Assembly (NCBI GenBank): GCA_031213475.1
Contig: JARUPZ010000020.1
Span: 3,340,975-3,404,974, forward strand
Reading direction: 5' to 3'
DNA: 64,000 nt
DNA from: Nereocystis luetkeana
Lineage: Eukaryota; Sar; Phaeophyceae; Laminariales; Laminariaceae
Made by a program: the position numbers and the translations under genes. This document shows, one piece after another, positions 1-64,000 of this stretch (position 1 is the stretch's first letter; each line of letters starts with the position of its first letter). A model generated the notes under the pieces. The model was not told the origin of the DNA. It saw only the letters and a program-made list of their open reading frames with translations, and made no database searches.

Positions 1-366
1 TCAGAGCCACGGTCTCCACGTTGATGACCATGTCTCCGATGTAGTCAAACTCGCTTAACGCTGCCGCGCGGTCGGGCCCATCAAGCACCGCGTTCTTGGG
101 GCTGCCGCAGCAAACCGCGGCGGCCGCCATCTCTTCTTGGGTGAAACTGAGCGGCCACGCCCCCAGGGCGTACTTTAGTGGCCCCGTCACCGCTTCGCCG
201 AACCAGAAGCGTTCCACTTGTGGAGCCTCCGCCGGCGTCAGGTGCACCTGAGCGTTGCGGAACGCGGGACGGTCGGACTGGCTCTCGACGGTGCGCGCGA
301 AAAAACCGAAGACGTTGGCCAAGCCCGTCTTGGCCTTGCAGAACTGCTGGACAACCGAGTTCATCG
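1..366 (-). CDS. Exon 9 of MULE/FAR1-like gene, runs off window
   Basis: It starts after TCTTCGTTGCAG. Joined to exon 8 it restores TTNRVQ-A-MNSVVQQF. The exon is open to base 1 through ERFWFGEAVTGPLKYALG and DYIGDMVINVETVAL, which is where MULE proteins approach the SWIM zinc finger. Confidence 0.85.
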
Positions 367-3300
367 CTGCAACGAAGAGCCGAAACGCATACCAGGTACA
401 CACACAAAGGGGGGTGGGTTCACACGGTTAAAAAGACGCACGGATGGCTCGGTGCAAGCAATCGGTGTCTGCCCGGTCGGTGAAAACCCGACCCCACGTG
501 CTCCGTCCCGGCATTGTGGGGATGCGAGGGTTTATGGTCACACGACTACGGGCATGCATGAGATCGAGTACACCCCCCTAACTCATTGAAGCTGTCATCC
601 ATATGCAAGTCCGCCTCACAAGCGGTTCTTAGTAGGATGCAGCTCACCCTTCATGCGACTCGCCAAAACACCTCACGGCGCTTCGCGCTTGGTGCAAGCA
701 ATGTCTGCTTGGTCGGTGAGAACCCGACATGCTCCGTCCCGGCATTGTAGGGATGCGAAGGTCTATGGTCATACGACTACGGCCATTACGGCCATGCATG
801 AGATCGAGTACATCTCTCCTATCGAGTACAACCCCCCCCCCGCCCCCGGTACTGTCACTGGGAATAAAACCCTAACCCTGAGCGTCCCTCGAAAAGTGAC
901 CCCAAAAAGGTTCTTATTGTTGTACTTATTACGGGGGACCACAGTTAATAGGACCAAATATTCTTAGTAAAAATTGTTAAATATATAGGTTTTTATGTAT
1001 ACCATAGGTCCTATTAACTATGGTCCCCCGTAATAGTAAGTTTTTTTCATCTTCATGGGCTCTCACAAAAATAAGAGGTCTACAAGACGCTCAGCCCTAC
1101 CTATTGATAGATTTCCGGAAAAACAAGAAGAAACGGGATATTTTCAGCCGCGTGTTCCTCTCGGAGAGACGACATGGACTCATTCCTATTACGGGGGGCC
1201 ATAGTAAATATGACCAAATATTGTCAGTAAAAATAGCGAAATATATAGGTTTTTGTGTGTACCATAGGTCCTATTTACTATGGTCCCCCGTAATAGAAGC
1301 GTATAGCCGACACCGTGTTTTTTTTTTGCGGGCGTACAACGACTGCGACTACTGAAAAGCTGAAGTCGAACAGGGAAAACAAAAAACAAAAACAAAAAAA
1401 CATGCCAGGTACCTGGTAGGAAATAGACTCAAGTAGGTAGGTTTTCCGTGGAAATAATAAATGTGCGAGCGGTTATAAAAACTGAGCTACGTACAGGCAG
1501 TAGTGTGGAAATAGACCTGTTTTCGACCGAAAACGCTATGCCTAGCCGGGACCGGTACCCCCGGATTCTTACAGTACGAGAGGTCGGTGCTGTATACCGT
1601 GCGCTTACACTCGACTCGGTGGGTGGAAAACGAAGGTAAGGATCGAGCAGCGAGAACGAAGCATAATCCGAATTTCTTACGCGCCCCCGTCCCAAAAAAA
1701 AAGTGAACCTGGCGTTTTGATCCTGATAGGCTATCTCTTATTTCGTGTGATAACAGTTCCTCAATCCACTTTCATAGCGCCCCTCCAAAACCTATTACGA
1801 GGGACCATAGTAAATAGGACAAAAATACTCTTCGTAAAAAATAGCGAAATATATAGGTTTGTGTTGACACCGTAGGTCCTGTTTACTATGGTCCCCCGTA
1901 CTCGGTATTCTTCCAATCCAATTTTGGGGCCTGCCGCGCCGCGGCTCCCGCGGAGGGCTGATTATATTGCTGCACCTAGTGGATGCGAGCAGGGTGCCAA
2001 AAGGAAGGGCTCACAGCGGGGTCAACGTATGATACCAAGTGAGAGCAGGGTGGCAGGTGGTAAAAAAAAAAAACACGTGCAAAATCTGAACAGCCCAGCA
2101 CGTACGTACGTACGCGCCATTCCACCGCTGGTGGGCTCATCGCGGCCGGTAACTCTGGACGTGATGTACTGGTGCGCGGTACATGACCCCTATATATACC
2201 ACGAGTAAAAAATGAGAAAAAAACGGGCACTGAGAAAAACAAGCCGAGATTCAGAGGTCTACCGGAGATGAAGAAATTTGGGAGTCGCTACACTGAAGCT
2301 GCTGTTAAAGCTTAAAACCATTTCTGACATACAGAAGGAATCCAGCCTGAACCAGTAGCTTTCCTGTTTCTTACCAGGTATTAATATTTGAGGTGCTTGC
2401 GTTCGACTTTGTTGGTGGTGGACCAGCCGAAAAAAAGGGGTCAGAAGACCGAGCAATGGGAGTCATCCAATAATTTTTTTTAAAAAAGGGCAAATGCCAA
2501 AATCAGTTACCAGGGTATACCTGATCCGTTTGAGCCAAAATCAGGTACATATTAAAACCAAGTGAAAAACGCGCGCCACGAGCGGTGTTGTGTCCATGAA
2601 AAAGTCGGGTGAAAAATGAAGCTTGCCACATGGCCTCCAAAATCTAAATGGTTTAGTTTAGAGTGTAAATACCACGGGCTTCACTTGGACCTGCAGAGAG
2701 TCACTATTGATTGGCTTTGTGTCGTTTGTTTTGCCACGGCGGGGGTGCCAACTAGAGTGTTTACTCTGGCGCCCCCCCCCCCGTTGGCAGCTCTAAATAT
2801 TCTAGACCGTTCTCGCGGAACCGCTTGCTCGGCACGAAATTATATCTTGCCGTATGATACCAAACCTGAGACCACCTCGACGCGGGGTGGTGCAGAGTGC
2901 GGACAACGACCATGGTGCTGTATAAACCGCTGTGACCGTACATACAAAACAACACACAGCAGGACAGCAGGACACATCACAGCAGCTATTTAATAACTGA
3001 AGCACGTCGCACACCCCAAAAGAAGAAAGAAAGCGAAACCAACATACGGATGCATGCATATATGCATATGTAAACACGTAGTTTCACGTACAACGTACGA
3101 GTACAGAGTTTATACGTGTATAGAGAACAATTTCAAACGAGGGAGGGCAGACGCATACGGAGAGAAACAACAGAGTGTACGTACGGTCTCTCTGATTGGT
3201 TCATATTTGGCCAAAAGCAGTTGAAAGCTAGACAGAGTAGAAAAAAACAGGTATACCTTGGCCTTTCGAGCCAAAATCAGTTACAATGTTAGCCTGGCCA

Positions 3301-6300
3301 AAGTGGCCAGGTATACCTGATTATGGCAAAAACCCTAAAAAAAACTGCCAGCGTCCCCCCTCCAAAATCATGAGCCTGGCGTCCTTATTAACCTCTTTTA
3401 GGGCTCCGAAATATCACAGTCAACTGAACAATGATAGGTTTTAGTGCTATCAGCCGCCTGTTAGCAGCAGCGTGAGCGTGAGCGGCCCAGCCATACGGGT
3501 GGGTAGGATCATTGCTGCGGCCGTTCCGCACGACTCCTTGCACTCGTAACTTGGGCCCCATGTTGTAGAATATCGTCCCCCAATCACGCAGAGACCGTTA
3601 CTGCCGTAATCGACACATTTTACCGTCGCCGTCTCAAGAGGGCAATACGTTGTTTCTCGTTCATCGTGGGCCTACTATTTGTATGCACGAAAGGGGAGGG
3701 ACCTGGAGAAGCAGGGCAAAGGCAATACATAAAGTAGATGGGATGCAAAAAAAACACACACACACACACACACACGTGCTGCGATAGGGGTGCACCCATT
3801 TATTTATTTTCTGGGGCTTTTCCTGACTTAAGGAGCTCCAACCACTGATTTTTTAAGGGAAAAAAAAAAAAAAACTCCACCCCCGAGGGCGTAGGCATAC
3901 ACATCCAATAACATGTACCAGCGTACCCGGTGAAAACAAAAAAAGGTCTTCCAACAATATTGGGTCACGTAAAAAATATTTCCGTCGGTCAAGGAGCCCC
4001 CTCCCCCCCCCCAAAGCACTCGAAAATATTATTCAGGCGAACATAAATGCTAAAAGGCATTCATTAACCCTTTGGAGGGCTGCAGTCCCGTTTTGGGGAC
4101 GAACCACTCAGATCTTTTGTACTTTGTCCCCAAAAGCGGAATTGCAGCCCTGAAAGTTTTTTTTTTTTTTAGGACCGCAGTCCCGTTTTGGGGACAAACT
4201 ACTTGAAATTTGAGCGGTTTGTCCCCACATATGGGACTGCGGTTCTAAAAGGGTTTAAGACACGCCTTATCGTAGCAGGGGCAAAAAAACCAAAGAACTG
4301 TGTGGACTCGACTCATACCTTGGACCCGGTTGGTGGTGAACGAGGCTATGCCGAAAGTCAGGACAGAACAATACACCGCCCACTGCTCGCGGTCGTTGTA
4401 CAAGGTGTCCATGTAGCCCTTGGACGCCGGGTAGGTCTCCACCAGCTTGGTGTATTCCTTCTCGAACCCGGCCAGGGTCAGCCGGCCGCGCGTCCTGTAA
4501 AACTGGTCCAGGAATCCCTGTCCGGCGTCCGGAATCAGGCGTTTTGACACATCGGACATATCAGGGATCTGCCTCATCTATTACGGTGGGGGGGGGGGGG
4601 GGGGGGGGGCATACCAGTAGTAAATAGGATCAGGGATCTGCCTCATCTATTACGGGGGGGGGGGGGGGCATACCAGTAGTAAATAGGACCAAATACTGAT
4701 GGTAAAAAAAAAGGAAATACATAGTTTTTTTTTGTCTGTACCGTAGATCCTATTTACTATGGTCCCCGTTCTAGATCTATTGGTAGGTCGTACAGATCAA
4801 GCGGGTTGAAACGGGGGCAGCTATTTTCTTCGCTGGAATATTTTCTGACTGACGGGTCCTCCTTAATAACCAAAATCGTCGGAAACGCCGTCCCTTTTTT
4901 TTTTCGCGACATATAGTAGTACTTGCACCCCCAGGCCATACGGAAATTCTTCATCAACCACTGCGCTTTCAATTTTCCAAGGGATCATTATTCCGGTGGG
5001 GGGGGGGGGCAGAGCTTTTAGGACCGCGGTCCCGTTTCGGGGACAAATAACTCGAGGGTTTGACTGGTTCGTCCCCAAAACGGGGCTGCGGTCCTAAAAG
5101 GGTGAAGGAAGGAACCTCGGAAAAAAAAAGAACGGGGTGCACCTCTCCCTCACCTTGAAGCACTTGTCCAGATCAGGTGGGTTGGGAAAAATATACATCG
5201 TATTCGTACTGGTATGTAGGGATCGCGTACATCCTTCGCATCATCACATGGAAACGTGTACAGATCGCACACATCGGACACAACTGCTTCTGGATAAGAT
5301 CACAACGCACTCACGAAGCCGGGCACAGAGCATGATAAATTGCATGACCATGCCCTGCAGATCGCTGAGTAATGTGGAAACACGCGCTCTTGAAAAAAAA
5401 AAACTATGGAACTGCGCTCCCGTTTTGGGGACGTGGACGAAAGACTGAGGAATAGGCCGTTTCTTAGGGAAGGTTTTAGATAGTCAAAACTGAACGTTTT
5501 CGGGCCGCAAAACCAATCATCAACCTTGTAGGCCCGAACTAGGTGAATTTTTCGGCGATATAAAATCTGACATACAGTTTCGGGACGGCATTCAACCGGA
5601 AATCGATCCCCAATTTTGACCAAAATCGTGAGCGAAACTGGCGATTGGGTTTGCATCGTCACGGGCTTCCACGCATCGTGGGAGGCAACAAGCGTTCAAG
5701 GCACACACCAGCTACCGAAAACCAAAGATGTCAGGAGACAGCATTTTTTACCCTTGACAGGCAGCAACTTTGCTTTGACATGCTTGACTGACACCAAACA
5801 ACTAGGTTTTAGTGTGGAACACTCGGTCCCACACCCTTGACAGCGCACGTCTAGCCTTGCTTGACACGTCTCCTGACATCTTCGCCGAAAACAGCAGCGG
5901 TGTACAAGCCGCATCTGTCTGCCAAGCCAACAACAGAAGGTGCGCTGCTGCTTGCTGCGCCACGCTATCCACCCGCGCATGCCTGAGGCACCACCACGAG
6001 CCGGTGGGATCGGGTTGTGATCGTGTCTGTCGGCCATGAGAGCCTTGCCACCCTCCCTCCCTGCGGCTGCGACTGCGCCATTCTCCGAAGGCAACCACAA
6101 CTTGCCTCGTCGAGAGCAAGGGCAGCAGTCGATTTCTGGGAGAGAAAGTTTGTCGGTTGATGGACGATGAACGCAGACAGCGAGGAGGAAAACGCAACTT
6201 CTACGACACCCCTCTTAGTACGGAGCGTACACACGGCCGTGTTTCCCCTCGTCCCGACCATCGCCGAGTACAATGCTTTTGCGCTGCGTGCTCCGGTGCG

Positions 6301-9300
6301 ACGAGCACATCGACCAACCCGTTCGTAGCCCTGGGAGGAAGCGAAACGCCTCGGAGACGCTTTCGCGTACGAGGATATACGAGTACGACGTACCGTCTTT
6401 CCTCGTGCTGCTGTTGTTTTTTTTTTTGGCCACAGCTTTCATTACTGTCCAAAAAACAATCTGAATAAAAAATGGGTCATGATAAGGTTGTGCCCTGAAA
6501 AATATCAGGTGTGGTTTTGAGGCTCGAAAAATTCGTTCATTTTTGGTTTTAAAAAAACTTCCATAAGAGATGGCCTTAGAGTCAGATGTGTGTTTTTGTA
6601 CACTGCAGCACTAAAAAATGTACACCTCGGATAGGGCATCGATTCCCACAGCTCATGATCTACATATTTCAAGGCATGTAGATAATATATTCCTGATCTA
6701 GCTCATGTTATCGGGTGGGGCCCGTACAATATGTACGATCTACTGTAGGACTTGTTTCCTGGGTTGGATCTGTACTGTACAGATAGATACATCGTGCACA
6801 ACCTCTCACAACGGCAGCTGAGGAACTGGATCTTTAATCTGTAGATGATCAATCTGCAGATGATCAATCTGTCGATGGTCTATCTGTACATGGTCTATCT
6901 GTCGATTATCTATCTGTCCGGGGTGTGAACAAATGCAAAGACAAACTAAATTCAGTTGGTTGGTTTACTTCGCCACCCAACTAAACAAAACAAGAACTAC
7001 TGTACTCGGTATGTCCCCACTGTAAGTATCGGGACGATTAGGACTAAAGAGTACACGACAAAACGATGCCAATACTTCGGGACGAAAAAATTGTAGCCAT
7101 TAAGCCCAGCCGAGTCACAGCTCTGCCACCTACTATTAATACCATGCCTGCCACTGCCACGGTGTTCGCAAAGAATTAGGTTGAAAACCAAATTGGTCGG
7201 GCTAGCTTGCGGTCTGTTTCCTACATAAAAATGAACCCACCCATGAAACCTTCCTGAAGAGCTAACCCAACCCAGGAAGAGTTGGGTTGGAAGTGGCGTT
7301 CTGGTCACGTTTTGCCACAACACTACGTAGGAAGGTCCCAACGTTTCGCGGGTTGGGGGCCTTTCGTACGCAGGGAACAGACCACAAGAAACTCAACCAA
7401 AATTGAATTCAACCATTTTTTGTTCGCAAACGACGGTATTTATTGTTCCAAACAAAAAAAACGCCTTCGTATTTCGGAATGAAGTCGTAGCCATGAAGCC
7501 CAGCAGAAACACAGCCCTATCTCTTAACCATGCCTACCGCTATATACTGCCGCTACTATTCTGGTAGGATCGAAGCATACCAGTAAATACCAGTACACAA
7601 TAGTGGCTCACGTTGAACTGCCCCCCCAGCAAGACCTTGAGGTTCTTGGCGACGTCCTGCCCCAGATGCCACATGCACCGCCTCCTTTTCGCGTGGGGGA
7701 ACACCCTCTGCGATGCTCGCGCCATGGCCGCGTCCGCGTCCTGGATGAACACGTCAGGAGCCGCCCCGCCCCGCGCCTGCTTGTACGTCTCCAGCATCCA
7801 CTCGAACGCGTCCGTCCTTGCGTCCGCCGCGACCGTCTGGAAGACGATGCGGGTGCTGTATTCCCCGTCGACGATGACTCCAAGGCCAAGCGGGAGGTGA
7901 TACCTGTTCTTGACTGCCGTGTCGTCATAGAGGAGCACCGCGCCGTGCCGGGTAGCAAGCGCGACCTGCCATCAAAAATAATCGGACATCACCGACTGTA
8001 TGTAAGAGACGAGCGAATTTCTGTGAAAGTTATCTGTATTGATCTGTACCTCGTACAGTGGTCTGTTCAGTCAGGTATCAGCTCTTGATAGCCGTGTCAT
8101 CGACACGAGCCCCGCGCCACACAGGGTAGCAAGCGCGACCGTGCAAACCGATTTTGACAATGTTGAGTATATCTACGTAAGAGAGGGGTGAAGGTCTGTG
8201 AAAACTGATGAGCTAGGTTGATCTGTACAGCTACCTACCAGGTACTATATCAAAGTGTAAGATCTGTGAAACTAATGATCTGTGTGATCTGTATTTTTAC
8301 AGCAGTGATCTGATATCTCCGGCGTGTGAAACGTTCGGGCGAAGTGAACCGGCTTCAACGGTATGCAGTAGAAAAGGCACGTCGTACGGAGTAGGACGAG
8401 TTTTAGATCCGTGAAAATGGCATGTGAGTATAGATGATCTGTGTACACACAATGATCTGATCTGATTTATTCGACAGATCAAGTGTTTGGGCGAAGAGAA
8501 CTGGCTTCAACAATAAACCAGGTATACCAGGTATAGTAGTAGGAAACCAAGGGGCGTAAAAGAGTAGCAGAGGAGGCACGCCAGCAGCGGTGCAACGGAG
8601 GGGGGGGGGGGGGGGGGGGGGGTAGTATATATAGAAAGAGGCGGCGGCTTGGAGGGGAAACCCCTCATTGTTCGGGTGCGTGGACATGGACATCCCGAGA
8701 AAACAAATCAGACTCGTGGGGACACCATGTCCCTCGGATCAACACGCCTAGTGACATAGTCGAAACCCCAGCTTCCCTTGAAATTTTTAGCCGAGGCTTC
8801 GCTCGGGGATGCCGGAGAAGTGTCGTTCGTAAGTCCAGATCCCGCCCTCGAGCCGTCCGCATCACACTACACACCACACCACACCCGCCCAACGAATTTT
8901 GCGCGGTGGCTTCCGGGAAAACTCCGCTGGCTGGCCCTTTTAAACCCCGAGAGCACCGAGGCAGCAACGACAACTCAAGGCCCCCGCCTCTCCGCTTGCC
9001 CCTGCCCCCTCTAGCTCTTGGTGCGAACGATGGGGACGAGGCGGTCCGTCATGGAGACCATCGGCGTCGATCGCGGGGGGGGGGGGTTGGAGACGACGGG
9101 AGGCTCGGTGCTGTTGCCGCTCCGAGCGAACGAGCCAAGAACGGCAACAAAAACGAGCCTCCCGTCGCCTTCAGCCCCGGCGAACCAAGGGTCTCCACCA
9201 GGGACAACCTCGCTCCGCAAGCGTCCACCGGGAGCTGGAACGGAAGGGACTGGCGGAGAGAAGAGTAAGCGAGAGCAGGGGCGAGCAGCTGTCGTTGCTG

Positions 9301-12300
9301 CCGCGGTGCTCGGGACGAAGACAACCAGCCATTCCGGAAGCCGCCGCGGAGGACCCGCCCGGCGGATGTGGTGTGGAAGGCTCGACGGCGAGATCAGGGC
9401 ACGCACAAACCCTCCCGACACTCCCGAGCTAAACCTCGAATAAAATGCCAGGTGTTTTGAACACTATAAAGGAAAGCTGGGGTCTCGACCATGTCCGCAG
9501 GCGTGGTGGTCCCGGGGGACATGGTATACGCACACCACCCCGCCGGATTTGGTGGTGATAGAGCGCGCTTTTTGCGTCGATGATCATATGGTTTTTCGCT
9601 CCGCCTAATCTCTGTCCTGGCCCTCTTGTCTCTGTACCACTCATCGGATTGTCACACGCTCAATCGTTGTAATTAGCGGGGAGGGGAGGAGAAGAGCCTG
9701 TTTTTTTGTGTGCCCGGATCTCAGGCACGACAAGGGAGGAAGAGAGAGAAAGGAGGGCGGAGATAGTAGGTGGGAAGACAAAAAAAAAAAAAAACTAAGC
9801 CGGCGAGAATAGCCGGCTATCGCAGGGAGACGTGGGTTCACGTCTCTTTCCGATGGTACCTTAGGAAGGAATCTTACACTACCCCTTTGTCCCAAAATAA
9901 AATCACCTTATTCCACTAATTTTTTTAACTAAAAGTTGCTCATGTATCGCGACAGAGCGGTAGTAGGTACCAGGTATTCACTTTCGAGCTGTACCCACGT
10001 GTCAAGGGACGCGCTTTCGCGCTGTATGTACTTGAGAGAAGCGTGGGGTAATATTAGCCGGAGTACAACCGAGAACAGGTACGCATCCTTCACACGTACA
10101 AAATGTTTGGTTTTAAATATTTAGGTTACAGATTTACTGCACGCGCTAAAAGGTGAACGTAAAACAGAACTGCTGCGAATATAAAAAACAAAAGACGAGC
10201 CTTGCTTTTTGAGCACTGTCTTTCAACGCACCTCGAGGCAGGGAGGGGGGCCTCTAACGAACCCAATACCTTTACTTGAAACGATCGGTGAAAGGCACAC
10301 AAGGCAACGTGTGAACGACCGCATATACCTCAAACCCAATGCTACAGCGGCAGCGATAGAGGTGCTGCAGCTGTTTTTTTCTGAGCGTCTTCTCGCTCAA
10401 GGAGCTCTTCGTACACCTGGCCCAAACATTTAGAGGTGCTGCATCTGATTTTTTCTGAGCGTCTTCTCGATCGAGGAGCTCTTCGCACACCTCGCCCGAA
10501 CTATGATTTTTGAGAGAGAACAAGAAAAGACAAAACTCCAACCCGTTAAGCACTCCCATGTCCTACAGTGCAATTACGGGACAACACAGTAATCAGGACC
10601 AAATGTGCCTATTAATAGCAAAAATGCCTTACTATTTTGGTTTGTTTTTGGTATAGGATGGGCCCTCGCTACTCAGGTCCCCCGTTACAGTGCATAGCCA
10701 AGCAACAAATCATATTGTACAAGACAAACGGGTACGCCAACAATGTTCGGTAGCTTCCAACTTGAGGAGCCTCACGCGCCGGATCAACCCGAAGACTTTT
10801 TCCTCCCGAAAAGTGCCTCTTACCATTAAAAAAAAAAAACGATGCCCCTGTTGCGCATACCAGTCAGACGAGTACGAACAAAAAACGAATTTTCTTCAGG
10901 CTGCTGATATTGTCTTAACTCAGACTTTCGTCGGAAACGCCAAGCACCTCCTTAGTCAGAAGCATTTTGGCCATAAAGGGCTACCCCCGTCGTAGTGGTA
11001 GCAAGCGTCCGAAACCTTGGAAAAACGCCTACGTACCCACCTGCTCTGCGGTCATCCAAAACACGTGCGAAAAGCATCCTTTCGCATCCAGCTTGACCTT
11101 GTACACTCCGCCACCTTCGATGCACGCCTGGACCTGCGGAAGCGCCGCAGAATGTCCAACAAAAATTCAGGATGAGCAGAGAGTCATGCCTCTACAGTGC
11201 GTTGCCATGCCTCTACAGTGCGGTAGCCATGCCTCTACAGTGCGGTAGCCATACCTCTTCAGTGCGGTAGCCATGCCTCTACAGTGCGGTAGCCATGCCT
11301 CTACAGTGCGGTAGCCATGCCTCTACAGTGCGGTAGTCATGCCTCTACAGTGCGGTGGAGGGAGTATAAGTGGGCCCAAACTTGAAGCTTTCTGGCCGAC
11401 GGGGCTCTTGACCTATTAATACTCAACTGGATCATCTGATCGATATATTATCACACCTCATTCTTACTTGATATTACGGGGGACCATAGTGAATAGGACC
11501 TATGGTACACACAAAAACCCATTTATTCACCTATTTTTAGGAACATAATTTGGTCCTAACTATGGTCCCCCGTAAGAGTATATAATCATGCCCGTCTGGT
11601 CGGGCATATAGTCCCCGTTTGATAAAGGCAGATTGTTCATTGGGTGAGCCAATATGCAGTGTTTTCCTGAAAAAAAAAACGGTTTTGAGCGGAAATACAA
11701 GGACCGTTTAGACTTCAATATGCGTATCAAGCGGTCTTTATATCGCCCAGAGTGGCCATCGGTTTTGGGGTGACCAATAGAGGCTCTTCGGGTGAGAAAC
11801 CTGGGAAAAAATAGTTGAAAACAGATACGTATCATATGCCCCCCGTTCTCTCATCTACCGTATCATAGCATGGCTCACAACGGACCAGCATCTTCGGGGA
11901 GTTTGTAGACCGCATGGCGCTACACCCACCATGCTCGAGACTTGTTTCGCACGTCGGACCAGATGGATCATCTACATAAACATCATCTAGATCTCCCAAC
12001 CTTCAGTCTTGAGATGCGGTGCAGGATCTGTATAACATAACGGATCCAACCCAGGGAGACACGTCCCAGATCATGCAGGTCTAACGCCCCCCCCCCGGCA
12101 ACATGAGCTAGATCATACAGATCATACAGATCATACAGATCAGGACTAGATGATATATCTTCCCTGGAAGGTCTACTGTAGCTCATGAAGCGAGAGTTAA
12201 ATATCTGTTCGATGTGTGCATTTTCTTGCTCCTCTTCTGCTATGCGAGGGAACACGGTTGTTTCAGTCCACACGGCCACATTGTACAACCACACCTCACC

Positions 12301-15300
12301 AAGGTACGACGCTGCTGCGTGCACCAAAAACTTTTTTCGCGCAAAAGCCACAGGCGACAACCCTGTACCAAAGACTCAAAAATTACCTCCAAGGGTGCGA
12401 TTCATGGGGTATATACATCCGCTCTGGATGTACCCGGGTATGTACGGGTATGCTGGTTATCTATCGGGTATGACGGATATCTACCCGAGTATGCCGGGTA
12501 TCTACTCGGGTACATGCGAGGGAACACGATCTACTGTACCTGGTAGTCCACACGGCAATGTCACACACCTACACTCACCGCTAGATTGACGCTGCGTGCA
12601 CTAAGCCTCGACACGCGAAGCTAGTGTCGAGGTGACAAACCACAACCGGGTACAAAACACTTCAAGGGTGTCTTCAGCACCATACAATTCGATGCGAGTC
12701 GACGAGGGAAGAAAAGGCTGAAATCTTCTCGCGATAAAAAATGAAGGCACGTACCTTAGCGGGAAGGGGGGAGAAGAGCCTGCTATGTGACCCCGGATCT
12801 GAGTTACGAGTTGGAAGGAGAGAGAGAAGAAGATGTGCGAAGATAATGAATGGGATGAGAAAAAATAAATAAAAAAATACTCGGGATGTACCCGGATATA
12901 CCCGGGTATACACCCCGGGTATGACCAACTCTATCAGGTTCGGCATCCGGGCACCCCCGAGCAACATGCCCTACTACAGTAACCACAGCCTTGAATACTG
13001 CAATACAACTACTTCATTCTCGAGATATTTCGGGGCCTATTATCATAAAATATCAATAACAGGGCATACATACCCGCGACCAGGTATGTACGATATACCT
13101 GGTAGGTATGAACAGCACTTTTTGGCAGAAAACGTTTTCTTAAAATACGGGGCGCTCCTTAACCCTTTTAGAACCGCACTCCTAAATGTGGGGACAAAAC
13201 GCTCTAATTATAAGTAGTTTGTCCCCAAAACGGGACTGGGGTCCTAAAAGGGTTAACCCTTTTAGAACCGCAGTCCCGTTTTGGGGACAAACCACTCAAA
13301 TATCAAGTAGTTTGCCCCCGAAACGGGACAGCGGTTCTAAAGGGGTTAACCCGAAATCGTCGGAACTTCATTTTTGTGCTGCTGTAGTCTCCGTTGCCAT
13401 GCGTATCAAGAGGCCATGGGAATGCTCATCGGGTAGCACTCACCACTTTCCTCCGAAATCAGATTTTCGGTGAGGTATATACAGAGCTTCCTAAGGTGAT
13501 GCGAGGAAACTTTCTCCGGAAAAAAACTGGTGAGCCCCTTCCATAGCCTGCGTCCTTACGTATAATATTATTTGCGCTTGAAAAACACCGTACATTCCGG
13601 GTAGGATAAGGGATGAAAGTGTATCACACGGCTAGATCATAGCGCACGACTTTGTCGCTTTATATATATATACAAGGCGCTTCGCTCCGCGGGCGGCCTA
13701 CGCCGCCCGCTACGCTCGCTATGGAAGGCAAAAAGTACATCAAATTACGCGAAGTGACAGAGGTCCACGATTGAGTTTAGTTTTTTCAAGGATCGTAATT
13801 GCAAACCGGCGACTTGATAATGCCAAGAGTCCCGCCGCCATGCTTCAGGAACAAACAGGTCCGACGCCAGCTCGAATGCCACATATGCGCTTCGCGTCGC
13901 GGATGTCGTACGTACGTACATACCCCAGGTAGGATACTGCTGTCTGTACTTATTTTCTTCTTTCGATATACTCTTATGTCTGTACTCTTATGTAGGAAGA
14001 AGGCGAAAGCACAGCACGGCACAGCAGCAAAAAAAATGAAAATGAAACCGAAAACTCGGAAAGGGAAAAAAATCCCCGTCCCCTCTCGTGTAATAATTTT
14101 CTGCCTGATGAGAACACCTTGCACCCGGTCGAAAAGAAGAAGAGAAAAAAAACGCACAGAAGAGCTCTCTCAGCCTCGAACGCCGTCTGGCCCTCTCGCG
14201 ACCACCTCGCTACCGATTCGGTCCGGGTAAAGCTTACATCACTCTCTGCCACAATCAGCCCCGTCGCCCGCCTCGCGTGAAGCCCGGTGCTCACCGTGGC
14301 CGTCGTTCGCCAGCTCGATAACGTTGGTGTTCAAACTGCACACCTCCTTCTTTCAACTTCAGCGTGGTCGCAAAAATAAGCACCGCTTGAATAGTATCTT
14401 GCCCTCCTGAACGACCTTTATAAACTCGTACATACTCTATCAACAATCATAAATCGAAGCCAGACAAAGCCCGTTCATGCATCCCTCGTGTCTCGAGGCA
14501 CACGCGACGCCTTGGCACGAAAGTGGCGACCGCGCTCCTTGCAACCTCCCCTCTACCCGCCAGCACCCGCTGACACCCGCGATGGCGCCGGGTCCTCCCG
14601 CCGTGCCGTACTCGGAGTACACGCACGCACACGAAACGAAAGACGAAAAAAGAAAGAAAGGACGTGCCAAGAGAAATGGACAAAACCAAGAACTGCCGGA
14701 AAGGTCCGGCAAGTAGTAATGAAAAGCTGCCTGATTGGAGCACCTTGCCCCCGGTCGAAAAGAAGAAAAGAAAAAAAACGCACAGAAGAGCTTCTCTCTC
14801 AGCCTCGTACGCCGCCCGCCCCTCTCGCGACCACCTCGCTACCGATTCGGTCCGGGTAAAGCTTACATCACTCTCTGCCACAATCAGCCCCGTCGCCCGC
14901 CCCGCGTGAAGCCCGGTGCTCACCGTGGCCGTCGTTCGCCAGCTCGATAACGTTGGTGTTCAAACTGCACACCTCCTTCTTTCAACTTCAGCGTGGTCGC
15001 AAAAATAAGCACCGCTTGAATAGTATCTTGCCCTCCTAAACGACCTTTATAAACTCGTACATACTCTATCAACAATCATAAATCGAAGCCAGACAAAGCC
15101 CGTTCATGCATCCCTCGTGTCTCGAGGCACACGCGACGCCTTGGCACGAAAGCGGCGACCGCGCTCCTTGCAACCCCCCTCTACCCGCCAGCACCCGCTG
15201 ACACCCGCGACGGTGCCGGGTCCTCCCGCGATGCCGTGCTCGGAGAACACGCACGCACACGAAACGGAAGAAGAAAAAATGAAGAAATGGCCGAGAAAAC

Positions 15301-16789
15301 AAAGAACTGCTGGAAAGGTCCGGCAAGTAATGAAAGGAGGCGGTTTGGAAGTGGGAGCTCTGAGAGGCCAGGGATGCACCAACGGAGCACGCTCAGGGGT
15401 TGTGATCTAAGTATGTAGTTCTATATATCGTCTGACACGTCTTTCGATTAGCACATGATTCAATGTGTGTATACTTTGTATACCTGGTACGTACAAACAT
15501 AGAACTAAAACACCAGCTGCTGCGAGATCGAGGATTTTTCGTCGAAAACTCTCAAAGTTTACGAGCTGTGCGTGATAGTTGTTACCCTGGCACCCAACAC
15601 CACTCTAAACGGAAATATAAGGATGGTTTAGACTTTCACATTAATACGAAGCGGTCCTTCTATTTCCGTCCAAGAGAGGTATATCGTAACGGCCATATTC
15701 ACAAGATCTGCGTGATTGTAGATCACGATCTGTCCGATATTTGTCTAGACAGCAGCACAATTTAACCCCTTTAGAACCCCAGTCCCGTTTTGGGGACAAA
15801 CTACTTGAAATTTGAGTGAATTGTCCCCAAAACGGGACTGCGGTTCTAAAAAGGGTTAAGGACGACAAACAGCGTGACAAAAGCACCGTACTACTTCAAG
15901 AACCGTCAACGAGTCCAACCGTCTCCGGGAGCGCTTCTGAACGCCGTTAGTGGGGGCGCTGCTCCTTCCGGTTTGTCCGGGGGCGATCGACATGATACGG
16001 CTGCTCCCGCATAACGTGCTACTACCACTGCTGTCCCCCGCAATTTACGGACTGTCTCAGCATCAAAATTGAGTAAAAGCGGTCGATATGCTTAGCGACG
16101 GAGTGGTACAACGCGTGCGCAGAATGGCAGGGAAGAGGGGGGGGGGGGGGGGCGAAAGGGGGGCGAGGGGGAATGGGGGGGGAGGCGGTCTGCCCAACAG
16201 ACTGAAGCCTGGTTATGGCCATCATCGTCATGATGCACTCCCTTCTTTGGGGCCTAAGTAACTAGCATGGCGCCACCTGGGCAACTTTGCGTATCTGTAT
16301 GCTCCAGCGCCTGCCTTTCGTATTTTCTTTCCCCCGCGCCCGTGTTTGTCCCTTTTTGTCCCTTCCTTTTTTTATCTTTCTTTCTTTCCCGTTTGTACCT
16401 CTTTGTGTCTCTGTTTGTATGTTCCGTTTTGTTTTTTATAGTTTTGCTATCTTCTTTTGTTTTTGTTTTTTTTTGCTTCGCTTCATCTTCTTTTTTTAGC
16501 GGTTTGTCTGCTAGTCTCCTTTTTGCTTCCCTGGTATCCTTAGTGTTTTTCTTGTTTTTGCCTCTGTTTTACTATCGAGGTATTTCTTCCACTCCAGAGT
16601 TATTGGAGCCTGTCCTGCGACCACGGACTGCACTGTATTGTGGCGATGAGTTAATGTGACAACAACAACAACAACAACTACAACAACACCAACAACACCA
16701 ACACCAACACCAACACCAACACCAACACCAACACCAACACCAACACCAACACCAACACCAACACCAACACCAACACCAACAACAACAGC

Positions 16790-16827
<38 letters not shown>

Positions 16828-19800
16828 GATCTGCAGGTAGATCGTGATCTGTCCAGATACCGTAAGCAGGAGGGCACAACAGCGCGATGGGCGCCGACCG
16901 TACCGCTTCAACAACCGTGAACAAGTCATCCCCACCTTCTCGAGCAGCTTCTGGACGTCGTACGAGCATTCCACGCCGCCGCTGCCCTGAGACGCGGCGT
17001 TCTGGGCGGCTTGTGTGTTCACTTTATGGTGGTGCAGAGCCTCCAGCACGACCGCTTGCGTCGCTGACCAGAGCCCAGTGCATCATTTTGCCACGGGGGA
17101 GGGTCAAAATAAGATGCACGAAAAAAAAACGGGAAGTCAAAAGAAGGTACACGACAAAAAGGAGAAAAAAACGACACCACGCGGCTGAAAAAAAGCAAAA
17201 ACGAAACAAAAAACAGTGGGGAGAGGGGGGGGGATTTTTTGTGCGAACAAAGTGAAAAATAAAAAAAATAAAAAAAAGTGTCAACCCCCTTCCCCCCTGT
17301 CTGGGTTTCAAAAATTAAGAGTGGGGTTTCCACCTTTTTTTTTTCCGGTCAATCGTTTTGGGACTGCAGTCCCGTTTGGGGGACAAACCACTCAAATTCT
17401 AAGTAGGTTGTCCCCAGAACGGGACTGCGGTACTAAAAGGGTTAAGAAGGAAACTGCCACGTAGCTAGAAGGCTGTGACTTGGCTGGACCTACACGTTGA
17501 CGGTTAGTCCCTACTAATATTACGGGGGGCCATATCAAATAGGACCAACGGTACACCAAAACCTATACACTTTGATATTTTTACTAACAATATTTGGTCC
17601 TATTTACTACGGCCCCCCGTAATAGTTGGCTGGCGAAGTAACCCAACTAAGGGGTGTTGTTATCGGAGACAATTTTTTCCAGAATTTTCCAAATTTGTGA
17701 GATATTTTCTACACTTTGTTAAAAAATATTTTCCAAAAATTAATGTGTGAATGCAACAGAGGGAAAATACACAAAATATCAGGAACGTTCGACTTTACAA
17801 AAATTGCAAAATATTTCACAAACATGGGGGAAAAAAAAGCTCGCCGATGAAAAAGGCTCCAACTGACGTACAGTCGTACTTACACACTAAAAAACACACG
17901 TCGAGAACTTCGCAAAACCGCACGCAAATACATGTACCAGGTAAAACCTGGTCGCCGACTTGTAGCCAGCCAGCAACTTCACGGCCCTAGTCTATGTTCA
18001 CGAATAAAACAATGATAAAAGCACATCAGCTGTCAGCTGTGCTTGCGACCGGGGATTTTATGTCGAAAATCTTATCTCTGCAGGCTCCGTGCCATTCCTC
18101 GATCGCGCATGAACTACGGGTGTTTGTAGGGCGAAATTAAAAACAAGGGTATTCATATCAAAAGGTTGAACCCCACCATAAAATATGTGTATACATGTGC
18201 GTATGTACTTGTATATAAGTATATATACCACATCAGTGTTACCTTTTGATAGGATCAACACAATATCGATACGTGCACACATACAAAAAAAAACGAACGA
18301 ACGAACGAACGAACGAACGAACGAACGAACGATAATGGCGCAAGGTTTCTGCGCTGAAGCGCACCGCTTAGAAATGGACGACCTCATGAAGGACATACAC
18401 ATCCCTTATCGAGAAAAACCAAAGTATGGAGGCTGCGGAACTCGGGGGGGGGGGGGACATCGAACAGGGAAGGACAGCGCCACATATCTACACGGGGGAA
18501 GGAGCAGTATGTCGTAGCCTTAGGCGATACACGGGGGGGAGAGCTTCAGGGAGGAAGACGGCTGGATTCTGCCGGCTGTGGGGCGCGAATGCGCCGCTGT
18601 CCCATGTACCCACCGCAATGCGGAATCGGGTCGCAAAATCCCGCAAATGCGTCGGAACGACGGGTGCGCAGCGCAGCATGCACGCCTCGTACAGATCATG
18701 ATCGTGATCTACATACCTACAGATGATCTGGTTCCTTAGCTGTCGTTGTAGCAAGGCTTCCGCAGGATTTATCTGCATAGCACATATCCAGCTCAGAAAA
18801 CAAGCGCTATAAATAATCATAGATAATGCGGATTACGCGGGTCCCACCCGGCGGCGTGAGCTAGACCATACCATATCGGGCATAGATCCGCCTTAAAAGA
18901 TCTAGATCATGAAGTGCGGGAATCGATTATCTGTAGATGATATGTAGATGATCTGTCCGAGGTGTGAAAGCATGTACACACACATGAGAGAGGTGTGAAA
19001 GCATGCACGTGTACATGAGAGACGAAAAAAAAAAAAAAAAACACTACTCTGCAATTCATTCGCCCCCCCCCTAAAACCCAACGAAACAAAAAACAAAAAA
19101 TCACAAAGAACAACGAACCACCACCCACCCGCAGAAAAAAAAAACAAGACTTGCGAGCGCGTGTGAAAATCCTATCCCATAACCCCACCAAAGGAACCAC
19201 AACAAGGGCATACGTGCACGACAAAAACAAGAAACGGAAATGACACCCCGCTTTCGGGTTGAAAAGGTCAGGCCAAAAAAACAAAAACCAGAGGGGTTGG
19301 GCACTATGGGGGGCCATAGTAAACAGGACCTACGGTACACACAAAAACCTATATGCTTACGTAATTTTACTGACAATATTTGGTCCTATTTACTATGGTC
19401 CCCCGTAAAAAAATAGTAGTCAAGAACGCACGAAGAAAAATACATTTATTTTCAGCACAATCTACTAGGCTCTAGGCAATAGGCCTCGGGAATAGGGGCG
19501 TGTGGTTTCGGAGATTGTTTTTCTCGGACCCCCCCCCCCCCCGAAAGCCCAACGGAAAAAAACAACTCCTATCCAACCGCCCACCTACCCCCCTGCACAC
19601 ACACCTGTGAGCTGCGCGACGGCTGCCTTCATCGCGGGTGTCAGGGGCGCCTTCTTCATTTTGTCGATCTCCGCAGACAGCTTGTCCACGCCGTGCTTGT
19701 GGTTCAGCTCCATGGAGGTCAGTCTGGGGTGCGGGTGCTCGTCAGACCGGAGAGGCCACCGAATGTAGATCTGGGAGCCGATCGGCCCATTGCAGGTGGG

Positions 19801-22800
19801 GTCGCGGGAAGCAAAAATAGAGTGATAAACAAGGCAGAGCTGTGAGATGGTTACTGTGGGGGGAACTCACAGGAGTATTCGGAACCGAGTTGTCTCGTGT
19901 TGTGTAAACATAGATAGCTATCTGGGCGTAAATGTAAACAACGTCGGGTCTCAATACGCATGTATAAACGATTCTTATATTTCCGTCCATCGTGGACTCT
20001 GACTACAGCAGTATGCCCCCCCCTGATAGACTTCGCGGCTAGACGTATTGGTGGGGCCCCAATACTTAATGTCGGTTGCCCGCTATGAATGCCCTCGGAA
20101 TCGCTCGGCACAGATGGGATGCACCAACGCGGTACGCAGTGTGCGGAGTAGTTAGTGCCGCTTGCACCCGTACATATTGCCGGTATTGTTAGCTGGCGCT
20201 TATATACCGGCACTAAAGAGGGGCCGGCACTACTGGTAACACAGTAGATACGTACCAGGTATATTATATATATATATTTAATATATATACTCGTATACCA
20301 TAATATATATATATATATATATATGTACAAGTACATCTGGAATACAACCGGTCGATTGCAGGAAAGACCAGAGACGGGAAGCAAGACATGGCGATGAAAA
20401 GGGCCGCGAGATAGACGGCTGCGAACCGCGGCTAGTCTGGGAGACGATCGGGGCATTGCAGCGAGGCCAAAAAAAAGGAAGCAAAAACAAAAATTGTTGC
20501 TGTTGTTTTCACATGAACTCATCGCCGAACAGCAACATTTACCGCAGTCACAGGACCGGCTCCAGTAGCTCTGGAGTGATAAACTATTACGGGGGCCCAT
20601 AGTTAACAGGACCAAATATTGTTAGTAAAAATGGTTAAACATATAGGTTTTTATGTATACCATAGGTCCTGTTAACTATGGCCCCCCGGAATAGAACACC
20701 TCAGTAGTCTTTTCGAAACAAAGGTGTTCTATTACGGTCCAGTCAGAAATAGATGCGTACAAAAGCATCCTTTAGAGCTCTTGCTACGGCAATCAAGCCC
20801 CTCCGCCTCACACACAAAGAGCACCTTCGAATGGACCACACTGGACGGAAATGTAAGGACCGGTTGGTCTTCATATCAATGTAGAAGCGCTCCTTATATT
20901 TCCGGTCAGAGTGCCTCGACAGCTATTAATAGGACAGGTCACGATCTACAGTAGCCGGTCATCTATCCTCGTACCAAAAAGCTGCCGTTCTGAGGTGCTG
21001 CAGGATCTACCTGTACAGTAGTGCAGATTAAACCCAGGAAACTTGTCCCAACAAATCATGCAGATTTTTCGGCTCCCACCCGGCAACGTGAGCTGTAGAT
21101 CATACAGACCAAACAGATCACACAGATCATCTGCCCGGAAATATCTAGACTATGAAGAAGGAACCGATGGTATGTCGATGATCTGTAGATGATCTGTGAA
21201 ACGTACCACCGGACGGAAAAAGTGAGACGCGTTTGGTCTTGATGGTAATCCCTGAAGGTTCCACATATGTGTGACAAGACACCTCCAATCAATAAGTACT
21301 CTTACAACACCAAGAACACGAGCACTACTACGGGGGGCCATAGTAAATAGGACCAAACACTACTGTTAGTAAAAAATAGCGAAATACAAAGGTTTTTGTG
21401 TGTACCGTAGGTCCTATTCAATATGGCCCCCCGCAAGATTACAAGAAAGCCAGATTGAAAAACTACGGGAAAGCACACCATACATTGGGATCCGTCGTAC
21501 TGAAGGTATAGTCTATTGTAGAAACGCACCCATTTCTTGAATAAGAAATCCAGCCTTCCACCAGACTTCCTAGTTCTTACTCGGCACCCCCTCTGGCCGT
21601 AAATACAGCAGTCAAAGCTTGACATTGGCATCATACAGTCAACGGCGACAGCGTCCCCGTCCAAGCCACCCCAACCCTTCACGTGACGCACGCACACGGC
21701 ACCTTAAAGTCGCAGCCGGTTCTCTGGCTCGAGCACTTCCGTTCCCTGGGGCTATTGTCTGGGGCGAAACAAAAGCGGGGCGGCACGGGTCGCTAAAAAA
21801 ATGAAATGACACATCGGGCAGATCACGATGTACGTACTCGTACGTAGTGTAGACCAACTACTGTAGTTCGCGATCTGCAGCCGTTCCTCAACGTGTTTGC
21901 CGTTTAGATATGTTACGCAATACCGGTAGATTCTATGCATCACGCGTCGTCTTCTGAGAGCATACATGCAAGGCTTTCCTTCGGAGTGGGAGTAAGATGG
22001 AGCCGTTTCTTGCACCAACACGGCTCCGTTTGGTTTGCGTTGGGTTATCCCGCCAATTATTCCGGACGACTATATAGAACTACATACTTAGATCACGACC
22101 CCTGAGCGTGCTCCGTTGGTGCATCCCTGGCCTCTCAGAGCTCCCACTTCCAAACCGCCTCCTTTCATTACTTGCCGGACCTTTCCAGCAGTTCTTTGTT
22201 TTCTCGGCCATTTCTTCATTTTTTCTTCTTTCGTTTCGTGTGCGTGCGTGTTCTCCGAGCACGGCATCGCGGGAGGACCCGGCACCGTCGCGGGTGTCAG
22301 CGGGTGCTGGCGGGTAGAGGGAGGGTTGCAAGGAGCGCGGTCGCCGCTTTCGTGCCTAGGCATCGCGTGTGCCTCGAGACACGAGGGATGCATGAACGGG
22401 CTTTGTCTGGCTTCGATTTATGATTGTTGATAGAGTATATACGAGTTATGAAGGTCGTTCGAGAGGGCAAGATACTATTCATGCGGTGCTTATTTTTGCG
22501 ACCACGCTGAAGTTGAAAGAAGGAGGTGTGCAGTTTGAACACCAACGTTATCGAGCTGGCGAACGACGGCCACGGTGAGCATCGGTCTTCACGCGAGGCG
22601 GGCGACGGGGCTGATTGTGGCAGAGAGTGATGTAAGCTTTACCCGGACCGAATCCGTAGCGAGGTGGTCGCGAGAGGGGCGGGCGGCGTACGAGGCTGAG
22701 AGAGAAGCTCTTCTGTGCGATTTTTTCTTTTCTTCTTTTCGACCGGGTGTAAGGTGTTCCAATCAGGCCGAAAAATATTACACGAGAGGGGACGGGGATT

Positions 22801-25800
22801 TTTTTCCCTTTCCGAGTTTTCGGTTTCATTTTCATTGTTTTTGCTGCTGTGCCGTGCTGGGCTTTCGCTTTCTTCGTACATGGTACAGTACAGACATACC
22901 AGGTAGAGCATATCGAAAGAAGAAAATATGTACAGACAGTAAGTAGTAGTACCCTACCTGGGGTATGTACGTACGTACGACATCCGCGACGCGAAGCGTA
23001 TATGTGGCATCCAAGCTGACGTCGGAGCTGTTTTTTTCCTGAAGCATGGCGGCAGGACTCTTGGCATTATCAAGTCGCCGGTTTGCAATTACGATCCTTG
23101 AAAAAACTAAACTCAATCGTGGACCTCTGTTCTCTTCGCATAATTTGATGTACTTTTTCCCTTCCTGAGCGAGCGTAGCGGGCGGCGTAGGCCGCCCGCG
23201 GAGCGAAGCGCCTTGTAAATACATAAAAATACCTGGTATATAAAAGGTATACTGAGTATATATACATATAATATATAAATGTATTATATATGGACCTATG
23301 GTATACATAAAAACCTACCTGGTATATATTTAACCATTTTTACTATAAAATAACAATATTTGGTCCTATTTTCTATGGTCCCCCGTATTAGTAAATACAT
23401 ACTATATATTCCCCGCAAAAAGACCAGTACTGCAGCTCTGGATCAGTGCTGCAACCTGGGCGACATTCATCATTGACCTTAATATATACACTCCGCAGAC
23501 TATATACTGCAAAGCAACCCAAGTTATATTTCCAAGTAATTATCCCCGGAATGGGGTTTGGCCATTCTGAAAGGGAAGAGTCTCAGAAGCAGTGCATCTG
23601 ATATATCGTGTAACATGTGTGATAAGACAACCCACCGAATAACACACTGGGTGATAAGACAACCCACCGAATAACACACTGGGTGGTAAAACAACACACC
23701 GAATGACACACTGGGTGATAAAACAACCACCGAATAACACACTGGGTGATAAAACAACGCACCGAATGACACACTGGGTGATAAAACAACACCGTGTAAC
23801 ACGAGTGGTAAGATAACACCGTATGAATAACACGTGTGGTAAGATAGACAACCATATCACCCGTGTGATAACACAGCACCGTGTAACACGTGTGATGAGA
23901 CAACACACCGAATATCACACTGGGTGATGAGATAACACACCCCCTACAACACGTGCGATAAGATAACACCGTATGCATAACAAGCGTGATAAGATAACAC
24001 TACCGTACAACACGTGTGATAAGAGGACACATCCGTATCACCCAGACAACACCGTGTAACACGAGCGATAAAATAGCACCGTATGAATAACACGTGTGAT
24101 AAGATCAACGCCCATATCACCCGTGTGATAAGACAGCACCGTATAATACGTGTGATAATACAACACACCGAATAACACACTGGGTGATAAGATAACACAC
24201 CCCCTGCAACATATGCGATATTACAACACCGTATATATATATATGTAAAACAAGAGTGATAAGATAACACTACCGTTCAACACGTGTGATAAAATATGAC
24301 ACCTCCGTACCACCCGGGTTATAAGACAACACACCCCCTGAGACGAATTTCCGGACAGGTTTTCTCCGTATCAAGAAGATCACACGCAGCCAGGATGGCG
24401 GCTTTTGGAAAGGCCTACTTGACACCTTCCCACACCTTCAACAGATCATGATCTAGATCATCTACCCCGTAGTTCGTCACCTGCCGTCGTGAGATGTTGT
24501 GCAGGATCTGCACGGTACAGATCTATTCATAACTCAGGAACCATGTGCTAGCAGTAGATCGTGGAGATGATTAGGGTCCCACTCGGTAACATGACCTAGA
24601 TAATACATATCATACAGATCATACATAACTGCCTTGAAAGATCTAGGTCATGAAGTGGGAATGATCTGTGGATGATCTGTCCGAGAGGTGGGTCTTTCTA
24701 TAGACCTACAGTATGTATGTAGGCGTTTCCACTCTCCCCGTTGCCGAGAAAAACAGCTGCAGTGTCAGTGACATTCATCCGAGGGTGTGTGCTATCATAT
24801 CACCCGTGTGATAAGGATACACCTGGTATGTATACATACACCGTAAAGAGCTCCATTTTTCCAGAACGGAAAGGTTAAGGTTGCCGTCACCGAACAACGT
24901 GTTTTCGGAAAGACCGGGTCGAGAGCCTTCCGAAAACATTCTTGTTTCGACATACGTAGGAGAAGCGACTCGGACCGCGCGTTATGGTGCCACTTTGTGG
25001 CTGCTTCATCTTCACCTCAGAAACAAGGTTCTGAAACAAGATGGGTGTACACCCGGTATGGAGACCAGTGTTGGTCCACTAAGTTCACAAGATGTGAAAA
25101 ACCAACAAAGAAAGGGGCCTCTCGTCACTATAATATGTCCTCCCTGAGATAGTGGCGAGTACAATGCGCCACTATTAATATCTCGTTGCCGCGTTTTTTT
25201 GCTCCCCAAATATGTACGACAATACATGCCCTGGTGCAGCTATATACGAGAACGAGATGTACTGCTGTAGATGTTCCTTCCGTTATCGTGTGTACTATTC
25301 TTTGCTCTTTGTTTTCATTTTTTCCCGAGGTAGTCTTCGACTTCGGAGTGATTGGAGCCTGTCCTGCGACCACGGACTGCATTGCATTGTGGCGATGAGT
25401 TGACGTGAGAATGACAACAACAATAACAGCAACAACAACAACAACAACCACACCAGCAACAACACGTAAAATTTGTGCGTGTGACGTTTAACCGTACGAG
25501 AACGATACGTATAATGTTTGGAACATTTACGAGCACTATATAAGCCGGCGTCCCCGGTGGCCTGGTAGGTGGTCCGCATGCCTATCAAGATCTATTTCGT
25601 GGGTTCAAGTCTCACCGAGTGCATGCTCGTAGGTACTTTTTCTTGCATAAAGAGTTGACTAGCGGAAAGCGCGAGAGCGTGAGTTAGCTACATTCGATGA
25701 AAATCGACGAGCAGTGGGAATGCTGAACCCTATGCGCGACAAAAAATAAAGGCACGTACCGGGGGGGAGAAGGGACGACACCTGTGACCACGGCTTGTCC

Positions 25801-28172
25801 AGAAGATCGCTGAGGGTAAAAACCTCCTACGAGTTAGCCTGGAAAGTAAAAGTGATGATTTAAAAAAAAAAAAAAAAAAACGAGAACGATACGTATAATG
25901 TTTGAAACATTTACGAGCACTATATCCCTGATTATACCATACGCACTGCTGTTGCACAGCCTTGACGCTTTGGGGAGGCGAACTAAAGATCAGGAATATC
26001 AAGGAGCCCCAAAGTGGTACCACAACGTGCGGTCTCACCAGCCGAGCTCCCCTTGCCCTCGGCTTGTCGATTCGGCATACCATGTACGCACTTCAACGCG
26101 CACATAAGCAGACGGGCTGTCCCTCCCGGCACCTGTCCCCTCTTGGAGGCGCAGATTGCCAGCTTCACCCCGTGCTCCAGACACGCCTCCTTTACCGCCG
26201 CCACCATAGCCTGGACGTCCTTGTTTTCCGGAGGAATTCTCAAAAGCTGGTCCCGAAGCTTGTCAGCGCTGTACTGCCAGTCCTGCACGAAACACGCACG
26301 GCGGCGAGGTAAGTATTCACAGAGAACATTTGTGAGATGGGTGTATCTCAGGTTCGACTCGGGTCCGCAGCAAAAAAAATCTTCGTTTGCTGGGTTGTCC
26401 GGTAGGAGGCGTTTCTCTGCCGTCAGTTGAGCGATATCTCTCATGCAAGAGCGCGCATGAGCAAGTGTCCCTCCGCTATCGTGGGTACATATTGTCTCTC
26501 GTACGAACGTGGTGGCCACAGATCTTCGCGGGTCTGATCGAAATTGAGGCGGGGCAATTCCCAGCCTCCGTCGCCAAGCAATTGCTGACGACAGCCGTCA
26601 CGATCGTCGATGCGAGATGACTTCTGTCCTCGTCTCACACATCGGTAGAGGTCCGCGGGCGATCTATGCCCTCTTGACCGCGCGGCAAGACGTCAAACTG
26701 TTTTGTTTTTTTTTCCCGGTAAGAGCGGATACGACGATTTCCCTGGTTTCAGTACGAGGGGCCTTATTTCGTACCGGGTACATAGGTACCGATGAAATGT
26801 CGTCAGCTCTTCGTCCTTTCAAGAGCACACGACCCAGACATGTACCAGGTAGACAGCGGACAACAGGCAGAGAGCGGAGAGCGCAACGTTGCAACGCTGC
26901 CGCCCATGAAGCACCAGCAGGCAACACCGTGCGTGTGTGACACACCCATCTGCGCTGTACTGCGGTGGCTAGTTGTAATAATCGGAACCTGCGGTCCGTA
27001 ATTCACCATTTACCTATCTTTGCTGCTGCTGCTGCCGCTGCTGTGTGCGACAGACCCACGCACACTCTGAACGGAAAAGTAAGCACCGTTTGGATTAAAT
27101 ATTGATACGCCAACGTTCCTTCTATTTCCGATGTCTTGTATTTATTGCTCCGAGCACACACCAGACACCTACTGCTGTAGACAGCGAATACAATGCAGAA
27201 ACACAAACAACATGTCCGGGAGGGGAACCTTGTACTACGGTGGGCATAGTAAACAGGACCAAACATTGTTAGTAAAAATAGAGAAATATATTAGGTTTTT
27301 GTGTCTACCGTAGGTCCTATTTAATATGATCCCCCGTAACAGTCTATTTTGAGTGACCCTTTTTGGAATGGCTGTTTTCTCTGTAGGGGAGGACGCTCTA
27401 CAGGTATTGGTGCTGTAGGAGTCCTGTGCCGCGCGACGACACCTACTGTAATTGCTACGCGGGTACTTTGCACCCCCCCCACCCTGTTCCCGATTGGCCC
27501 CCGGACTCCACTCCGACAACCCTTCAAACCGGTCCTGGATAAATAATAAGCCGCCGGCAGGGCCCACCAAGGCACCCTGGCCAGACATTGAGCTGATCTA
27601 CCAAAATCGAGGGTTTCCATCAAAACGGCCTCAGCGCAAAGCAAACGCCTCCAAAATGTTCATAATATCCTACAGGGTGCGCAGAGTTTGATTTGCACAC
27701 ATACCCGGTGTTGCAACTGGCGCTCTCCGTGCCGCGCGGGACTTTCCGCGAGGTATTACGGGGGACCATAGTTAATAGGACCTATGGGATACATAAAAAC
27801 CTATATATTTAACCATTTTTACTAACAATAGTTGGTCCTATTAACTATGTTCCCCCGTAATAGTTGGAAGCGGCAAAGCAACAGCGAGCAACACGATTGG
27901 GGAACGGCGGCACGACATGCGGTCCCTCTGATTTCCAGTTGCAACTCGTGCAAAACGTATGTATCTCAAACGTATATACGTACGTAGGTTGATTTGCCTG
28001 AGTTAACGTCTGAGGTGCACGATTTGTTTCAGTGATTACAGCAGCGCTTCGTGTGCATCCTACTTGTATTTCCTTTTTTCCTGGGGTACCCTTCTCCAAA
28101 GATATCGGAGCCTATCCTGTGAGCACAAACGATTTAGGCCGCATGAGTTCATCTGAGAACAAACAACAACAG

Positions 28173-28203
<31 letters not shown>

Positions 28204-29540
28204 AATAATTTAATAGTCCTAACAACGATCACTGGTAGGACCGACCACTGCAACATCGACCAATCGTACCTACCAACGACAGCACCCGATCGCGGTGTCC
28301 AACCAATCACATCCTCGACCAGTCGCAACTCAGCACCGACCAGTCGCACTCAGCGTCGACCAGTCACAGGCAGCATCACCAACCTCAGCACCGATCGCGC
28401 AGAATCAACAACTCGCAAAAAAATCATACTTGTTGTTTCAACCCTTTTACTACCGCAGTCCCGTTTTGGGGAAAAATTACTTGAAAATTAAGTGGCTTAT
28501 CCCCAGAACGGGACTGCAGTCTTGAAAGGGCAATATCGCTTCGTCGATTCGAGGTGTACTTTGGCGAGTACTGGTACGGCGGTACCTGGTCCCTGGCGGG
28601 GGTGCTTGGAGTTGCTGGGCCATTTGCGGGGCTTCCCACCGGCTGCCCAACGTTATTGGCGCTAGTAGGCACGCTCGGTAGCCTCGAATCGTCCGCCACC
28701 GCCGCACCCTCGCACCGGCCCACCTACGCAGTTGAGCATCGGAAGAAATGTGTACCAGGTATGCATCAAACGTACGTACAGCAATACAAGGCACAAGCAT
28801 TACAGCGGAACATTACTTTCGTGCGAAAGGTGTGGAAAGTATTCATATGTATGCAGTAGTTACGCAGATGTCTGTCTGAAACCAACCAAAAAGACGTCGT
28901 TTGATTTTTCAGGGGGGGGGGGGTTCACATGGTTGACGATCGTGGAGTGGGTCTTCCTCGATTATTTAACTAATTATTCATGGCAGTTGCATGGAAGCTT
29001 CCGCGCAATTGCATGCAATTTCGTGACAGTGCAAGTGTCAAGCGAGTGTCATGGAAGTGTCACGCGATTGCGCAAGCCCAGAATACACAAGTTGCATGCA
29101 ACTGTAGCGAACTTGCAATCAACTTGCATGCAATTTCATGCATTCACCCGCAAAGCTCGCATGAATCGCATGCACATGCGTGAATTGCGTGCGCTTGCCA
29201 AGGACTTCCAGTCGACTTGCGTGCAGTTGCATGCACTCGCCTGCAAGTTGACTGCAACTCGGTTGCAAGCTAGAGTGCAAGTCGGATCCGTGCCCTTCCC
29301 GAGAGACAAACGAATACCGCAATGTTTATGGACAGCATATTTCAGCAGACGGCCGATGGGCTCAATTCTTACGGCGGCGATTTCTGTTTTTTTTTTTTTT
29401 CGATTTTTCCAATGAATGGTCGGTTTTGGTGGCTGGCACACGGCGACCACCACTCCGACCGCCCCGACAAGGAGCCCCAACCCCAGGGGACCGCTTCCTA
29501 GTTGCTCTACCGTTGGAGGCGATCCGTCATCTGTCATAAC

Positions 29541-29580
<40 letters not shown>

Positions 29581-32500
29581 GCTGTGGTGATGTGCATGTG
29601 TGTGCGGTGTGTCCTGCGCGCCGCGCCGCGAAAATTAATACCGGGTACCAGATACCAGGTATTATATACGCTGTACGTTGAAACGGTTACGATGCCCGAT
29701 TTAGGACTTGAAGGCGCGACTTCGATCCTCGCAGAGAATATGTCTATTTTTTTCAAACTTTTGTGTTTCATTTTCATCATGAACGTAACCCAGGCACGAC
29801 AGACAACAACAAACAGCACATGAGCGGGCAGGGCGCGTGCTACAATCAGCTGGCTGTAACGCTACACACGCCTGCCGCCCGCCGGCAGAGCGCGAAGCAA
29901 CATCACGCGTGTGCGGTACTTTATCCTCGCTGTATTGCTGTGGCTTTCTAATAATACAGTAGTTGCTTGATTATCGGACCCTGCGATCTGTAGAGCTGGG
30001 GGGCCCTGCTGTTGTGTGATACATGCATGCTTCCCGAGGTACAACAACGCTGCTGCTGCTGCTACTGCTGCTGCAGTTCGATTTTCGTGGGCAGCCGATT
30101 GTGGTCAAGACTTCCAGCCCCTTCTTCGGTGCATCCTTTTCTAGATCTGCGAATATTATCCCACTATTACGGGGGACCACAGTTAATGGAACCTATGGTA
30201 TACATAAAAACCTATACACCATTTTTACTAACAATATTTGGTGCTATTAACTATGGTCCCCCGTAATATTAATACTATTAATACTACAGTAGTTGTACTG
30301 CTGTCGTGTTCCGTGTAGTCACGCGTGCGTGTGCGGTGTGCGCAATGTGTCACGCGTGGGGTGCTTCCAAACCTTTTTTTTTTGCTGGTACGTGCGTAGT
30401 CCTCGGTTTTGCGCGGGAGAGGCGTTCTTTGCCGTGAGCGCCACAACCAAAAGACATGCATGAACATACTATTAATAACCAACCTCATACCTGGTACAAT
30501 GTTTGGCGGAAACATCGAGCAAATCTCAGAAAGCGAAATCAGTAAAAAAATACTCGTAAGACCTATGCCAACGGAAACGCGAAGTTCAAAAGTTTTTTTC
30601 AAATATATCGCTTTAAAAAAACAGCCGAAATTTTTCTCGTACCGCCGCTGTGGGGAAAAAAGAGAAAAATGTTTGATTTTTTCTTTTTTTTTCCCCAACG
30701 GCTGCAGGCGGCGCAGTTTGTGTTTTTCTGGTCGCAAATTGTCAACACGGTGATCGAAACCAGCTTGTGCGACGATCGACGCTCGATCTCGACATAGACT
30801 CAGCCTACGGCCAACCCGCTCGGTATCTGGCAAGCCCAACGAGTATAGATGACGGCCTCGAAGATATCAGGTGGATCCATGATCTAGGGGGCGAGAGCTT
30901 GCCGGCGGCGTCCTACGGTATCCTCCCAAACCTGAAAAAACTCTATTTTTTGCCATTCGAGACGGATGGAGAAGTTTTGTCTTCTGTTTTGTGCAAACCA
31001 GCGGCCAAATGTTTTTTTTATCACACGCCTGGTCAGCTCCCGCCACACGCCACCGGCCATGGTGTGAAGGCGGTGACCCTAGGGTGGGTCGGAGCCCCTA
31101 ACGAGCACACTCCGTTCAGAATTCATGACGCAATCGTTGGTTTTGTTGATCGTTGTCTGTCGAGGACTCGGAATCTCGCCGCTTCGAACCAAAGATCGGC
31201 CTGAGTTTTTCTCAAGCCGATGTTGGCCTAACATCGGCCCCAGATTTGCTTTTTTCGGGCTTTTCCCAAAGTTAGGAACTTTTTTTTTTTTTAGGTGGCC
31301 CATAGGAAGCGTGTTCTGTTTTTTTTTGGCGGGTATCTTTGAAATTCAAACTTTTTATTGCAACTTCGCTGTACCATTGGCATAGGTCTAAGCAACAGCA
31401 CTTCCACGCAGATCTGTGTAATAATTTGAATTAGGCATTCTAAAACCAATATCGCATGCTGTATCGTTTTCAAATCGTTCTTGCGCGACTCCCTACTGCA
31501 TACTGCTGTACTGGTACCAGATACCAGATACTCGTAGGCATGTCGGAGGGAACCGTGTGCCTGGTACGAGTATACTATTAATAGTAAAAGTGTTTCAGTT
31601 TTTTGTTTTTTTAATCATCACTTTTACTTTCCAGCCTAACCTATGCCAATGGAAACGCGAAGTTCAGAAGTTTTTTTTCAAATATATTGCTTTTAAAAAA
31701 CAGTACCGCCGCTGTGGGGAAAAAAGAGAAGAATGTTTGATTTTTTCTTTTTTTCCCCCCAACGGCTGCAGGCAGCGCACTTTGTGTTTTTCTGGTTGCA
31801 AATTGTCAACACGGCTATAGAAACCAGCTCGTGCGACGATCGACACTCGAACTCGACATAGACTCAGCCCTCGGCCAACCCGCTCGGTATCTGGCAAGGC
31901 CAACGAATATATATGACGGCCTCGAAGATATCAGGCGGATCCATGGTCGAGGGGGCGACAGCTTGCCGGCGGCGTCCTACGGTATCCTCCCAAACCTGAA
32001 AAAAACTCTATTTTTTGCCGTTCGAGACGGATGGAGAAGTTTTGTCTTCTGTTTTGTGCAATTCAGCGGGCAAATGTTTTTTTATCATGCGCCTGGTCAG
32101 CTCCTGCCACATGACACCGGCCATAGTGTGAAGACGGTGACCCTAGGGTGGGTCGGAGCCCCTAACGAGCGCACTCCGTTCAGAATTCATGACGCAATCG
32201 TTAGTTTAGTTGATCGATGTCTGTAGAGGACTCGGAATCTCGCCGCTTCGAACCAAAGATCGGCCTGAGTTTTTCTCAAGCCGATGTTGGCCTAACATCG
32301 GCCCCAGATTTGCTTTTTTCGGGCTTTCCCAAAAGTTAGGAACTTTTTTTTTTTTTACGTGGCCCACAGGAAGTGTGTTCTGATTTTTTTTGGCGGGTAT
32401 CTTTGAAATTCAAACTTTTTACTGAAACTTCGCTGTCCCATTGGCATAGGTCTAACTCGTACCTGGTAGGAGGTTTTACCCTGGGCGATCTTCTGACAAG

Positions 32501-33196
32501 CCGTAGTCACAGGTAGGTGTCGTCTCTTCTCCCCCCCGGTACCCGGTACGTGCCTTTGTTTTTTGTCGCGCATTGAGTTCAGCGTTCCCACTGCTCGTCG
32601 ACTTTCATCGAAGGTTGCTAACTCACGCTCTCGCGCTTTCCGTTAATCATTTATTTTTATTCAAGAAAAAGTCCCTACGAGCATGCACTCGGTGAGACTT
32701 GAACCCACGAAATTGATCTTGATAGGCACGCGGACCACCTACCAAGCCACCGGGGACGCCGTAAAAACTACCACAGGTACAAAGTACTGCTGCGCCTTCA
32801 GGCTTGCACAAGACAAACAGTGAAATTTACTTGGTTTTAAAATGAATAATTCAAATTACACAGATCTGTGATGATTGCCATTCGGCTTCGCCCACTCACC
32901 CTCTGCGGCCCCGCCGGGTCTCCTGCTTCCCTTGCTGTTGTTGTGCCCGTGCCCCTTGTGAGTGTGCTACAGCTTCTGGGGTCGCGTTCGTCCGCTGCTC
33001 CTGCCCCTCCCACTGTTATTGCAGCTGTGCTCGCTGCTGCTGCTCCTCCTGTGCTCGCTCCTGCTGCCGCTGAGCTCCTCGTGACCGGGTTGAGGTGGGC
33101 GTCATCCACAGCTCCGCCGTCCCCGCCATCGACATCGACGATGAGCCCATCGCTGTCATCCGAATTGTTATCGACATTCTCCCTCGAGGACGTCAT
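1..33196 (-). CDS. MULE/FAR1-like transposase-derived gene, 9 exons, 3' end off window
   Basis: Assembled by eye from nine exons listed separately; about 651 codons lie in the window and the gene continues past base 1. Every junction is GT-AG and keeps frame (phases 0,1,0,1,0,0,0,1). Order of parts: a Ser/Asp/Ala-rich leader; a FAR1-type (WRKY-GCM1) zinc cluster built across three exons (MCALKC, then TGCDF, then ELNHKHG); a spacer; FWMTAEQ leading into the MULE core with LLYDDT, VFIQDADAAM and CMWHL; then YNDREQW and TTNRVQAMN, the usual third acidic residue and the post-catalytic signature. A SWIM finger would be expected beyond the window. Family knowledge: such proteins are Mutator-like transposases or domesticated regulators such as FAR1/FHY3. 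No internal stop or frameshift was seen, and the introns are 1.9-6.6 kb. I cannot tell an autonomous element from a domesticated host gene here, because no terminal inverted repeats were identified. Confidence 0.85.
440..845 (+). repeat. R1 repeats (one partial, one near full), poly-C end
   Basis: Units 440-586 and 582-845. Both contain GGGATGCGAGGGTTTATGG or a close form, then CATGCATGAGATCGAGTACA, and end in a C run. R1 is about 250 bp when full. Confidence 0.8.
927..1035. mobile_element. M1 TIR element (MITE)
   Basis: About 109 bp. Ends TTACGGGGGACCA and its inverse flanked by TA; no coding capacity. Type copy for the TTAATAGGACC variant. Confidence 0.9.
1187..1295. mobile_element. M1 TIR element
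   Basis: Full copy, TA at both sides. Internal variant with AAAAATAGCGAAATATA. Confidence 0.9.
1793..1900. mobile_element. M1 TIR element, right end worn
   Basis: Left end TATTACGAGGG; the right end stops at CCCCCGTA and the flanking TA is lost. Confidence 0.85.
4065..4256. mobile_element. Two M2 palindromes in tandem
   Basis: Copies at 4065-4158 and 4171-4256. Each is an inverted pair of GCAGTCCCGTTTTGGGGAC arms of about 40 bp. The first is diverged (CCCTTTGGAGGGCTGCAG). Confidence 0.8.
4319..4568 (-). CDS. Exon 8 of MULE/FAR1-like gene (third acidic residue)
   Basis: 250 nt encoding IPDMSDVSKR, then FEKEYTKLVE, TLYNDREQWAVYC (likely catalytic Glu) and FTTNRVQ. It ends in phase 1 before GTATGAGT. 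The acceptor is GAGGCAG at 4569; an alternative AG lies 9 nt upstream. An M1 element lies only about 10 bases upstream of the exon, so its C run now forms the pyrimidine tract. Confidence 0.9.
4579..4770. mobile_element. M1 TIR element with duplicated left end beside exon 8
   Basis: The left end plus about 20 bases of flank (GATCAGGGATCTGCCTCATC) occur twice, at 4555-4578 and about 4627-4652. Each is followed by a G-run-expanded M1 start and CATACCAGTAGTAAATAGG. The body and right end follow the second copy. Confidence 0.8.
5019..5103. mobile_element. M2 palindrome
   Basis: Arms TTAGGACCGCGGTCCCGTTT and the inverse, loop about 10 bases. Confidence 0.82.
7612..7965 (-). CDS. Exon 7 of MULE/FAR1-like gene (MULE DDE core)
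   Basis: 118 codons in phase 0. It carries the first catalytic Asp region (LLYDDTAVKNRYHLPLG), the second (DVFIQDADAAMARA) and the FPHAKRRRCMWHL signature. The donor is GTGAGCC after QFN. This is the clearest family match in the left half of the window. Confidence 0.95.
8083..8230 (-). pseudogene. Decayed duplicate of the exon 7 acceptor region
   Basis: Repeats the segment 7909-8040 (last intron bases plus the first exon 7 codons) with many substitutions. The shared core GGGTAGCAAGCGCGACC is exact. No open core domain follows it, so it is a relic of a local tandem duplication. Confidence 0.65.
10573..10685. mobile_element. Diverged M1-like element with 9-bp flanking repeat
   Basis: ATTACGGG... 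to ...GGTCCCCCGT, with a body unlike other M1 copies. TACAGTGCA occurs immediately on both sides, unlike the TA of typical copies. Confidence 0.6.
11041..11133 (-). CDS. Exon 6 of MULE/FAR1-like gene
   Basis: 31 codons, phase 0 at both ends, with a TTCCGCAG acceptor and a GTGGGT donor. It encodes VYKVKLDAKGCFSHVFWMT, the strand and FWMT motif that immediately precedes the first catalytic Asp in MULE transposases. Confidence 0.85.
11187..11356. repeat. 22-bp tandem repeat, about 7-8 copies
   Basis: Unit GCCTCTACAGTGCGGTAGCC plus AT; near-identical copies directly downstream (in transcript terms upstream) of exon 6. Confidence 0.92.
11472..11576. mobile_element. M1 TIR element
   Basis: TATTACGGGGGACCATAG to CTATGGTCCCCCGTAAG; slightly shortened middle. 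Confidence 0.88.
11688..11762. mobile_element. M3 palindrome (about 75 bp)
   Basis: GAGCGGAAATACAAGGACCG paired with CGGTCTTTATATCGCCCAGA. Family consensus ends CACTCTGGACGGAAATATAA. Confidence 0.7.
11950..12185. repeat. GATC-rich dispersed repeat (representative copy)
   Basis: GAGCTAGATCATACAGATC words with GGATCCAACCCAGG. Related copies near 6640-6935, 8140-8490, 18690-18980, 21000-21215, 24440-24690, 45515-45730 and 59280-59500, in both orientations. Confidence 0.7.
12676..12870 (+). mobile_element. SINE-body relative with alternative 3' end
   Basis: Shares AAGGCACGTACC and the GTCGACG region with the SINE, then CCCCGGATCTGAGTTACGAG and an A-rich tail. Reverse copy at 40730-40935; weaker traces at 9655-9800, 34560-34650 and 63830-63870. 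Confidence 0.6.
13159..13349. mobile_element. Two abutting M2 palindromes sharing one TTAA
   Basis: TTAA at 13159, 13253 and 13346 delimit two copies of CCCTTTTAGAACCGC...TAAAAGGG. The middle TTAA serves both. Confidence 0.88.
13673..15434 (+). mobile_element. Left arm of inverted repeat pair: non-autonomous element with internal duplication
   Basis: Begins with a GC hairpin (GCGGGCGGCCTACGCCGCCCGC) and ends TAAGTATGTAGTTCTATATA. An inner block of about 615 bp (14130-14745) is repeated at 14750-15360. It has no recognisable protein. Confidence 0.75.
15600..15680. mobile_element. M3 palindrome
   Basis: CACTCTAAACGGAAATATAA and CGGTCCTTCTATTTCCGTCC arms. Confidence 0.72.
15762..15859. mobile_element. 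M2 palindrome with TTAA flanks
   Basis: TTAACCCCTTTAGAACC to CTAAAAAGGGTTAA. Confidence 0.88.
16575..16830 (+). repeat. R3 repeat ending in CAA/ACACCA microsatellite
   Basis: GGAGCCTGTCCTGCGACCAC and GTGGCGATGAGTTAATGTGA precede a long CAA and (ACACCA)n tail. Confidence 0.75.
16936..17063 (-). CDS. Exon 5 of MULE/FAR1-like gene (linker)
   Basis: 128 nt joining in phase 1 to exon 4 and ending in phase 0 before GTGGGG. It encodes ATQAVVLEALHHHKVNTQAA through DVQKLLEK, the helical linker that precedes the MULE core. Confidence 0.75.
17353..17445. mobile_element. M2 palindrome
   Basis: GGGACTGCAGTCCCGTTT arm and CTAAAAGGGTTAA right end; left terminus worn. Confidence 0.82.
17518..17624. mobile_element. 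M1 TIR element
   Basis: Full copy with TA flanks in intron 4 of the transposase-like gene. Confidence 0.9.
18290..18331. repeat. GAAC tetranucleotide microsatellite
   Basis: About ten units of CGAA. Confidence 0.9.
19304..19408. mobile_element. M1 TIR element
   Basis: Left end reduced to TATGGGGGGCC; right end CCCCCGTAA intact. Confidence 0.85.
19605..19770 (-). CDS. Exon 4 of MULE/FAR1-like gene (FAR1 His pair)
   Basis: It starts at a CTCCCAG acceptor with IYIRWPL and carries TSMELNHKHG, the His-x-His end of the zinc cluster. A helical stretch KLSAEIDKMKKAPLTPAM follows. It ends in phase 1 before GTGTGTGT. Confidence 0.85.
19938..19992. mobile_element. M3 fragment
   Basis: Right arm only, CGATTCTTATATTTCCGTCC. 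Confidence 0.5.
20585..20693. mobile_element. M1 TIR element
   Basis: Full copy; right terminus mutated to CCCCGGAATA. Confidence 0.88.
20839..20913. mobile_element. M3 palindrome
   Basis: CACTGGACGGAAATGTAAGG and CTCCTTATATTTCCGGTCAG arms. Confidence 0.75.
21327..21435. mobile_element. M1 TIR element
   Basis: Copy beginning CTACGGGGGGCC and ending GGCCCCCCGCAAG, about 270 bp downstream of micro-exon 3. Confidence 0.85.
21703..21758 (-). CDS. Exon 3 of MULE/FAR1-like gene (56-nt micro-exon)
   Basis: A 56-nt exon, found because the phase-1 end of exon 2 and the phase-0 start of exon 4 required a bridge carrying the second FAR1 cysteine. It reads NSPRERKCSSQRTGCDFK between a CGCCCCAG acceptor and a GTGCCG donor. 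RTGCDFK followed by IYIRW in the next exon is the usual FAR1 order. Confidence 0.8.
22067..23215 (-). mobile_element. Right arm of inverted repeat pair (1.15 kb)
   Basis: Reverse complement of the element at 13673 without the internal duplication; high identity by eye over its length, including both ends. Confidence 0.78.
23290..23391. mobile_element. M1 TIR element, left end missing, with TACCTGGTA insertion
   Basis: Starts at TGGACCTATGG and ends CCCCCGTATTA. A 7-bp insertion CCTGGTA splits the standard CCTATATATTT. Confidence 0.85.
23605..24340. repeat. Minisatellite of about 30-45 bp units
   Basis: Interleaved units around GTGTGATAAGATAACACC and AACACACTGGGTGATAA, 20 or more in series with substitutions and no unique spacers. 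Confidence 0.85.
25320..25456 (+). repeat. R3 repeat with CAA tail
   Basis: Shares GGAGCCTGTCCTGCGACCAC and GTGGCGATGAGTTGACGTGA with the copy at 16575, then (CAA)n. Confidence 0.78.
25542..25879 (+). mobile_element. tRNA-derived SINE with poly-A tail
   Basis: The head has pol III box-like signals: TGGCCTGGTAGGTGG (A box) and GGGTTCAAGTCTC (B box). The body ends in a run of 19 A. It is flanked by a 46-bp direct repeat (25496-25541 and 25880-25925) differing at one base. Confidence 0.8.
26039..26282 (-). CDS. Exon 2 of MULE/FAR1-like gene (start of FAR1 zinc cluster)
   Basis: It opens after a TTTCGTGCAG acceptor with DWQYSADKLRDQL in phase 0 and ends in phase 1 at SSA-G before GTGAGACC. It contains KLAICASKRG and LMCALKCVHG, which match the first cysteine part of a FAR1-type DNA-binding domain. 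Confidence 0.8.
27057..27133. mobile_element. M3 palindrome
   Basis: CACACTCTGAACGGAAAAGT and CGTTCCTTCTATTTCCG arms. Confidence 0.7.
27234..27340. mobile_element. M1 TIR element
   Basis: Left end ACTACGGTGGGCATAG, right end GATCCCCCGTAAC; both diverged. Confidence 0.82.
27754..27862. mobile_element. M1 TIR element
   Basis: Full copy with the unbroken CCTATATATTTAACC middle, useful as the reference for the insertion sites in other copies. Confidence 0.9.
28083..28207 (+). repeat. R3 repeat with CAA tail, diverged
   Basis: GGAGCCTATCCTGTGAGCAC and CATGAGTTCATCTGAGAAC, then (CAA)n. Confidence 0.65.
28437..28531. mobile_element. M2 palindrome
   Basis: CAACCCTTTTACTACCGCAG to TTGAAAGGGCAA; TTAA flanks mutated. 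Confidence 0.8.
28980..29290. repeat. GCATGC-rich degenerate array
   Basis: Scattered TTGCATGCAATTT-like words, many self-complementary. Both strands stay open; no product recognised. Confidence 0.6.
29544..29579. repeat. TC dinucleotide microsatellite
   Basis: About 17 TC units. Confidence 0.92.
30165..30267. mobile_element. M1 TIR element
   Basis: Full ends with TA flanks; a few bases missing in the middle. Confidence 0.9.
30560..31388. mobile_element. TIR element with TAA target repeats (PIF/Harbinger-like), copy 1
   Basis: Ends GACCTATGCCAACGG and its inverse, flanked by TAA on both sides. Contains a 145-codon plus-strand frame (30767-31204) starting MRRSTLDLDIDSA with no recognised domain. 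Confidence 0.75.
31640..32452. mobile_element. TIR element with TAA target repeats, copy 2
   Basis: Same element about 250 bp further on, same orientation, TAA flanks at 31637 and 32453. The matching frame (31831-32226) is frameshifted after LPNLKK relative to copy 1. Confidence 0.75.
32468..32765 (-). mobile_element. tRNA-derived SINE relic
   Basis: Reverse copy of the 25542 element: GAGACTTGAACCCACGAA (B box complement) and GGACCACCTACCAAGCCACC (A box complement) near the right end. No clear target duplication. Confidence 0.72.
32900..33196 (-). CDS. Exon 1 of MULE/FAR1-like gene
   Basis: It starts at the ATG of MTSSREN and encodes 99 codons of low-complexity Asp/Ser- then Ala/Gly-rich sequence. 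It ends in phase 0 at AGG before a GTGAGT donor. An in-frame upstream ATG at 33328 exists, so the true start is uncertain. This is the least certain exon because the leader has no family signature. It is included because its open frame, donor and phase fit the next exon. Confidence 0.6.
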
Positions 33197-34157
33197 ACCG
33201 GATACCGGTGTGTGCTGTGTGCACGAATTTCCCACAACGACAAAAAGAAACTTCAAGTGGGTTCTTGTGGATTGGTTGTGAAGGCGTTCCTGGTGTTGCA
33301 CGGTTTGTTTTGCAAAACGGCGCGGCAAGTGCCGCAGGGCGACTTGAAGTATAATACCCAGAGTCGGTTTGGAGGGCCCAGGTTCGATTGGGATTAGGTC
33401 GGACGGTAATCAGCGTGCTAATCGGGAGCCGGGCGGGGGTGTGCAAAATTTTATTTGCATACCCGGCATGCGGCATGGGCTGCAATACAACGGGTTTCCG
33501 TATAGAAGGAAGCGTCTTTTGTACGGGGCCGGTTCTTGAATCTCCCTAAAAAAAGAAGCAGCCAAGCCGGATCTCAACGTCATGAGGATTTGAAAACCAT
33601 TGCAAACCAGACAGGCTATGCTGATGTTCGTCATTATGGGAATCTGCTGCAGCATGGCTGTGGTCTATATAGCTGCCCTTCGTCGTGTGAGGACCACCCA
33701 GGGATTGCACGGTCGCATAGCTCGCAAAACGCAAACCCATGTTACGGATTGCCGATGGAACGAATGACTTTTTCAAGAAGAAGCTGTTGGGATTTATTTC
33801 CGAACCTCGTTCCGAGCTTCGACCTGTTTCGGAATCCCAACGGTAACTACTGCTGCAGTAGTATTACTCCCGTATCCCTGGTATCTCACCAGCAATGATG
33901 ACCAATACACGTGAGCTCAGCGGGCAAGAGGGGCGTCTGCATGCGCCGCAGGTTTCCCGGCCGACGTGCGAGAGCTGGTGGTGGTGGTGGTGGTGGTATG
34001 GTTCCTGTGTCACGGCGGCGATGGGTGGGGTAGAACCTCGAGAGGGTCGATATGTGTATGATACTATCCCATGTGCAAGACAAGAGCGATTGATTGTGCA
34101 TTGTTTCGTGCATAGCGGCTGGGGGGCAAACGCGAAAGCCGTGACGGTTTCGTTGGC

Positions 34158-34159
<2 letters not shown>

Positions 34160-34201
<42 letters not shown>

Positions 34202-34257
34202 TCCTCACTGATCCGCAGTGCCAGGTACCCGGTAGGATAGGATGACAACTACTTCGT

Positions 34258-34299
<42 letters not shown>

Positions 34300-34300
34300 A
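34160..34300. repeat. 41-base G run, then CAA microsatellite
   Basis: Uninterrupted G from 34160 to 34200; CAA units from about 34258. Confidence 0.9.
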
Positions 34301-34651
34301 ACAGTTGCTGTTGTTCCCCTGCCACACCACACCAACAGCAGTGCCAGGCTCATGGGGTCGAACCCCGCGCATGCATGCACGAGGACGATCCTCGAGCGAT
34401 GACACACGTGATCAAAGAGTTGAACAGCTTTGCCGGCAGGGCGAGGCGTGTAGGTAGCAGAGGGCGGTGTTGACGCCAAACGTTTTCCCACTTTTCGCTC
34501 TCGCACATACAGCAGTATGGATGCACGAGTATATTGATAGGCGCTCTCTCTCGTGTGTTCTCACCCCTTTTTCGTTTTTTTTTCGGGCTTCTTTTTTCTC
34601 TCCCTCCTCAAGTGCCGACGTCGTAACTCAAATCCCGTGTGTCCACACAGC

Positions 34652-34654
34652 AGA

Positions 34655-34723
<69 letters not shown>
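34652..34723. repeat. CT microsatellite followed by C run
   Basis: CTCTCT repeated, two T, then about 32 C. Confidence 0.92.
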
Positions 34724-34995
34724 ACTCTGCTTCGTGTCTTGCATCTTTATATTTTTGTTTATCGCGACCGCGAACTCCTACAGCAGTAATATGTACCCAC
34801 CTACCTGCCGAATGTACTTCGGGTGGTCTTGACGGATCTGCGTTCGGTTGCTTCAGATAGAGGTGGCGTGGGTCGCTGAGTGTCCTTGCACTGCTGTACA
34901 GCATTGAGTTTGGACATCAGGTTTACGATCCCCAAAACAGTACTGCTGGTCGATGCTGTACTCGTCATTATTTTACTGTCAATTTTCCCCTCAGG

Positions 34996-35102
34996 TAGTA
35001 GTAGTAGTAGTATAGTAGTAGTACTAGTAGTAGTAGTTAGTAGTAGTAGTAGTAGTAGTAGTCGTAGTAGTAGTAATAGTAGTAGTAGTAGTAGTAGTAG
35101 TA
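34996..35102. repeat. TAG microsatellite
   Basis: About 35 TAG/GTA units with small breaks. Confidence 0.92.
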
Positions 35103-35221
35103 CGAGCCCATCGGCTGCGAAACAAACAGCACGGAGACCGTTTGTTTCGTCGATATTTGTTTCGCACTGCACGAATAGAAGCAACGGTTGACACAACAAA
35201 CTCGGAAGAACAATCCCCACC

Positions 35222-36132
35222 CCCCCCACGGCTGGTGCAAGCAATGTCTTTGCTTGGTTGGTGAAAACCCGACGTGCTCCTTCCCGGCATTCTAGGGATG
35301 CGAGGGTCTATGGTCATACGACTACGGCCATGCATGAGATCGAGTACACCCCCCCGCTCCATGTCTGAGGCTCGGGTTAGATCATTTGTGCGGGTGGAGA
35401 ACCTTAATTCCGCTCAAGGGCAATTATCGTATCACGTAGAAGTCCCTATGTACCTGGTATATGGCACCCACGAAGGGGTCATACATTACATACATTGTTC
35501 TCTCTGGAAGTGGTCACGCCAGAAAACGAGCCAATTAACTCGACGCTGTCAACCTTATCACGCAAGAAAGTCCGCCTCACAAGCGATTCTTAGCAGGATG
35601 TAGCTCGCCTTTCATGCAACTCACTGAACACCACACGGCGCTTGCCGCCTGGTGCAGGCAGTATGCCTGCCTGGTCAGTTAAAAACCCGACGCCGTGCCC
35701 CGCTCCGGCGTAGTAGGGATGCGAGGATCTATGGCCATACGACTACGACCGTGCATGACATGAGCGCACCCCCGTCCCTGCCCGCTCCGTCTCGAAATGG
35801 ATGCGAGGTCAATGGTCAAAATAATAAGGCAAGCAACAACCGAGTACGCAACGCCGCTCCCCCCCCCGACCTTTAAATTAACTCATTGAAGCTGTCATCC
35901 ACATGCAAGTCCGCCTCACAAGCGGTTTTTAGTAGGATGCAGGTCACCCTTCATGCGACTCGCCGGACACCTCACGGCGCTTCGTGCTTGGCGCAAGCAA
36001 TGTCTGCCTGGTCGGTGAAAGTCCGACGTGCTCCGTCCCGGCATGCTAGGGATGCGAGGGTCTATGGTCATACGACTACGGCCATGCATGATATCGAGCA
36101 CATCTCTTGTATCGAGTACCCCCCCCCCCCGA
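35222..36132 (+). repeat. Three R1 copies with an R2 fragment between
   Basis: R1 at 35222-35356, 35540-35770 and 35878-36132; R2 in reverse form at 35775-35880. Each R1 ends in C runs after GAGTAC or a variant. Confidence 0.78.
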
Positions 36133-36929
36133 CCCTCTCTTCGACCATATATTTCGATGGTCATACCATACCCACCCGACCACGCCACGGAGAGGAAACG
36201 CCGCAACTTCATGGAATAAACCCCGTTGACCAATCGATGAGTCCGGCTGTGGAAGGCACAGCCCTTCCAGCCAGCCCATCAAAGCCAGAATATTTTTCAG
36301 GAACGTCAAAAAAGGAAAAAAATGGCATTTTGGGTTTTCAAAAATGTAAAGAAAAATTAATGTTTGGTACGATGGTTGACCGACGCAGAACGATCCTTTG
36401 CGCGGTTGAGTCAGGAGCGTTGAACTCACCCCCCCCCCCACTCATGTTTGAAAGTAATATACCGGAGGACCCACTAAAAAAGCACACGCCAGCCTTCCCT
36501 CTCTAACATCTACATGCTGATGATCTCGATCGGAGACGCTTCGGACCGGGATTCGTTACACAGCAGCAGTCAAGCAAACGAAACACTCCATTGATCTATT
36601 CGGGGAAACGGAAGCCCAAGAACTAGCCTAGCCTGTCTGTATCCGTCGGCACGCTTTTCGATAAAAACACGACTTTCGATACAAACGAACAGGTTCGACT
36701 CCTTCAGCTCATCATTATTCCGCAACGCCAGCCAGCCGCCCCTCACGTCCACCCCAAAATCCCCCTCCGCCCCTGCCGCTAGATCCCTACCCCTACCCTC
36801 TCCTCCTCCCACGAAAAGCCCCTGCAAAAATTGAGAACTCCGCGCGTCCGCCTCGCGTATAATACGATCTGCTGCTGTAACTGAACCTGCAACTTGTAAC
36901 TGGCAGATCGGGTCAGACCAGCCGTTGTC

Positions 36930-37200
36930 AACTGATCTATTGATAGACACCTGTTCGAACAACCTACTCGAAACCTGTTAAGAGCAGGTTCGTTTCGACA
37001 ACAACTGTCACCTGTTTGAATTAAAGAACCTATCTGTAACCTGTCAGGGCCAGGTTTCGGTCAACCATTTGTCACTCAGTCGAAAAATCCTGCCAGTGAC
37101 GGTCAAATCACGCCAGGTCAACCATCGTTACCTCATCGAACAGCCTATCTGTAGTTTGTCCGGTCAGGTGTTCGTCAACCATAGTCACCCGATCCAATTT
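36930..37200. repeat. Tandem repeat, unit about 65-75 bp
   Basis: Four diverged units around AACCTATCTGTAACCTGTC and GTTCGTCAACCAT. Confidence 0.65.
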
Positions 37201-37529
37201 CACTTCGACCCGTCCGCGATCACCCACCCGCCCGTCCCTAAACAACAAAACGCCGAAAAAGGGGGGGTTTCTCCAACCCAACCAAAAACCTCGCGGAATT
37301 CCGAGCAACGGCGAACGCACAAACGGCCGGCCTCAGCTCAGGGCTCAGATCAAAAACAAGATTGAGAACGCAACGCTCGCCGCCATCACACGTCGGCTTT
37401 TCCTCGAGTCGCTCGCGGTCGCCCCCATGAAAAAACAAATGCGGGGGCTTCCTTGCGAGGAACGCGGATACTTCCCAATCGTGCACCAAAGCGAGAGCCG
37501 ACGCACAAAACAACCAACCAAGGAGGTCT

Positions 37530-38035
37530 GACCGAGCACAAGAACAACACCCATCGCCCGTACCGCGCTTTCCCGTAAGTGGGGCCTATGACCCCTCCCG
37601 TCCCCTCCCCCCCGCTTCCCCCCCCCCCCTCTCCCTGGATCGTATCAAAAACAGAAACAACGCCCACCGTTGGTACCGCACTATTTCCTGAACGGGACCT
37701 ATGCCCCCCTCCCCCCCCCCCCCCCCCCCCACTCCTGCCTGCCTCCCTCCTCCTCCCTCACTCCCGCTTACCCCACCGCCCCCCCCCCCCCCCACCTGCT
37801 CAAGGGATAGGATCAAACACACAATACAAACAGGCGCCACCCGCCGTTACCGAAATCCCTAACGAGAACTGAACCTACCATATACTCCCCTCCCTCTCCT
37901 CCTTCCCCCCCACGAAGTTTCCCTACCGAGACCTATGGGCCTAATCCTATACCCGCCCCACTCTCTCCCTCCCTCCTCCTCCTATCCCCCCCCCCCCCCC
38001 CCCCCCCCACGCCCCCCCCCCCCCGCCGGATGGGA
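37530..38035. repeat. Tandem repeat of about 100 bp separated by C runs
   Basis: Four worn units sharing GGGACCTATGCCCCC-type text and AACAACGCCCACCG, each joined by long C/T-rich runs. Confidence 0.6.
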
Positions 38036-38139
38036 GCATGTATGGTCGTATGACTACGGCCATGCATGATATATGAGTACACCCTTCCCCCCCATGGGCT
38101 CATCACATACCCCCCGCCCCCCCCGCGCTGCCCGGGTGC

Positions 38140-38313
38140 TCAGGTGCTTTTTGCCTCCGTGTAGGCCCACTCTAGCCAGGGCATGAGGGCCTCCACATCC
38201 TCCTTTTCCACGGTTGCGCCGCACCAGATGCGCAGGCCGGCAGGGGCGTCTCGGTAGCTGCCCACGTCGAACGCGACCCCTTCCTTTTCCAAGAGTCCCA
38301 CCATGGTCTTCAC
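38140..38313 (-). CDS. serA-serC: SerA-SerC exon S (C-terminus and stop)
   Basis: 57 codons plus [41 protein letters not shown] and [14 protein letters not shown]. The C-terminus is complete and typical for the family. Confidence 0.96.
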
Positions 38314-41300
38314 CTGGTGGTGTTGGTGTTGGTGGTGTTAGTGAAGGCGGTGTTGTAAGGGTAGCGGCGGGGGTGTTGGGTGGCATTGACATGGTTGTAT
38401 TATTACGGGGGGCCATAGTTAATAGGACCTGTGGTGTACACAAAAACCTATATGTTTACCCCTTTTTACCCACAATATTTGGTTCTATTTACTATGGTCC
38501 CCCGTAATAATAGTTGGTGGGGACATTGGGGTTGTTGTTGCTATTAATAGTGGTCGTGGTGGGTGGTCTCCGGGAGGGACAAAAAAAACGAAACCTGGAA
38601 GAGGGGGAGGGGGTGCACTCATCATCATGATCGGATGACCATATCATAGACCCTCGCATCCCTACAAGGGAGAGGGGTACTCGATATCATGCACGGCCGT
38701 CGTCGTATTACGGGGGGCCATAGTTAATAGGACCAAATATTGTTAGCAAAAATGGTCAAATATACAGTTTTTTATGTATACCAGACGTCCTATTAACTAT
38801 GGTCCCTCGTAATAGTATGGGTTGTGGTTGTTGATAGTGGTGGTGGCCGTGGTGGGCGGTGTCAGGGAGGGAAAATAAAGCGACACCGGAGAGGGGAGAG
38901 GGGGGGATAAATACGTTATACTCGTACTGCTACGGTAACTTGGGTTAGGGTCCCACACGCTGTCAAGTGTCGGATAGCATGGCGACGGGCAGGGGGGGGG
39001 GGGGGGGCGCAGAGGTCTGTGACGAAAACGGGCGTAATTTCGTTAAAGAACGTAATTTTCCAACATCTAACAAAAGAAACAAAATTTTACACACACAAAA
39101 TACGAAAGATACGTCACCGTCGACATCGTGAATCATGGAAAAACTTTAACTTAGCGGCCATGAACGATCCCCTCCACACCCCCAGCCCCCGCCAAATCTG
39201 AAACGCCTTCCACCCCTGATATCTTCCCCCCGCGCCCGCTCTCTCGTACGCCCTTCCATTTCCCCCCACTTCCCGTTCCCTCCACCACAGCAAGGCATCT
39301 GCGCTCTGCATGTGCCCACCAGTTTGTTCATCATGCTAAGCCTGTCCAGCCAAGGGTCGTGGGCAGCTAAGCCTATGAACGCGATGTCGCTCGTTTCAAA
39401 GTTTATGAAGGTTAAAACACAGCTCAATACTATACACAAGAGGGCACCCTCTTCTGAGTAAGAGGGTATGCGCGCGTGGCATATTTTTTTAACTCATGAC
39501 ATGAGCTTGTGTGAATTAATAATTGTTTTTTTGGGGGGACGATATATGACATATGTCAGCCATAACAGCTACCATGGTACCTGGTATAGACAAAGGAATC
39601 CCACTCTCATCGCCAACCCCCCCCGCCCCCCTCAGCTCCACCCCAGCCCCCCCCCCCCCCCCCGACCCCCTCCCCCTACCGCCACCCCCATCCTTCCACC
39701 CCTCCAGTTACTACCAACCCCACTCCTACCCTCACCTGAGCCTTGTCGAGGTCAAGGATGAGGCAGACGGAGGTATTTGAGGCCGTGGACGGGTCCTGGG
39801 CGAGGTTCCTGATCCAGTCGCGCTCCCCGCAGAACTTGTTGACAACTCTCGCGTTAGACTTGGGACATGAAGAAAAAATGGATTTCGAGTCGTGGAGGCG
39901 ATTGGCGGGTGGCGGGGAGTAAATATAAACATTCATGCTGTTCAAGAATATTTCTTCACAGTAGCAACGGTGATCCGGGGGTTTCAACGTTCGGAAAGTA
40001 ACAAAAGGGTTTCGCATCGTGGAGGCGATGGGGGTACGGTGGTCAGGAGGGAGTATACATGTACACATTGTCCAAGAAGTGTTTCACATCAGAAACGGTC
40101 GTCCACGGGCTTCAACGTCCAGGGATGGGAATGAGAGGGCGGGGGCGGGGGGGGGGGGGGGACGTACACGTTTTATACTATCAAAAGAAAAAAATAACGC
40201 GGGGGCGGTCGTTCTGCCGACAGGATTACATTGCCGAAATTAAACACCTCGGATAGCGTAACACTCAGATAACACTAATCTACGTTATGGGACCCAACAC
40301 ATGGACCTGGCAACGCACCAACGTAGTGCTAGCACTGGAGAAGCAATCACGGTAACGCGGTAACACATGTGTTGACTGGAAACCCGCGAACGCGCGCATG
40401 CCTCCCCGTTCTGTCTCTGCTTGATTGTCACGTCAAGACGGAAGTCGTAAAGAACCCGTTTAGGACTGCACTCCCGTTGTGAAGTAAAAACATTTGGAAT
40501 TAGAGTCAAATTTAGGTACATGTGCAGTGCAGTACTACCGTGCGAGGGTCCAAGGTTTTATGTCACGTTCGTGTTGCTGAGGCGATGGGGATTGGGATGA
40601 ACGGGGGGGGGGAGGGGAGGTCAGGGAAAAGCCAATACTCGAGGTAGGCAAAGGCAATGAACAATACTCGTAGACAATAGGGATTAGATCATACTCATAG
40701 GCAATTTGTTTTTTTGTTCTTGTTTTTTTTTTGCTCATCCCATTTATTATCTTCGCACATCTTCTCCTCTCTCTCCTTCCAACTCGTAACTCAGATCCGG
40801 GGTCATATAGCAGGCTCTTCTACCCCCTTCCCGCTACGGTACGTGCCTTCACTTTTATCGCGAGAAGATTTCGGCCTTTTCTTCCCTCGTCGACTCGCAT
40901 CGAATTGTGCCTACCCACGCTGCAAGGCGCTCTCAACAATCACGCAATATGCCAACACTCGCAGGCAATACTAAATAAACAATGCTCGTGTTATGCCTGG
41001 TGGGTAGTAGGTGTTAGCCTCTCCTCGTAGCCAATAGGCTAAACGATAGTCGTAGACAATAGGCTAGACGATAGTCGTAGACAATAGCCAATACCTGGTG
41101 GGCGGTAGGCCGTGCTGATAGGCAATAATAGGCCCTCCATGCTATTTTTTATTAGCCCCACCACACGCTGGTCGCACCCCTCACCTCCGAGCGCTTGATG
41201 AGGCCGTTCAAGCCCCCCACGGTGTCGCACCAGTTAAGGGCATCGATGTAGTCCTCTACGCAGAGCATGGAAGGCGTGTTGATCGTCGACCCGTCGAAGA

Positions 41301-42927
41301 TAGAGCGGTCTACCTTGCCGTTCTTCACCTGTAACCAACACATTTTTTTCAATGAAAAACAGGCATTATTGTCGGAGGTGCAGAAGGGGGGGGGAACGGG
41401 GCGAGTACTCGTATGTTGCTTGCCTTAGGCGTTTGACCATTGACCACGCATCGCCTTCGAGACGGAGCGGAGGAGGGGGGGTTGTCCTCGTTACCATGCA
41501 GCATGGCCGTAGTCGTATGACCATAGACCCTCGCATCCCTATAGTACCGGGACAGGTCACGTCGGGTTTTAACCGACCAGGCAGACAGTGCTAGGGGGGG
41601 GGGGGGGGGGGGGCTCATTTGTTGCTTGCCTTAGTCATTTGATCATTGACCACGCTCCTATTTTAGTAGAGAAACCTCCAACAATTGGGCGTTCACTGCG
41701 TTTTTCCCATGTTGCATTCAAAGAAACTGGCACCAACACCACCACAAAGTACCTACCCACCACCATCGGCACTAGCGCAAACGCCCTCATGCGAACCCGT
41801 CCAAGGCCAAAAACGCCATTGTATGGCCATATGACCACGGTCATTGCCAAGACAATGAGTACACTCCCTACCCCCCCTCCACGGCGATTACAGCATCATC
41901 TAACCCCCCCCCAGGCAACAAATCCATCGTGCAACTCCCCCGCCCAAAGCGCAAACGCCACCATGCACCTCGTAATCCCCAAGGCCAAAACGCCATTATG
42001 AACACCCCCAATCTCAAAAACACCAGCTAGCACCCCCGTCCCTTGAGGCAAAACCACCATCGTCTAACTCCCCCCGATCCCTCCCCGCCCCGCCTCCCCG
42101 CCCCCCCACCCTCCTTCCCCGTTCCCCTTGCCAGGGACGAGCTTACCATGCGGAAGATTTTGGGCAGCGGTCGGTCGGGCTTGAAGGTTTCCAACCTCTC
42201 CACCGCCCGGGGGGACAGAACCAGAATTCCGTGGGATCCCTCACCCCCTAGCACCTTCTGCCACGAGTACGTGCTGACATCCACCTATTATTATAGCACA
42301 AAAACGAACAGAAAAAAGCAACCAAGTACGGAGAGGTGGGCAGGATTAGGCGTGAGAGGGTGGAACGGGATGGGCGGGGGGGAAGGGTATAGAAAGTAGG
42401 GTACAGCAGTCTGGGTGTGTGTGCTTTCACAGTGAACCGTTCTTTCTACGCGTCGACATCCAGCACAACCAGTGCCCCGTGACGATACAAATAACAGCGG
42501 ACAGGTTCTTCAATCCCACAGAGATACAACTTCTGCGGTCACAAAAAACTACGCCACAGAAACATAAGTACTACATTGATATGCAGTACGAAATCAGAGT
42601 GGACAAAGCAATGCCATGTTATCGTACTGGATACGACCGTCACGACATACACATTCTATAAAAGAGAGATAACAGCAGTGGAGTGGGATGAAGTGGGGGG
42701 GGGGGGGGGTTCGTAGCAGGCAGAGGGTGCATGTTCCGTACTAAGCAGCACATTCAGTTTTGGCGCCTACAAAAACAGCGTCTGCGTACCCGGGAGACTG
42801 TAAGCTGTTACTGCCGCTGTTGCGCTCACTTTCAAGGCTGCGTTATCTACTCTCCATACCGCAACACAGCGTGGTATATCTTGTGTTGTAATTTGTGGCC
42901 ACATCGCTGTGTATATATATTACCAGG

Positions 42928-42984
<57 letters not shown>

Positions 42985-45900
42985 TTAATAATAATAATAA
43001 TAATATATATAAATCTCTTAACAACAGGAATGCGGATCAGTACCGAAACTGGACGTGCTGGGTCTCGACGAATAACACGTTTTTTTCATGTGGAGAACAC
43101 ACACCGTATGCTGTGCTTGTCGTACCCACTACGATGGGCATGCCATTGCACCGTCTGCTATCCTCCCTGCACTACAATGTACCATCTCTGAGTAGAAAAA
43201 TGTGGCGGGGTGAGGTAGGGAGGAAAGCATGTGGTGGTTGGAGTGCGGTTGGATGGGGGGTTGTACTCGATAGGATGCATGGTCGTAGTCGTATGACCAT
43301 AGACCCTCGCATGCCCACAACGCCAGGACGGAGCATGTCGGGTTTTCACGGACCAGGCAGGCATTGCTAAGCGCCGTGGGTTGCTCGACAGGTCGCATAA
43401 AGGGTGAGCTGCATCCTACTAGGAACCGCTTGTGAGGGGCGGACGTGCAACGGATAACAGGTTCGAATATAACGATTCGTTTTCTGGTGCGGCGGAGTGG
43501 GGCGCATGGCAGAGGGCGGGGTGGCATGCGGTGAGGTGGGCGAAGATTAGAGTAGAACACAAGGGGTAGGGTGGGTGACAACCTGGAGCCCCCGAAAGCG
43601 CGTGTTCGAAAAAAACTGTGCCGAGAAATAATGCGGGGTGCTATAGCAGACCGGACCCGGACTGCGGCTTGTTCGTTCGCCCCCTCAGTCGCTCGCAAAA
43701 GCGCAATACAAAATATAATATTATATATAAAGCAAGCAAGACAGCAAACGAGCGAGCAAGCAAGCAAGCGAGAAAGAAAGCAAGCGAGCGAGCAAGCAAG
43801 CAAGTGAGCAAGCAAGAAACGAAGCAACTAAGCGAGCCAGCAAGCAAGAAACAAAGCAAGAAAGAAAGCAAGCATGGAAGAAAGCGAGAAAGAAAGCAGG
43901 CAAGAAAGAAACGGAAACCCACCTTGTTCCACGGGATGTCCATCGCGAAAGCAGCCGACGTGCAGTCGTTGAACGTCAGCCCCTTGCGGTCATCCGATAT
44001 CCAGTCACCGTTGGGCACCTGGAGCGATACATATAACGGCGTGCAAAAGAGGTCAAACGAAATGCCAGGCTGTACGATAGGCCGCGGGCATTCGCGAGGA
44101 GTCACGATAATCGCAAACGCACGCAACACCAGCTACACTGTCTTGATATTAATAGCATGCCTGGGTATATAATAAATGCCATACGGGGGGCTGTAGACGA
44201 TCACCGACAACCATTATACGTCAACGTCCAGTTCGCAGCCATCTCACTTGTAGCCGACAGCACCAGTAGTCACACAATACACTATGGTGTACCTGGTATA
44301 TCACAGGCGTATTCGGTCGGAAGTTGGCGCGGGTGTATACTAAATGCCCTGCGGAGGTCGTAAATTAGTGTAATAAGCTTTGCCACAGATGGAAGCAATG
44401 ACCTCATGCCCTCTATAGATGGGACCCGCAATTATCTGTAAATACATATCGCAAAAAGACGCAACCGGCACACGTTTGTACATGGTCATCCAAAAATAAA
44501 AGACAACCACTACGTGTTACTATCCAAAACGAAAACGACCGAGGAATACAGCAAGCAGAGGCACAAAGCTTCACCGATATTACCAATACAAATCCACAAA
44601 ACACAACCTATAACCAAAACCCTACAATCACACGGAGTAGCCCTCAACCACCACCAAGAGCCACACAACCCCAGCATTCCCAACCCTCCCACGTACACAA
44701 AGACGTTGGGAGGCGTGCGGGGAGGGAGGGAGGGTGTACACGATGCCATGCATGGCCGTAGTCATAGGACCACAGGCCCTCGCATCCCTACAATGCCGGG
44801 ACGGAGCACGTCGGGTCCCAGGTGAAGAGGATGTCGGAGTCGTGGGTTGGTTTCGGTCAGGTCGTACGTATAGAGATTGGTAGGCGTGGCGCGCGGGGGG
44901 GGGGGGGGGTTGCGGCTCACCTTAACCCCTGAAGTAGTCCCGTTCCAGGTGAAGAGGATGTCGGAGTCTGAATTGGTCTTGGTGAGGTCAGGCAGGCAGC
45001 CATAGTCGGCCGTGTGCTCCGTTACCTGGTCCTTGAGCCCCAGGTGGTTCATCGCATCGCCATGCCACCCCTTGTGTCGTGGACGGCAGAAAACGCATGG
45101 TAGGGTAAGGGTTGGGTTGGGGTGGGTTGGAGTGGTGTGGGGTTAGGTGGGGTGGTGTTCGGTATGGAGGCGTATTTCGTCCTATTAATGGAATACATAT
45201 ATAGGCAACGGGACCACGGTCAAGGAATAGTGGGGGAGGTGGTAAATGGGGGGGCAGGGGTACTCCGAAGTTTGCGACGTGCCAGACCACAGCACTGTAG
45301 CCGACATACCCTAGAATTGGGAGCAGTGAATGCATAGCGGGGGGGGGGGGGGGGGGGGGGGGTGAATGGATAGAGAACAAAGTGTGTGGGGGGGGTGGGG
45401 TAGGGGATAAGGCGGGGGGGGGGGGGGTATATGGATAGGCGATAGGGGGGAGGGGACGGCGGGAGACAGTACGAATATTGCATGCATCGGACAGACCATC
45501 CAACTCCAACCAGACATTTCAGGGCATAGATCTGTATGTATCTATCTGTATGATCTAGCTCGTGTCGTCGGAGTGGGAGTCGAATGACCTGCATGATATA
45601 TGACGCATTTCCTGCGTTAGACCTGTGCTACACAAGATCCTGCACAGCGCCTCATTAACGGCAGGTTGTGATAACATCTAGAGGATCTACCGTAGATACA
45701 TAGATCGATATCTGTCCATAATGTGTCCAGAACCGCTCACCTTGCCGAAGGATTCCCAGTGGCATGAGTCGATGTCGCGGGGGCCAAGCATGTTCCACAT
45801 CGCCATCTCGTACGCGCCCGTATCTGAGGCGGGTACCTGGAACAGGGGATAAAAGACGACAGAGAAGGTAAGGAAAACAAACAAAGTAAAAACAGTAAGA

Positions 45901-48900
45901 CGAAACAAACGAAGAAAGAAAAAGCTAATGAAAATGCAAAAAACAAAACAAAACAACGGAAGTATATGGTTTCATGAGCCAAACAATGAGGCTAAGGGAA
46001 GGGAAGGCAGGGCAAGACGAGCCAGGTCAATGCAAGACAAGTCAAGACAGGTCGAGACAAGTCGAGACAGATCGAGACAAGTCGAGACAAGTCAAGACGA
46101 GTCAAGGCAAGTCAAGACACGTCAAGACACGTCAAGGCACGTCAACACGAGTCAAGACAAGTCGAGACAAGACAAGACAAGTCAAGACAAGTCGAGACAA
46201 GTCAAGACAAGTCAAGACAAGTCAAGACAAGTCAAGACAAGTCAAGACAAGTCAAGACAAGTCAAGACAAGTCAAGACAAGTCAAGACAAGTCAAGACAA
46301 GTCAAGGCATCCAATCAGCATCACAACTCACGATGCCGAGCAGGTAGTCGTCCGGGACGCCGAGGATGCGCTTCGACTCCTCGATGGCGTACTTCAGGCG
46401 AGCCTTGCCGACGCTTGAACGGTGGGAGCGCCCGAGCGACCCCGTCTTCAGTTGGCTCGGCGACCATCTATCATGCGGTGCAGGGTAGTAACGGCAAAAA
46501 CGGTGTCGCCGATAAGGAAGGGATGAGGGAAGGAAAGCACGGAGTCGGCGGAACAAGAACATAGCCCAACAACTTTTTGGACACCATGTTTAGCATGCTT
46601 CTGACTGACTATTACGGGGGACCATAGTAAATAGGACCAAACATTGTTAGTAAAAGTAGGTAAATATATAGGTATACTTATACCGTACGTCCTATTTACT
46701 ATGGTCCCCCGTAACATTATACACGCCTCAGCTGAGGAAAGAATTGCACCCAGTATTGTTGGAAATTCAGTTGTTTTGGTTCTACCCCAGGAAAAAATAA
46801 ATGATTAAAACAAAAAAAATACCCGGCAGGAACTCACCCTGGGCGCTTTTCGCAAGGGCCCGAGGATAACTCAGGGTTAGTCGAAAATAAATGATTGGAT
46901 AATAGTACAGCATCTACTCCTGAGGACGCGTGTAACGACAGTGGTAAATTTGTTTAGGCCAATACCACTCTGGTCGATAATATAAGTAAGGTTTATACAT
47001 TAATATACAGACCAAGCGGTCCTTATATTCACGGCCAGAGTGGTATGTTTTTGACTGATCGGGCTTCTTGACCCCTTCAGAACTGCCACACAGAACTGCA
47101 ATCCCATTGTCGGGACAAAAACACTCGGAATTGGAGTCAAATTCAGGCCAAAATGTTTTCGACAGACCGGGTTCCTTAACCCAGATTCGTTGGGATACCA
47201 TTATTAACAGTGGTGCTTTCAACACCAATTTTCGTGAAATGCCTACTTGTGCTTGATAGTCGCTTCGTGTCGAGGGTTGAGGGTGTTCGGCGGTTCGGTT
47301 CGGGGCTGTCTTCCTTGAACAAGCGCGTGGTATTCTGAGCTGCAGCAGGGCGCTGCAGCACGCCGTCTTGAAGATTTTCTTCAATGTGACGACACCTGAT
47401 ACTCAATAGCTGGAATTGGCTCAAAAGGTATTGCACTTTTTAGTGTTTCTCAAAAGTCAGTCTTGGGTGAGTTACTATTACTATTACGGGGGGCCATAGT
47501 TAATAGGACCTATGGTATACATAAAAACCTATATATTTAACCATTTTTACCAACAATATTCGGTCCTATTAACTATGTTCCCCCGTGATAGTGACTTTCT
47601 ACATAGCTAAGAGCTGGAGTGCCTCAGAAAAAATAACCTAAGACGCCCCCCCCCTAGAAGGCTCAGGAAAGTTTATAAAAGATGCCACCCCTAAAAAAAC
47701 TCAGAAAAATTCATTAAGGCGCCACCCCTAGAAGGCAAAACCCCTACACCGTAGCACGCGTCTTCTCAAGGCAGGGACGTAAGGAGCTGCAAGGTGCTTG
47801 TGCGGCATGGTAATACTTATTCCTACTATTCACGGGGGACCATAGCAAATAGGACCATACCAGGTATATTTTAGTAAAATTAGCGAAATATTTACCTGGT
47901 AGTTTTTTTTGTGTGTACCGTAGGTCCTACCAGGTACCTGGTATTTAATACCGTCCCCCGTAAGACGCTTATTACCCATTTGGGAACCCTGGGACGGGTT
48001 TCATTCACCCAAACGACCACAACCTTGCTCCTGATCTACCGTCTACGACCAGCGGGAAGCGCCCGGCAAGTACGGGTATAGGACAACTCTGCCACCCGTG
48101 CCGTGCGACTCCTTGCTTCCAACCATCGTAACTCGGGACACCGACCATTTTATCATCCCCCAAATCAAAAGCAGAGACCGGTGCTGAAACCATCGCTTTT
48201 ATACCGTCGATGCCCCCCCCCCCCCCCCCCGCCCCCTCTGCAGTCCTCAAGAGGGTCAATCAACCCTTCCATTTACGGGGGGGACTATATTAAATAGGAC
48301 CTACGTGGTACACACAAAAACCTCGGTATACATTTCCCTATTTTTACTATTACGGGGGACCATAGTTAATAGGACCTATGGTATACATAAAAACCTACCC
48401 TGGTATATATTTAACCATTTTTACTATCAATATTTGGTCCTATCAACTATGGTCCCCCGTAATAACAGTACTTGGTCCTATTTACCAAAAATATTACCGC
48501 GGGGCGACAAACTGCAGTCCCGTCTGAGGGTCAAACTACACCACTATCCAACTATATATTTCCCCCCAAATAAGGGACTCCAGCTCAAAAGGGGTTGAGC
48601 CGTGCTCGTCGTATTACATCCGTCGGTGGCGTATACATGGGTCCCGAGAGGGTTGCTACCCTCGGCGCAGCACGCGTAACATTCGCGTGTCAGCTCACCC
48701 TGGGCGCTTCTTGCAAGGGCCCGAGGAGAACTCGGGGTTGGTCGGCTTGTTGGGGGGCATGGGGGTGCCGTACACCTGCCCCTGGGCCGTCTCGTCGTCG
48801 TCCATGCGGAAGGACGGGTCCTCTCGGCTGTCGATGCCCGCCTGATGCAATGGTTGGTTGGTTGGATGGATGGATGGTTGAATTGACGGATTGGTCGATG

Positions 48901-51441
48901 AATTTGATTGGTTGATTTGATTTGATTGCTAGGCTGATTGATTGATTCGTTGGTTGAGTTGGTTGAGATGCCTGGTTGATAGCTTTGATCGGTTGAGTTT
49001 ATTGATTGATTGATTGATTGATTGGATTGGTTGGTTGGTTGATTTGATTGGTTAACTGGTTAACACGTTGGTTAATATATTGATTGATTGGAGTGGTTGA
49101 TTGATTCGATAGGTTTATTGGTTTGAATCGCTTAGCTGTTCGATTTGATTGGTCGATTGATACCTGGCAGATATACCGTACGTACGTCGTAATATCGCTT
49201 CGAACCGACAACAAAAACCACGCACAGCAGGTGAGCAAGTAACTGACCTACGCACGCAGTGAGCGACCTACGCACGCAAGCAGAATAAACAGGTGGGAAT
49301 GCCAACGGAACCACGTACATGTTACACATCGCGAAAAGGGACACGGGGCAACCATTACTATGTACCTGTGTGACATTTCGGATGTCGGGGATCTTGCGGA
49401 TGATCTGCAGAACCTCCTCCGAGCAGGGCGTGTCGAGGTTGAGGCAGCTCATCGCGACGCCGCCGGTCCGGACACGGCCAAGCGCGAAAGACGCGATGTT
49501 GATCTGGACGAAAAAAAACAACAACAACAACAACGACGACAAAGACAACATCAGATGAGCAACGGCAACGACGGCGAAAAGAGACCAACAAAAGCAGCAC
49601 ACCAACAACCAAAACGACAACAACAATAACAACAAAACCAGCAGCAGCAGCAGCAGCAGCAGCAACAAAAACAGCAAAAACAACAACAACAACGACGACG
49701 ACGACGACGACGACAAAAACAACAAAAAGCAACAAGCAGCAGCAAACCGAACAGCAAACAATTAAACAACGAACAAACAAACAAACAAACACCGACAACA
49801 CCACCAACAACAACAACAACAACACCACCAACACCACAGCCATCATTCCCAGTCTCACGCCATTATCGTTCAGGATGGCAGTGACGGCGCGGAGCATGCC
49901 CGGAGAGTCAGGGTTGTTGAACATCAGCATGTGCCCGCTGGGGTTGAAGTCGATCTCAAGACCATCCACATCGACCACCCGGGTGTCAGCTCCAAAGCAA
50001 GTCCCTGCGCGCACACACACGCAAACGCACGCATCGCAGGCAGACAGCCAGTCCACGTAGGGGAGGGGGCGAGGGGTTGTGGTCAGGGTGGCGGGGGGGG
50101 GGGGGGGGGTGGGGGGGTGTACTCGATAGGAGGGATGTACTCGATCTCATGCATGGCCGGAGTCGTATGACCATAGACCCTCGCATCCTTGCAATGCCGG
50201 GACGGAGCATGTCGGGTTTTCACCGACCAGGCAGACATTGCTTGCACCAAGCGCGAAGCGCCGTGAGGTGTCCGGCGATTCGCATGAAGGGTGAGCTGTA
50301 TCCTACTAAGAAGGCGCTTTTGAGGCGGACTTGCATATGGATGACAGCTTCAAGGAGTTGATTTAATTTCCGGTGTGGCCACCTCCAGGGTGGGGGTAGG
50401 ACGGGTGTTTGGTGTGGAGTAGGGGGGGGGGGGGGGGGCAAAGGGCAGCGTGATCTTGTTCTTCGAAATCGTGGCTGGTTGTTGTTGTTATTTTCTGCAG
50501 CAGAAAACTAATTGGGGGAGAGGGCCTCATCAACAATCAATACAGCACCGGCAACAACATCAACACTGACGTCGACACCAACACCACCAACACCGCAACA
50601 ACCACCAACCAATCCAACCCAACCCAACCCAACCCAACCACCACATCCAAATCTAACGGTCCGCCCAACTCCCAATTCTGATCTTCTCCTAGAATCTACC
50701 CTGCAGCGGAGCGTTACCTGTCATTGATCGTCTGCCGTTAAGCACGCCTTCGATCTCAAACTCCACGGTGAGGCCGTTGAGGTATCCCTTAGGGTCTCGC
50801 TCTGAAAACGCCACTTCAATAGCGAGACCCGTCTCCTTCGCCACCGCGGCCGCATTGACGTAGTTCACCTGTTATCACAAGTATGATGGTCGTCAGCAAC
50901 ATCCGGCGGAGCAAAACGTTCCGCGTATAGAAAGGAAAAGACGAAGGAGAAAATATATAACAAGTACATGCGTACATACTGCAGAAAAACAAGGAAGGAC
51001 GAGCAAAACATGAAAGAAAAAATGAAGGCTAGAAAACAACACAGAACGGAGAAAAAAAACAGCGCGCGGCAAGGCAGTAAGTACCCTGGGTTGCTTGAAG
51101 CGAGCCGCCGAACAACACCAACACCACCGGCATCACCCCACTATTACGGGGGGACCATAGTTAATAGGACCAAATATTGTTAGTAAAAATGGTTAAATAT
51201 ATACCTGGTAGGTTTTTATGTATCCCACAGGTTCTATTTACTATGGTCCCCCGTAATACCACAATCAACATTTTTCACCACCACCACAACACACACCTCC
51301 TGAGCAAGCAAAAGGTTGAGCGCCCCCTTGATGACAGCCGCCGACATGGGCCCCGCCATCTCCGGCACCCCAAGGCTCTTGCCGTGTAGGGTCACCTTGA
51401 TGCTGCGGACCTGCGCTCGTCCGGTGCAACCCGAAAAAAAA

Positions 51442-51489
<48 letters not shown>

Positions 51490-54400
51490 CAAAATGTATA
51501 CAGCACTTTGGATTACGACAGCACATCAGCACTGCACAAAATTGATGTACACATGACGCTAAATTACAACATTGGACAATGGCACTCAACGATGACATGA
51601 AGTTCCAAAACTTGATTAGATATTCCATATACAAACTCACATTACAGCAATCACTAAAACAAACGAGATGACGTTTCTGATAATTCAACACACAATATTC
51701 AAGACAAGAGACGACAAGGCAAGGCAAACACAATTCAAGCGAAGCGACGTCAAGACAAGAAAAAAAAAACACACAAGACGAAACGGGGCAAAACACACGT
51801 CAACACAAGCCAAGAGCAAACAAAACATCGCAGACAGAAAAAACACAAACACACAAAACAAACAAGAAAACCCGACGAAAACAAAAACTACCGATCCAAC
51901 CAACCAATCACCGACCAACCGACCAATCAACCAACCAATCACCAACCATTCAATCAGCCAATCATCAACCAATCGACCCACCATTCGACCAACCAATCAA
52001 CCATCCGAACCAAACAAACCTTGCCCTGACCCAGCAGCTGCGCCTGCAGAGCGCCCATCTTTTCCCCAAGGGACACATAGGGCGTCAGCTCAGACTTGCG
52101 CACCACCGCCATGTTAGGCGCGTTGAGCACTCCCACATACTCGCCGCCATCCAGGACGTCGCACATCTGAACCGCGATGTCCTTAGCCACTCGCACCTTT
52201 CACGGCCGACACATTTTTTAAAGGGGGAGGGGAGTGGGGGGCGTAGAGACGGGAAAAATGTTAGGGCACCTTCAAGGGATGAGTAAAGTTTTCGAGGGGG
52301 GGGGGCGGGGGGGGGGGGGGGGGGGGTGCACTTGATAGGATAGATGTACTCGATTTCATGCATGGCCGTCGTCGTATGACCACAGACCCTCGCATCTCTA
52401 CAATGCCGGGACAGAGCACGTCGGGTTTTCACCGACCAGGCAGACATTGCTTGCACCAAGTGCGAAGCGCCGTGAGGTGCCTGGCGAGTCGCATGAAGGG
52501 TGAGCTGCATCCTACTAAGAACAGCTTGTGAGGCGGACTTGCATATATGGATGACAGCTTCAATGAGTTAATTTAATTTCCGGTGTAGGCATTTCCAGAG
52601 ACAGCAATAGGAGTACTATGTAACTGCCTCTTGGGTGCCTTACCTTAACACGACGTGATGCGATCAATTCCCTTGTGCGGAGTAAAGGTTATTTCCCTCG
52701 CACAAAGTGATCTAACTCGACAGCCAGCTGTAGGCGACCGCCAAAAAAAAAAAAAACGGGACCTGGTTGTCTAACTCACGTAGTGATCGGCATATTTTAC
52801 AGCAGTGTCGTTGTCAACTGATGCCGACCCAACCTATAAAAAACAGGGGGGGGGGGGGGTACTCGATAGGAGAGATGTACTCGATATCATGCATGGCCGT
52901 AGTCGTATGACCATAGACCCGCCGGGGGGGGGGGGGGGGTGTACTCGATAGGAGAGATGTACTCGATCTCATGCATGGCCGTAGTCATATGACCATAGAC
53001 CCGCCGGGGGGGGGGGGGGGGGGTGTACTCGATAGGAAAGATGTACTCGATCTCATGCATGGCCGTAGTCATATGACCATAGACCCTCGCATCCCTACAA
53101 TGCCGGGACGGAGCATGTCGGGTTTTCACCGACCAGGCAGACAGTGCTTGCACCAAGCGCGAAGCGCCGTGAGGTGTCTGGCGAGTCGCATGAAGGGTGA
53201 GCTGCATCCTACTAAGAAGCGCTTTTGAGGCGGACTTGCACATGGACGACAGCTCCAATGAGTTGATTTAATTTCCGGTGTAGGCCTTTCCAGAGACAGC
53301 AATGGGAGTACTATGTAACCGCCTTTTGGGTGCCTTACCTTGAACCCTACGATATACGATCATTCCCAATTATGCGGAGTAAAGGTTTTTTACCTCGCAC
53401 AAATGATCTAACTCGACGACCAGCTGTGGGCAACCACCAAAAAAAAAAAAAAAAAAAAAAAACGGTACCCTGGTTGTCTAGCTCACGTAGTAGTGAGCGG
53501 CATGTTTTACAGTGTCGCTGCCAACCGACGCCAACCCAACCTATATAAAATAGAAGGGGGAGGGGGGGGGGGGGGCGGGTAGTCACTTGTGGCTTGTTTC
53601 AGTAATTTGACCATTGATCACGCATCCCTTCGAGAGGGAGGGGGCCTGAGGTGGGATCGCGGTAAGGACGCAGGGTGGGTGTGAGGGGTGTACTCATGCG
53701 TAGGAAAAAACGAGGACGCGAGGGGGGGTAGACGCGGGGACAAACTACCAGCACCACAACCACCATCACCAAGCGTACAACCACCACATGGCCACCATCC
53801 TGAATCATCAGAAGCATCCTCGTCACAAACCACCACCCCCGCAATCGCCGCATCGCCCTCAACATGACAATTCATACCTCCCTTGTGTATGCTTCAACCC
53901 CACAGCGCCCCGCCGCCTTCCCACTGACTACTGTCACGGGGGACAACAGTAAATAGGATCAAATATTGTTTGTAAAAGTGGGTACATATACAGGTTTTTG
54001 AGTCTACCATAGGTTCTATCTAACCTTTTTAGGACCGCAGTCTCGTTTTGGGGACAAACTACTTGGAATTTGAGCGGTTTGTCCCCAAAACGGGACTGCG
54101 GTGCTAAAGGGGTTGATGTGGTCCACCGTATTACCAGTACACAGTAGTACGTTGGTTCCATCGCAGAAGCCCGTCGCCATACCGTACGTGGTTCTGTGTC
54201 GCAAGACAAATCCCGTAAACTCTGGAAGGAAAATAACGCCTCCAACACAACAAAAAACAGACCTACCCGTAGCAGGTGTTAGTCTACTACAGTAGTGTTG
54301 ATCGCCCTTATCATTCCGTTTTCTCACACCATCACTTTTACTGCCCAGCTTCTGGACAAGCCGTGGTCACAGGTGTCGTCCCTTCTCCCCCCCCCGGTAT

Positions 54401-56802
54401 CAACACGCCTCCATTTTCATCGCGCATAGGGGTTCAGCGTTCCCACTGCTCGCCGATTCTCACCGAACGCTGTAAAACTCACCTTCCCGCGCTTTCTACT
54501 TCGTGGTCAACTTTGATGCAAAAAAAAGTCCCGGCGAGCACGTGTGCTCGGTGAGACTTGGACTCACGAAACTGATTTTCTTCGCAGGCGCGCGGACCAC
54601 CTACCGAGCCGCAATGGGCGTCGGCTCATGCTTTGGCATCCCATTCTAAACGGGGCGCCATAGTTCCGGTCACAGAGTGCTATAAGTGAGGTCTGGCAGG
54701 CTACCAGGCACTCTTTTTCTGCCAAAAACAAAAAAGTTACGTATATAGGCGAACATAAAATTTACAACAGGGGGGGTGAACTTGTTACCTGAGCATCTTG
54801 AGTCGACGCGCCGAGGTGCGGCGAGCAGACGACTTTAGGGTGCATGATCAGCTCCTTGAGCTCGGGCGGGGGCGGTTCGCTGGGGTACACGTCCAGGGAT
54901 GCTCCGGCCACCTGGGAACAACATAGATAGGCGAGCAGAATGCGCAAGTAGAATGTGCGAGCGGAATGAGCACGCAGAACGAGCAAGCACAATTGAGAGA
55001 AAGAACAAGAACGAGCAAACAAGAATGAGCGAGCAGAATGAGAGAGCAAAAATCTGAGAGCAAAAGTGAGCCAAGCAAAGTGACTATGGAATGAGCGAGC
55101 AAAAGCGAGCGGGCAAAGCCACCGAGCACAGTGAGCGAGAAAACTGAGCGAGGGAATGAGCAGGCAGAGCGATCGAGTACACACCGGAAGCAAACGAGGT
55201 GACAAAAAAAAACGAGCTAGAAGGATGGCCGAGAAAAGGGAGCAAGCGATGCAAGAGACCAAAGCGAGCCAGCGGAATGACCGAGCAAAGAGAGCAAGCA
55301 ATATGAGCAAGCACAGCAATAAGCACGCAGAATAAACAAGCCGGGATGATATTTGTGTTACCTCCTTCTACCTTCACTTCATACATTCATTATCATCGTT
55401 CTACTGAAATAATCTGAATCTGAATGTGAATCATAATCTGAATCTATGACGCACCTTTCCGATGTTTTTTATTCGCTTCGACAAGATTATGCGGCACCTA
55501 TTATAATACTCACCAGGTATCTTCTCCCTGCTTACCCTTTTTCTGGCAGTCTAAATCTCAAGCTAACACCGGACTACGACTGCGCATGTATCTCACTTTG
55601 AATCCGAATCCCAAAACAATCCTGAATCTGACACAGAATTTCAATCTGACACTCAACTTCAATCTGAAAAAATACTAAAAGCCTGAATCGGAAACAAAAT
55701 CCGAATTCAAACGTTGAAAATCCGAGTCCCACAAACGAATCGGAATTTTCACCCGTGAGTCTCAACATCAAAATGGGTACGACCACGAAATGCCAACCAT
55801 CGAACAAACAAACACGAATCTGAAGTCTGAGATCTGACCAAAAAAAAACTGCAAAGCACCTTCCCCGTGTTGATGGCCTCGACAAGAGCGGCGGGGTCGA
55901 CGATGCCGCCGCGGGCGCAGTTGATCACCCGGACCCCCTTCTTGCAGTTTTCCAGGTTGGCCTTGCCGATGAGCCCCTTAGTCTCGGGGGTTAAGGGCGT
56001 GTGTAGCGTGATGAAGTCCGACCTCGCAAAAAGCTTTAAGCGCAAAAAGACCCACACACCCACACACGTACACAAAAGGAAAGGACAGCAGTGGGCGGGT
56101 GGGAGGGAGGGAGGGAGGGAGGGGGGGGGGGGGGGGAAGGAACGTCGATGGGAAGAGGGGAGGGGAGGGCGGAGGAGAGGCGTGGGTGGGGAGATGGTGG
56201 TGTGGGAAGGTAGGGGGGGAGTTAGAGAAGGGCGGGAAAAAGAGGTACTACAGTAGAGGTGGGGGTACCCGGCGTGATCTGTCCCGGCATTGTGTCCTAG
56301 GGTGCGAGGGTCTATGCTCATACGGCTACGACCATGCATGACGTGACTACCCCCCCCCCGCCCCTCTCACTCTCGCTCAGAGCCCGGCATTCCATACAAA
56401 ATCAAAACGCCTTCACTCTCAAGTACCCCCCCCCCCCCCCCCCCACTCTCCCTCCCCTCTTTTCTCTCTCGCCATGTTCCCATCGTCTCACTAAATAAAT
56501 AGCAAACACAACCCACCCATCTATGAGGCAACCAAGCCCCCACTCCACGACCTGCCAATTACAGTATTTACCTCGTCGAGGGACACCGGCTCTATCCCGG
56601 CTGCGCGGGCTGCCGAGTCGGTGAGGATAGGGTCGTACCCGACAGAGTGCATACCGAAGTTCATGCACCAGGTCGCCACCTCGCGTCCGATGCGTCCGAG
56701 CCCCACAACGCCGATCGTCTTGCCCATCTTCAGAACAAGATGAAAAATGGCAATAGATTTTACGGCAGTCGTAGTAGTAGTAGTAGCAGTAGTAGTAGTA
56801 GC

Positions 56803-56843
<41 letters not shown>

Positions 56844-56888
56844 CAGCAGTAGTAGTAGTAGTAGTAGTAGCAGCAGCAGCAGCAGCAG

Positions 56889-56935
<47 letters not shown>

Positions 56936-58562
56936 TTGAAAGTCGTCCCCACAGACAGACAGACAGACGGGAGGAAAGAGGAAGGGGGGCGGGGGAGGGG
57001 GAGGGGGGGCAGAGAAGCGTTCGTTGATTCATTTCCCGTCAATTCCGTCCGGAGCGCTAGAAAACCCGAGGGACATTATCAAACGAAAAATGAAAAAGCA
57101 CAATTTCCAAGAAGCCGACAAAAAAAAACGTGTATGTGTACGTGAAAATGTCCAAGGCAGTGCCAAAAAAAACCCCGAAATATTTGCGAAACAATTCCAA
57201 AAACGACCGCCACACAACCTCGAATGTACCTCGCTCTCCGCCCTTGGTTATGTTTCCGTGTGTACGACTTTTATCTCTCTCCCCCCCCCCCCCCCCCTCC
57301 CTTCCTTTCTCCCCCCCCCCTCCCTTTCTCTCCCCCCCTCCCTTCTCCTTCTCTCTGCCTTCCCGCCCCCCCTGAAAAACGCAATGTGCTCCGTCCCCGG
57401 CATTGTAGGGATGCGAGACATGAGTACACCCCTTGTCCCCTCCTTGCCCTCCTTGCCCCCCCTCCCCCCCCCCCCCCTCCTCCCCCTTCCCCCTCGTTCT
57501 AGCTCACCAGCTCCGTCCCCGTGTACTTCTTTCTGTCCCAGCGGCCTTCCTTCATCGAGCCCACCGCCTGGGGGATGTTCCTCGCCAGCGCCAGAAGGTG
57601 CGACATCGTCAGCTCCGCCGTGGACACCGTGTTGCCCCCCGGGGTGTTCATCACCAGGACACCCTTGGAAGTAGCCGCGGGGACGTTGATGTTGTCCACG
57701 CCTAAGCGGGTTGGGGGGCAGGAGGGGGGGGGGGGGGGGGGGGGCGTACTCATTTGTTGCTTGCCTTAGTTATTTGACCATTGACCACGCATCCCTTTCG
57801 AGACGGAGCACCGTTCCTACTCCTAATAGAGACACCTCCAACAATTGGGCGCTCATTACGTTGTTTCCATATATTACATAGAAATTCTTTGCTAATCTTA
57901 CCCCCTTCGAGGGGGGGGGGGGGGGGGGGTAAGGGCTGGGATGGGGGTAGGGTGGTTGGGGTAGGGTGGGGATGGGTGAGGGGGGGGATGGGATGGGGGT
58001 AGAGGGGTTGGGGTAGGGTGGGGATGGATGAGGTGAGGTGGGGTGAGGTGAGGCGATGGAGTGGGGTGGGGTGGAGTGGGGTGGGATGGGGATAGGGTGG
58101 TTGGGGTAGGGGGGGGTGGGTGAGGTGAGGTGAGGTGGGGTGGGGTGGGGTGGGATGGGGTGATGAGGTGGTGTGGGGTAGGGCGGGGTGGAGCGACATC
58201 GTGTGGAGTATGGCGTGGCGTGCGGCAGGGCGGGGTGGGATTATCAGGAAGGTGGAGTGGAGTTTATTAGCCCGATTATGCCGAGTTATAGGGATTTAGC
58301 GGAAATACGTGGGCCTTTGCGGGGTGGGGTGGTGGCGCGAGGAGGGGTGGGGTTTGAAACACGAGCAACCTCTCGTCAACATCAACACCATCCACATGGG
58401 TGTGTCTTACACCACGTTACAACGGATCCGGAGCACCGTACCTGTGCCCGCTCGGCCAACGATGCGCATGTTCGACGCGGCTGCGATGAGGTCTTCGTCA
58501 ACCGTTACTCCGGACCGAACCACGAGCCCATCGTACTTGCCGATCACGGCCAGCAGTTCCTC
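38140..58562 (-). CDS. serA-serC: Bifunctional phosphoglycerate dehydrogenase-phosphoserine aminotransferase (SerA-SerC fusion), 19 exons, 5' incomplete
   Basis: Nineteen exons (2694 nt, 897 residues plus stop) assembled by eye. All 18 junctions are GT-AG and in frame; 15 are phase 0. The N-terminal half is D-3-phosphoglycerate dehydrogenase: Rossmann GVVGLGRIG, catalytic Arg in NCARGGIVD, Glu in VYPSEPP, His in SPHLGAST, then the allosteric-substrate and ACT regions ending RNVTQ. The next exon continues in phase with AGIDSREDP, then the SerC start [16 protein letters not shown] lysine in [13 protein letters not shown], and a complete C-terminus ending TEAKST before TGA. Known roles: SerA oxidises 3-phosphoglycerate with NAD; SerC transaminates the product with glutamate. 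Fusion is inferred from splicing phase; two adjacent genes (SerC from Met at 48805) remain possible. About 45 N-terminal SerA residues are missing, so targeting cannot be judged. Confidence 0.9.
38401..38509. mobile_element. M1 TIR element in last intron of SerA-SerC
   Basis: Full copy, TA flanks, about 90 bases upstream of the exon S acceptor. Confidence 0.9.
38706..38814. mobile_element. M1 TIR element
   Basis: Full copy about 200 bases from the previous one in the same intron; right end GGTCCCTCGTAATA. Confidence 0.9.
39736..39858 (-). CDS. serA-serC: SerA-SerC exon R
   Basis: 41 codons, [20 protein letters not shown] to [15 protein letters not shown]. Acceptor TGTCCCAAG, donor GTGAGGG. 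Confidence 0.93.
39885..40115. repeat. Two tandem units of about 125 bp
   Basis: TCGTGGAGGCGATTGGCG...TTTCAACG and TCGTGGAGGCGATGGGGG...CTTCAACG. Confidence 0.7.
41185..41328 (-). CDS. serA-serC: SerA-SerC exon Q
   Basis: 48 codons, [20 protein letters not shown] through [30 protein letters not shown] is a SerC signature of this subfamily. Confidence 0.96.
41396..41710 (-). repeat. R2-R1-R2 cluster
   Basis: R2 (TTGCTTGCCTTAGGCGTTTG) at 41396-41465, R1 at 41490-41595, a G run of more than 20, then R2 again to 41710, all in the SerC P-Q intron. Confidence 0.7.
42147..42284 (-). CDS. serA-serC: SerA-SerC exon P (PLP lysine)
   Basis: 46 codons, [19 protein letters not shown] with the PLP-binding Lys in SWQK, through [10 protein letters not shown] and PLPKIFRM. 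Donor GTAAGC. Confidence 0.97.
42930..43010. repeat. TAA microsatellite
   Basis: About 25 TAA units with one break, in the SerC O-P intron. Confidence 0.92.
43255..43470 (-). repeat. R1 copy
   Basis: Near full, preceded by a G run on the plus strand; in the SerC O-P intron. Confidence 0.78.
43725..43915. repeat. AAGC/GAGC repeats filling an intron flank
   Basis: AGCAAGCAAGCGAGAAAGAAAG-type text directly beside the exon O donor. Confidence 0.85.
43923..44018 (-). CDS. serA-serC: SerA-SerC exon O
   Basis: 32 codons, [18 protein letters not shown] then [14 protein letters not shown]. The conserved Asp and Ser/Ala-rich turn sit before the PLP lysine. Confidence 0.95.
44735..44822 (-). repeat. 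R1 fragment
   Basis: GTGTACACGATGCCATGCATGG through CGGGACGGAGCACGTCGGGT; abuts the decayed exon N duplicate. Confidence 0.72.
44816..44866 (-). pseudogene. Decayed partial duplicate of SerC exon N
   Basis: Shares GGTGAAGAGGATGTCGGAGT exactly with exon N and keeps weak similarity beyond it. It sits about 60 bases downstream of the exon N donor, between an R1 fragment and a long G run. It has no frame or splice sites of its own. Confidence 0.7.
44921..45070 (-). CDS. serA-serC: SerA-SerC exon N
   Basis: 50 codons, [16 protein letters not shown] through [11 protein letters not shown] and [14 protein letters not shown]. Acceptor ACACAAG, donor GTGAGCC. Confidence 0.94.
45741..45836 (-). CDS. 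serA-serC: SerA-SerC exon M
   Basis: 32 codons, [18 protein letters not shown], the phosphate-loop and substrate-binding region of alphaproteobacterial/archaeal-type PSAT, through CHWESFGK before GTGAGC. Confidence 0.96.
46015..46305. repeat. 10-bp tandem repeat GTCAAGACAA, about 28 copies
   Basis: Occupies most of the intron between exons L and M. Confidence 0.95.
46332..46467 (-). CDS. serA-serC: SerA-SerC exon L
   Basis: Completes [20 protein letters not shown] and runs to [12 protein letters not shown] before GTGAGT. The 2.2-kb intron upstream carries five M1 copies (one nested in another), M2 and M3. Confidence 0.95.
46610..46715. mobile_element. M1 TIR element
   Basis: Copy in the SerC K-L intron; right end CCCCCGTAACATTA. 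Confidence 0.88.
46965..47044. mobile_element. M3 palindrome
   Basis: CCACTCTGGTCGATAATATA and CGGTCCTTATATTCACGGCC arms. Confidence 0.7.
47482..47590. mobile_element. M1 TIR element
   Basis: Full copy with TA flanks; middle CCTATATATTT unbroken. Confidence 0.9.
47827..47963. mobile_element. M1 TIR element carrying four TACCWGGTA scars
   Basis: Compared with the copy at 1187 it has scars at 47858, 47893 and a double scar at 47928-47943, where CCTA|TTTA became CCTA plus 14 bases CCAGGTACCTGGTA. Confidence 0.88.
48272..48500. mobile_element. M1 element interrupted by a second M1 (48350-48462)
   Basis: The outer copy reads TTTTTAC-TA, then the inner full M1, then TA-ACAGTACTTGG. The TA at 48348-48349 is repeated at 48463-48464, which directly shows the TA target duplication. 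The inner copy has an 8-bp CCCTGGTA insertion in its middle. Confidence 0.88.
48505..48598. mobile_element. Worn M2 palindrome
   Basis: ACTGCAGTCCCGTCTGAGGG and a right end CAAAAGGGGTTGA. Confidence 0.65.
48699..48841 (-). CDS. serA-serC: SerA-SerC exon K (linker and SerC N-terminus)
   Basis: Starts in phase 0 after TTGCATCAG with [17 protein letters not shown], a short acidic linker, then [18 protein letters not shown], the classical N-terminus of SerC. A Met at 48805 could be the start if SerC were separate. Phase 2 end completes GW with the next exon. Confidence 0.92.
48852..49150. repeat. TTGATTGG-type degenerate repeat
   Basis: Fills the intron that joins SerA exon J to SerC exon K. 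A similar reverse-strand text lies at 51890-52020. Confidence 0.8.
49366..49503 (-). CDS. serA-serC: SerA-SerC exon J (ACT end of SerA)
   Basis: 46 codons, [18 protein letters not shown] to [12 protein letters not shown], the end of a SerA protein. No stop codon follows directly: the donor GTACAT is used. If read through, the frame stays open for 78 more codons of non-SerA sequence before a stop at 49132. Confidence 0.93.
49510..49830. repeat. CAA/GAC/CAG repeats filling the I-J intron
   Basis: ACAACAACAACAACGACGAC-type text from acceptor to donor. Confidence 0.88.
49859..50004 (-). CDS. serA-serC: SerA-SerC exon I (ACT start)
   Basis: Joins as [15 protein letters not shown] and contains [16 protein letters not shown], the first helix of the ACT domain. 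Ends NDNG before a GTGAGA donor. Confidence 0.94.
50085..50375 (-). repeat. R1 copy with long G run
   Basis: G-run, TGTACTCGATAGGAGGGATG, then the full R1 body to GATGACAGCTTCAAGGAGTT. Confidence 0.82.
50718..50868 (-). CDS. serA-serC: SerA-SerC exon H
   Basis: [19 protein letters not shown] through [13 protein letters not shown], ending in phase 1 before GTAACG. Typical VNYVNAP-type block of long SerA proteins. Confidence 0.94.
51142..51257. mobile_element. M1 TIR element with TACCTGGTA insertion
   Basis: Standard AAATATATA-GGTTTTT is split by 7 bases CCTGGTA at 51202-51210. Ends and TA flanks are intact. Confidence 0.9.
51297..51410 (-). CDS. serA-serC: SerA-SerC exon G
   Basis: 38 codons, [18 protein letters not shown] to [11 protein letters not shown], part of the allosteric-substrate-binding domain of long PGDHs. 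An A/AC tract on the plus strand lies directly upstream of its acceptor. Confidence 0.93.
51436..51488. repeat. A run plus CA microsatellite
   Basis: About 24 A then 14 CA units next to the exon G acceptor. Confidence 0.92.
52020..52196 (-). CDS. serA-serC: SerA-SerC exon F
   Basis: 59 codons, [18 protein letters not shown] to [10 protein letters not shown], the return to the substrate domain and the start of the intervening domain. The 2.6-kb intron upstream holds a large tandem duplication, a SINE relic and nested M1/M2. Confidence 0.95.
52296..53575 (-). repeat. Tandem duplication of about 0.7 kb containing R1 (with two extra truncated R1 ends)
   Basis: Unit 1 is 52296-52850, unit 2 about 52850-53575. 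Each is R1 followed by a shared 280-bp segment starting TTCCGGTGTAGGC and ending near CCCAACCTATA. Unit 2 begins with two truncated R1 ends of about 80 bp, giving three G runs in series. Confidence 0.82.
53930..54132. mobile_element. M1 element interrupted by an M2 palindrome
   Basis: The left part ends GGTTCTATC; the right end resumes TGTGGTCCACCGTATTA after the M2 copy at 54024-54112. M2 entered the TTAA that this M1 variant has in its right TIR. Confidence 0.82.
54355..54630 (-). mobile_element. tRNA-derived SINE relic
   Basis: Third copy in the same orientation as 32468, ending near GGACCACCTACCGAGCCGC. Confidence 0.72.
54789..54911 (-). CDS. serA-serC: SerA-SerC exon E (catalytic Glu and His)
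   Basis: 41 codons. Glu in LDVYPSEPP and His in [15 protein letters not shown] complete the dehydrogenase active site. Junctions AAG|GTG and CAG|GTG are both AG|GT proto-splice type. Confidence 0.96.
54930..55345. repeat. GAGCGAGCA-type degenerate repeat
   Basis: AGAATGAGCGAGCA words throughout the D-E intron. Confidence 0.8.
55860..56033 (-). CDS. serA-serC: SerA-SerC exon D (catalytic Arg)
   Basis: 58 codons from [18 protein letters not shown] to [18 protein letters not shown], holding the catalytic Arg of the D-2-hydroxyacid dehydrogenase fold. Acceptor TTAAAG, donor GTGCTT. Confidence 0.95.
56268..56362 (+). repeat. R1 fragment with C run
   Basis: GTGATCTGTCCCGGCATTGT to CATGACGTGACTACC followed by poly-C. 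Smaller pieces at 38034-38080, 57383-57430 and 58600-58680. Confidence 0.65.
56572..56727 (-). CDS. serA-serC: SerA-SerC exon C (NAD-binding)
   Basis: 52 codons starting [17 protein letters not shown]: the GxGxxG dinucleotide-binding turn, with GYDP at the end of the second strand. Donor GTAAAT after SLDE. A TAG microsatellite (CTA in the transcript) sits just upstream of the acceptor. Confidence 0.96.
56769..56936. repeat. TAG microsatellite with CAG blocks
   Basis: More than 50 units, directly upstream (transcript sense) of SerA exon C. Confidence 0.93.
57508..57701 (-). CDS. serA-serC: SerA-SerC exon B
   Basis: Restores [18 protein letters not shown] at the join and carries [20 protein letters not shown]. 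Donor GTGAGC after GTEL, phase 0. The upstream intron next to the acceptor contains a 20+ base G run (C run in the transcript). Confidence 0.95.
57735..57890 (-). repeat. R2 copy with G run
   Basis: G run, CGTACTCATTTGTTGCTTGC, ACCATTGACCACGCATCCC and ACACCTCCAACAATTGGGCG. A second copy starts at 53580. Confidence 0.7.
57900..58200. repeat. GGGGT-rich tract
   Basis: GGGGTGGGGATGGGTGAGG-like text in the A-B intron; C/A-rich in the transcript. Confidence 0.8.
58442..58562 (-). CDS. serA-serC: SerA-SerC exon A (first found; SerA substrate domain)
   Basis: Opens in phase 0 after CCGGCTTGCAG with [18 protein letters not shown] and ends VGRAGT-G in phase 1 before GTACGG. The preceding residues of SerA must come from an upstream exon that I could not find up to 64000. 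Confidence 0.92.
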
Positions 58563-59682
58563 CTGCAAGCCGGGTTGAGTAGGTGGGTGGGGGCGGGGGG
58601 GGGTGTGCTCATCAGCATGCATAGCCGTAGTCGTATGACCATAGACCCTCGCATCCCTACAATGCCGGGGGGGGCAGAGAGGGAGGGGGATTGTAATTTT
58701 TTGGCGGGCGATGTCTCGTGTCTATCTACTGCGTACATATCTAGGGCGGTCCGTGAATAGCTGGGGAAGTGTCGTAAAATATAAAACACGGTGCTCGTGA
58801 AGTATGTTAATCGCATCACATGATATGGTCTCCGTACATATGACCTTCGTATACGCATATATGATGTGGTGTTGATAAAACATGGCGTCCATAAATTCTG
58901 GCGCCCGTAAAAAACGGTCTTCACAAAAACCGTTTTCGTAAAAAAAAAGTCTGAAAAACATACCAGGTATGGTGTTTACGCTGCTCACACCACGACAAGA
59001 CCGCACCTCTCACTGGTGTTTGCTATATATATACCTGGTACCATGGTATCTGGTAAGGAGCGTGCTCGCACGTCCACCGCTGCGTGTCAATACAACATCA
59101 CAGCATGTCAGTACTGCCGAAAGCCGGTACAAAAATCCGCTTACAGGCATGCACGCGATTCGCCATGTATCTCAGCATACCGAACAAAGCATGCCAGCAC
59201 TCCTGCACGTATACAGGCGTGAGATTCGCCGATGCCCCTTCTTGAAATTTCCAACAAACCGCTGCTTTGCAATAACTTACACCTCGAAAACATAGATCAT
59301 GACCTACAGATAGATCATGTAGATCATATACAGATATATCAGCTACATCATCTACAGACATATCAGATACATCATCTACAGACAGATATGTTTCGAACCC
59401 CTGTGCAATGCTTCACCCCTAGGATAGATAGATAATCTACAGACCAGATAGATCATCTACAGATAGATCAGATAGAGCATCTGTAGACCCTAACCTGTCG
59501 TTGCAAGATGCTGTGGGGGATTATTTTTGAATACATTAGTGCGGATCCAACCCAGAAAACGTGTCCTACATCGTTGTTTCGCTATTAACCGAACCGATAC
59601 GTACTGCTATATGGAGCCCTCGACCTCTGTATACCAGCCATCGCACACAGGTGGAGAAAACGAGAAATACTATGTACCTGGT

Positions 59683-59770
59683 ATGTATGTATGTATGTAT
59701 GTATGTATGCATGTATGTATGTACCAGGTATGTATTATGCATGTACCATGTATATATGTATGTATGTAAA
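59683..59770. repeat. TATG microsatellite bearing TACCWGGTA scars
   Basis: About 17 TATG units; TACCTGGTA at 59675 and TACCAGGTA at 59722 interrupt them. Confidence 0.88.
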
Positions 59771-60088
59771 AAAATAAATAATAATAGCGCAACAACAATT
59801 AGCGTACATACAACGTACCGGGTAGACATTACAAGGGCATGCAGCACGCGTGGACGTGGAATACCTTGTATGGTATCTCTTTAGAAACAAAAAAAACACA
59901 CACACACACAAAAGAGGGCACCGGGAGTTCATGTTGAAGTCGATGTTGATATTTAATTGTCGATCATTAAAACCTGTCTGATCTATTCCAGTATGCAGTA
60001 CTGTTGGAAGCTCTTATAAACCTATGTTGGGTCATGAAAAAAGAAAAGAAAGTAAAATCAACCTGGTCCCGTAGTGTTGACGTTGCGT

Positions 60089-60197
60089 CTAGTGCGGGGG
60101 GGCATAGTAAATAGGACCAAATATTGTTAGTAGAACAAGGGAAATATACAGCTTTTTGTGTTTACCGTAGGTCCTATTTATTATCGTCCCCCGAAAT
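60089..60197. mobile_element. M1 TIR element
   Basis: Worn copy, GCGGGGGGCATAGTAAATAGG to CGTCCCCCGAAATA. Confidence 0.8.
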
Positions 60198-60359
60198 ACT
60201 ATTACAGTAGCACTAATGTTTGCTGTTGACCACGGCAGCAGGGCTTATTTATCCGATAAAATGGTTGCCGCACACTGTGTGCGACACAAAACGGGCTCTT
60301 ACTAACCAATGGTTGATTGGGTCCATCCGATTGGCTCAGAGTTAGAGTTAGGGTTACTA

Positions 60360-60488
60360 TTTCGGGGGACCATAGTTACTACCTGGTACCTGGTATGGTA
60401 TACATAAAAAACCTACCAGGTATATATATTTAACCATTTTTACTATCAATAAACAATATTTGGTTCTATTAACTATGGTCCCCCGTAA
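60360..60488. mobile_element. M1 TIR element with three TACCWGGTA scars
   Basis: TA flanks at 60358 and 60489. Scars at 60380 and 60387 (sharing a TA) and at 60414. Confidence 0.88.
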
Positions 60489-61400
60489 TAGTGTACGGGT
60501 ATTTTTTATTCGTTTCGTACACAGCAACCCTCAACCATTTTCTTGTTTTTGATTAGGCGGGGGTAAAAGCTCGTAAGCTCCCCTCGGCCACGGCGATGTC
60601 GCGGTGTAAGCGGCGGCACCAAGATAAAAGTGCCCTGGGCACCAACATCTCCCCACAATAACAGTAGCAGGACCGCGCACGATAGATTTTCATAATGAAT
60701 TACGACGAGTAGGGACAAAACGGTTTTGATGTGAAGGAAACAAACACCGGACATACTTAATATGAAATATCATAGCCATCATCGTAGCAACTTGCAAGCC
60801 TATCGGGGGGCAGAAAAAAACGGATCTGTCTCTAAATAATAATACCGCTCGTAAAGTAACACTATTACAAACAGTGCTTATATTTTGGGATGCATGGGTA
60901 TGAAATAAAATGCATCATACTTCGAAGATACCATGCCTCGAAGCATTTGTCACACGTGTGTGGGTTCTTCACATTAAACCGTTCTTTCTACCCGTCGACG
61001 TCCAGCGCAACCAGTGTCCGTGACGATACTTGAATCCTATTATAATAGAAGAGATACAAGTTCTGTGGTCACAAGCCTACGTACGCCATAGAGAGTAACA
61101 CCTTGCATCTTTTTTTGGGGGGGGGGCAGAAAAAGCGGCCATCATTAAACCATCCCTGAGACTATTAAAAAAAAGAAAAGTATATCAATCTTGACTAAAC
61201 TCAAACTCTTTTTAAAAATCATTCGGTACATACGGGTACCTGGCACAAAATGCCAGGTATCATACCATGCATACCACACACATGAAACAATTTCGAGCCT
61301 TTCGGGGGGCCAGAAAATGCGGCCAAGTTATCAAACAGTCCCAAAAGTACCTGGTATACGTCGATCGTTTGTATATTTGACACCTGGTACCTGGTATGTA

Positions 61401-61496
61401 TTAACCCTCTTGGGACAGCAGCCCCGTTTTGAGGACAAATCAGTCAATTTCTGACCATTTGTCCCCCAAACGGGACTGCAATTCTAAAAGGGTCAA
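61401..61496. mobile_element. M2 palindrome
   Basis: TTAACCCTCTTGGGACAGCAG to CTAAAAGGGTCAA, next to two TACCTGGTA scars. Confidence 0.82.
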
Positions 61497-61646
61497 TACA
61501 AAAAACTGCTTGTATGTCGCGGCATATGGATAGGAAATATCGGCACCACGTGTGTCACGGTATTCTTTTCAAGCATGTTTTAGGCCAGTGCGGCCAACAC
61601 GATAGAGAGATGAGGTCATGAAGCCATACCAACCGTCTAGAGCGAG

Positions 61647-61649
<3 letters not shown>

Positions 61650-61677
<28 letters not shown>
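61650..61677. repeat. CAG microsatellite
   Basis: Nine CAG units. Confidence 0.9.
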
Positions 61678-62399
61678 AATCCACTGCTCTTGTATCATCG
61701 AAACACCTCATGGTACCCGCCTCCATTCGTAGGTTCTTAGAAACGTCTGTTTGGTCAGGAAAATAATGAAAGGATAAATGAACCTGGTCCGTGTCCTTCA
61801 TTGATGTTTAATCAGTTAATGACTCCTATAACGCAATACCGTACGTGCCACCGAAACATGGACTCATTCGGACAAAAAAATGACTCCGTGGTCACAGGAA
61901 ACAAACAAACAAACAAAACGAGTACGCGAGGAGGAAGGAGAATGGCAACCGGTTATACATAGGGAGGGCAGTGGACGATTATGGTTATAGATGCAACAGC
62001 GCGACAGCGGCGAGGGGATGAACCCGACAGGCGAGGCGGCGGAAAAGCAGGAAAAACCCTCCTCCCACCAGCACCAAGGAGCCCAAAATATTTTGGTGTC
62101 GAGCGGCGATGCTCGGACAAACGTACCAAGGAGCCCGGTCCGGAGACAGGACGCGACAAAAAGCAACAAGGAGCGCATGCCGGCGGCCGCTCACCGGAAG
62201 CCCCGAGCCCAAGACTTCAATGGGCATATCAGACACAGTTCGATCGGCCCAACAATGCGGCGGAATTAACGGAGGATCACGGAATCGCACAATAAATTCC
62301 CCCGCCGAAACCAAGCCAGCGGTGAAGCGAAGGGCTGCTTGTATTTTGTACTTCTCACGACTTTGCCCAGCTTTGTACAAAATGGTGATGTGAAATAAG

Positions 62400-62580
62400 C
62401 CTGACTCATAATCCTAACCCTAAATCCCGACCACCCGGGAAATTTCTCGAGAAAACACTAACCCCGACCTCCAGGGAAATTTCTCGGAACAAACCTGACC
62501 CAGACCACCTGAGAAAATTCTCGGTAAAAACCCTACAACCCCGACCACCCGGGAATTTTCTTGGAATAGCACCACAAGTA
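62400..62580. repeat. Tandem repeat, about 4 units of 36-40 bp
   Basis: Units CCCGACCACCCGGGAAATTT... each followed by TCTCG or close forms. Confidence 0.72.
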
Positions 62581-63869
62581 ACGAGGGGTTCGTTTTGGGC
62601 AACCGACCATTCGTCGAAGCTGAGTCGAGTCGTGAACAGCTCGTACCGGGATACCTGGAAGGTGTAGGTTTGCTCACCACGTCGCCGAGGAGAAGGTTGA
62701 CACACACTATGTACTAGACGAATAGTAAAGTAACCCTAACCATCATCCTTCGCCAATCCAATCAGGGCGACCCTAACCCTGACTCTAAGCCAATCAGACT
62801 AAAATCTCGAATAAGTTGTCGGTTCTACCGGGAAGGGGACCAAGCGACGAGGGACGGAAGCAGTAAGGCCAAGGAGGCGCAGGGAAGCCCCGAAGGAAGG
62901 GAGGGGCAGGGGTTTACAACTAGCGTTGGATATCGAGTGATAATCGAGTTCGACACGATACCGATGAACAAAAAACGAATCGATACAGACGAACTCGATG
63001 CTTGATAGACACAAGTTTTTCGTTTCATAGCTGCACAAGAAAACACGGAGGGGATACCAGGTGGTAGAGGGGAAAACACGTCCGATACATGTTCGATATA
63101 TTCGATTTATTGAAACACGCGATACGATGTCCAGCACTAAGGTATACCCTGGGCATGTCTTACTCGAAGTTTACTACCAACGCCATAGGGGCACAGACTC
63201 AAACAACCATAACATCGAGAAGCGCGGTCCCATCAACCGTCTACGGTGATAAATCTACCGTACTCGTATAGCACACAAGAAAACTAAATACCCTCCACGT
63301 TTTACAGAAAATCGATTCTGAAATTCGTCCCAGGGGGTGTGTTAACTTATCACCCCCCTGTGATATATATCTTGCCTTCCTCATATACGGGATATATATC
63401 CGGCATGAGGCCAAATAAAACCCTTAGTACGCGCGATTAAAGTATGAAACACAGGTTGCAAAAAACGTGATCTCCAACGAAAAAAATCTTAACTCATAGC
63501 TGTACTTATTTTTTTTTCATTTTTAGAAAAAATACGGCAACCCTTTCGTGACTTGATTATATATACAGTATTAATACTATTAGTACAGCGACATGATTTG
63601 AAAAAATCGGCAGCACGGTCGTATGTACATATATACCTGGTACCAACTTCCTAGGGAAGCGCGTGCAATAGTTCGAGTAAGCCAGGTACGTCATGCACGC
63701 GTGTCGTGCATTTCCTTCCGTTGTACTTCGGACACATCCGCTATATATACGCGTATATGCGCAGTCTATGAGTAGGTCGATGCTGAAATCGTACGTAATA
63801 TTCGACTTCTTACTTTTTTTTGTTTTCCATCCCATCAATCATCTTCGCCCCTCTTTTCCCTCTCCCTCT

Positions 63870-64000
63870 TATCAGGGGGGACCATAGCAAATACGGAGTA
63901 GGACCTATGGCACAGATAAAAACCTACCAGGCACCTGGTATATATTTACCTATTTTTACTAACAATATTTGGTCCCATACGTAAACAGTTTTTTTTTCCC
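63870..64000. mobile_element. M1 TIR element running off the window
   Basis: Starts ATCAGGGGGGACCATAG. CCTA|TATATTT carries a 14-base double insertion CCAGGCACCTGGTA, the shared TA mutated to CA. Confidence 0.8.

Follow-up and report, generated by a model that had tools for sequence, protein, structure and literature searches.

In the window, i.e. the whole 64-kb stretch of Nereocystis luetkeana DNA analysed here, 20 of the 26 open reading frames of at least 150 amino acids were run against Pfam; pieces of a 2-hydroxyacid dehydrogenase were found in two and a sub-threshold ACT match in one. An Rfam scan of the window at gathering scores gave no match, and a tRNA search found none. Long poly-C/poly-G tracts are plentiful (560 overlapping CCCCCCC words, strands pooled). 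The window also carries a nine-base word, TACCWGGTA, at 38 places by exact count (Table 1). The initial annotation had estimated at least 38 copies, and every coordinate that it named is among them; the full six-base form that it described, TACCATGGTA, is likewise present at 39570 and 59039. Some copies lie in a TA-bounded repeat termed M1, which in the window and in the larger sample described below begins with TTACGGGGGACCATAG. For reasons given below the nine-base words are called scars. The longest scar-free stretch of the window (51202–58961, 7.76 kb) covers the open reading frames that match D-2-hydroxyacid dehydrogenase. This gap may reflect selection; 0.38 such gaps are expected by chance.

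Table 1. Putative excision scars in the window and the evidence for each
Feature	Position	Strand	Evidence
Scar	390..398		word count
Scar adjoining a decayed one	1410..1418		word count
Scar	2372..2380		word count
Scar	8236..8244		word count
Scar	8525..8533		word count
Scar	9968..9976		word count
Scar	12537..12545		word count
Scar	13096..13104		word count
Scar	15481..15489		word count
Scar	17935..17943		word count
Scar	20253..20261		word count
Scar; L024 has the empty site in a stretch of 91% similarity	22897..22905		word count, empty-site test
Scar	23230..23238		word count
Scar at M1 TA site 1; 34 empty sample matches, ungapped at junction	23316..23324		word count, empty-site test
Scar	26843..26851		word count
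Scar	28753..28761		word count
Scar	29653..29661		word count
Scar	30488..30496		word count
Scar	32460..32468		word count
Scar	35451..35459		word count
Six-base scar TACCATGGTA, sharing a TA with scar 39578	39570..39579		word count
Scar	39578..39586		word count
Scar	42921..42929		word count
Scar	44290..44298		word count
M1 copy with four scars at three TA sites	47827..47963		word count, empty-site test
Putative excision scar TACCAGGTA in M1	47858..47866		word count
Putative excision scar TACCTGGTA in M1; empty relatives at window 47504-47559, L015, L018	47893..47901		word count, empty-site test
Double scar, first member (14-bp insert)	47928..47936		word count
Double scar, second member, one TA in common	47935..47943		word count
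Scar at M1 TA site 1; 35 empty sample matches, ungapped at junction	51202..51210		word count, empty-site test
Scar	58961..58969		word count
Scar	59032..59040		word count
Six-base scar TACCATGGTA, sharing a TA with scar 59032	59039..59048		word count
Scar	59675..59683		word count
Scar	59722..59730		word count
Double scar, first member	60380..60388		word count
Double scar, second member	60387..60395		word count
Scar at M1 TA site 1	60414..60422		word count, M1 comparison
Scar	61348..61356		word count
Scar	61388..61396		word count
Scar	63634..63642		word count
Decayed double scar TACCAGGCACCTGGTA at M1 TA site 1	63925..63940		M1 comparison

Assembly-wide (465,085,209 bases in 1,987 contigs), TACCWGGTA is found at 182,395 places, or one per 2,550 bp; since the word set is its own reverse complement, this figure is the number of places. 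A genome-wide count against a control, as proposed at the outset, gives 1,744 for the reversed word ATGGWCCAT, and the excess is therefore about 105-fold. The density in the window is ∼1.5 times the genome average. A sample consisting of the window and 20 blindly chosen 10-kb stretches (264 kb) contains 105 copies, with 2.4 expected under a third-order Markov model. Eight control words of the same shape were also counted. Six of these occur 0 to 5 times and the other two 24 and 27 times, counts that we attribute to the M1 repeat (TAGGACCTA) and CTA tandem repeats, respectively or together.

The 9-mers might have been spread by amplification of repeats, e.g. M1, that already carried them. Within the 264-kb sample, however, 100 of the 105 scars have no partner with a similar 50-bp flank and are thus regarded as separate events. 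The words are not pieces of a longer shared repeat, an origin that the initial annotation had considered fatal to its reading. Amplification is thereby refuted for most sampled copies and is very improbable as a general explanation, although some M1 copies may share a scar by descent. A hot TA in M1, site 1, is filled in 23% of exact copies, and it holds many different inserts, single, double and triple. Genome-wide, 1,052 exact-flanked copies of this site (534 + 518) carry inserts of 1–31 bases, the reversed control yields 0, and 3,487 exact copies (1,753 + 1,734) are empty. It had been allowed that M1 copies lacking the 9-mer are deletions; this is unlikely since unbroken copies outnumber filled ones. 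A minor error concerns the unbroken M1 site placed at 27754, which is really at about 27,800.

The scar is a 7-bp insertion consisting of CCWGG and a duplicated TA. In an empty-site test, the flanks of 116 scars were joined with one TA left and searched for in the sample. Relatives that are 7 bp shorter and ungapped at the junction were found for 11 scars (127 matches), whereas with control deletions of 7 bp, offset by 14 or 21 bp, each of the four controls yielded 0 to 2 sites. M1 copies make up four of the 11 and account for 108 matches; another four are in a second repeat in L012, two being compared with an empty TA and two representing a double versus a single scar. The scar at 22897 is a separate 91% match to L024; the alignments of the remaining two (L004, L008) are weak and carry little weight. 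The proposal that the words are insertions at TA thus holds, TA-only sites do exist, and members of double scars share one TA, as had been described.

A palindromic 9-mer at such high density could also be viewed as a selected binding or processing site. This can be given hardly any credence: compared with its relatives, where there are any, TACCWGGTA is inserted at a TA; words one mismatch away, among which transitions are foremost, are about as numerous as the intact word; and there are variant lengths, nested forms and a matching transposon in the genome.

The initial annotation attributed the scars to excision of a Tc1/mariner-type element with CCA…TGG ends and suggested a search for one whose inverted repeat begins with CCA or CCAGG. 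A mariner-like element with a TA duplication and inverted repeats that begin 5′-CCAGTCYGACA has been found in the same genome. The attribution to a mariner-like element therefore stands, with the tip involved being probably four bases, CCAG. The element was reached via its transposase and not via the tip sequence. Genome-wide, searches for a Tc1-type transposase gave no PF13358 match and no exact PDLNPIE-type motif. PF24964 (DUF7769) represents the N-terminal region of mariner transposases in plants and oomycetes; 19 matches to it were found, and seven stretches covering some of these were read (L040–L046). All three open frames examined (L043, L044 and L045, of 560, 492 and 468 codons, respectively) have a DD39D triad, i.e. 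39 residues between the second and third D, and share the motifs QQDNAP(A/S)H and SPDTNILDLGFF. PF13358 is weak in L044. The Pfam family HTH_Tnp_Tc3_2 (PF01498) is present in all three frames, above cut-off only in L045, and a profile of the family alignment matches the Mos1 transposase in PDB (E 2.2e-5). The best named relatives are from brown algae (Ascophyllum nodosum, 69% identity; Laminaria digitata, 64%; Ectocarpus and Pylaiella), followed by plants, a diatom and oomycetes. We class the CCAGTC element with the DD39D mariner-like elements, as a member not described before. DUF7769 lies at the N-terminal side of the L043, L044 and L045 transposases, before the Tc3-type helix-turn-helix match, and is thus probably part of the DNA-binding region. 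Mariner transposase copies also occur as inverted doubles in L042, L046 and L059.

The element in L044 is 2,016 bp long, and each of its ends is TA-CCAGTCCGACATTTTATATAGG. Its inverted 33-bp arms (TACCAGTCCGACATTTTATATAGGRCCGATCCG) are 97% identical, a TA flanks it on either side, and several families match its 27-bp tip at 92–100%. In L045 the tip TA-CCAGTCCGACA / TACCAGTCCGACA is present at one end and lost at the other; one end of L046 carries CCAGGTCCGACA / TACCAGGTCCGACA, and the tips of L043 are TACCAAGTCTGACA and TACCTGGAGTCTGACA. The tips of L043, L046 and the far end of L045 are thus different or lost, which counts against the CCAGTC element as the source. The GTCYGACA core was not found in L040–L042. 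Exact element ends (TACCAGTCYGACA) number 84 genome-wide, with 8 for the control and none in the window, and scars outnumber them by more than 2,000 to 1. This count covers unchanged tips, and therefore the number of elements is a lower bound.

There are 16 close inward-facing pairs of TACCAGTCYGACA ends. Fourteen were fetched, L044 and 13 others, and each is bounded by both ends; the search word included TA and the tip, and thus for the 13 only the pairing, interiors and flanks are independent evidence. Eleven are non-autonomous copies of 530–670 bp, one element, of 3,379 bp, shows none of the transposase motifs looked for, and one, of 3,101 bp, appears to contain two head-to-head truncated transposase copies. 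The short copies L047–L050, L054 and L057 are 91–98% identical, and L051 and L053, on different contigs, are 99.8% identical. The tip, CCAGTCYGACA, is not the CTCC-type tip of a Stowaway MITE. A high-copy repeat with CCWGG ends was considered as the parent and rejected, as a boundary search of the sample showed no such family among the matches listed.

It is very probable, judging from the sequences, that each TACCWGGTA is the repaired excision site of this DD39D mariner-like transposon with 5′-CCAGTCYGACA inverted repeats. At otherwise empty sites, tip bases of a resident element are seen between two TAs, as in an excision footprint. The transposase would insert at TA and duplicate it, and the excision cut would leave a four-nucleotide 3′ overhang, CCAG, on each broken flank. 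The overhangs would then pair with a one-nucleotide offset, CAG against GAC, to give two G-C pairs around an A-A mismatch; filling of the single-base gaps and resolution of the mismatch to A or T would result in TA-CC(A/T)GG-TA. Offset pairing replaces the earlier suggestion that one base is lost from CCATGG, which appears to be a minor product. Full four-base overlap would lead to CCAG, CTGG, CCGG or CTAG, and two-base overlap to CCAGGG, CCCTGG, CCATGG or CCCGGG. Over a long time the element would have made on the order of 100,000 moves without becoming common, its accumulating and decaying scars forming a fossil record.

When the possible joins of two identical 3′ tip overhangs were enumerated, an overhang of four bases (CCAG) was found to fit best. 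In the 264-kb sample the three-base overlap form, CCWGG, is present 105 times (2.4 expected). Among two-base overlap forms there are 9 CCAGGG/CCCTGG (0.55 expected), 3 CCATGG (0.39) and 2 CCCGGG (0.16), and thus 14 of the 18 CCNNGG forms are in the predicted set (8- to 16-fold enriched) and 4 are outside it. The four-base forms, CCGG (12 versus 3.5 expected), CCAG/CTGG (25 versus 11.3) and CTAG (10 versus 4.6), together number 47 and are only 2 to 3.5 times expectation. Products of one- and zero-base overlap were not seen in the sample. The length of four is suggested mainly by the excess of CCAGGG/CCCTGG over CCATGG (9 versus 3).

This excess also bears on whether the CCAGTC element might be the source by way of a three-nucleotide overhang, CCA, with a one-base A-A overlap making CCWGG. 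Such a joining yields both CCWGG and CCATGG, and Sleeping Beauty and mariner are described in passages of PMC7827188 as nicking three nucleotides inside the element. It predicts CCATGG as the only six-base form, yet the sample has three times as many CCAGGG/CCCTGG, and a join held by one mismatched base is weak; it is therefore considered unlikely. Less likely still, and quite improbable, is that the source was a Sleeping Beauty-like element, now extinct or very rare, with a five-nucleotide overhang and the tip CCAGG or CCTGG, the CCAGTC element being merely a relative. A five-nucleotide self-complementary overhang with a central mismatch would also yield CCWGG, the tip of L046 is CCAGGTCCGACA, and extant CCAGTC elements are unlike scars at flank position -2. 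However, CCGG, CCAG and CCAGGG are not natural products of such an overhang, no family starting exactly at TA-CCWGG with a clear boundary is found among the sample matches listed, and the flanks of the CCAG element match those of scars at -1, -6 and -7. Four bases fit, and the CCAGTC element with a CCAG overhang remains the preferred source.

Of the first 100 inserts listed at M1 site 1 (contigs C1–C3), 73 contain TACCWGGTA; exact CCAGG accounts for 33 and exact CCTGG for 10. The remaining listed inserts include CCGG, CCAGGG, CCCTGG, CCATGG, CCAG, double and triple scars and a few unrelated insertions. CCTAGG and CCAAGG, once each among the first 100, and CCTGGG, seen in fetched M1 copies, are outside the predicted set. 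The 33:10 asymmetry is not predicted by resolution of a symmetric mismatch and does not fit the model; it may be due to biased repair, or to a common origin of some of the M1 copies. CCAGGG forms are many at this site, making up most of the 100 copies listed with CCWGG followed by A, C or G, perhaps by descent. That such copies are intact insertions was considered and rejected: nine loci were fetched out of 115 places, and no element is present in any of them. Six of the nine have the six-base scar CCWGGG followed by TA (L031, L032, L034, L036, L037, L038); L033 has a further G, L035 a GT-repeat continuation and L039 telomere-like filler. In L039 (C1:21794809-21795460), 75 kb from the contig end, the scar tip in the M1 copy leads into roughly four CCCTAA units resembling a telomere, as though telomere repeat had been used to patch a break.

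With both sides pooled, scar flanks show a preference for A or G next to the TA and avoidance of T (0.05). Further out, T and C are preferred at -2, A at both -3 and -6, and A and T at -7, and displaying each side by itself gives a similar picture for both. Tc1 and Sleeping Beauty have the target preference AYATATRT, which the scar-flank preference resembles. Extant-element flanks (27, after two ending in a scar were dropped) have a mean score of 1.04 under the scar-flank model, compared with 0.99 for scars and -1.03 for ordinary TAs; in 20,000 random draws so high a mean was never obtained. The likeness rests on positions -1 (T in 0 of 27), -6 (A in 19 of 27) and -7 (A or T in 23 of 27). Position -2 differs, with A in 14 of 27 extant-element flanks versus 0.19 in scars, which favour T or C. 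The short copy L047 interrupts an older scar at its TA. No correlation of the central A/T of scars with their flanks is evident by eye.

Decay of the scars suggests long activity. One-mismatch neighbours of TACCWGGTA number 131 versus 51 expected and are led by transitions, the excess being 0.78 times that of intact scars. By our arithmetic, this would correspond to about 0.09 changes per site if all scars were of a single age, or to an onset near 0.27 changes per site if input was constant. Mutation rates of 4.07e-10 and 1.22e-9 per site per generation are given for brown algae (PMC10254074). If scars are neutral, the input would be about 6e-4 to 2e-3 fixed scars per generation, or roughly 1e-5 to 5e-5 per element, assuming some 40 elements; at so low a rate, ordinary hopping by a scarce and very long-lived family would suffice. 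It should be pointed out that 0.09 changes per site, taken literally, would amount to some 80 to 230 million generations. This seems too long a time; the mutation rate may in fact be higher here, or some of the neighbours may be something other than decayed scars. Double scars that overlap are also in excess (6 versus 0.77 expected), which fits local re-insertion or hot sites.

Mariner footprints containing tip bases are already known (PMC1925063, PMC9632168, PMC4423477, PMC7827188). Like Osmar5 of rice, Ppmar2 of bamboo and Stowaway MITEs, the system described here has a DD39D transposase, TA duplications and short non-autonomous copies, and these plant and stramenopile elements also leave scars with one to four tip bases between two TAs (PMC9632168, PMC1925063). 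In contrast, one scar form dominates here and scars far outnumber exact ends. The tip also differs from that of Stowaway, as the TACTCC footprints in PMC1925063 point to CTCC. Sleeping Beauty and Mos1 share TA cut-and-paste transposition, tip-derived 3′ overhangs at the donor and a small end-joining footprint (PMC7827188); they have three-base overhangs, whereas four bases and one-base offset pairing are proposed here. Ectocarpus has Mariner-Tc1 families that likewise represent brown-algal mariner elements with abundant non-autonomous copies (PMC12477816), but there the elements are abundant, and here the scars. The words footprint and excision are absent from the main text of that paper. A literature search, which took in few subscription papers, found none on scars at such scale, and the TACCWGGTA 9-mers were not found in the text of the literature searched.

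On balance it seems probable that a transposon present at dozens of full copies moved at least about 180,000 times and that the breaks were end-joined, so that scars are its main imprint, a dated, genome-wide record of single transposition events invisible to repeat annotation. As a rule, the activity of a transposon is judged by its surviving copies. In this genome excisions can be counted singly, as about 182,000 intact scars, to which decayed ones are added, and the element itself has just 84 exact ends left. The sequence by itself is enough to measure hop rate, target choice, local re-insertion and the outcome of end-joining. With 7 bp and another TA target gained per scar, scars would be a steady source of small frame-shifting mutations that annotation would miss. 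The same test, i.e. the tip of a TA element followed by its predicted join, can be applied to any genome.

A second palindromic scar type, TACTTCGAAGTA/TACTCCGGAGTA (TACTYCGRAGTA), is seen in L038 and other loci and occurs at 2,734 places genome-wide, with 45 for the reversed word. Its parent was not found among the fetched loci; the type may be of the Stowaway (CTCC-tip) kind. Among the listed M1 inserts it is represented by CTCCGGAG, CTCCGAG and CTTCGAAG, and several members of the 570-bp CCAG family contain the TACTCCGAGTA form as a fixed internal feature.
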